Below are positions 1 to 32,696 of a DNA stretch of 32,696 nucleotides, piece by piece. Source of the stretch: a virus. Position 1 is the stretch's first letter. Each line of letters opens with the position of its first letter. The translations under genes were made by a program, and so were the position numbers. The stretch spans positions 1-32,696 of IMG/VR virus record IMGVR_UViG_3300032182_000245; one strand, written 5' to 3'. The notes below the pieces were generated by a model. It was not told the DNA's origin. It searched no databases and saw nothing but the letters and a program-made list of their open reading frames with translations.

Positions 1-2
1 TG

Positions 3-3000
3 CGTCGTCCATCGATTGCAAGATCTGGTAACCACACGTTTGAATACCTTGGATTTGGTCCTGGTAACTACTCAACTGGTTTCCCACTCCGTCAGGAAGT
101 CGTTCTATCTGACAAGCAAGACTTCTACGCACAAGCCAAGCGTGAGGACGCTGGTATCGTCTTCTACACTGGTCTAAACTCCAACGGTGACCTCTATATT
201 GGTAACCGTAAGATCAACGCTATTACAGGCGAAGAGACGTTCCTTGAGCAGGCAGTTCTCGGTGATAGTGGTGATGACTCTGATACCATTGGAGCACTGG
301 TCACTACCTTCGATACTGCTGTTACATTCAACGACAAGATTACTGTTGAGGGAGAAGCTTTCTTCAACAATCCTGTCACAATTAACGTCGATCCAACTGA
401 TGGCGACTCCCTCACCATCTTCTCCCTAGTCGGATTTGGTGATGACCCAACACTTGACAGATCTTCATTCAGAAACAACAGTGATGGTGATGTAGTTATC
501 ACCAAGAACCAAGTCAAGGCTGCTGTATTCAAGGTTACTCCACGCGGTAACGTAGGTGACGAAGGTCAGGTTTATAGCATCAGAACTCATTATACTGGCG
601 GTCAACCTTCTAATGCAACACCTAACAACAGCGGTCTAATCGCTAATGGTGGATCTGCGTGGTACACCTTGCAGAATGTTACTTACGGTTCTTCGATCGC
701 TCCTGGTTCTGGTGACATTCTCTGGAAGGGTAACGAGGTAGGTTACTCTGGATCTCTTGGTTGGATTTATTCTAACTTCTACAATGAGATCTCTGACCTA
801 CAGATCTTCACCCTAGTCTCCAACAACAGCACTGAAATCACTGTCAACTTGGCAGCTGGTATTCTGAACGAAGATCTTGGTATCACTCCTGGTGAAAAGA
901 TCAGAATCTCCAACTTCAGTAACAACTTCTTCGATGGAACTTGGGAAGTTCTAACTGCAGATCCTACAGGTAATAGTTTTGTAATTAGAATCTTTAACGA
1001 GATTGCAACTAATACTTACAACTGGGCTGATGAAGGTGCTGGTGCGAAGATGGAGATCTCCAAGTCATCTTGGAAGGAAACCATGGTATTGGGTGCTGAA
1101 GCACTCCGTACTTACACTGAAGTTCCTGGTGACTACAAACTAGGTATTAACACTATCGGTAGAGCGAACCAAGAAGCAGCACTGACTGCAAACGTATCTT
1201 CCGAGACTGATCCAAGAGCAAACCTAGATGTTGTTGGTAACGCATTCATCAGCGGTAAGAACCTCGTATCTTACGATGCACTTGGTGCTGTAACTGCAAA
1301 CAACTACCTTGGAGAAGCATCCACGGGTAAGACATACTTCCCACTCACTAATGCGTTCTTGGTTGGTGGTGATAGTGCAGATGGTGATGACTTTGCAACC
1401 TTCCGTGTCGCTACAACTGATCTAGCAGTTGCTGATCAATCTTCTACCTACAGAACTGGTGGTCGCGTTGGTATTAACACTGCTATCGGCCTTGATTCTT
1501 CTACTGAACTCGATAAGAACTTCGTTGTTATCGGTGACTCTAGAATGACTGGCAACCTGCAATTGCAGGATGACTTGAGTGTTGACGGTGGTGACATCAA
1601 CTCTACCGCAGAAACCTTCCAGTTCCTGACTACTGACACTGACTTCTTCATCGGTCTAAACCAAGCAGAGTCTATCATTCTCGGTAACTCTACAACCCAG
1701 ACACAGTTGATCACGATTGGTGACGCTGTTTCTGATAGTTCAACACAGACTGTTAGAATCGGTTCCAACGCTGGAACCACAACCCTCAAGATTCATGAGC
1801 GTTCCAAGAATGCAGTTGTTGATATCGCTAGCGTCGAGGATGATGTAACTAGCAGCTGTGAGATCAGAATTGGTGGCGCAGCACCTAACCTTGCTTCTAC
1901 CACATATATTGGTACATATCAAACCAAGGTTGCTGGTACACTAGAACTTGGTTCTTTCGCTGGTACATCGGAGACACGTCTATTCACCCAGGCAGCAACA
2001 TTGAACCTAGGTGATGGTCAGGCAACAACCACTGTCAACCTCGGTACAAACTCCTCCAAGTTGACAATGGGTTCACTTGGTGGTAAGACAACCATCAGAA
2101 ACTCTACTGACATTCTTGCAAGTCTGACTGTATTCTCCAACATCAAACTTGATGGTGGCCTCAATGCAGGTATCATTGAGATTGAGAGAGCAAGATTCAG
2201 CACTGCTTCTAGAGATCATATCGTTGGTTCACTAGAGAATCCAAACATCACCTTCCTCAAGTTCTCCCAGACTGGTAAGGTTATTGATACCGCTGGTCAG
2301 GGTCTGTGGGGTGGTCCTGCATATCTACTTGGTGGTGGTCAGATTGCTGGAATCGATAACATCAGCCCAACACAAAGTGCCACCTGGGTAGCAAATACCA
2401 CTTACTCATTCATCGAGGTTCAAGGTGGAACTGGTGAAGGCGCACTGTTCACCATTCAGGTACTATCTGATGGCAATGCAGTTATCGAACTTTCATCTCC
2501 TGGTGCAGGATATAGCGACAATGATCTTCTGACCATTCCTGCATCTGCTCTAGGTAACCCTGCTGGTGATGACTTGACTTTCCAAGTCAACGGTGTCAAT
2601 GCTGCTGGCAACCTATACAACCTGCCTATCAGCCAACCATCTGCTCTTGACTTCAGAATTGGTGATCTACTTTTGATCGATAGAGGTGATGCTGATTCTC
2701 CTGATAGTATTGATCAGAACCAGTTACCTCTTGCTGGTGATGAATCACAGAACGAGATCGTCGAGGTTGTTGGTCTAACCAACATCACTAACCCCAACGA
2801 TCCTAATGGTTATCGTCTTGCAGTTTCCCGTGCTGTTGATGGAACAACTGCTAGAGTTGATCACCCAGACGGTTGTGTAATCAACAAACTTGACAAGCAG
2901 GTCGCTGCTTCCTTCATCACTGGTTTCGACTTTGATGAGAATGGTGAACTAGATCCTGTATCTAGTGTTCTCATCGTTGACTCTATGGTTCAGAAGATTG

Positions 3001-4436
3001 TCACTGATGGCACAAACATCATTACGATCCACTGGCAGAGTGAAACCAATGATTCACTCAACATTGATTACGGTGAGTTCATCAGAATCTCTGGTACTAA
3101 CGTCAGCGAACTGAATGGTGATTGGCCTGTACAATCTACAATCGTTGGCACTGCTAACACTGTTGAGGTTCAGATTACTACTGCACTTCCTGCAGCAGAG
3201 TATCTCTGGTCTGATCAGGCAGCAGCTGCTGAAGTAAGACTACAGAGTGCATCTGGTCTACTTGCTGGAACTTCTAATGTTCGTATCGGTGTTGCTGAAT
3301 TTGGTGGAGTTCTAACCACAAATGATTATCTGCTTCTAACTAACACTGAAATCGTTAAGGTTGTTGAACTAACCTCTACTGATATTCAGTCACTCATTAT
3401 TACTGATGGTGGTGATCCAGAGTCTGTCAACTTCAAGGTTGAGTCTACTACTGGTAACACCTTCGGTAGTGGTGATCTGAACTTCGGTCAAGGTTACAAC
3501 AAACTGGTTGTTCAAGGAACTACTGGTAACACTGACATCGCTGGTACTCTTACCACCGAGAACACACTTACCATCAATGGTTCAACCATCGAAGGTCAAG
3601 AGTTCTTTACTATCACCAATGGTGGTCCTTCTTTCCTCACCGATGGCGTAACAGTAGCTGTTCCATTCAGAACTACATTCCAGATTGATACTGCAACTGG
3701 TGATACAAGAATCAATGGCGGCGACTTCAGAGTCTTCGGTGTTGATGGCACAACTCCACGCTTGACTCTAGACAACTCTTCTGGAGACTTCAGAATCTAT
3801 GGATCATTCTCTGCTACAGGAGATGGAACATCTAGATTCGGTGGAGCAGTACAGATCGGACAATTCTTCGGAGTCACTGATCCTAATGATCCTAACTTCG
3901 TTTACAGAGCAGGTGCTGATCTGGTCATCAACGGTGGTGATCTGACTGTTAACTCTGCTGGAGATAAGATCTTCGAGGTTGCTAATGATGGCGCTCTAAC
4001 AGTCGCCAAGATTGAGAACTACATCACTCAAACTGGTGGACGTAAGTGGGAGTATGCAGATGGATTCGAGGTTGATCTTGAAGCCAACGTTAACTACTTC
4101 CTCAATGTAACCCAGAACACCATTGCTAGACTGCCACAGAATCCTCTAATTGGCGATATGATTCGCATTATAGATATTGGTGGAACCCTAACTTATAATC
4201 GTTCCTTGGTTGTAAGAGCAGAAACTAATGTTGCGGTTCAGAACTCTACCGAGAATACTGGTCTAGCAATGCTATCGGGTGTCGGACAAAGTTCTCTAAC
4301 TGGTTACAACGGTGGTGAACTCATTGTTCAAACTCCATATGCAGGATTCGCACTTGTATTCGCTGGTACAGCAGATCCAAATGGTGACACTGCAGTTCCT
4401 GCTGGTAAGGATGGTTGGTATCTAATCGAGGTCTAA
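3..4436 (+). CDS. Giant virion structural / fibre-like protein (5' end outside window)
   Basis: Frame 3 is open from the first bases to a double stop (TAA TAA, 4434-4439), leaving at least 1477 residues. A TTG at 669 could be read as a start, but the frame stays open and protein-like upstream of it, so the gene enters from the left. The product is rich in Asn, Thr, Gly and Asp, with many short beta-type repeats, and has no membrane segment or enzyme motif that I can see. The first visible part includes GNRKINAITGEE, a phrase I associate with large structural proteins of cyanophage myoviruses. The last 130 or so residues (from GRKWEYADG) form a compact-looking C-terminal domain. The position just before collar-domain fibres suggests a baseplate-associated or tail-fibre component. 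The virion role is inferred from composition and context, so the exact part is not assigned. Confidence 0.8.
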   Translation, partial: RRPSIARSGNHTFEYLGFGPGNYSTGFPLRQEVVLSDKQDFYAQAKREDAGIVFYTGLNSNGDLYIGNRKINAITGEETFLEQAVLGDSGDDSDTIGALVTTFDTAVTFNDKITVEGEAFFNNPVTINVDPTDGDSLTIFSLVGFGDDPTLDRSSFRNNSDGDVVITKNQVKAAVFKVTPRGNVGDEGQVYSIRTHYTGGQPSNATPNNSGLIANGGSAWYTLQNVTYGSSIAPGSGDILWKGNEVGYSGSLGWIYSNFYNEISDLQIFTLVSNNSTEITVNLAAGILNEDLGITPGEKIRISNFSNNFFDGTWEVLTADPTGNSFVIRIFNEIATNTYNWADEGAGAKMEISKSSWKETMVLGAEALRTYTEVPGDYKLGINTIGRANQEAALTANVSSETDPRANLDVVGNAFISGKNLVSYDALGAVTANNYLGEASTGKTYFPLTNAFLVGGDSADGDDFATFRVATTDLAVADQSSTYRTGGRVGINTAIGLDSSTELDKNFVVIGDSRMTGNLQLQDDLSVDGGDINSTAETFQFLTTDTDFFIGLNQAESIILGNSTTQTQLITIGDAVSDSSTQTVRIGSNAGTTTLKIHERSKNAVVDIASVEDDVTSSCEIRIGGAAPNLASTTYIGTYQTKVAGTLELGSFAGTSETRLFTQAATLNLGDGQATTTVNLGTNSSKLTMGSLGGKTTIRNSTDILASLTVFSNIKLDGGLNAGIIEIERARFSTASRDHIVGSLENPNITFLKFSQTGKVIDTAGQGLWGGPAYLLGGGQIAGIDNISPTQSATWVANTTYSFIEVQGGTGEGALFTIQVLSDGNAVIELSSPGAGYSDNDLLTIPASALGNPAGDDLTFQVNGVNAAGNLYNLPISQPSALDFRIGDLLLIDRGDADSPDSIDQNQLPLAGDESQNEIVEVVGLTNITNPNDPNGYRLAVSRAVDGTTARVDHPDGCVINKLDKQVAASFITGFDFDENGELDPVSSVLIVDSMVQKIVTDGTNIITIHWQSETNDSLNIDYGEFIRISGTNVSELNGDWPVQSTIVGTANTVEVQITTALPAAEYLWSDQAAAAEVRLQSASGLLAGTSNVRIGVAEFGGVLTTNDYLLLTNTEIVKVVELTSTDIQSLIITDGGDPESVNFKVESTTGNTFGSGDLNFGQGYNKLVVQGTTGNTDIAGTLTTENTLTINGSTIEGQEFFTITNGGPSFLTDGVTVAVPFRTTFQIDTATGDTRINGGDFRVFGVDGTTPRLTLDNSSGDFRIYGSFSATGDGTSRFGGAVQIGQFFGVTDPNDPNFVYRAGADLVINGGDLTVNSAGDKIFEVANDGALTVAKIENYITQTGGRKWEYADGFEVDLEANVNYFLNVTQNTIARLPQNPLIGDMIRIIDIGGTLTYNRSLVVRAETNVAVQNSTENTGLAMLSGVGQSSLTGYNGGELIVQTPYAGFALVFAGTADPNGDTAVPAGKDGWYLIEV

Positions 4437-4439
4437 TAA

Positions 4440-5855
4440 ATGCCCTTCTATCAAGAGATTAAGACAGCAAAAGGTGCCGCTATCGGCACCATTATGCCGT
4501 GGACAGGGGGATTAACTCAAATCCCCGCTGGGTGGCTTATTTGTGATGGTCAAAGTGTTGCTGCTAACGAATTTCCTCTGTTAGCACAGGCGATTGGTGA
4601 TACTTACAACGCAGGTAATAGTAACTTTGTTGGAACTGGTGCTAATTCTTTTCCTAACTACGGTGGTAACATCAAACTTCCTAACCTAAACGGGAAGACA
4701 TTGATGGACATGGAGACATCCTATTTTGGTCCGCGTGGTTCTGGCGGTACTGGACGTGCTGCTGACATGGATGTTCAGGCATTGACTTTATTGTCTCCTT
4801 TGATTGGTACAAATGAAGACGCTGGTGTTACAACAATCTTTACTGACGTTTATGTTGATCTAGTATTTGACATTCCTGATGATGATAGAACGGGATATGT
4901 TGGTAGAATCAAAGGCAACACTCTAATTAATGGTGATGCTTTCAAGACGATGTATATCGGACCTAGAAAACTAGGCAGAGCACACATCAAGAGACACAAT
5001 CATAGTGGTAGTCTTGAAACAATCGACAATGCTTCTATTACAACACCTGGAGATGGTGTTGTTCCTTATGGAGATATCTCTTATCAGATCTTTGCACAGG
5101 GTGTTGATAACGATGGTGACAACGAAGAATCTGGTGATACCTTTTACTTTGGTTGGACATCCGATCTGTCCTATCGTGGTGACTCTCCTGAAGCAACTGG
5201 CAATGGAAACTCTAACGAATCTATAACAAAAACTGGACAAACATCTGACGTTGTTGGTGGTATTATTGGTGCATCTGGATATCAAACTGGTCAAGGTCCG
5301 ACAAATGATCTTTACACTCTAGAGTGGCCAAGTGCTGGTGATGACATGGAGAATGGATTTGGACAGGGTGGTGCTGGTAAAGTTATGGGTAAAGTTGCTT
5401 CGGAGCAACCACCAATTAACTTGAAAGCAAATAGACTTCTCATGTCACCACTAACAAGAAATTTCATTAATACACCAGATTATAATATTGGTCCCCGAAT
5501 GGTGGGTCAGGTTCCTTTTGGTGTAGGTGGTAACACAGTTGGACTTCCTGATGGATATACTAACTACTATACGGATAATGATCCATCTGTTCGTGATACA
5601 TTAATGAGTAATCCTGCTATTGGATTTACTCCTGACACCGAAGGTGTAGGAGATGCAATTTTTGCACACACTCATGATGAATTTGATATTGCATTTGATT
5701 CTACAAGAATGAGACCGCAGAGTAATATTACTGCGAGCGTAAACTTACCTCAAACTGTAAATCTAGACAATACTGCAAATAGAAATGCATTACAGATTGA
5801 CTTTAACGTAGAACAACCAAGAGTAACATCTATATACATCATCAGGGCATACTAA
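4440..5855 (+). CDS. Tail-collar-domain fibre protein (gp12-like)
   Basis: A 471-residue protein starting directly after the tandem stop of the giant structural gene. Residues about 14-60 (GTIMPWTGG, PAGWLICDGQ, LLAQAIGDTY) match the Phage_Collar domain known from short tail fibres such as T4 gp12. The C-terminal part carries two His-x-His pairs (H186/H188 in RHNHSG and H410/H412 in HTH). HxH motifs bind metal in T-even fibre tips, so a metal-stabilised trimer tip is plausible. The protein ends SIYIIRAY, a terminal pattern shared with the other two collar proteins in the window (ending HYIIKF and KYIIKAY). It is one base from the next gene and surely co-transcribed with it. The collar domain is seen directly; receptor contact is inferred. 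Confidence 0.85.
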   Translation: MPFYQEIKTAKGAAIGTIMPWTGGLTQIPAGWLICDGQSVAANEFPLLAQAIGDTYNAGNSNFVGTGANSFPNYGGNIKLPNLNGKTLMDMETSYFGPRGSGGTGRAADMDVQALTLLSPLIGTNEDAGVTTIFTDVYVDLVFDIPDDDRTGYVGRIKGNTLINGDAFKTMYIGPRKLGRAHIKRHNHSGSLETIDNASITTPGDGVVPYGDISYQIFAQGVDNDGDNEESGDTFYFGWTSDLSYRGDSPEATGNGNSNESITKTGQTSDVVGGIIGASGYQTGQGPTNDLYTLEWPSAGDDMENGFGQGGAGKVMGKVASEQPPINLKANRLLMSPLTRNFINTPDYNIGPRMVGQVPFGVGGNTVGLPDGYTNYYTDNDPSVRDTLMSNPAIGFTPDTEGVGDAIFAHTHDEFDIAFDSTRMRPQSNITASVNLPQTVNLDNTANRNALQIDFNVEQPRVTSIYIIRAY

Positions 5856-5856
5856 A

Positions 5857-6756
5857 ATGGTAGTAAGAAACAATTACGCAAGACAAAAATCCTATTGGGG
5901 TGGTATTCCTGGTACTATCCAGATTCATACTGTTCCTGGTCTGGGGTTTAACAATGACCCTACAACTGCTGTGTTTAGGGACAACCTACCAGCAGGATTT
6001 TTGAAGTGTGATGGTACAGTTCAGAACGTCAAGGATTACTACCTCTTGGCCCAGATTCTTGGTATCGGTGACGAGTCGAGATTTAAAAAAGAAACAACTA
6101 ATGTAAGAAATGCTGATGCAGAAACTGGAGATCTAGGACAGTTCCAACTACCTGATCTGGGATCTAAAGTAATCATTGGCAGTAGAGGATCTGGTGAATA
6201 TATCTCTACAACAATGGAGAATGACCCTGGTAGGAGTAAAGTAGGTGTAGAAGTTTCTCCCCAGTCAAACATTGGTGATAGGGCAAATATCAACTACATT
6301 GGAAACATGCAAATTAGTGGAGCTAACGCTAATTTTAACGGTGTTCCAAAATATAATCTTCCCCGAGATACAAGTGCATACTCTCTCGCTATTGACGAGT
6401 TTCAAGGTCACTACCACAACGTAGGTGGTGATCAAGGTTTTGTTAGATTAAACTTTACGGGAGAGCATGACATCAGTGGACAAGGTAAAGGTGATGATGC
6501 AAACAGTGCAAATGCTTCTGCTGGTAACTCACTAGAAGAAACATCATTGAACGTTCAGGATCCTGGATCAACAACTCACGACCATACGATTACTAGACCA
6601 TATAACTATACTAGTAACTTCGCATACTCTTTTCCGACTACTAATCTTGATATCAGTGACATGACATCATATGTTGATGTTGATATCGAAGATTTAGATC
6701 TTTTAAATCAAGTAGTCACTCCTTTTATTTTAGTTCACTATATCATTAAGTTTTAA
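5857..6756 (+). CDS. Second tail-collar-domain fibre protein
   Basis: A 299-residue protein whose ATG follows the previous stop by one base. Residues about 40-75 (LPAGFLKCDGTVQ, YYLLAQILG) repeat the collar pattern, and a PDLGSKVIIGSRGSG segment follows, as in gp12-like fibres. Two HxH pairs are present (H185/H187 in GHYHN and H241/H243 in THDHT), and the C-terminus HYIIKF matches its neighbour. It is shorter than the gene before it and probably a diverged paralogue. Together the two may form a heteromeric short fibre or baseplate attachment. Identification as a collar-type fibre is good; the subunit arrangement is unknown. Confidence 0.82.
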   Translation: MVVRNNYARQKSYWGGIPGTIQIHTVPGLGFNNDPTTAVFRDNLPAGFLKCDGTVQNVKDYYLLAQILGIGDESRFKKETTNVRNADAETGDLGQFQLPDLGSKVIIGSRGSGEYISTTMENDPGRSKVGVEVSPQSNIGDRANINYIGNMQISGANANFNGVPKYNLPRDTSAYSLAIDEFQGHYHNVGGDQGFVRLNFTGEHDISGQGKGDDANSANASAGNSLEETSLNVQDPGSTTHDHTITRPYNYTSNFAYSFPTTNLDISDMTSYVDVDIEDLDLLNQVVTPFILVHYIIKF

Positions 6757-6759
6757 GAT

Positions 6760-8340
6760 ATGGGACGTATATGTTATATCTACACTAGTAGCACAGGATA
6801 TAATGTCCCAAGTGCCACTAAATGTATTTGCTATTTCGCTGTTGGTGGTGGCGGTGGTGGAGCTTATCCACAACAGGTACGTGGTCTCTCACCTCAAGCA
6901 GGTGGATCTACTTATTATTCTGCTGGTGGACCATTTGCTGGAGGCGGTGGACCTGGAAACTATGGTCAAGGTGGATCTGGTGGATATGGTAACTATGCAT
7001 ATGGTTCAAATGGATATCTAAACTATAGTGGTGGTGGCGGTGCTAGAGCAAGTTCTGGATATGGACCTTATGGACAGGGTGGTGCTGGACAGTGGAGATC
7101 TGGTAGCATCTCTGCTGGTGGTGGCGGTGGCGGTGCCTCAAGGTCAACTGTAGCAAGAGGATGTAGTGGAGCTATTCCTGGTCAGTATGTAAGCTGGACT
7201 GTTGGTTCTGGTGGAAGACAGGGTGGTACTGGTACTTGTAGATATGGTATCAATGGTGCTGTTTATATCAGCGTGTGTACATATGATCCACCGAGTCCAA
7301 GTATTACAGCAACTCCATTAGCATTTAGAAGAAATGGATCTGATGGTAGTGATGGTACGGTAGATTTAACATGGTCCACTAGTGGTGGAGAATCTACATC
7401 AGAAATTTTGGAAAGATTAGATATCGATGGTAACCTGGAAGAGAGTTATGGACAAGTCAATAGAAATCAAGAGTCTCCTCCGTTTGTAGTAGCACCAGTT
7501 GAGAGTTCTATTTTTAGACTGACGACATCAAATCCAGCATATACTCGAAGTGATAGTGTTACCGTATATGTTTATCAAGAACCTGTAGTAACTTTGATCA
7601 CACAAAATGATACTATTGTACGTGGACAGAGCACTAATATTTCATGGAGTGTGGAAGGTGATGCAGACACATTCACTGTTAGTCCTGGTATAGGTCAGTC
7701 AAATTTATCTGGCAATCAAAATGTAAGTCCAACGGTAAACACCATATATGTTGGGGTTGCATCTGGACTGGGTGGAACTGGTTCTAGTGAGCTAGAAATT
7801 ACTGTATTACAACCACCAACAATAACTGCTGCTGGACCTTTGAATGTTCTCTGGGGACAAGGTATTCCCGTGAGCATAGAAGCCACTAATGCCCCAGGTG
7901 GGATTAGTTATGTCGCAACATACTATTACACCGATGGCTCATCGGCGGTACAACCTTCTGTTGACATTCCTAACAGCGTAGGAGATGAGGTAAATATTCA
8001 GGCATACACTATTGGTATTAATTATGATGATACATTACCTCTGCCATTAGGACCAGAATCTGTAGATTTATTGTTCACGGTAGATGGATATGGGGATCTG
8101 ACTGCTACATTCCCATTAACTATGCCTATTATCATTGATGAAACACCAAATGTTATAGACATCCCAGAATCGGACGATACGTTTAAGGATGAAAATCCTG
8201 TTGTTACGCCTGATGTGGAAGTTACAACACAACAAATTGTGGTTGATGATATCGACATCCCTGTAGAAATCAAAGCTGACTATCCTATTCAGGTCGAGAT
8301 AGATAATGGTGGAACATATCAAGATGTGAGGCAAATCTGA
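6760..8340 (+). CDS. Adhesin-like protein 1: polyglycine head, Ig-like stalk, conserved tail
   Basis: First of five tandem paralogues, 526 residues. Residues about 28-165 are a glycine-rich head with runs such as GGGGGGA separated by short variable loops, the layout seen in polyglycine-sandwich receptor-binding adhesins such as T2/S16 gp38. The head has several cysteines (for example C22 and C24). About 170-457 is a stalk of three Ig-like units, the second starting VTLITQNDTIVRGQS and the third after the VLQPPTITAAGPL linker. Residues 458-526 are the family tail, containing DIDIPVEIKADYPIQVEID. It starts three bases after the previous gene and its TGA overlaps the next ATG (TGATG). Receptor binding is inferred from fold-level resemblance and context. 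Confidence 0.78.
   Translation: MGRICYIYTSSTGYNVPSATKCICYFAVGGGGGGAYPQQVRGLSPQAGGSTYYSAGGPFAGGGGPGNYGQGGSGGYGNYAYGSNGYLNYSGGGGARASSGYGPYGQGGAGQWRSGSISAGGGGGGASRSTVARGCSGAIPGQYVSWTVGSGGRQGGTGTCRYGINGAVYISVCTYDPPSPSITATPLAFRRNGSDGSDGTVDLTWSTSGGESTSEILERLDIDGNLEESYGQVNRNQESPPFVVAPVESSIFRLTTSNPAYTRSDSVTVYVYQEPVVTLITQNDTIVRGQSTNISWSVEGDADTFTVSPGIGQSNLSGNQNVSPTVNTIYVGVASGLGGTGSSELEITVLQPPTITAAGPLNVLWGQGIPVSIEATNAPGGISYVATYYYTDGSSAVQPSVDIPNSVGDEVNIQAYTIGINYDDTLPLPLGPESVDLLFTVDGYGDLTATFPLTMPIIIDETPNVIDIPESDDTFKDENPVVTPDVEVTTQQIVVDDIDIPVEIKADYPIQVEIDNGGTYQDVRQI
8131..8340 (+). repeat. Conserved adhesin tail module, copy 1
   Basis: Encodes the last 69 residues of adhesin 1 (from IIDETPNVIDIPESD to YQDVRQI). 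All five array genes end in this module, which contains an (I/V)PESDD-type acidic stretch, P(V/I)(V/I)(T/S)P, DIDIPV and ADYPIQVEID. The DNA at 8278-8304 is identical to that at 9973-9999. A constant tail with variable heads suggests a shared assembly or attachment interface. Confidence 0.85.
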
Positions 8341-10034
8341 TGCCAAATTTTTCTGCGAATAGATATGGATCATATTCAGTAACCGTTCCTGCATATGCAA
8401 TAAACGTTAGATTTTCCATCGCGGGAGCCAGCGGTGGTGGATCTAGATCTAGTACAGGTGGATGGGATTGGAGTAATGGTGGAAGTGGAAGAGCTGGTGA
8501 TTTTAGATTAAAAAGCAGGACGTATGATTATACTTTAACGTTTCACCTTGGACAGCAGGGTGGAAAGGGCAATGGACCAGCACTAGAGGGTAGAGGAGAC
8601 GGTGGATCATCTGCTATCGCTTCAGGTGGCAGAGGACACAGATCAGGTGGTGGAGGTGGCGGCGCTTCTGGTGTCTATGATGGTGGTTTGAATAGATATG
8701 TTGTCATTGTTGGTGGCGGTGGCGGAGCTGGCAGATATAACCTTGATACTGGTGTTAACGGACAATATTCTGGTGGTCGTGGCATCGGCGGCGGCGGAAC
8801 GACAGGAAACTTTTCTGGACAAAACGGTCAAAATGCGGCTGCTGGACACCGAGGTGGAGGTGGGGGTGGATCTAACGTTGGTGGATCTAACATGGGTGGT
8901 TATCAAACCACCAATGGATATGCTGGTATTGGTGGTAACTCTGCTTGGTATAACGATAGTAATTATTATGACTGGACTACAAATAGTGGATATGCTAACC
9001 AAGGAGACGGATATTATAATTTAAATTTTGAATATGCTCCACCAACAGTGCAGTATTTTATTGTAACACCTCAACAAATACTCCAAGGTGATAATGCAGA
9101 ACTATCTTGGTCTGTTCAAGGTGTCTACAATAGAATTAATATCAATGGCGATCCTGTATTCACTAATGTAGAACGTCAAGGTACGCGAGATATCAATCCG
9201 ACAATAGATACTACTTATTATCTGGACGTAACTGGTCCTGGCGGATCTGCTAATGTGCCAGTAAGTATTGATGTTCTTGTCCCACCAGATGTTACGTTGT
9301 TCTCTGATGCTCCCAACAATACTATTGTTTTAGGAGAATCTGTTAACTTAAACTGGACTATAACTGGAGATGTTTCTACTGCTCAAATGACACCTGGAGT
9401 TGGTGAAGTCAATATTAGCGGTGGTCCAGTAACAGTATCTCCCACTATCAACACAGTATATACACTTACTGCTTCTCATCCTCTTGCTGGACAAGACTCT
9501 GATCAGGTTGAGATTATTGTATTACAACCACCAACGGTAAGCTTAAGTGGTCCTTTGAGTGTAGATTATGGACAGAACATCACAGTGTCTATTGAAGCAA
9601 CAAATGCTACTACTTCATTGCAGCTTCTAGCAATATATCACTATGAGGATAATCCTGGATCTTCTTACGAAATAGTTGAAGAGTTTGGAGTGGCAGAGCA
9701 ATTTAATGGTCAAGAGGAACTTATTGTTCCTTACACTGATTTTGGACCTAATCGTATTGAATATAGATTATATGCTATTGGAGCGGGCGGATTGACTGAT
9801 GAGGCTGATATTGAAGTTGACATTAACATTGATAGAACTCCTGATGCTTTATCTGTTCCTGAAGTTGCCGATGCAATCAAGAACGAAGATCCAGTTATTT
9901 CACCAGATCAAGAAGTAACTTCAGTTCAGTTAGTTGTGGATGATATTGATGTTCCAGTTAAAATCAAGGCCGACTATCCTATTCAGGTCGAGATAGATGA
10001 TGACGGTGTTTATAGAAATGTTGAGGAAATCTGA
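8340..10034 (+). CDS. Adhesin-like protein 2: polyglycine head, Ig-like stalk, conserved tail
   Basis: A 564-residue paralogue overlapping its neighbours at both ends (TGATG at 8338-8342 and at 10032-10036). The head (about 1-232) opens with a beta-rich stretch ending in RFSIAGASGGG, then alternates polyglycine runs (GGGGGGAS, GGGGGAG, GGGGGGS) with Tyr/Asn-rich loops. Three Ig-like units follow, at about 236-320, 321-400 and 401-494, joined by Pro-Pro linkers such as LQPPTVSLSGPLS. Residues 496-564 are the shared tail (DIDVPVKIKADYPIQVEID). The DNA encoding the end of the tail is identical over 27 bases to that of adhesin 1. No signal peptide or membrane segment is seen, as expected for a virion protein. 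Function is by analogy with phage adhesins. Confidence 0.78.
   Translation: MPNFSANRYGSYSVTVPAYAINVRFSIAGASGGGSRSSTGGWDWSNGGSGRAGDFRLKSRTYDYTLTFHLGQQGGKGNGPALEGRGDGGSSAIASGGRGHRSGGGGGGASGVYDGGLNRYVVIVGGGGGAGRYNLDTGVNGQYSGGRGIGGGGTTGNFSGQNGQNAAAGHRGGGGGGSNVGGSNMGGYQTTNGYAGIGGNSAWYNDSNYYDWTTNSGYANQGDGYYNLNFEYAPPTVQYFIVTPQQILQGDNAELSWSVQGVYNRININGDPVFTNVERQGTRDINPTIDTTYYLDVTGPGGSANVPVSIDVLVPPDVTLFSDAPNNTIVLGESVNLNWTITGDVSTAQMTPGVGEVNISGGPVTVSPTINTVYTLTASHPLAGQDSDQVEIIVLQPPTVSLSGPLSVDYGQNITVSIEATNATTSLQLLAIYHYEDNPGSSYEIVEEFGVAEQFNGQEELIVPYTDFGPNRIEYRLYAIGAGGLTDEADIEVDINIDRTPDALSVPEVADAIKNEDPVISPDQEVTSVQLVVDDIDVPVKIKADYPIQVEIDDDGVYRNVEEI
9825..10034 (+). repeat. Conserved adhesin tail module, copy 2
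   Basis: Encodes the last 69 residues of adhesin 2. It matches copy 1 closely in protein and exactly over the 27 bases at 9973-9999, the longest identity I found between copies. The end YRNVEEI resembles copy 4 rather than copy 1. Confidence 0.85.
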
Positions 10035-11611
10035 TGACAGGTCCTATTGGTTCTTTACTCCGATTCAACGAGTATTACAACAACAGTACAACTAATCACT
10101 TTTACACTGCATATCCACAGTTTGAAAACCTTTCTGGTTATTTTTTAAACGTCTCTGACAAGTGGGCTTTGTTCCAAAGTTCTAGTTCTGCTGGTATAGT
10201 AGGATCTGTTTCTGCTGTATACAGATTGTATAGATCTGTCAGTTCTACACAGCAGGCACACTTTTATACCACTAGTCAAACTCAAATTAACAATGCTGTA
10301 GCTGGTGGATATACTAATGAAGGTGTCGTTGGATATGCATACACTAGCAGTGGATCGAATCGTTATGCTGTCTACAGATATTACAGTGCAGTAGATGACT
10401 CTCACTGGTACGAACAACGTCAAGACATTGCTGCTCTCTTCCCTAACTATGTTTATAAACAAGTTGCGTGGTATTCTCCTACACTAGTATATGGATGTAC
10501 AGATTCTAATGCAACTAACTACAACTCATATGCAAATCAGAACAGTGGATGTCAATACTTCATTTATGGATGTACTGATCCTAATGCATCTAACTATGAT
10601 CCTAGTGCAAATACAGACAATGGAACATGTAGTTATCCAACACCAATCATCAGCATAAGTTTATCTCAAAATTCTATTATTCAGGGAGGATCTTCTACGT
10701 TATCATGGACTATTTTCAATTCAACTGGTCAATCAATATCTAATATAGGATCTGTTGCAGCATCTGGTAGTACACCAGTTTCTCCTAGTTCTACTACCAC
10801 ATACACTGCTACTGCAAATTATTATTCATATACTACCGCCACACAATCTGTAACTCTAACAGTCTACGAACCAGTTATTGCTAACATGACAGTAGATGAT
10901 ACTACTATTATTAGTGGACAGGGAACTGTATTGAGATGGGATGTGCAAGGTGATGCATCTACAGCAGATATACAGCCAGGAATTGGGTCTACTAATTTAA
11001 ATAGTTTCCAAAATATTTCTCCGACACAAACTACCACATATACCTTATCAGCGTCTGGTCCTGGTGGAAGTGATAGTGCTCAAGTTACTGTAACTGTATT
11101 ACCAGCACCGTCAGTTAGTATAAACGGACCTCTTTCTGTTCAGTATGGATCTGTAGCAACACTTTCATATGAAGGCACGAATGTGACACAATCACTTGTC
11201 ATTATTCCAACTTACTATGACTTGGATGGTAATCAAGTTGATGGCGATCCTATTGCGTTACCAACAGGTGATGCTGTAAATGGTAGTATTGATATTACAA
11301 CTATTACATGGGGAGATAGAGGACCAAGTTCTATAGATTTCGCTATATTAGGAACTGGTGCTGGTGGATTGACTGCCAATGATGTTCACCTAGTATCAGT
11401 TATTATTGACCAAACGCCTGATTTTATTGATATTCCAGAATCAGATGACAAGATAAAAGATGAGACTCCAGTTGTTACTCCTGATGCGGAGATTAATACA
11501 TTGACTTTATCTGTAAATGATATAGATATACCAGTAGAAGTCAAAGCTGACTATCCTATTCAGGTACAGATAGATGATAATGGAAACTATCAAGACGTAA
11601 GACAGATTTGA
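10034..11611 (+). CDS. Adhesin-like protein 3: DUF5648-like head plus GCTD repeats on the shared stalk
   Basis: A 525-residue paralogue with the same stalk and tail but no polyglycine head. Residues about 10-150 resemble DUF5648, a beta repeat found in secreted and surface proteins: the phrases NHFYTAYPQ, AHFYTTSQTQINNA and GYTNEGVVGYAY recur in that pattern. Two Cys-bearing repeats follow at about 152-203 (YGCTDSNATNYN and YGCTDPNASNYDPSA), a pattern common in surface proteins of marine bacteria. Three Ig-like units (about 206-456) and the tail (457-525, with KADYPIQVQID) match the siblings. Overlap with the previous gene is a TGATG junction, and one base separates it from the next. The head appears to have been exchanged as a unit. 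DUF5648 is assigned from pattern memory. Confidence 0.75.
   Translation: MTGPIGSLLRFNEYYNNSTTNHFYTAYPQFENLSGYFLNVSDKWALFQSSSSAGIVGSVSAVYRLYRSVSSTQQAHFYTTSQTQINNAVAGGYTNEGVVGYAYTSSGSNRYAVYRYYSAVDDSHWYEQRQDIAALFPNYVYKQVAWYSPTLVYGCTDSNATNYNSYANQNSGCQYFIYGCTDPNASNYDPSANTDNGTCSYPTPIISISLSQNSIIQGGSSTLSWTIFNSTGQSISNIGSVAASGSTPVSPSSTTTYTATANYYSYTTATQSVTLTVYEPVIANMTVDDTTIISGQGTVLRWDVQGDASTADIQPGIGSTNLNSFQNISPTQTTTYTLSASGPGGSDSAQVTVTVLPAPSVSINGPLSVQYGSVATLSYEGTNVTQSLVIIPTYYDLDGNQVDGDPIALPTGDAVNGSIDITTITWGDRGPSSIDFAILGTGAGGLTANDVHLVSVIIDQTPDFIDIPESDDKIKDETPVVTPDAEINTLTLSVNDIDIPVEVKADYPIQVQIDDNGNYQDVRQI
11402..11611 (+). repeat. Conserved adhesin tail module, copy 3
   Basis: Encodes the last 69 residues of adhesin 3, ending YQDVRQI like copy 1. 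The core at 11549-11575 differs from copies 1 and 2 at two of 27 bases. This copy sits behind the non-glycine DUF5648-like head, which shows that head and tail vary independently. Confidence 0.85.
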
Positions 11612-11612
11612 T

Positions 11613-13334
11613 ATGCCAGATCTATACACTACAACCACATCAATCTTACCCATTCCAGAAAATACAAAGCGTATTGTTTTTACAATACAAGGTGCGGGTG
11701 GTGGTGGAGAGTATATTAACAGAGTTAGTGGATTGCCAGCAGCAGGAACAGACGGTGAGGATACAACTTTCCTGGGAATGACTGCTGGTGGTGGCCGCGG
11801 CGGTGGTATTGGTGGAAGAAATTTGGCAGGCGATGGAGGAGTGGCATCCACAGGAAATTTTGATTACTCTAATCCACTATCACCAGGAACTGTTGTTGAT
11901 TTGAATGATGGTCAGAGTGGTCAAGTAAATGCTGGCGGTAATTCTGGAGGAACAACACCAAACAGAGGAAATGGTGGCAATGGTACAAGTGATCAAGTGA
12001 AATATGTATCTACTGTCACTCATATCTTCACAAATTCTCCGCCATATTTTGTTGGACAAATTGACAATAGTCCTGATATTACAGTAGAAGTTAAAAATCC
12101 TTCTACAACTGGTGCTCCGTGTGGAACATATTCGTGGTCTAGGCACTACTTAATTAAATTTAACTTTCCATTTGATGATACTTCTTATCAACCCAGAATA
12201 AACAATCCATATCCAACACAAACAGCTGCTGGCGGCAACTTCAGTGGATATGCACAGTTTGGGGCAAAAACTACTGATGAACTTGGTGTGTGGTGGTGTA
12301 AACAAAAAGTTTCTGGTCCTGGAACAGTTAATAGTTTTGTTCGTAGTTTTATTTTAGAGGTAGAAGGAAAAAGAAGCTCTCTAAAAGGTAGAGGTGGTGG
12401 TGGCGGTGCTGAAATCACTGGCACTATTGACCGTCTAGATCTATCTACAAGAGGATTGTTAGATACAAACACCGAATTGTTAATTGGTACTGGGGGTCAG
12501 GAGAATGGTGCTACTAATCTAGCGCCATTTGCAGCAGATGGTGAGAATGGTGCTGCTAGTGTATACATTGAGTATGAGACGAGAACATACATCAATGTAA
12601 AAAACAATGAAACAAACACAATCGTTCTGGGTCAGAGTGCTATTATTGAATGGAGAGTTACTGGTGATGCTGATTGGGCTTTGGTAGAACCAGGAATCTC
12701 GCCGCAAGGATCTAACTTCATCAGTGAAGTAACAGTAACTCCTACAGTGACAACTGAATACTTTGTTCGTGCTGATGGTGTGATTGGTGGGTCTTCAGAA
12801 TCATCTGTTATTCTTACTGTCATTCAACCACCAACAGTAAGTCTTGACGGACCTGTTGAATCTGATTATGGTAACAATATTACACTATCATATGAAGCTA
12901 CACAAATAGGAACTTCACTGACACTTCGTCCTGTATTTTTCTTCCTTGATGGATCTACTGTCACTGGTGATCAATATAATGTGTCACTACCTATTGGTGA
13001 TGATTTGAATGATACTATTGAGTATGATCTGACACCTTGGAGTGGTCTGGGACCATATCGAATTGAGTTTAATTTGGATGCAGTTGGATATGCTGGATTG
13101 ACACAAACTACACTCTTTCCTTTACAAATTAATATTGATACCAATCCAGATCTTATTATCATACCAGAAGCAGAAGCTTTCAAAGACCAAGACCCTGTTA
13201 TTTCTCCATCACAAGAATCTTTAATAAAAGTAGAGGTCACTGATATAGATATACCAGTACCTGTTAAATCAGATTCACCTGTTAAAGTTGAGATTGATGA
13301 TAGCGGTCTTTTTACTAATGTAGAGGAGATATAA
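11613..13334 (+). CDS. Adhesin-like protein 4: interrupted glycine head, Ig-like stalk, diverged tail
   Basis: A 573-residue paralogue. The glycine-rich head (from IQGAGGGGEY, about residue 28) is broken at about 126-265 by a glycine-poor insert rich in aromatic residues that contains two cysteines (C170 in APCGTYSW, C229 in WWCKQK). Glycine runs then resume (GRGGGGGAEITG). Only two Ig-like units are evident (about 328-505), one fewer than in the siblings. The tail (507-573) is the most diverged copy, with VPVKSDSPVKVEID replacing VEIKADYPIQVEID. Its stop TAA (13332-13334) overlaps the ATG of the next gene. The insert may be an extra binding domain; I do not recognise it. Confidence 0.75.
   Translation: MPDLYTTTTSILPIPENTKRIVFTIQGAGGGGEYINRVSGLPAAGTDGEDTTFLGMTAGGGRGGGIGGRNLAGDGGVASTGNFDYSNPLSPGTVVDLNDGQSGQVNAGGNSGGTTPNRGNGGNGTSDQVKYVSTVTHIFTNSPPYFVGQIDNSPDITVEVKNPSTTGAPCGTYSWSRHYLIKFNFPFDDTSYQPRINNPYPTQTAAGGNFSGYAQFGAKTTDELGVWWCKQKVSGPGTVNSFVRSFILEVEGKRSSLKGRGGGGGAEITGTIDRLDLSTRGLLDTNTELLIGTGGQENGATNLAPFAADGENGAASVYIEYETRTYINVKNNETNTIVLGQSAIIEWRVTGDADWALVEPGISPQGSNFISEVTVTPTVTTEYFVRADGVIGGSSESSVILTVIQPPTVSLDGPVESDYGNNITLSYEATQIGTSLTLRPVFFFLDGSTVTGDQYNVSLPIGDDLNDTIEYDLTPWSGLGPYRIEFNLDAVGYAGLTQTTLFPLQINIDTNPDLIIIPEAEAFKDQDPVISPSQESLIKVEVTDIDIPVPVKSDSPVKVEIDDSGLFTNVEEI
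13131..13334 (+). repeat. Conserved adhesin tail module, copy 4 (diverged)
   Basis: Encodes the last 67 residues of adhesin 4. The layout is kept (PEAEAFKDQDPVISPSQE, DIDIPVPVKSD, VKVEIDDSG), but the DNA core at 13272-13298 is clearly diverged from the other copies. Confidence 0.8.
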
Positions 13335-15061
13335 TGCCAACTCTTAATTACGGAACTGGTAATCACTCTGTTACTGTGAGTGAGAGATGGATTAACATCC
13401 TCATAACTGTTGCTGGTGCCCAAGGTGGTAACGGTGGATCTGATGGTGGTATTCCTGGTGGCACACGCGGATATGGAAGAAGAGGCACATTTAGATTAGA
13501 AGGAAGTAATTCTGCTGCTACTGGTGTGGCTAGAACACTCACTCTTCGTGTAGGTAGTCAGGGAGGAAACGGATTTGGGTGTGTGGCAAATGGTGGTAAT
13601 GGAGGTGGTGGTAGCTCTGGTGTGGCTAGCGGTGGGTCTGGCGGTAGAACTGGTCCGCAGGGGTGTTCTGGCGGCGGCGGTGGCGGCGGTGGTGCTACTG
13701 GCGTATTTGATAGTTATTCAGGTATGTATATTATCCTCGCAGGTGGCGGCGGTGGAGCAGGCGGTGGATCTTTTCCTGACTCTTGGTTGAGAGGTGGCAA
13801 CGGCGGAAACGCTGGTAATTTTTCTGGAACCATCCGTAGTATTTCTAGCGGTGGTACAGGATCGTCTCAAGGATTTGACGGCGGCGGCGGAGGCGGCGGC
13901 GGTGGAGGTGCCTCTGGTGGTGGCGGTGGTCGCCAAGGTGCCGATGACCGCGCTGGTAGGTATCCATCAGGTGGTGGAGGTGGCGGCGGAAGTTACTATG
14001 TAACATCATATACGACTTATTACAGTGGACAGGGAGCCAACTATTCAAATGGATATGTGACCATTACATATGATCTTGCTAATCCAGAAGTTACTTCTCT
14101 AACTACATCTGATTCTGCTATCATTAGAGGCGAGACAGTAACAGTTTCTTGGACTACTAGTTATCCACAGTTTATCTCATCTCTAATTCTTACATCTCCA
14201 GATGGAAACACATACAATGTTACTGGAACTACTTCAATAGATCTGCAACCACAACAAACAGGAAACTGGTCAATGACTGCATACTACAGTGGTGGCACTC
14301 ATGATAGAACTGCATTCCAAACTGTTTATATTCCACCAGTAGTTACTTTGTCTCTCGATGAAGAAGCAATGCCCCGTGGAGATAGTACGATATTGAGATG
14401 GAATACAACTGGTGATGCAGATACAGTAAATATTACTCCTGGTATTGGACCATCAAACATAACTTCTTTTGTCACTGTAAATCCAACAGTTACAACTACA
14501 TACACTGCTGTGGCTTCGGGTCTTGGTGGTACAGATTCAGATGAGATTACTTTGACTGTGTGGCAACCACCAGATGTATCTCTCGCTGGACCACTGACAG
14601 TAAACTATGGACAACAGTTTATATCTCTATCTCATTCGGAAGTTAATTCTGATATAAGTTATCGACTGCAAGTGATTGCTACAGATTTAGATGGTCTTGT
14701 AACAAATGAGACGTTCGATATTGATCGATCAACATCAACATATGCATATGCACCGACATGGACTAATCGTGGACCATCGAGTTTCAACTTTAACTTGACT
14801 GGTATTGGTCTTGGTAACTTACAAGATACTGCTAGTATTCTAGTCTATCCTTATATTGACCAGTTACCAGATCCTGTTGACGTTCCTGAATCTGAAGATA
14901 CTCTCAAAGAGGAAGAACCAGTCATCACACCTGACGTAGAGATTACTACAGAGCAACTTTCTATTGATGACATTGACATTCCAGTGGAGATCACGGCCAA
15001 CTATCCTATTCAGGTAGAGATAGACAACAGTGGAACCTTCATAGATGTGCGTCAAACATAG
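13334..15061 (+). CDS. Adhesin-like protein 5: longest polyglycine head, Ig-like stalk, conserved tail
   Basis: A 575-residue paralogue, last of the array. The head (about 1-248) has the longest glycine runs in the window (GGGGGGGGAT, GGGGGGGGGASGGGGG) separated by loops. The encoding DNA contains GGC/GGT/GGA triplet tracts at 13671-13692 and 13880-13910. Three Ig-like units follow (about 250-505) with the usual Pro-Pro linkers (VWQPPDVSLAGPL). The tail is residues 507-575 (DIDIPVEITANYPIQVEID). It ends TAG, immediately before a late promoter motif, so this gene closes the transcription-linked array. The architecture again suggests a virion adhesin; direct evidence of receptor binding is absent. 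Confidence 0.78.
   Translation: MPTLNYGTGNHSVTVSERWINILITVAGAQGGNGGSDGGIPGGTRGYGRRGTFRLEGSNSAATGVARTLTLRVGSQGGNGFGCVANGGNGGGGSSGVASGGSGGRTGPQGCSGGGGGGGGATGVFDSYSGMYIILAGGGGGAGGGSFPDSWLRGGNGGNAGNFSGTIRSISSGGTGSSQGFDGGGGGGGGGGASGGGGGRQGADDRAGRYPSGGGGGGGSYYVTSYTTYYSGQGANYSNGYVTITYDLANPEVTSLTTSDSAIIRGETVTVSWTTSYPQFISSLILTSPDGNTYNVTGTTSIDLQPQQTGNWSMTAYYSGGTHDRTAFQTVYIPPVVTLSLDEEAMPRGDSTILRWNTTGDADTVNITPGIGPSNITSFVTVNPTVTTTYTAVASGLGGTDSDEITLTVWQPPDVSLAGPLTVNYGQQFISLSHSEVNSDISYRLQVIATDLDGLVTNETFDIDRSTSTYAYAPTWTNRGPSSFNFNLTGIGLGNLQDTASILVYPYIDQLPDPVDVPESEDTLKEEEPVITPDVEITTEQLSIDDIDIPVEITANYPIQVEIDNSGTFIDVRQT
13671..13692 (+). repeat. GGN triplet tract in adhesin 5 head
   Basis: Near-pure GGC/GGT triplets encoding an uninterrupted glycine run. 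A similar longer tract lies at 13880-13910. Such triplet runs can slip without breaking frame. Confidence 0.8.
13880..13910 (+). repeat. Longest GGN triplet tract in adhesin 5 head
   Basis: Consecutive GGC/GGA/GGT codons giving about nine glycines, followed by Ala-Ser and a further glycine run to about 13930. It is the most GC-rich short segment in the late half of the window. Confidence 0.8.
14852..15061 (+). repeat. Conserved adhesin tail module, copy 5
   Basis: Encodes the last 69 residues of adhesin 5. The core at 14999-15025 differs from copy 1 at three of 27 bases. It ends FIDVRQT where copies 1 and 3 end YQDVRQI. Confidence 0.85.
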
Positions 15062-15065
15062 TCCC

Positions 15066-15072
15066 CTAAATA
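15066..15072 (+). promoter_or_regulatory. T4-like cyanophage late promoter (CTAAATA)
   Basis: CTAAATA lies five bases after the stop of adhesin 5 and 41 bases before the next long reading frame. CTAAATA/ATAAATA is the known late-promoter core in T4-like cyanophages (gp55/gp33-dependent). It sits in an imperfect inverted repeat in which TCCC upstream pairs with GGGA downstream. It is the only intergenic copy I found in the window. Confidence 0.7.
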
Positions 15073-15090
15073 AAGTGGGAACTACCAGAA

Positions 15091-15117
15091 ATGGCAAGCG
15101 GTAACTATATTCCATGA
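15091..15117 (+). CDS. Eight-codon leader ORF (MASGNYIP) overlapping the fibre start
   Basis: An ATG 18 bases after the late promoter core opens a frame of eight codons (MASGNYIP) whose TGA overlaps the ATG of the 1350-residue fibre (ATGA, 15114-15117). A GGGAA sequence 9-13 bases upstream could act as ribosome-binding site here, whereas none is visible just before 15114. It may act by termination-reinitiation, or be the remnant of a displaced start. Chance occurrence cannot be excluded. Confidence 0.35.
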   Translation: MASGNYIP

Positions 15118-18100
15118 CATATTCTTTTTCTAATACACCAGTATATGTAAGCGAGGGACAAACAGTACGCTTTAAATTTAAAGCGCCCTCGCAGTGGAAT
15201 ACTACTCAAAGTGTCACCATTCAGATTGGTGATCAGCAGACAATCTGGTATATTACAACAATTCCAGAGGATTTTGCTCCTGATCCATTTCCGTTTACAC
15301 CTCTTGAGGATGCGGATTCCAATGTAATGTATGTGTATGGTGATGGAACAAGACCTGGAGAAGATATTGTTACTGTATCTGGTCTAACTCCAACCACAAC
15401 AGCATCTGTAACTCTAACTGGTAGTCTTGCTGCACAGATTGATAATTTCTCTGTCAGAATCAAACGTGTAAGTCAAGGCGAAACAGAATTTGGCGCATGG
15501 ATAATTCCTAGTGGAGAAGTTGCTGTAGAGAATACTGATGAACTTCAGTTACGATTAAGATCCAACACTGCTGCTGGACTCAATACTTTTGCTGATCTTT
15601 CTATCGGTGCTAGAGTAGAAAGATGGACGATTGGTACGGAAGTTCCACCACCAAACATTCCAGAACCATTCCCTGATTTTGATGATATCACCAACGTTCC
15701 TTTAAATAAAGACGTTTATAGTAATATTTTACAGGTTCAGGGATTAAGTGATACTGCTTTAATTACCGCATCAAATACAGATCTTTATGTTGGTATTTCT
15801 AGCAGTAATGCAACGTTTACTACTGCTGATGGATATGAGATTCTGCAGAATACTGGTGGAACATCGAAGTATGAACAGATTGGCCTTGAGTCTTACGTCA
15901 GCACACACTTTGCACCAATAACATTCCTCCAAGCACTAGATGATACCACTGGTGGTGGTAACCAACCAACATGGTTGCAAGATTATGTCACTGCTGTTCA
16001 AGCAGTCCCAGGTAATGCTACAGCAACTCTCACAACAGTTGCTACTGGTGGACACAATGCATTTACAACAGATGCTACATTACAGGCAGCAATTAGAACT
16101 GCTGTAGGATCAACTGATCCTGGTGTTATTACAACTGCAACATTTGATATTGTCCCTGATGATGGAGAGACTGCAACTATTGATGGTACATCATACCCAG
16201 TTGCAGGTTCCTTATATGTTCCTACAGGTCTAGCAGATGCTTCGGTTGATGTTGTAGTTCTGTTCCACGGAACTCTTACCGAGGGAGGCACTTCAACTAT
16301 TGCTCAAGCAGCATCAGATATGCTTACCAGATTTACAGATACTAGTTCTACTAATATCAATGTAAGAGACAAAATTATCTTCTCTGTTGCATATCCTCAA
16401 GATCATATTTCTGCTTCGAGACAGTATAATTTGCCTGATGTTGGTACAGAAAATGCAAACTTCTTAATGGGTGATAACTTACCCTATACAAGAGCAGCAG
16501 TTGAATGGGTTAAGAACTCTTTGGATGCATATATTACAGCGCAAGGTGGTACTAAAACCGTTAATGATATCTATCTGTTTGGTCACTCTCAAGGGGGTAA
16601 ACTTGTTTCCAAGATCAATACTTTAGATGATGGTATTGCTGGTGTTATTGCAGACTCTCCTGGTCCTATTCAACTAGACCAAACTTGTTCTATCGCTGCA
16701 AATCAAGCAGGTACAACATGCTCAAAGATTGCTGCAATTTATGGTGTCCCTGGTTCACAGGCAGTACCATTCTATCAAGTCATCGGCCCTAATTATCCAA
16801 CAATCAACAACGGAGAATATCTACAACTTCGTCTCCGTTCTGAAAATACTGCTGGGGCACAAACAACCACGTCACTTGGTATTGGTGACGAACCAGATGG
16901 ATCCAACTGGTCAATTACTACAGGTAACTTCCCATCCACAACACCAGATAGCTTTGTCTTCCAGAATGTCACTGATGTGCTAGAAGATTCATTGATTGGT
17001 TCTGATCCACGACCACTACCCAATGGCATTACAGGACTAGGAACTGGTACTGAAGTTGATGTTACTCTTGTAAGTTCAACTGGTACTCAACCTAGAATTA
17101 AAATCCAGTATGCCGAGGGTGGTGAGAGTTCTATCGGATTGTTCCCAACCAAAGTGAACAATGGTGATAAGATTATTCTCTACAACAAATCATCTGCTAC
17201 ATTTGGTGGATCTGTACAAATGCAGATTAAAGTTGGTGATTTTATTCCTGATCCATGGCTGATTGTTACTAACACTGGTCCCGACACTGATGCTGACTTT
17301 GTTGCACCAAACAACTTGGTGAATCAAGTACCAAACACACAGGTTGTAAGCTCTATTGTATCTGTTAGTGGTATCAACAGACCAATCACAATTTCTGCTA
17401 CAAATGGTGCGCTGATCTCGATTGATTTTGCTACTCCTACATCATCTACAGTAACATTTGATCCAGCAGTAAATGATTCTTTCCGTGTCTTTATTCAAAG
17501 TGCCACTGGATTATCTGGTCAAGTAAGTACAACCGTTACGGTGGGTACGGGAAGCCCAAACCAATTTATTTGGCAGGTCAGTAACTATGCTGTTGCTCCA
17601 CCACCACCAGATCTCAAAGGTGCGTGGTACAGTAAGAAGAATGCACTTGTAGATTCTAATGGTGATATTATTGAGAGTAAGGATGATGGACATTCTATCG
17701 GTACAGTTGTCCCTGTTCTTAAGAGACCTGATGGAACTTATGGTACACTAGATGGTGAACTAAATTCTAGATTCCCAGGTTATCTTGAGTGTGATGGTGA
17801 ACTGTATGATGCTGCAGATTATCCTGATCTGTATGAAGTCATTGAAGAAACGTATGGTGGTACGGGTGTAAGCTATGACGCCTCAACTAAAGTATATACA
17901 GGACAGTTTAGAGTTCCTGATTTAAGAAATAGAAAACTAGTTGGTACTGGTGTTGTTGATGGCAACAGAGCATCATCTGCATTCCCTCCAGTTGATGCTG
18001 GTGGTAGTATCTACGAGCCTGGTGGTATTGGTGGATGGTGGTATGTTGATGATGTAGACGTTGCTGGTGATAATCCTTATGAGCAGATTCTAGGTGAAGC

Positions 18101-19166
18101 GGGTGGAACTACTGGTGTTACAAGTAACTTCTTCTCTCTAGGAACTGTTAAGACTGTATTTGATGCAGATCTCGTTGCTGATGTTGACTTTAGTATTACT
18201 GGTAGTGTAACAGCATTGATTGGTCCTCTACTTGATACATTGGTATCAGTTCCTCCACATACTCACCTGTATGTTACTGGACTGGTTGATGGTGTTAGTG
18301 GTGATCCATTAATTGAATGGACTGATAGAGGCATGGCAGCATTGCCTGGAGATGCTAGACTAGATGCCGATGGTAGTGCTGGACTTGGTGCTGCTCAACT
18401 TAATCCTTTCGGTGCATATGATGATGGTGTTGCAAAGGATGACACACAAACTATTGTTGACTTGTGGATGGCGGCATTAGCGACTCATGCACCAAACTTC
18501 CAACTTGAATGGGATGAAATTGATGGTGTCGATGATCTAGAAACAATCGTATTCCAGATGATTGGTGACATCCAAACTAAAGCATATAACGGTAGTCTAA
18601 ATGGTGCTGCTGGACCTGCCAACAGCGGTGGTGATGCTAACATGAGAGTAATGCAAACTCTAGTTGCAGAAACATGGTGGCCATCACCATATAGTGTAGT
18701 CAGTGATAATTACTTCTTCCAAGTTTCTACTGTTAATAATTCTAGCACTGGTTTTTATGGTGTAGATGGCGGTTCTGGAGCTAGACAAGTTACTGGTGTG
18801 ATTGACACTAACCAAAGATTTGTTAGAGTTGACTCATACACCCCACCAATTCTTGATGGTGACAGTGGTGCCACTGAATCTCACGCTCACCTTATTACAC
18901 TACAACCAGTTACTGACTTGACAGAAGACTATTCTTATGGTAATGTTAGTGGATGGGGCAGTGGAAGAGAAGGATTAGGTGCAGCACAAACAACACTCAA
19001 TGTAACATTCACCCAAGCTGAAGTTGGTATGGAACTGAACGTAGGAACATTCACTCTTAATACATCAATTAAGAAACCAATTCCTAACGTTGCGTTCTCT
19101 CCCAATAGAAAGGTTGAACTTTTACCCGAGTTCCACAAAGTTAAATATATAATCAAAGCATATTGA
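15114..19166 (+). CDS. Large tail-fibre protein with embedded alpha/beta-hydrolase-like segment and C-terminal collar domain
   Basis: A 1350-residue protein. About 1-270 is beta-rich, with a unit containing ELQLRLRSNTAAG and W(T/S)I. A hydrolase-like stretch lies at about 343-560: strand plus oxyanion-type motif VVVLFHG (380-386), nucleophile elbow GHSQGG with S492, and a candidate acid D514 (IADSPG). No convincing catalytic histidine follows before the fibre unit resumes with YLQLRLRSENTAG. Further beta units run to about 865. A collar domain begins about 887 (FPGYLECDGELYDAADYPDLYEVI), with HxH pairs H1049/H1051 and H1257/H1259, and the protein ends KYIIKAY like the other collar proteins. 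It is driven by the late promoter at 15066. Fibre identity is good; esterase or depolymerase activity is a hypothesis. Confidence 0.78.
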   Translation: MTYSFSNTPVYVSEGQTVRFKFKAPSQWNTTQSVTIQIGDQQTIWYITTIPEDFAPDPFPFTPLEDADSNVMYVYGDGTRPGEDIVTVSGLTPTTTASVTLTGSLAAQIDNFSVRIKRVSQGETEFGAWIIPSGEVAVENTDELQLRLRSNTAAGLNTFADLSIGARVERWTIGTEVPPPNIPEPFPDFDDITNVPLNKDVYSNILQVQGLSDTALITASNTDLYVGISSSNATFTTADGYEILQNTGGTSKYEQIGLESYVSTHFAPITFLQALDDTTGGGNQPTWLQDYVTAVQAVPGNATATLTTVATGGHNAFTTDATLQAAIRTAVGSTDPGVITTATFDIVPDDGETATIDGTSYPVAGSLYVPTGLADASVDVVVLFHGTLTEGGTSTIAQAASDMLTRFTDTSSTNINVRDKIIFSVAYPQDHISASRQYNLPDVGTENANFLMGDNLPYTRAAVEWVKNSLDAYITAQGGTKTVNDIYLFGHSQGGKLVSKINTLDDGIAGVIADSPGPIQLDQTCSIAANQAGTTCSKIAAIYGVPGSQAVPFYQVIGPNYPTINNGEYLQLRLRSENTAGAQTTTSLGIGDEPDGSNWSITTGNFPSTTPDSFVFQNVTDVLEDSLIGSDPRPLPNGITGLGTGTEVDVTLVSSTGTQPRIKIQYAEGGESSIGLFPTKVNNGDKIILYNKSSATFGGSVQMQIKVGDFIPDPWLIVTNTGPDTDADFVAPNNLVNQVPNTQVVSSIVSVSGINRPITISATNGALISIDFATPTSSTVTFDPAVNDSFRVFIQSATGLSGQVSTTVTVGTGSPNQFIWQVSNYAVAPPPPDLKGAWYSKKNALVDSNGDIIESKDDGHSIGTVVPVLKRPDGTYGTLDGELNSRFPGYLECDGELYDAADYPDLYEVIEETYGGTGVSYDASTKVYTGQFRVPDLRNRKLVGTGVVDGNRASSAFPPVDAGGSIYEPGGIGGWWYVDDVDVAGDNPYEQILGEAGGTTGVTSNFFSLGTVKTVFDADLVADVDFSITGSVTALIGPLLDTLVSVPPHTHLYVTGLVDGVSGDPLIEWTDRGMAALPGDARLDADGSAGLGAAQLNPFGAYDDGVAKDDTQTIVDLWMAALATHAPNFQLEWDEIDGVDDLETIVFQMIGDIQTKAYNGSLNGAAGPANSGGDANMRVMQTLVAETWWPSPYSVVSDNYFFQVSTVNNSSTGFYGVDGGSGARQVTGVIDTNQRFVRVDSYTPPILDGDSGATESHAHLITLQPVTDLTEDYSYGNVSGWGSGREGLGAAQTTLNVTFTQAEVGMELNVGTFTLNTSIKKPIPNVAFSPNRKVELLPEFHKVKYIIKAY

Positions 19167-19172
19167 TTTTAC

Positions 19173-19871
19173 ATGAGCAAAGCGAAGAAACAGACAACTC
19201 TTGGTACTTCAAGCAGCAATGATCTTGCTCCTTACAGACCACTAGAGTTGATGCGAAATGAGAAACTAACTAAAGTCGAATTTAATGATTTCATTGCTGT
19301 TTGGGAAAAGTTTGTTCCAGACGCATTTTGTGATCAACTCATAGAATATGGTGAGTCATTTATCAATGAGGTGAATGGGCACACTATTTCTGCGTCTGAT
19401 GTTGATATCATGGAAGGTTCTGCCATGTATGGTGGTAACTTAAGGAGAGATGATACTGCATTTTTGGTGAACTATGCTAGTGATAAGTGGGCTACCCAGA
19501 TCAACCAGTTCCTTAAGGCTTGTGCTCAACATTATTGCAGTGAGTATTCGCAGTTACTAAATGTGCCAATGACATCGATGGACATTAAATTCCAGAAGAC
19601 TGAACCTGGGGGTGGATATCATCTATGGCACTATGAAAATGCTTCTTCTGGATTTTCACAGAGAGAACTAACATGGATGATCTATCTTAATGACATTGAT
19701 GATGGTGGTGAAACAGAATTCTTATATCAAAAGCGTAGAATCAAACCACAAAAAGGAACAGTAGTTATTTTCCCTGCTGGTATGACTCACGTACATAAGG
19801 GTAATCTTGTTATGGGAGACCGTGATAAATACATAGTGACAGGATGGTACATTAAAGCTGGGTCAAATTAA
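19173..19871 (+). CDS. 2-oxoglutarate/Fe(II)-dependent oxygenase, prolyl-4-hydroxylase type (1 of 4)
   Basis: A 232-residue protein starting six bases after the fibre gene. The core carries YHLWHYEN (H150, H153, E155), LTWMIYLNDIDDGGETEF, a KGTVVIFPAGMTHVHKGN segment with H206/H208, and KYIVTGW. This is the double-stranded beta-helix pattern of P4H-like dioxygenases. The usual HxD iron-binding pair appears as H153-x-E155, a variant I associate with phage members. Such enzymes hydroxylate protein side chains, nucleic acid or small molecules; the substrate here is unknown. Its TAA overlaps the next ATG (TAATG, 19869-19873). Position directly after the fibre genes raises the possibility that fibre proteins are the substrate. 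Confidence 0.85.
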   Translation: MSKAKKQTTLGTSSSNDLAPYRPLELMRNEKLTKVEFNDFIAVWEKFVPDAFCDQLIEYGESFINEVNGHTISASDVDIMEGSAMYGGNLRRDDTAFLVNYASDKWATQINQFLKACAQHYCSEYSQLLNVPMTSMDIKFQKTEPGGGYHLWHYENASSGFSQRELTWMIYLNDIDDGGETEFLYQKRRIKPQKGTVVIFPAGMTHVHKGNLVMGDRDKYIVTGWYIKAGSN

Positions 19872-20815
19872 TGACAACACAACTCGCTAGAAGTGCAACA
19901 TTAGAAGTTGACTTTCAAAACAAAATCATTAACGACACTAGTGCCAGAGTGTTGTTGCCAGATGGTAGAGAATATGTTCCTACTGTCTCTCTATCTGGTG
20001 AGATGATGGATCGCTTCAAAGAAGAAGCACTTGGTGAGTTTTGGCACACAGAGAATGATCAGATACAAGCGTTGTTCTTCTATAGTGACAACTACTTGTA
20101 CTGTCAGAGAAAGAAGAAGAAGTTTGATTTTGCTCAACAACAGCAAGTATATAGCACGTATACTTTCACTGGTTACACAGAAGAGCAAGTTATTGAGCTG
20201 GAGAAGAAAGTAAGGAATTTCATTACTGCTCAAAATACAGCAAGACTATATGATGTAGAGGCACGTCTTCAGAAGATTGACGAAGAGTTCTTATTCTTCG
20301 AGTCTACTTGGTTGAAGCGAATGAATGAAAAGAATTCTATTCTCGCTGTCACCGACTGGCGCATGAGTCCTGACGTAGAAGAGAAATATGAGGGTGAAAG
20401 AGATCTGTGGGTTAGATATAGACAAGAGATTAGAAATCTCAAGTTTGGTGAACCAAGAGATTATCCAACACCACTTGATTTCTTCCGAGCAATCAAGACA
20501 TTTAAGTTTCCTATCGATCCAAAGTTCTATAGAGAAGCATATCCTGATGGCCTAGACAAAGATGGCAATGCTGTTGCATATCTGTCAACTGATGATCAGT
20601 GGGTGTCAAGAGATACTGATTCTTCTAGAGATTTGATTGAGTCTAGATTGACTAATATCTCTACAATGAGACAGAACTATCTTCAGAGTAAGAAAGTCGT
20701 CTCTACTGAAGTTAAGGAGATGATGAAACTATTGAGACTTGAGGACTTTGTTGAAGCGGGTATTGATTACACGCAAATTTATACTGAAGAGGACGTTAAT
20801 GATTTGGTTGACTGA
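19871..20815 (+). CDS. Putative tail-fibre assembly chaperone-like protein
   Basis: A 314-residue protein overlapping the oxygenase stop by one base. Residues about 151-190 (NSILAVTDWRMSPDV, then W-x-x-Y183-R-Q and IRNL) resemble the core of phage tail assembly chaperones encoded next to fibres, whose pattern is R-x-x-L-L-x-x-T-D-W-x-x-x-P-D-V followed by W-x-x-Y-R-Q-x-L-R. Family members are usually nearer 130-200 residues, so this one has long extensions: an N-terminal region (1-90) with a charged KKKKFDFAQQQQ stretch, a probable helical segment (about 95-140), and a C-terminal part from about 200. The place after five adhesins and a fibre fits a folding or attachment role. The call rests on one motif and context. 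Confidence 0.55.
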   Translation: MTTQLARSATLEVDFQNKIINDTSARVLLPDGREYVPTVSLSGEMMDRFKEEALGEFWHTENDQIQALFFYSDNYLYCQRKKKKFDFAQQQQVYSTYTFTGYTEEQVIELEKKVRNFITAQNTARLYDVEARLQKIDEEFLFFESTWLKRMNEKNSILAVTDWRMSPDVEEKYEGERDLWVRYRQEIRNLKFGEPRDYPTPLDFFRAIKTFKFPIDPKFYREAYPDGLDKDGNAVAYLSTDDQWVSRDTDSSRDLIESRLTNISTMRQNYLQSKKVVSTEVKEMMKLLRLEDFVEAGIDYTQIYTEEDVNDLVD

Positions 20816-21431
20816 CCTGCTTCATGAAAAGCAGATACAATATTATTCATCACAATTCATAGAAGATAACTTTTACCGCTGTCCCCCACCTGAATACGGG
20901 CCAGTGGTAAAAAATTGTGATGTCATGACTCCGAAGTACATGAATTCTGATCAATATAAAACTGTTTCCCGTCAATGTTGGAAAGATGTATCATCATTAC
21001 AACTAGACTACTTGTTAAAGAATGCATCACAACCATACTTTGTGTGGTATAAAAAGGGACAGTTTTATGATTGGCATCGTGATAACTTTCCTTGTGGTGG
21101 TGTAAATTCAGACATCAGCATGAGCATCTTCCTCAATGATGATTATGAGGGAGGTGAACTGCTTATCAAGGTAGGTGATGTAGTCACAGAACACAAACCA
21201 AAAGCAGGAACTGTGGTGCTATATGACACTGGCCTGTGGCATTGTGTCAAACCAGTTACTAAAGGAAGTCGTAAGGTTATTGTTGGATGGCATGAGTCTT
21301 TGATTCAAAACTCTTTCATCAGACGAGAACTAATTACAATGGGAAGAGAACTATCCAAGGATAAAATGGATTGGAACGCTTTCAAACAAATACATGTGAA
21401 CTTGGTTAGAGAATATGGACGACCCATGTAA
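20799..21431 (+). CDS. 2-oxoglutarate/Fe(II)-dependent oxygenase (2 of 4)
   Basis: A 210-residue protein from the ATG at 20799. A longer frame from TTG 20739 is rejected because it runs deep into the previous gene. The canonical facial triad is visible: H93-x-D95 in YDWHRDNFP and distal H148 in GLWHCVKP, with R158 in SRKVIVGW as the likely 2-oxoglutarate-binding arginine. SMSIFLNDDYEGGEL lies between them, as in PKHD-type hydroxylases. Its start overlaps the chaperone-like gene by 17 bases and its end overlaps the next oxygenase by 17. It is a complete and probably active dioxygenase fold with unknown substrate. Confidence 0.88.
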   Translation: MIWLTDLLHEKQIQYYSSQFIEDNFYRCPPPEYGPVVKNCDVMTPKYMNSDQYKTVSRQCWKDVSSLQLDYLLKNASQPYFVWYKKGQFYDWHRDNFPCGGVNSDISMSIFLNDDYEGGELLIKVGDVVTEHKPKAGTVVLYDTGLWHCVKPVTKGSRKVIVGWHESLIQNSFIRRELITMGRELSKDKMDWNAFKQIHVNLVREYGRPM

Positions 21432-21960
21432 GATATTAGATGATAACCTCCAAATCTATGAGCAGGTGTTTGATCACCTTACCTTCCGTAAAATATGTGA
21501 AAAGTTACAAGGTCCAGGTTGGGAGTTTGGACATACTTCCTATCATCCCTCGGATCCTAACTATCAAATATGCTCCAAGTTCTGGAAGCGAGAACTCGAC
21601 AATGATGTGTTCTTTTCTGATTACCTTCTAAATAAGATACAGGAAAAGACACAACAGTCTTTTACTCTTGAAAGTGTGTATGCCAATGGTCATACATATG
21701 GTCTGGATGGTATCTTCCATCAAGATCATTTTGATGAGAGAGGTAGAACGTTCCTATTGTATGCAAACTTACGATGGGCCAATGAATGGGGTGGTGGTAC
21801 ACAGTTTTACACCGACAATGGTGAACTACGAACTGTGATGTTTGAACCAAATCGAGGTATATTATTTCCTGGTATGGTTTATCATTCTGCCGCAACAACT
21901 ACAAGATTATTCAATGACCTCCGTATCACTGTAGCCTGGAAATTACAAACAAATGGATAA
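21415..21960 (+). CDS. 2-oxoglutarate/Fe(II)-dependent oxygenase (3 of 4)
   Basis: A 181-residue protein overlapping the previous oxygenase. The triad is H102-x-D104 (GIFHQDHFDERG) and H157 (GMVYHSAATTT), with R170 in LRITVAWKL. LLYANLRWANEWGGGTQFY and NRGILFPG complete the beta-helix signature. It differs in sequence from the neighbouring enzyme, so it is not a recent duplicate. It overlaps the next gene by eight bases. Its substrate is unknown; two adjacent, distinct oxygenases suggest either two targets or sequential steps. Confidence 0.87.
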   Translation: MDDPCKILDDNLQIYEQVFDHLTFRKICEKLQGPGWEFGHTSYHPSDPNYQICSKFWKRELDNDVFFSDYLLNKIQEKTQQSFTLESVYANGHTYGLDGIFHQDHFDERGRTFLLYANLRWANEWGGGTQFYTDNGELRTVMFEPNRGILFPGMVYHSAATTTRLFNDLRITVAWKLQTNG

Positions 21961-22300
21961 CGTAGAATATCAACTATATGATCTGCAGACATTTATCGGA
22001 AGATATGCTGCGCTCGCTGGTAAACCACTAGTTTACTTCCGCGTTTACGGATGGAACAATAGCACTGATGTAGATGCTATCAATGCATCTATTGCAATAT
22101 ACAATGATGCGCTACCAGTTGATTACATGATCCTGTTTAAAGACAGTGAGCATGTAGTATTGGAACTGGAAGAGATGGGTGATGTGATGAACTTCTTGCA
22201 GGATAGCTTCCCATCGCAACAGGAAGGTACACCTACGGAGCAATATATCTTCTATGCTCTATACAATGATGAAGGACAAGTTATCCTGGACAACGAATGA
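21953..22300 (+). CDS. Unrecognised 115-residue phage protein
   Basis: An acidic, aromatic-rich protein with mixed alpha/beta character (VEYQLYDLQTFIGRYAALAG, YFRVYGWNN) and no motif I recognise. It begins inside the end of oxygenase 3 and finishes with an ATGA overlap onto the next gene (22297-22300), so it belongs to the same translational chain as the fibre-modification genes. Confidence 0.65.
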   Translation: MDNVEYQLYDLQTFIGRYAALAGKPLVYFRVYGWNNSTDVDAINASIAIYNDALPVDYMILFKDSEHVVLELEEMGDVMNFLQDSFPSQQEGTPTEQYIFYALYNDEGQVILDNE

Positions 22301-23262
22301 TATTCTCCGACAACTATACAGTAGCAGAAAGATATAGTTTAGTCAGTGGAGAGAGACTCGCTGACTATTCTGAAATGCCATACAGATACACACCACTGTA
22401 TGATACTCAATACAAACCAGACATGGACGTTGGTGTAAGAAACCAAGTCGGTGTCACTTTTAAGTATGATCCTACGATTGCTGACGTAGAAGCACTTAAG
22501 GATGAGGAGAAGATCTTTGGTATCTACCACAATGGTTCAGAACCTGTGGCCTATAGAACAAAGATTAGAACGAGATTCTCCAGTTGGAGAGCATATCGTG
22601 GTGATTATATTAGACAGACACATTCATCTGCCGACAGAGATCTTTATGATGAGTTGGATAAAGTAGTAATCCCTGAAAGAAAGGGCAATGCTGCATTTAT
22701 CGGTCATGATCATGACTCTGATGGATATATCACTGGTTGTACAGTTACTGATAGATATTTTGAACTATCACACTACGAGAATCCTCTGCTGGAAAAACTA
22801 GCATGGTATGCAGGTAACGCACCAAACTATTGTAGAGGTGTTGTTACTGTTCGTAGAGAGAATGAAGTCTCCTGGATGTCTAGATTTGCATATCCTACGA
22901 GGATCTCGGAGGTTCCAAAGAACGAGTTCTTTAGCAATCGTATTAGAGAACCATTGACAAGACCTAGAATCAGAACTATCTCTTTCAGGCAGTCATTGAC
23001 AAAGCATCTCGCTGGTTATATGATGTATGAGATCTTAAACTCATCCCAGGTTGATGACATCTACGCACTCATCCCAGATACAACCAGAGACGCGCAAGTT
23101 AGGCTCGAACATGTATTCAGAGGATCTGAATTGGTAGATATTATTGCTCACATTCCGAAGTATGATACATTTAACGAGGTTCAAGTCACTCGTAGGTGGA
23201 TTCGGGAGTTCGATGAGCAAGACAATGAGATACACTGGAGCGTAGCAAACCCAATTCTATAA
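22297..23262 (+). CDS. Unrecognised 321-residue phage protein
   Basis: A 321-residue protein rich in Tyr, Arg and Asp with no membrane segment. A short His/Asp cluster FIGHDHDSDGYITG (about residues 128-141) could bind metal, but no known family is evident. It is the last gene before the intrinsic terminator at 23271-23293, which ends the late-gene unit. Being co-transcribed with fibre, chaperone-like and oxygenase genes, it may be a structural or assembly factor. Confidence 0.65.
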   Translation: MIFSDNYTVAERYSLVSGERLADYSEMPYRYTPLYDTQYKPDMDVGVRNQVGVTFKYDPTIADVEALKDEEKIFGIYHNGSEPVAYRTKIRTRFSSWRAYRGDYIRQTHSSADRDLYDELDKVVIPERKGNAAFIGHDHDSDGYITGCTVTDRYFELSHYENPLLEKLAWYAGNAPNYCRGVVTVRRENEVSWMSRFAYPTRISEVPKNEFFSNRIREPLTRPRIRTISFRQSLTKHLAGYMMYEILNSSQVDDIYALIPDTTRDAQVRLEHVFRGSELVDIIAHIPKYDTFNEVQVTRRWIREFDEQDNEIHWSVANPIL

Positions 23263-23270
23263 GTGGCACA

Positions 23271-23293
23271 GGGGGTTGACGAACCCCCTTTTT
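23271..23293 (+). terminator. Rho-independent terminator
   Basis: Perfect seven-base-pair stem GGGGGTT/AACCCCC with loop GACG followed by TTTTT, nine bases after the TAA of the 321-residue protein. The stem and loop also contain the -35 box of the next promoter (TTGACG, 23276-23281). Confidence 0.88.
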
Positions 23294-23304
23294 CATGCCA
23301 TACT
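23276..23304 (+). promoter_or_regulatory. Sigma70-like promoter embedded in the terminator, for the helicase
   Basis: TTGACG (23276-23281), a 17-base spacer, then CATACT (23299-23304). The helicase ATG lies 22 bases downstream. The -35 hexamer forms the top of the terminator hairpin, so the end of the late unit and the start of the next unit are physically fused. Confidence 0.6.
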
Positions 23305-23326
23305 GTATTCACATCAGACATACAGT

Positions 23327-24580
23327 ATGCAACTCCGCCCCCACCAGCAACGTGCTCTCGCTGCTATGCAGCAGTACAAGTTCGGTCAGATCATCGTGCC
23401 CACAGGCGGCGGCAAGACCATGATCATGATCAAAGATCTCGCGGAACGCTTTGCTAATGCAGAGCGTCCTATGACTGTTGCTGTTGTTGCTCCTCGTATT
23501 CTCCTTGCTACACAGCTTTGTGAGGAGTTCTTTCAGGATGCAGGCATCAATCGTCCTGATGTTGTGCCCGCTCACATCCACAGTGGTGAGTCTATCCACT
23601 TCAGCACAACCAAGGCAAACAAGATTGCTGCCTTTGACACAATGTGTGACTCTATGCAGGCACACCGTATCTTCTTCACTACCTACAACTCGCTGCGCCG
23701 TCTCAATGACTGCGGGCTTACTTTTGATGTAGCATACTTTGACGAGGCACACAATGCTACTCGCAAAGACTTCTTTGAAGAGGTTGCTAACTGTGACGCC
23801 AAGCGTTACTACTATTTCACTGCTACTCCCAAGCACACTCGTTCTGCTTATGGCAATGGCATGAACAACTATACAGTGTTCGGCAATGTGATCGAGCAGT
23901 GCCCTGCTCCTGAACTGATCAACAACGGTTCTATCCTCCCTCCTACTGTTGATGCCTATGAGGTTGACTTCGAGCGTCTGAAGGGCGCACAGGCGTGTGA
24001 CAGCGACCGTGAGACCCTGCTGGGCATCCTTGACCAACTGAACGACACAACCGCCCACAAGATCCTTGTAGCGGCACCTAACAGCCGCATCATGTTTAAC
24101 CTGCTCACCAAGACCAACATCATTGATGAGTGTAAGAACCGTGGTTTTGAGGTGATGCACATCACCAGCAAGTATGGTGCTTATGTCAACACTCTCAAGG
24201 TCAACCGCGAGCAGTTCTTCCACCAGTTCGACCAGTGGGGTAAAGATCCCAGTAAGAAGTTCATCATCTTCCACTACAGCATCCTGTCCGAAGGTATCAA
24301 CGTTCACGGCCTCACCCAGACTGTGTTCCTTCGCAATCTGAATGTCATCGAGATGGCACAGACTATCGGTCGCGTTATCCGTGTCAATCGTGATGATGCT
24401 GCTGACATTGCTGCTGGTCAACTTATCCCTGGTGCATGTCAGATGTATCGCAAGTCCACTGGTTTTGTCACCGTGCCTGTATTCAAGAACTACGGTGTAA
24501 ATACTATCAAGCGACTGCAGAATCTCGTCGATACTGTATTCGTCAAGGGTCTCCCCGCTATCCAAGTTACCGATTATTGA
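23327..24580 (+). CDS. SF2 DNA/RNA helicase (DEAH-type, compact)
   Basis: A 417-residue ATPase. It has an N-terminal MQLRPHQQRAL, Walker A PTGGGKT (P25-T31, K30), Walker B D139-E-A-H142, motif III TATP (165-168), and motif VI QTIGRVIR (345-352) in the second RecA domain. It resembles phage UvsW-like and restriction-type SF2 helicases but is short, with no extra domain; the exact role (recombination, replication fork remodelling, RNA unwinding) cannot be read from sequence. The ATG at 23327 is chosen because the longer TTG-initiated frame starts inside the terminator, upstream of the expected transcript start. Codons are noticeably more GC-rich than in the late genes. One base separates it from the next gene. 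Confidence 0.88.
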   Translation: MQLRPHQQRALAAMQQYKFGQIIVPTGGGKTMIMIKDLAERFANAERPMTVAVVAPRILLATQLCEEFFQDAGINRPDVVPAHIHSGESIHFSTTKANKIAAFDTMCDSMQAHRIFFTTYNSLRRLNDCGLTFDVAYFDEAHNATRKDFFEEVANCDAKRYYYFTATPKHTRSAYGNGMNNYTVFGNVIEQCPAPELINNGSILPPTVDAYEVDFERLKGAQACDSDRETLLGILDQLNDTTAHKILVAAPNSRIMFNLLTKTNIIDECKNRGFEVMHITSKYGAYVNTLKVNREQFFHQFDQWGKDPSKKFIIFHYSILSEGINVHGLTQTVFLRNLNVIEMAQTIGRVIRVNRDDAADIAAGQLIPGACQMYRKSTGFVTVPVFKNYGVNTIKRLQNLVDTVFVKGLPAIQVTDY

Positions 24581-24581
24581 T

Positions 24582-24767
24582 ATGTACGAAGAACTAAACT
24601 GCTTTGAAGAAGCACTCAAACACTTTGGCACTAGAGTAGAAATCATCTGTGCTATGGAATTAGCACAGCGTATCAGTGCCGAAGATGCCTACCAAATGAT
24701 CAAGGATGAGATGAAGGCCGTCAAGAAATGTCGCAAGCATTACAACCAGAATGAATCCTGTGATTAG
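24582..24767 (+). CDS. Unrecognised 61-residue protein
   Basis: A mostly helical, charged protein (CFEEALKHFG, AMELAQRISAEDAYQMI) beginning one base after the helicase stop, so probably expressed with it. No known motif. Three cysteines are present (C7, C24, C50), plus one near the C-terminus. The following 71 bases (24768-24838) contain no gene; an AT-rich ACATATTAC could be a weak -10. Confidence 0.55.
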   Translation: MYEELNCFEEALKHFGTRVEIICAMELAQRISAEDAYQMIKDEMKAVKKCRKHYNQNESCD

Positions 24768-24838
24768 TATTAAGTTGTACTGATTTCCACACATTTCCTG
24801 TTAAACTCAATCTACATATTACAGTTACAGAGGTTCGT

Positions 24839-25048
24839 ATGGATCATTGGATTGACCAAGAGAAGCACGAAAAACGTCGTGATGCATTGGGATTGTTTTA
24901 TGAATCAGTCCTCAAACCTGATCATGAGTTGCGTCAGTGCTCACACAATCAGCAATGTTATCATGAATTGATGGAATGGCGTGATGAAGTCATCCAGTAT
25001 CTAGATCGTCGTCGTAATGAAGAGTTCAACCAACACAATGCCTATTAA
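24839..25048 (+). CDS. Unrecognised 69-residue protein
   Basis: A hydrophilic, His- and Arg-rich helical protein (DQEKHEKRRDALGLFYESVLKPDHELRQC, then MEWRDEVIQYLDRRR). CAGAGG (24828-24833) just upstream could be the ribosome-binding site. The end overlaps the next gene by 11 bases. No function can be assigned. Confidence 0.6.
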   Translation: MDHWIDQEKHEKRRDALGLFYESVLKPDHELRQCSHNQQCYHELMEWRDEVIQYLDRRRNEEFNQHNAY

Positions 25049-25250
25049 GAGATTCACCTGCACATCTGATAAGCCTTATGATCGTCATACTTATCAGATC
25101 GTGCATGATCATGGCAAATCACCAGTATTTGACGACTTTGATGTAATGAGAGCGTACTGGTTCCACCACTATAAACTGTGGTATAATCCTACAGTTGTCA
25201 TCGACGACATCAAACCCAAGAAACAAAAGCAACGCGGTAAAGGATTCTGA
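25038..25250 (+). CDS. Conserved-looking 70-residue cyanophage protein
   Basis: Starts at ATG 25038 (an in-frame ATG at 25017 lies deeper in the previous gene). It has the sequence KRFTCTSDKPYDRHTYQIV, an aromatic YWFHHYKLWYN stretch, and a basic tail KKQKQRGKGF. I associate this layout with small proteins of T4-like cyanophages but know no function. The TGA overlaps the next ATG (TGATG). Confidence 0.6.
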   Translation: MPIKRFTCTSDKPYDRHTYQIVHDHGKSPVFDDFDVMRAYWFHHYKLWYNPTVVIDDIKPKKQKQRGKGF

Positions 25251-25711
25251 TGAAGGAATTTGATTATGAACTCGATTACAAGAGCCTTGACTTCACAGAT
25301 TCAGAGACTCGCAAACTTTATCGTATTGGAAGGGGAGAGCAAGGAGTGCTATTGGTACGCCCTTACACTGACTACATATGTAGTCATTGGAGGTTCGTAG
25401 ATGTGCCAACCGCTATTAAATCTTCTGATAAGATTTACGCCATGTTCTGTACATACAGAGAACAAAAAGATTTCATTGGAATGGACATGGCGAGGAAATT
25501 CCTTGAAATGGGTTTTACCCGCGCACGCAGGTATGCTAATCACCGAAGCGGGAAAAAATACAATGATGATAAAACTATCAAACCGCAAGAAAAAGATGCC
25601 TTGACATGCGAAAAAGCACAGAGTGCTACAATTTTCAAGGAGAAGCGTGATCTGGCAGCATATGATCCTATATACCAGAAATTACGCAAACAGTGGAGAG
25701 CATCGGAATGA
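25250..25711 (+). CDS. DUF4385 family protein
   Basis: A 153-residue protein with the DUF4385 pattern from end to end: FDYELDYKSLDF, LYRIGRGEQGVLLVRPYTDYI, HWRF, SSDKIYAMFCTYREQKDFIGMDMARKFLEMGFTR (split here only by convention) and RRYANHRSGKKY. Length is typical of the family, which occurs in bacteria and phages and has no known activity. It overlaps both neighbours (TGATG in front, ATGA behind), so it is embedded in a translationally coupled operon. Confidence 0.85.
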   Translation: MKEFDYELDYKSLDFTDSETRKLYRIGRGEQGVLLVRPYTDYICSHWRFVDVPTAIKSSDKIYAMFCTYREQKDFIGMDMARKFLEMGFTRARRYANHRSGKKYNDDKTIKPQEKDALTCEKAQSATIFKEKRDLAAYDPIYQKLRKQWRASE

Positions 25712-25902
25712 CATCGCATGACATGCTAATCGATACCATCAATCAGAAACTATTTGAAGTGTTCAACATGGGTAGAACACTCGATGATAGTGACTGGGAT
25801 GATGAGGCCGCAAGAGAGATCTCACAGCACATTCTTGAGATCGTAGAAGAATACCAATCAGTGAGAACACGTAGTTATGGACAATGGAGAGCAAGTGACT
25901 GA
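25708..25902 (+). CDS. Unrecognised 64-residue acidic protein
   Basis: Starts at ATG 25708, overlapping the DUF4385 stop (ATGA). It is acidic and helical (MLIDTINQKLFEVFNMG, DDSDWDDEAAREISQHILEIVEEY). No motif is recognised. It overlaps the next frame by 26 bases. Confidence 0.6.
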   Translation: MTSHDMLIDTINQKLFEVFNMGRTLDDSDWDDEAAREISQHILEIVEEYQSVRTRSYGQWRASD

Positions 25903-26182
25903 CAAAGTGAACCCGAAACTGGCATCATCATTTGGTGGCACAGTAGAGAAAGACATCCCCGATGATGTTGAATGGATCGATGATGCTTTCTATATTAAGG
26001 AGACACGCTTCGGACTATACACCAGTATCTTACGAGAGCCACTGGGACAACATTTTATTACTGGTGCAACATATGAGGGCGTACTCAAGATGTCACGCTG
26101 GCATTTAATGTGTCTGCAGGACGATTCCTTAAAAGATTACACAAGAGTTATCAATAGTGGTGTTGTTGGTGGTAAACTGTAG
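25877..26182 (+). CDS. Unrecognised 101-residue protein
   Basis: Reads from ATG 25877. An in-frame GTG at 25895, with GGAGAG just before it, is an alternative start that would shorten the overlap. It contains DDVEWIDDAFYIKETRFGLYTS and FITGATYEGVLKMSRWHL, suggesting a small alpha/beta fold. No family is recognised. Confidence 0.62.
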   Translation: MDNGEQVTDKVNPKLASSFGGTVEKDIPDDVEWIDDAFYIKETRFGLYTSILREPLGQHFITGATYEGVLKMSRWHLMCLQDDSLKDYTRVINSGVVGGKL

Positions 26183-26202
26183 TGTGAGATGAATATCACA
26201 TC

Positions 26203-26724
26203 ATGAACATCTTTGTAACTGACCAAGATCCCACCAAGTCTGCTCAAGTTCTACCTGACAAACATATTGTCAAGATGCCACTAGAGACATGCCAGATGGC
26301 ATCAGTTATCTTCTCAAAGCATCACTGGGACTGGGGCATCATTCACAAGAAAGATGGTACACCATACCGCACAACTGGTGGATTCAAGCATCATCCCTGC
26401 ACATTGTGGGCAGCATCTAGTCTAGTAAACTTTGCATGGATGCTACATCATGGTTTTGATTTGATGTTTGAGTATAGTCAACGCTTCGGTAAAGAGCATG
26501 GTTGTTATATCACTATGTGTGAAGCAATGGCAATTTTCCATGGTCATGGTGGTAACATATATGACCATACTCAAGCAAAAGACTTCGCTAGAGCAATGCC
26601 TGACGAATTCAAGTATGATGATAGCATAGATACATTTACGGCATACAAAATGTACATTGCTTCAAAACCTTGGGTAGCAGATAACTACCGACGTATGCCA
26701 CAACGCAAACCAAACTGGATCTAA
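26203..26724 (+). CDS. Conserved phage protein, 173 residues, function unknown
   Basis: A His- and Trp-rich protein with well-formed motifs: SAQVLPDKHIVKMPLETCQM, FKHHPCTLWAASSLVNFAWML, FEYSQRFGKEHGCYITM, and ASKPWVADNYRRMPQRKPNW. I associate these phrases with a protein common in marine T4-like phages. The LPDKHIVKMPLET and HPCTLWA pattern faintly recalls pyrimidine-dimer-glycosylase-like families, but not enough to assign. Several conserved-looking histidines suggest an enzyme. It is preceded by a five-codon ORF whose stop overlaps its ATG. Confidence 0.65.
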   Translation: MNIFVTDQDPTKSAQVLPDKHIVKMPLETCQMASVIFSKHHWDWGIIHKKDGTPYRTTGGFKHHPCTLWAASSLVNFAWMLHHGFDLMFEYSQRFGKEHGCYITMCEAMAIFHGHGGNIYDHTQAKDFARAMPDEFKYDDSIDTFTAYKMYIASKPWVADNYRRMPQRKPNWI

Positions 26725-26726
26725 CT

Positions 26727-26921
26727 ATGGCCTACATGTCCGATCATTACATGGAAAACTACTGGTCTGGAGCAGAAAGTAAGAAGTACATTGTCACGAT
26801 AGATGATGATGGTATTCTTAAACTTCCTGATGAGATAGTGGATTCACTGAAATGGGAAGAAGGCGACACACTAGAATGGATTGACAACAAAGACGGATCA
26901 TTTACACTCAAGAAAATCTAA
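26727..26921 (+). CDS. AbrB/SpoVT-like swapped-hairpin protein
   Basis: A 64-residue protein. The segment from about residue 21 to the end (YIVTIDDDGILKLPDEIVDSL, then W-EEGDTLEW and DGSFTLKK) matches the AbrB/MazE swapped-hairpin fold, which dimerises and usually binds DNA. No toxin partner is adjacent, and the N-terminal 20 residues are an extension. A transcriptional regulator of phage or host genes is plausible. It ends in a TAATG overlap with the next gene. Confidence 0.75.
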   Translation: MAYMSDHYMENYWSGAESKKYIVTIDDDGILKLPDEIVDSLKWEEGDTLEWIDNKDGSFTLKKI

Positions 26922-27142
26922 TGGCATTATCACAATCAGTCAACGAATCTCTCGATGAGGCATCATCAGCACTACGCAATGCATTAGCATTTGCAGCACG
27001 GGGTGAACGCGCCAACGTGTGTAGTGAAATTGCAGATATGATACAAAAGATTGACGCACTGCGTACAATCGATGAGATCATGGATAAATTAGAGAATAGA
27101 AAAGAGGGAGACAGTGGTACATGGGGACCAATCGTAGAGTGA
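26921..27142 (+). CDS. Unrecognised 73-residue helical protein
   Basis: Helical throughout (LDEASSALRNALAFAARGERANV, IADMIQKIDALRTIDEIMDKL), suggestive of a small helical bundle or dimer. It starts on the stop codon of the AbrB-like gene, so the two are likely made together and may work together. No family is recognised. Confidence 0.65.
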   Translation: MALSQSVNESLDEASSALRNALAFAARGERANVCSEIADMIQKIDALRTIDEIMDKLENRKEGDSGTWGPIVE

Positions 27143-27297
27143 ACATTGAACTAGGCCAAGACTTGCAAGATGAGTATGAATTTTGGTTAGAAGCGAAGAA
27201 GTCATTATGTGTAGAGCGTAGTATCAATAGTTTTCTGAACTATATACATTACTACGGCACACATGATAACCCCAAGAATCCAGATGACGCTGACTAA
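27121..27297 (+). CDS. Unrecognised 58-residue protein
   Basis: Reads from ATG 27121 (GTG at 27139 is an alternative with less overlap) to TAA 27295-27297. The sequence RRVNIELGQDLQDEYEFWLEAKK, followed by SINSFLNYIHYYG, has a beta-strand-then-helices layout faintly like ribbon-helix-helix proteins. That resemblance is too weak to assign. It fills the interval between two other small genes. Confidence 0.5.
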   Translation: MGTNRRVNIELGQDLQDEYEFWLEAKKSLCVERSINSFLNYIHYYGTHDNPKNPDDAD

Positions 27298-27466
27298 AAG
27301 ACAATCAGTATGGATCTGTCGCCGCATGATGAAGATATGGCATAAAGAGATGCGCGGCGACATGGTGGCAAAACAGGAATACTGGGAGTATTTCCTTGAC
27401 ACCCTGCACGAAGCAGGGTATATTGATGATGTTGATCGAGGCACATGGCAATGTCCATTCAAGTAA
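27284..27466 (+). CDS. Unrecognised 60-residue basic protein
   Basis: Starts at ATG 27284 (an in-frame ATG at 27263 would overlap the previous gene further). Basic, Trp- and Met-rich (TLTKRQSVWICRRMMKIWHKEM, ending GTWQCPFK) with two cysteines. No motif is recognised. It overlaps the next gene. Confidence 0.5.
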   Translation: MTLTKRQSVWICRRMMKIWHKEMRGDMVAKQEYWEYFLDTLHEAGYIDDVDRGTWQCPFK

Positions 27467-27645
27467 CACTGACTGATAGTGAGCTGTTCATGCTCACTTG
27501 TTCGCTACAATATCTCGAACGCACTGCACAAATGCGTATTGAAGAAGAAGTGGGCGCAATCGCTCCTCTGTATAACAAATTGGTATCGTATCGAGAGGAT
27601 GCGAAGCGTATCACACGCCATGGCGGAGACATGGATGCTCTGTGA
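27451..27645 (+). CDS. Unrecognised 64-residue protein
   Basis: ATG 27451 is preferred over the in-frame ATG 27445 because GAGG at 27438-27441 is then nine bases away. It begins SIQVTLTDSELFMLTCSL and continues with a charged helix (RTAQMRIEEEVGAIAPLYNKL). No known family. The next 78 bases (27646-27723) hold no gene but contain a weak hairpin (GCCAC/GTGGC) and a candidate -10 at 27693. Confidence 0.55.
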   Translation: MSIQVTLTDSELFMLTCSLQYLERTAQMRIEEEVGAIAPLYNKLVSYREDAKRITRHGGDMDAL

Positions 27646-27692
27646 CAGATAGAGAGGTGGCCACTATGGTGGCACAGGACCCCAAAACCATG

Positions 27693-27698
27693 TATATT
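27693..27698 (+). promoter_or_regulatory. Candidate -10 element (TATATT)
   Basis: TATATT lies 25 bases before the ATG at 27724. No good -35 hexamer is visible 17 bases upstream, so this is a weak call. The spacing to the start matches the other TATACT-type sites to the right. Confidence 0.35.
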
Positions 27699-27723
27699 AA
27701 AAGGGTCAAAGGAACACCACCAC

Positions 27724-27963
27724 ATGCAACTGCTCAACTCCGCCACTCAAGTTGACTACTATCCCGTCACTCCTGCTGGCAACCGTTTCGTGCGTCGTGT
27801 GACCTGGCATCCTGGTGCTGACACCGAGATGACCACATTCTCCACCATCGTCAAGTCCGAGATGATGTATGATGCTAACCAGCGGATTGCTAATGGTGCT
27901 GAAGTGACAGACTTCAACATTCATTGCTACAATGGCAGTGACTACGCTCCCATGGCATGTTGA
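27724..27963 (+). CDS. Unrecognised 79-residue protein
   Basis: Preceded by a good ribosome-binding site AAAGGA (27708-27713). Codons are GC-rich compared with neighbouring small genes. The sequence (NRFVRRVTWHPGADTEMTTFSTIVKSEMMYDANQRIANGAEVTDF split for reading) suggests an alpha/beta fold but no known domain. The 57 bases after it contain a weak GTCTC/GAGAC hairpin and a six-T run (28012-28017) ten bases beyond the stem, too far apart for a confident terminator. Confidence 0.6.
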   Translation: MQLLNSATQVDYYPVTPAGNRFVRRVTWHPGADTEMTTFSTIVKSEMMYDANQRIANGAEVTDFNIHCYNGSDYAPMAC

Positions 27964-28020
27964 TACGAGGGTCTATGTAATTGTGTCTCCAGCCGCGAGA
28001 CCTCCCCTCACTTTTTTATT

Positions 28021-28188
28021 ATGATCACATCTAAAGCACAGATCATCAACACAATCAAGGAGTGCTGCACAGGCAGTGCTCTCACTAAAACTGAAAAGTT
28101 TCAAGTGTTCTGTAATGTGTGTGATAACATGTTACATGCAGGACAGATCACCAAAGCACAACACACTCGCTGGACTAACGTATTCTGA
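28021..28188 (+). CDS. Unrecognised 55-residue Cys-rich protein
   Basis: Open from ATG 28021 to TGA 28186-28188. Contains ECC (C15, C16), C31 and C34 as a C-x-x-C pair (CNVC), and a His/Lys-rich C-terminus. A zinc-binding mini-protein is possible but unproven. Two bases separate it from the next ATG. Confidence 0.5.
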   Translation: MITSKAQIINTIKECCTGSALTKTEKFQVFCNVCDNMLHAGQITKAQHTRWTNVF

Positions 28189-28190
28189 TC

Positions 28191-28355
28191 ATGACCACAA
28201 AGTATCAAGTCACCATCAAATCACAGAGCGGCACGTTCAAGCAAGAGCACATTGTGTCGCGCAAGGCTGCACAAACTATTGCGGACTACATCAACAACAA
28301 CGGTTATTCTAGCTTCAATGATGTCGAATCAGTCGAAATCCAACCATATGTCTGA
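28191..28355 (+). CDS. Unrecognised 54-residue protein
   Basis: Open from ATG 28191 to TGA 28353-28355. It starts TTKYQVTIKSQSGTFKQEHI, then a helix (RKAAQTIADYINNNG) and a final strand (VESVEIQPYV), a compact beta-alpha-beta layout. Its last eight bases overlap the next gene. Confidence 0.55.
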   Translation: MTTKYQVTIKSQSGTFKQEHIVSRKAAQTIADYINNNGYSSFNDVESVEIQPYV

Positions 28356-28473
28356 AAACACTGACAATCGTCACGAAAATTATTGGTTGGACGAAGCATT
28401 TGTTGCCGCAATCGAAGAGCGTGCTAAAGTGCTAGAGGTGACAGTTGATTATTACATAGCAGAGTTTATGTAA
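28348..28473 (+). CDS. Unrecognised 41-residue protein
   Basis: Starts at ATG 28348 inside the end of the previous gene and ends TAA 28471-28473. It has one clear helix (DEAFVAAIEERAKVLEVTVD) and an acidic overall charge. Very small, but tightly packed between genes. Confidence 0.45.
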   Translation: MSENTDNRHENYWLDEAFVAAIEERAKVLEVTVDYYIAEFM

Positions 28474-28490
28474 CTGTCATCTACTATACA

Positions 28491-28496
28491 TATAAT
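28491..28496 (+). promoter_or_regulatory. Candidate -10 element (TATAAT)
   Basis: A consensus TATAAT in the 44-base gap before 28518, with the ATG 21 bases downstream. No convincing -35 is seen. Confidence 0.4.
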
Positions 28497-28517
28497 CAAG
28501 TAGACGCATTTTCTACC

Positions 28518-28661
28518 ATGACAGATTCCGAAAAGGCAATGGTTGACGAGATGAAATCCCTCATCAAAGACCAGAACGAGAAGATCCAAGATCAAGACGC
28601 TTACATCAAAGAATTGCAACAGGAAATGAGTGACATGCATGACAGAGAGTATGATTGCTGA
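28518..28661 (+). CDS. Unrecognised 47-residue coiled-coil protein
   Basis: Open from ATG 28518 to TGA 28659-28661. Almost wholly Glu/Lys/Gln/Asp with hydrophobics at heptad-like spacing (MVDEMKSLIKDQNEKIQDQDAYI split for reading), so a short coiled coil is likely. Function unknown. Confidence 0.5.
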   Translation: MTDSEKAMVDEMKSLIKDQNEKIQDQDAYIKELQQEMSDMHDREYDC

Positions 28662-28911
28662 CATTATTCATGATTTCGATTCCCATCTAGACAGTGGTCA
28701 TGTTTGGATGGTTGAGCTTGAACTAGAGTGGATGGATGAACATTCTGATCCACCAAATGGTTGGTTTAACGTTCACACTTATGTGGTCGCACCCAACCGT
28801 GACCTAGCACAATACATCACCACAACTCTGTATCCTGATGCTCTCTCATTTGTCATTGACGATAAACCAGTTACTAGAGAGGGATATGTTACCCGTAGGG
28901 ACAGAAGTTGA
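28651..28911 (+). CDS. Unrecognised 86-residue protein
   Basis: ATG 28651 gives an 11-base overlap with the previous gene; ATG 28639 and GTG 28630 are in-frame alternatives. The protein is acidic (IHDFDSHLDSGHVWMVELELEWMDE) with a second half like a small alpha/beta domain (NVHTYVVAPNRDLAQYIT). No family is recognised. Confidence 0.58.
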   Translation: MIADIIHDFDSHLDSGHVWMVELELEWMDEHSDPPNGWFNVHTYVVAPNRDLAQYITTTLYPDALSFVIDDKPVTREGYVTRRDRS

Positions 28912-29086
28912 GTATGATGGACAACTTGGATTCGTAAAGTTTGCGTGTCCAGAGTTCAATCAGATGACAATATGCACCAAGGAATGGCCTGACAAAGAGA
29001 CAGGTATCATGCGACAAGTGTGTCATGTTGTCTATGAAGATCGCTTTCACCTTATTAAACTAATCAACGGAAACCAATCACGCTAA
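28886..29086 (+). CDS. Unrecognised 66-residue protein with SH3-like opening
   Basis: ATG 28886 is preceded by AGAGAGG (28876-28882), a usable ribosome-binding site, and is preferred to a farther upstream start. It opens MLPVGTEVEYDGQLGFVKFAC, the kind of strand-turn-strand found in small SH3-like barrels, and continues to a VVYEDRFHLIKL ending. Function unknown. It overlaps the previous gene by 26 bases. Confidence 0.58.
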   Translation: MLPVGTEVEYDGQLGFVKFACPEFNQMTICTKEWPDKETGIMRQVCHVVYEDRFHLIKLINGNQSR

Positions 29087-29092
29087 TTTACT

Positions 29093-29221
29093 ATGGAAGA
29101 CATGATGATTGATCGCTGGTCTGATGATCCAGCAGTGCGGGAGTCTATCCTGCGCGAAGCAGCAATGGAGATTCTGTGGGACAGTGAAGAAACCTTACCA
29201 CCAGAGCTCGACGACTTCTGA
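29093..29221 (+). CDS. Unrecognised 42-residue acidic protein
   Basis: Open from ATG 29093 to TGA 29219-29221. Strongly acidic (MIDRWSDDPAVRESILREAA, then SEETLPPELDDF). It fills the space before the next promoter. No known motif. Confidence 0.5.
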   Translation: MEDMMIDRWSDDPAVRESILREAAMEILWDSEETLPPELDDF

Positions 29222-29229
29222 TTCAGTTC

Positions 29230-29235
29230 TATACT
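29230..29235 (+). promoter_or_regulatory. Candidate promoter -10 (TATACT)
   Basis: TATACT lies 22 bases before ATG 29258. TCGACG at 29208-29213 could serve as a -35 with a 16-base spacer. If real, it excludes the ATG at 29237, which would lie upstream of the transcript start. Confidence 0.45.
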
Positions 29236-29257
29236 GATGATCTCAACACCCCAACTG

Positions 29258-29494
29258 ATGACAATCGACAGCAACCTGCTCACCGTGATCGAGTCCCTTC
29301 AGAACGCCCTGCAAGTGGGTTCAAGGGCAACTGACACTGTAAACCCCGTAGACGCTGACGGAACGCCCCTCCTGGACCCCCTGACGGGCGATCAGAAGGC
29401 ATCCTATGCCTATGCTTATGGGTGGAACAGATCAACCATCGAAAATACGATCAAATCCCTGGAGATGATCCGAGATATGATGACAGTTGAATGA
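29258..29494 (+). CDS. Unrecognised 78-residue protein
   Basis: ATG 29258 is chosen over 29237 because of the TATACT at 29230-29235. Codons are GC-rich. The protein is helical (LLTVIESLQNALQVG, then NRSTIENTIKSLEMIRDMM) with a middle loop of the type DADGTPLLDPLTG. No family is recognised. An intrinsic terminator follows ten bases after its stop. Confidence 0.6.
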   Translation: MTIDSNLLTVIESLQNALQVGSRATDTVNPVDADGTPLLDPLTGDQKASYAYAYGWNRSTIENTIKSLEMIRDMMTVE

Positions 29495-29504
29495 GTGTCC
29501 ACCA

Positions 29505-29527
29505 ACCGCCCCAGAGGCGGTTTTTTT
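29505..29527 (+). terminator. Rho-independent terminator
   Basis: Six-base-pair stem ACCGCC/GGCGGT with loop CCAGA, then TTTTTTT (the first T also closes the stem). It separates the gene ending at 29494 from the promoter at 29532. Confidence 0.85.
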
Positions 29528-29531
29528 GTGC

Positions 29532-29537
29532 CATACT
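29532..29537 (+). promoter_or_regulatory. Candidate promoter -10 (CATACT) after the terminator
   Basis: The bases around it, CCATACTATGTTCATA, closely resemble CCATACTGTATTCACA after the terminator at 23271. No -35 match is visible, because the terminator stem occupies that position. The ATG lies 28 bases downstream. Confidence 0.45.
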
Positions 29538-29565
29538 ATGTTCATAGCAATCGAGGGAACACCCC

Positions 29566-29817
29566 ATGGCCACCACCGTCGTCAAGCACTCCTTCTACAA
29601 GATCGAGATCGACACCGTGGACGCTCCCCAGCACCCCATCGTGTACTTCCGCAAGTGTGGCAAGTGTACCACTGCTAAGGGCATGGATCGTCAGCACAAT
29701 CGCATCGTGAACGAGACTGTTGATGCATGGCGTCAGTTTGAAGGTCAGATCCGTCGCTACACCATCTCCCGTGTGCCAGCTGACGTAGTGGTCGCAGGTG
29801 ACATCCGTAACGCCTGA
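29566..29817 (+). CDS. Unrecognised 83-residue protein with CxxC
   Basis: Preceded by GAGG (29553-29556) at nine bases and by its own candidate promoter. Codons are among the most GC-rich in the window. It contains FRKCGKCTTAKG, a C-x-x-C pair that could bind zinc or be redox-active. The rest (RIVNETVDAWRQFEGQIRRY) is helical and basic. No family is recognised. Confidence 0.65.
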   Translation: MATTVVKHSFYKIEIDTVDAPQHPIVYFRKCGKCTTAKGMDRQHNRIVNETVDAWRQFEGQIRRYTISRVPADVVVAGDIRNA

Positions 29818-29824
29818 TAGGCCC

Positions 29825-29830
29825 TATACT
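29825..29830 (+). promoter_or_regulatory. Candidate promoter -10 (TATACT)
   Basis: TATACT lies 24 bases before ATG 29855. GTGACA at 29798-29803 is the nearest -35-like hexamer, but the 21-base spacer is too long for a standard promoter. Confidence 0.4.
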
Positions 29831-29854
29831 AATCACATCGACAGCAAACCAATC

Positions 29855-30013
29855 ATGCTCTGGAAAGATCGCAACGGTCGGATGCACAGCACCACCAACC
29901 TTCTGCCTCAAGATAACACTGACGACTTTCTCGAAAATACTAGACTTGTTGCCGAAAAGACTGGCAACCTTGACCTCTGGGAAGAAATGTTCGGAGATGA
30001 CATTACCAACTGA
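29855..30013 (+). CDS. Unrecognised 52-residue protein
   Basis: Read from ATG 29855 rather than an upstream GTG at 29798, because TATACT at 29825 implies a transcript start just before it. It runs LWKDRNGRMHSTTNLLPQD, then an acidic helix (VAEKTGNLDLWEEMFGDD). It overlaps the next gene by 17 bases. Confidence 0.52.
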   Translation: MLWKDRNGRMHSTTNLLPQDNTDDFLENTRLVAEKTGNLDLWEEMFGDDITN

Positions 30014-30743
30014 TTTCCCACACACAGCACCTGAAGGTTATCACTATGAGACCACTCCTGCCAAACAAAATTACACTGCTATTTGGTTGTGCCATCATCG
30101 TGAATACATTTATCACGATACACCTATTAGAACGATCTGGGGCTATCATGGAGGAAAAGCACAATGCTATCATGCGCCTATATCAGCCACCAAGCGCGGA
30201 AATAAGGTAGATTTGCGCGACACCACACCGTACACTGCCATGCAACTCATGAAAACCACACTGGACAGCGCAGAAACTGGCACACTTGCCGCCCAACAGG
30301 GACCAGATCCGCTTATGATTACTACAGTTCAAACAAAGGACATGAAAACCGAGTTCGCTGACTTCGTTGCCACCCAGGATGCGCGGAACACCATTCAACT
30401 CAACGTCCGTAAGTACACCCTGATGCTCTGTGACGCTCTGGAGCAGAACTTCAAGGACCGTAATCACGGCAAGGTTGGTGGTCATGAGGCACCTGTCTAC
30501 AAGTTTGTGATCGAAGAAGGTCGCAAATACCACAAAATCATCATGGAGGTTCCTAATCACAACCGTATGCCATCCCGCAGTGTTCATGCCTTTGTTGATA
30601 AGAAGACTGGTGAAGTCTACAAGGCCGCTAGTTTCAAACAACCTGCCAAGGGAGTACGTTTCAACCTGTTGATCATTGAGCAACGTGAGTGGTTGCTTGC
30701 TAATGCAGATTGGGCAGGTGGTTATCTCTACCAACGGGGTTGA
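29997..30743 (+). CDS. Two-domain phage protein, apparent fusion
   Basis: A 248-residue protein from ATG 29997. An earlier in-frame ATG at 29946 overlaps the previous gene more. The first 110 or so residues (EGYHYETTPAKQNYTAIWLC, IRTIWGYHGGKAQCYH) have AT-richer codons. The last 135 or so (from TEFADFVATQDARN) look like a separate phage protein, with VRKYTLMLCDALEQ, GRKYHKIIMEV, VHAFVDKKTGEVYKAASF and PAKGVRFNLL. That second part has a pattern I know from stand-alone proteins of other phages. Internal ATGs at 30317 and 30340 could allow separate translation of it. The function of both parts is unknown. Its TGA lies inside the next promoter's -35 box. Confidence 0.65.
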   Translation: MTLPTDFPHTAPEGYHYETTPAKQNYTAIWLCHHREYIYHDTPIRTIWGYHGGKAQCYHAPISATKRGNKVDLRDTTPYTAMQLMKTTLDSAETGTLAAQQGPDPLMITTVQTKDMKTEFADFVATQDARNTIQLNVRKYTLMLCDALEQNFKDRNHGKVGGHEAPVYKFVIEEGRKYHKIIMEVPNHNRMPSRSVHAFVDKKTGEVYKAASFKQPAKGVRFNLLIIEQREWLLANADWAGGYLYQRG

Positions 30744-30768
30744 CACCCCACTCAATACATAGTATACT
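30740..30768 (+). promoter_or_regulatory. Consensus sigma70 promoter with -35 in a hairpin
   Basis: TTGACA (30740-30745), a 17-base spacer and TATACT (30763-30768), close to the bacterial consensus. The -35 sits in the palindrome GGGGTTGACACCCC (30736-30749, five-base-pair stem) and overlaps the stop of the previous gene. No T-run follows, so this copy is not a terminator. The ATG is 25 bases downstream. Confidence 0.75.
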
Positions 30769-30793
30769 AACTCTATTCACACCAAGGAGCACA

Positions 30794-31018
30794 ATGGACC
30801 ACGATCTCATGTATGTTGTTGTCAATGGCGAAGCAATCATGATCGAGAATGGCACTGCTGTATCATATCTCATTGATGATGAGGATGGTACGATTGACTG
30901 GACAGCAGGTGATACTGTTGACTGGGAAGATATGCTCCCTGGTGAGTATCAGATGTATAAGGCAGCATATGATTTCTTGCTGACTTATTCTAACACCTAC
31001 TCTGTGTATACCAAATGA
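30794..31018 (+). CDS. Unrecognised 74-residue acidic protein
   Basis: Starts at ATG 30794 with the best ribosome-binding site in the window (AAGGAG, 30784-30789) behind the best promoter, so it is probably strongly expressed early. The sequence is acidic (LMYVVVNGEAIMIENGTAV, DDEDGTIDWTAGDTVDWED), beta-rich in its first half. No family is recognised. Strong early expression makes it a candidate host-interaction protein. It ends in an ATGA overlap. Confidence 0.65.
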   Translation: MDHDLMYVVVNGEAIMIENGTAVSYLIDDEDGTIDWTAGDTVDWEDMLPGEYQMYKAAYDFLLTYSNTYSVYTK

Positions 31019-31248
31019 GCATCGTATCTGACCATGTTCTAGAACTACTAGAACCAATCACTGACGAACTAAAAGTACGTCCACGTTTTGATGTTACCGA
31101 TCGTGAGTATCAACTCTTCTGGCGTTATCATGGACATTATCCTGCTGATTTCGCTGCTGCAGTAGCAAAAGCACTGCCAAAACAGTATGAGTTCGTCTCC
31201 TACGACCATTTGCAAAACAAACTTGAGGTGAAGACCAATGACGTTTGA
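31015..31248 (+). CDS. Unrecognised 77-residue protein
   Basis: Starts on the stop of the previous gene (ATGA, 31015-31018). A compact alpha/beta-looking protein (LELLEPITDELKVRPRFDV, FWRYHGHYPADFAAAVAKAL). No motif is recognised. It overlaps the next gene by 11 bases. Confidence 0.6.
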   Translation: MSIVSDHVLELLEPITDELKVRPRFDVTDREYQLFWRYHGHYPADFAAAVAKALPKQYEFVSYDHLQNKLEVKTNDV

Positions 31249-31510
31249 TGAACAACGTGATGCTGAAAAACTCTCACGACAAATGGATACGATCCTACAG
31301 AATCGTGAGCGTCGTTTCATGTTCCTTACCAAGCGTGATCGTGTAGATGATGCCATTGCTGTTGCTGATGAGTTTTATGAATGGTTAGCACCAGATCATG
31401 AAGATGATGATGACCTGATCCTTTATTTCAATGCCGAAGAACTCGAAGACCTCTACTACGAAAAGAAAGCGGAAGCACGTCGTAACCGATCGAAGAAAAA
31501 AGATCACTGA
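31238..31510 (+). CDS. Unrecognised 90-residue charged protein
   Basis: Highly charged and helical (FDEQRDAEKLSRQMDTILQNR, DDAIAVADEFYEWL), ending with a very basic RRNRSKKKDH just after an A6 run (31496-31501). It shares 80 bases with the next gene in another frame, far more than other junctions here, so the two may be linked by frameshifting or by a sequence error. Confidence 0.55.
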   Translation: MTFDEQRDAEKLSRQMDTILQNRERRFMFLTKRDRVDDAIAVADEFYEWLAPDHEDDDDLILYFNAEELEDLYYEKKAEARRNRSKKKDH

Positions 31511-31748
31511 CTGGCCTGATCATGCTCCCTCCTTCCCTTATCGTGTGGAATTCATTGACAAAGAAGATAAGATCCTTGCTTTCTTTCAATGTGAAGACCA
31601 CCTCAACAAATACCTCTTCAGGCACAAACTCACGCCCAAGAACTCCAGAGTAGACATCTACCCAGAGCATACACATAAACTACCCACCACATATAAGAAA
31701 CCAAAGCGTCAACTGTTCTCCACATTGAATGACTTCTTTTGCAAATGA
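31431..31748 (+). CDS. Unrecognised 105-residue protein, start uncertain
   Basis: The only in-frame ATG is 31431, 80 bases inside the previous gene. The part up to KKITDW looks like frame-shadow (STTKRKRKHVVTDRRKK), whereas from TDWPDHAPSFPYRVEFIDKEDK on it looks like a normal folded domain. A non-ATG start or a +1 frameshift at the A6 run would give a better N-terminus. Basic overall; function unknown. Confidence 0.5.
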   Translation: MPKNSKTSTTKRKRKHVVTDRRKKITDWPDHAPSFPYRVEFIDKEDKILAFFQCEDHLNKYLFRHKLTPKNSRVDIYPEHTHKLPTTYKKPKRQLFSTLNDFFCK

Positions 31749-32274
31749 TGTAACATATCATCCTGTGTTCCCTGTACCAATCTTCAGGCTTCATGTTAAA
31801 GTGGAGGCAGGTGAGGTTGAATACTGGGAACAACAGGCGCAAGAGAATAAAGAACAAGATGTACGATCAGTCTCTAATGGTTGGCAATCACCACGTTATC
31901 GTGAGTCAACACCAACCACAAGAGCTCTACAATCGTTAGGGTTTCAAACAAACATGTGGTGGGTGAATGTATTACCACCAGGCGGTAGTAACACATTACA
32001 TAGTCATCCTGGTGTTGAATTTGCTGCTGTAAGATATCTTACCACAGCACATGGGTTGGTCCTTACTAACCCACATAATCATCTCTATGAGCATTTGTTT
32101 AATTTCTGGGATGATGAACGTACACACTCAAAACGTGAGGTAGAATTACAAGGTCAAGCAGGTGATGTATACATCTTCCCTGCTAACATCTATCATCGTG
32201 TTAAACCAACCAATCAACCACGTATTTCTATAGCATATAACTTAAGATGTCAAACACAACAAGAACATTTGTAG
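31729..32274 (+). CDS. 2-oxoglutarate/Fe(II)-dependent oxygenase, TIGR02466-like (4 of 4)
   Basis: A 181-residue protein with the layout of the TIGR02466 putative 2OG oxygenases: FPVPIFRLHV near the N-terminus, NGWQSPRY, then NTLHSHPGVEFAAVRYL (H91, H93), AGDVYIFPANIYHRVKP (H156) and RISIAYNL (R165). This subfamily differs from the P4H types in the fibre-linked cluster. It overlaps the previous gene by 20 bases and the next by 28. It is transcribed with early-type small genes, so its substrate may differ from that of the other three. Confidence 0.82.
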   Translation: MTSFANDVTYHPVFPVPIFRLHVKVEAGEVEYWEQQAQENKEQDVRSVSNGWQSPRYRESTPTTRALQSLGFQTNMWWVNVLPPGGSNTLHSHPGVEFAAVRYLTTAHGLVLTNPHNHLYEHLFNFWDDERTHSKREVELQGQAGDVYIFPANIYHRVKPTNQPRISIAYNLRCQTQQEHL

Positions 32275-32396
32275 ACTCCAAAGGTAACACATGGGAGTGG
32301 GAAGAAACACCTGAAGCAACAGAAGCAATTCAACAACTTCACAAGACAATCGCTCGTCTTGAAGCTGAATGCCCTGATTATGGTGTAGGTAAATGA
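32247..32396 (+). CDS. Unrecognised 49-residue protein
   Basis: Open from ATG 32247, inside the end of oxygenase 4, to TGA 32394-32396. It begins SNTTRTFVDSKGNTWEWEE and ends with a helix (EAIQQLHKTIARLEAE). Its stop overlaps the next ATG (ATGA). Confidence 0.55.
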   Translation: MSNTTRTFVDSKGNTWEWEETPEATEAIQQLHKTIARLEAECPDYGVGK

Positions 32397-32696
32397 CCAG
32401 ATACACACAAGAAGCACTCATTGAAGCACAAGCAGAACTAGGATGGGACTTCAAGAACGATAACTTTGAAGTCTGCATTGGTGGCACCTCTGTATATGAA
32501 ATCGATGGAAACAACACCAAATGGTCACCCACCAAAGGAACAAGAAAATACAACAAAGACGCATTCATCGTCATCAAACGAGTCACTCCAACCACCAGTT
32601 CCCAACCTGATAGCACTCTTGTTGCTCATCATTCTAACACTAGCAACGATAGCACTGGGGTACATCAAGGGGAACATGCACCTACTGACAACACTT
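32393..32696 (+). CDS. Unrecognised protein, runs off the right edge, possible frame change
   Basis: Open from ATG 32393 to the end of the window, 101 codons. The first 65 or so residues look like a real domain (YTQEALIEAQAELGWDFKN, KDAFIVIKRV), followed by a low-complexity stretch (TTSSQPDSTLVAHHSNTSND). From about 32600 the +1 frame instead encodes a good membrane helix (see the frame beginning 32505). Either two genes overlap here or one gene changes frame. Confidence 0.45.
   Translation, partial: MTRYTQEALIEAQAELGWDFKNDNFEVCIGGTSVYEIDGNNTKWSPTKGTRKYNKDAFIVIKRVTPTTSSQPDSTLVAHHSNTSNDSTGVHQGEHAPTDNT
32505..32696 (+). CDS. Possible small membrane protein in overlapping frame, runs off the edge
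   Basis: Open from ATG 32505 to the window end. The first 35 or so residues are polar and shadow-like. They are followed by PPVPNLIALLLLIILTLAT and IALGYIKGN, a convincing transmembrane segment after a Pro-rich linker. Overlap with the frame from 32393 exceeds 190 bases, so the true start is uncertain. Confidence 0.4.
   Translation, partial: METTPNGHPPKEQENTTKTHSSSSNESLQPPVPNLIALLLLIILTLATIALGYIKGNMHLLTTL

Follow-up and report, generated by a model that had tools for sequence, protein, structure and literature searches.

The window analyzed here, positions 1 to 32,696 of virus record IMGVR_UViG_3300032182_000245, contains a tandem array of five plus-strand genes, g1 to g5, that run end to start in the open reading frame listing and encode proteins of 526, 564, 525, 573, and 575 amino acids (aa). 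Each encodes an N-terminal head, a string of Ig-like domains, and a C-terminal tail. The head of g1 (positions 6760 to 8340; PHROG 2155, E = 2e-134) is glycine rich and clusters in head family H0, and that of g2 (8340 to 10034), which likewise has a PHROG match, is glycine rich and clusters in H1. Gene g3 (10034 to 11611) carries a DUF5648 domain and two GCTD repeats (H4), g4 (11613 to 13334; PHROG 9770, E = 5e-165) a glycine-rich head with an insert and a weak Gly_rich_2 match (H5), and g5 (13334 to 15061) a head predicted to be TNF-like and glycine rich (H6). All five reading frames are intact, with no broken copy. Since all five proteins match PHROGs 2155, 9770, and 29022 over most of their length, with E values for the best family of each of 1e-134 to 1e-174, their similarity is not due to chance; the tandem array is real. 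These PHROGs, annotated "virion structural protein," hold the same proteins as the array. The T4-type late promoter motif ATAAATA occurs once in the window, outside the array, which is below chance expectation.

Composition and predicted folds of the heads

The heads of g1 (6760 to 7293) and g2 (8340 to 9047), whose edges were placed by alignment, and of g5 (13334 to 14080) contain 30%, 29%, and 36% glycine, respectively, compared with 6 to 9% in the remainder of the proteins. The glycine-rich head of g4 (11613 to 12587) is split by a 125-residue stretch with 9% glycine, located by the glycine profile at about 12003 to 12377. In the g3 head (10034 to 10633), residues 14 to 148 (10073 to 10477) match PF18885 (DUF5648) with an E value of 9e-16, and two GCTD repeats lie at 10490 to 10624. 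The differing heads described in an earlier note on this DNA were confirmed, as was its statement that one phage encodes several different heads. Among other head families searched against Pfam, H2 has a weak DUF4114 match, the giant protein of ACG-2014e matches PA14, and the vWA-looking H7 matched nothing.

Among the glycine-rich heads, a structure was predicted for g5 (AF2 model; pLDDT, 83). The modeled head (residues 1 to 249) aligned with the TNF-like/glycine-rich domains of ALK and LTK with Z scores of 15.5 to 16.2 (root mean square deviation of about 3 Å, 181 to 193 aligned residues, about 30% identity), and there was a clear drop from these to unrelated matches at a Z score of 10.7. An hmmsearch against ALK gave an E value of 0.004 over residues 12 to 137, to which glycine-rich composition may contribute, and a single-sequence search gave no match. 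From the modeled fold, the g5 head is predicted to belong to the ALK-like TNF-like/glycine-rich type, as does a domain in gp24 of cyanophage Pam3, where this module is the proposed host-binding part (PMC9608196). Fold searches with the g3 model (AF2; pLDDT, 80) returned Ig domains alone, so the DUF5648 head has no fold assignment.

Ig-like stalks and a family of C-terminal tails

Three Ig-like domains were found in g1, g2, g3, and g5 and two in g4. The last two are common to the paralogues at about 37 to 43% identity, in agreement with the earlier note. The note had also described the same tail of about 69 residues at the end of each protein. A related tail does terminate all five (8134 to 8337 in g1, 9828 to 10031 in g2, 11405 to 11608 in g3, 13128 to 13331 in g4, and 14855 to 15058 in g5; all plus strand), as located by alignment and by searching the whole contig with the g1 tail, which found these five sites and nowhere else. 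Its length is 66 to 68 aa (66 aa in the aligned span of g4), and because identity to the g1 tail is 47 to 72%, the tails make up one family and are not identical.

A search of the PDB with the tail gave no match, and the tail is the lowest-confidence part of both AF2 models, those of g5 and g3 (pLDDT of about 40 to 70). In hhalign comparisons, it matched the shaft repeat of the neighboring short tail fiber gene stf740 (about 17322 to 17657) with a P value of 1e-4 over a short and modest stretch of 35 residues, compared with 0.06 or worse for controls. This suggests that the tail resembles a truncated stf740 shaft repeat and may dock there. In Sf-CH1b, whole stf740-type repeats form the C termini of the slot proteins, and the stf is short; in S-MbCM7, where the slot is empty, the stf lacks such repeats.

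The array slot among cyanophages

A plus-strand tail collar gene (5857 to 6756; PHROG 4714) forms the fixed left edge of the array slot, and stf740 (15114 to 19166, plus strand; PHROG 4924) forms the right. A tail assembly chaperone gene (19871 to 20815, plus strand; PHROG 4697) is conserved downstream. The order collar, array, stf740 was found in all reference slots compared and in the complete IMG/VR loci, and the chaperone gene lies close downstream in every annotated reference slot compared. A DNA similarity search of phage records with the whole locus retrieved S-CAM3 alone, at 6 to 7% of the query, and protein searches were therefore chosen. All records with array genes (49/49), the collar (59/59), or stf740 (57/57) are cyanophages. 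The earlier note placed such arrays outside the standard T4 plan; T4 does lack the array, but this phage is not alone in having one, since arrays recur regularly within one clade of T4-like phages of Synechococcus (Kyanoviridae). In S-PM2, Syn1, S-CAM1, S-CAM3, and others, the slot is annotated without function (T4-GC 737 to 739, 1047, and 1048 in S-PM2 and Syn1). Complete slots of relatives hold one to six array genes, with six in S-CAM3, and 25 distinct head combinations occur among 47 partly redundant loci. S-MbCM7 infects WH7803 despite its empty slot, which shows that an array is not required, at least in this combination of phage and host.

The neighborhood bears on two other readings of these proteins. 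One is that they are Hoc-type capsid decorations, strings of Ig domains by which virions adhere to surfaces, rather than tail adhesins. A fold search with the Ig string did return RB49 Hoc (3shs), as one among many Ig proteins and so not specifically. The PHROGs category of the array families is also "head and packaging," although this is a generic virion structural label. With collar and short tail fiber genes bounding the slot, the tail chaperone adjoining it in all annotated relatives compared, and the array tail resembling a fiber repeat, we regard a capsid role, with Hoc-type attachment through the C terminus, as highly improbable. The second reading concerns the tail. Constant C-terminal segments of phage fibers are often chaperones, and the common tail could serve as a handle during assembly and not as a dock on the virion, either bound by the tail assembly chaperone or acting as an intramolecular chaperone, with the heads free to vary for that reason. 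The consistent proximity of the chaperone gene agrees with this, as does the low model confidence of the tail, which would be expected if the segment requires a partner. However, the chaperone is not array specific, because S-MbCM7 retains it despite the empty slot, and the tail resembles the stf740 repeat and not any known chaperone, with no PDB match for the tail. A PDB search with the tail assembly chaperone likewise gave no match. On balance, an assembly handle seems unlikely.

Exchange of heads and recombination among paralogues

Among close relatives, change consists mostly of gain or loss of whole cassettes in which head and stalk stay together. Orthologues of the window and locus L020 compare at 82/80/89 for head/Ig/tail, other close pairs are similar, and the divergence of heads does not exceed that of stalks and is only slightly above that of neighboring genes. 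The order H0-H1-H4-... is common to the window, L020, S-CAM3, L025, and others, orthologous heads travel with their own stalks, and no head swap on a fixed stalk was found among the nearest relatives of the window. The pattern of fixed genes without exchange, which the earlier note had named as refuting its proposal, is thus largely seen in close relatives, yet exchange is seen in S-RIM44 and ACG-2014j.

Isolates of S-RIM44 fall into two types, one comprising Np_42, Sn_13, and Np_20 and the other, Syn1-like, comprising Sn_08, W2_10, and W2_07. Their flanks are 97.4 to 98.7% identical, and the middle gene encodes either 486 or 884 aa. Within this gene, DNA similarity is confined to roughly the last 86 codons, and the last 40 or so codons are identical (30/30 in each sliding interval); the tail is nearly identical in the two types, whose heads and stalks are unrelated. 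Between US103 and US23 of ACG-2014j, the exchanged block begins with the gene and ends at the first tail codon, with flanks at 92 to 94%. In L050, 3.06 kb present in L025 is missing and a chimeric gene breaks at codon 350, with 429/447 informative sites to the left and 193/206 to the right fitting the two parents. The apparent cause of this 3-kb deletion is recombination between the stalks of paralogues, although the event could be a misassembly, since L050 is a single metagenome contig. The isolate cases of exchange are not open to that objection. One stalk and tail was also found beneath three head types (L047_g2, L050_g3, and L025_g5).

Being so short, the tail does not yield a trustworthy tree on its own, and recombination was therefore assessed with sliding windows, permutations, and shared tracts. 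Tail identity within genomes was 0.648, compared with 0.574 after permutation (standard deviation, 0.005; 0/1000), and the corresponding values for synonymous codons were 0.587 and 0.528. Exact DNA tracts of at least 25 nucleotides were shared by 23.5% of 153 paralogue pairs and by 1.2% of 5,107 cross-genome pairs. Tail similarity tracks the genome and not the type of head, and tails are homogenized within genomes. These results support recombination of stalk and tail between paralogues. Taken together, these comparisons make it very probable that heads have been exchanged in natural relatives in front of a constant tail. The earlier proposal of a receptor-binding diversification locus is partly supported by these natural relatives and less so by close ones, in which cassettes are mostly gained or lost.

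The kept order, the linkage of head and stalk, and the roughly similar evolutionary rates of heads, stalks, and neighbors would also suit five fixed paralogues with separate stable jobs, such as several receptors or adsorption steps, the exchanges being rare accidents. This reading must accommodate the variable gene number and many head combinations of the slot, differing head content between closely related genomes, and the 38/222 genes in which Ig3 is closer to that of a different head class, and we give it a low probability. It is very unlikely that one or a few array genes are expressed on the virion and the rest are a genomic store for recombination. Recombination between paralogues is indeed observed in the sequences, but five intact end-to-start frames speak against a store, and homogenization within genomes suggests that all tails meet the same partner.

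When S-PM2 and passaged S-PM2d were compared to find selected mutations in the array, their deposited regions proved identical over 26.5 kb. After 500 days of S-PM2/WH7803 coculture, the flanking genes S-PM2d218, 219, 220, and 224 were mutated; the main text of that report names no mutation in array genes 221 to 223 and gives no gene for mutations #61 and #62 (PMC9910659).

A proposed modular adhesin array

We consider it reasonably likely that this locus encodes a modular adhesin array, in which heads on Ig strings share a common C-terminal dock and are exchanged by recombination. Each array protein would consist of a receptor-binding head, an Ig-like string, and the common tail, and function as adhesins is the likely role of these proteins. 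The tail would dock on the tail fiber complex, most plausibly on the Ig-like shaft of neighboring stf740, an assignment that we make tentatively and at less than even confidence. One genome encodes several heads simultaneously, and the array proteins may be displayed together on the virion and bind receptors. Stalk and tail DNA held in common would permit recombination among paralogues and with coinfecting phages, so that heads could turn over by gain, loss, or replacement without disturbing the match between the tail and the resident fiber. Head exchange is probably a means to keep pace with changing hosts. A bolder version, which we hold doubtful, is that a cut-off C-terminal shaft repeat serves as both protein plug and DNA recombination handle; any head upstream of the tail would then dock on the same fiber, and one virion would present as many as six unrelated receptor-binding folds in a mosaic that is reshuffled within populations and opposite in polarity to known multi-adhesin phages.

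Comparison with known adhesins

The branched tail spikes of Ackermannviridae (TSP1 to TSP4; CBA120, S117, and Det7) are likewise encoded by adjacent receptor-binding genes with a constant dock and an exchangeable part, and recombination between neighboring genes was seen there on addition of a fifth gene (PMC11414711); for the array, receptor binding is what we infer. In Ackermannviridae, the dock (XD/TD, gp10-like) lies at the N terminus and the variable part at the C terminus, whereas the array has the reverse order, and Pfam and PHROGs show no gp10-like character in its constant C-terminal part. The array also has Ig-like stalks, and any complex formed by its proteins is putative. Pam3 gp24, whose TNF-like and glycine-rich tip the predicted g5 head resembles, is a single trimeric fiber that docks through N-terminal helices and carries its tip at the C terminus (PMC9608196); in the array, the predicted domain sits at the N terminus, on an Ig stalk, and recurs in several genes.

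The earlier note had likened the heads to gp38 of T2/S16, an imprecise analogy given the ALK/LTK-type fold (Z score of 16) and N-terminal position of the predicted g5 head. Glycine-rich modules do occur in gp38, and at the T-even distal fiber locus, recombination at conserved motifs swaps the specificity part (Tetart 1998, as cited in PMC6027323). However, gp38 is one adhesin per phage, without Ig stalk, array, or common C-terminal tail; its N-terminal helices bind gp37 and its polyglycine region is C-terminal, opposite to the array, where the glycine-rich domain leads and stalk and tail follow. The polyglycine sandwich of gp38 (6F45) was absent among the fold matches listed. In the literature searched, coverage of which was incomplete, we found no earlier description of this modular head/stalk/tail plan or of exchange of its heads. 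The array can be regarded as a further form of multi-adhesin locus with inverted polarity.

Possible implications for cyanophage host range

T4-like cyanophages contribute importantly to the killing of marine Synechococcus. An early review noted that they lack recognizable T4 long-fiber genes and raised the possibility that structural proteins without an assignment take over this role (PMC2984593). If the arrays are host-binding parts, candidate receptor-binding proteins would be named for a whole clade, and the slot would offer a readable molecular record of adhesin turnover. The S-RIM44 types would then be natural allele pairs, and because these otherwise near-identical phages differ sharply at one locus, its effect on adsorption would be directly testable.

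Array of putative adhesin genes

The window is a 32.7-kb IMG/VR contig of a T4-like cyanophage, the nearest named relative of which is Synechococcus phage S-CAM3 (Kyanoviridae, Charybdisvirus). The earlier note had described five tandem genes with differing heads and a common tail, and this was confirmed by ORFs, alignment, head composition, and PHROG membership. The genes, g1 to g5, are arranged end to start on the plus strand (6760 to 15061), and each encodes a head followed by two or three Ig-like domains and a tail of 66 to 68 residues. The heads of g1, g2, and g5 are glycine rich, that of g4 is glycine rich with a Gly-poor insert inside, and that of g3 consists of DUF5648 and two GCTD repeats. 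All five belong to PHROG 2155/9770/29022, where the only name is "virion structural protein."

The single-chain AlphaFold2 model of g5 (pLDDT, 83) has a head (residues 1 to 249), three Ig-like domains, and an unsettled tail. The predicted head resembles the TNF-like/glycine-rich domains of ALK and LTK (Z about 16) and a Bxb1 tail-tip protein (Z, 9.8). It is predicted to be the same kind of domain as the TNF-like/glycine-rich end of cyanophage Pam3 gp24, proposed to bind the host (PMC9608196). Fold matches to the g3 model, also single chain (pLDDT, 80), came from the Ig part only, and the search gave no match for the DUF5648-GCTD head.

Conserved slot and its contents

We surveyed S-CAM3, S-CAM1, S-PM2, Syn1, S-RIM32, S-RIM44, S-H9-2, ACG-2014e, i, and j, Sf-FP1, Sf-CH1a, and 68 IMG/VR loci. 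Wherever the contig includes the borders, genes with the array tail always lie in one slot, between the collar gene and the short-tail-fiber gene stf740 (15114 to 19166 in the window; PHROG 4924). The 47 complete slots hold one to six genes in 25 head-family combinations, the loci being partly redundant; the slot of S-MbCM7 (ACG-2014h) is empty. ACG-2014e and ACG-2014j US23 carry two tails within a single ORF of about 1.8 kaa, representing fused cassettes. The ORFs at L016 (3332 to 8701; 1789 aa) and L018 (6261 to 11846; 1861 aa) each hold two complete tails, with two cassettes fused in frame.

Of the records in the phage collection, 49 contained array genes, 59 the collar gene, and 57 the C-terminal part of stf740; all belong to marine cyanophages, nearly all of them Synechococcus phages. 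Among nine cyanophages, ten virion structural proteins with one common distribution have been reported by Sullivan et al. (PMC3037559).

Downstream of the slot, annotated records contain 2OG-Fe(II) oxygenases and a tail chaperone. In the window, two such oxygenase genes (PF13640; 19173 to 19871 and 20739 to 21431) flank the tail assembly chaperone directly after the fiber genes, as in most relatives, and could modify fiber proteins. A 445-aa ORF on the minus strand (23276 to 24646) and a 434-aa ORF on the plus strand overlap almost entirely. The minus-strand ORF, for which PHROGs and Pfam gave no match, probably does not represent a gene, because relatives have a helicase gene near this place.

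Head order and exchange

Clustering yielded about 20 head families, including several glycine-rich ones, DUF5648 plus GCTD, other GCTD, DUF4114-like, and PA14-like heads, and one family with a vWA-like DxSGS motif that was spotted by eye and had no match in Pfam. Within the window's own group, each array holds a subset of the heads in the order H0-(H2)-H1-H4-H3-H5-(H6/8/9/12), for example, 0-1-4-5-6 in the window, 0-1-6 in the related locus L023, and 0-1-4-3-5-12 in S-CAM3.

The expected swapping of heads over a constant tail is mostly not what separates close relatives. Between orthologues of the window and locus L020, head, stalk, and tail all agree, while paralogous stalks are about 40% identical; close relatives differ mostly by gain or loss of whole genes, as in L023, which lacks g3 and g4. 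Exchange was found elsewhere. S-RIM44 isolates are of two types, each represented here by three sequenced isolates. Their flanks are 97.4 to 98.7% identical, but the product of the middle gene is 486 aa long with a PA14-like head in one type, and in the other it is 884 aa long and its head is glycine rich. DNA similarity between these versions is confined to the last ~86 codons, the last ~40 being identical; the first array gene has also diverged (85% nucleotide identity). Between ACG-2014j US103 and US23, the differing block spans the gene start to the first codon of the tail. In three loci (L047, L050, and L025), the last array gene has one stalk and tail (77 to 100% amino acid identity per 30-residue window) beneath three different heads. 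L050 lacks 3.06 kb relative to L025, with the sides matching at 94% and 93%, and its g3 is a chimera of the H4 gene and the last gene, broken at codon 350 between the second and third Ig-like domains (Ig2 and Ig3). L050 is a single metagenome contig and this chimera could be a misassembly; the S-RIM44 case comes from isolates.

Tail homogenization within genomes

In a comparison of 21 genomes, Ig3 is clearly more similar between orthologues than between paralogues. In the tail, by contrast, same-genome paralogues equal or exceed orthologues from other genomes in similarity (0.66 versus 0.59 at columns 180 to 205). Within-genome tail identity was 0.648, versus 0.574 ± 0.005 when genomes were shuffled within head classes; this permutation keeps head class and not genome relatedness, so part of the signal is clade level. 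Codon choice at identical tail residues behaved likewise (0.587 versus 0.528 permuted), with a much smaller effect in Ig3, and paralogues are joined by long exact DNA tracts of up to 92 nt. On the basis of these observations, tails and parts of the stalks are homogenized through recombination inside genomes, to which selection for one common partner may add.

Possible relationship of the tail to stf740

The second half of the array tail matches the beginning of an Ig-like repeat located in the N-terminal half of stf740, with the common pattern S-x-x-V-x-V-T-G-I-N-x-P-I-T-I. Three hhalign set-ups gave P values of 4.6e-4, 1.2e-4, and 2.8e-4, versus 0.16 to 0.53 for controls (reversed tail, Ig2, and Ig3); the best E value in 40 column shuffles was 0.061. 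In Sf-CH1b, slot proteins end in whole stf740-type repeats and stf is a short gene; shaft repeats have apparently moved from one gene to another. In S-MbCM7, with its empty slot, stf lacks stf740-type shaft repeats. These comparisons suggest, but do not prove, that the array tail is a shaft repeat cut short and that it docks on the stf740 fiber.

At L102:4691-11137 (Sf-CH1b), the repeats are in tandem and replace the short tail, and the N-terminal half of stf is lost. The window's stf740 also has an alpha/beta-hydrolase-like insert (about 16161 to 16667) with a GHSQGG motif read by eye, present in locus L033 and absent from the shorter S-CAM3 homologue. The insert had no Pfam hydrolase match and is possibly an enzyme built into the short tail fiber.

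Mechanism and meaning

The array most likely provides a set of putative adhesins sharing one dock, with heads most likely renewed through homologous recombination in stalk and tail. A close parallel is found in Ackermannviridae, where addition of a fifth spike gene led to recombination between neighbors (PMC11414711). Against a dominant host-range role, S-MbCM7 has no array, and the text of an S-PM2 co-culture study names mutated neighbors and no array gene (PMC9910659). The proposal of a receptor-binding diversification locus is partly supported. We consider the array a variant of known multi-adhesin systems that has the reverse polarity and Ig stalks bearing DUF5648, predicted TNF-like/glycine-rich, and other heads, with a putative function in the virion.
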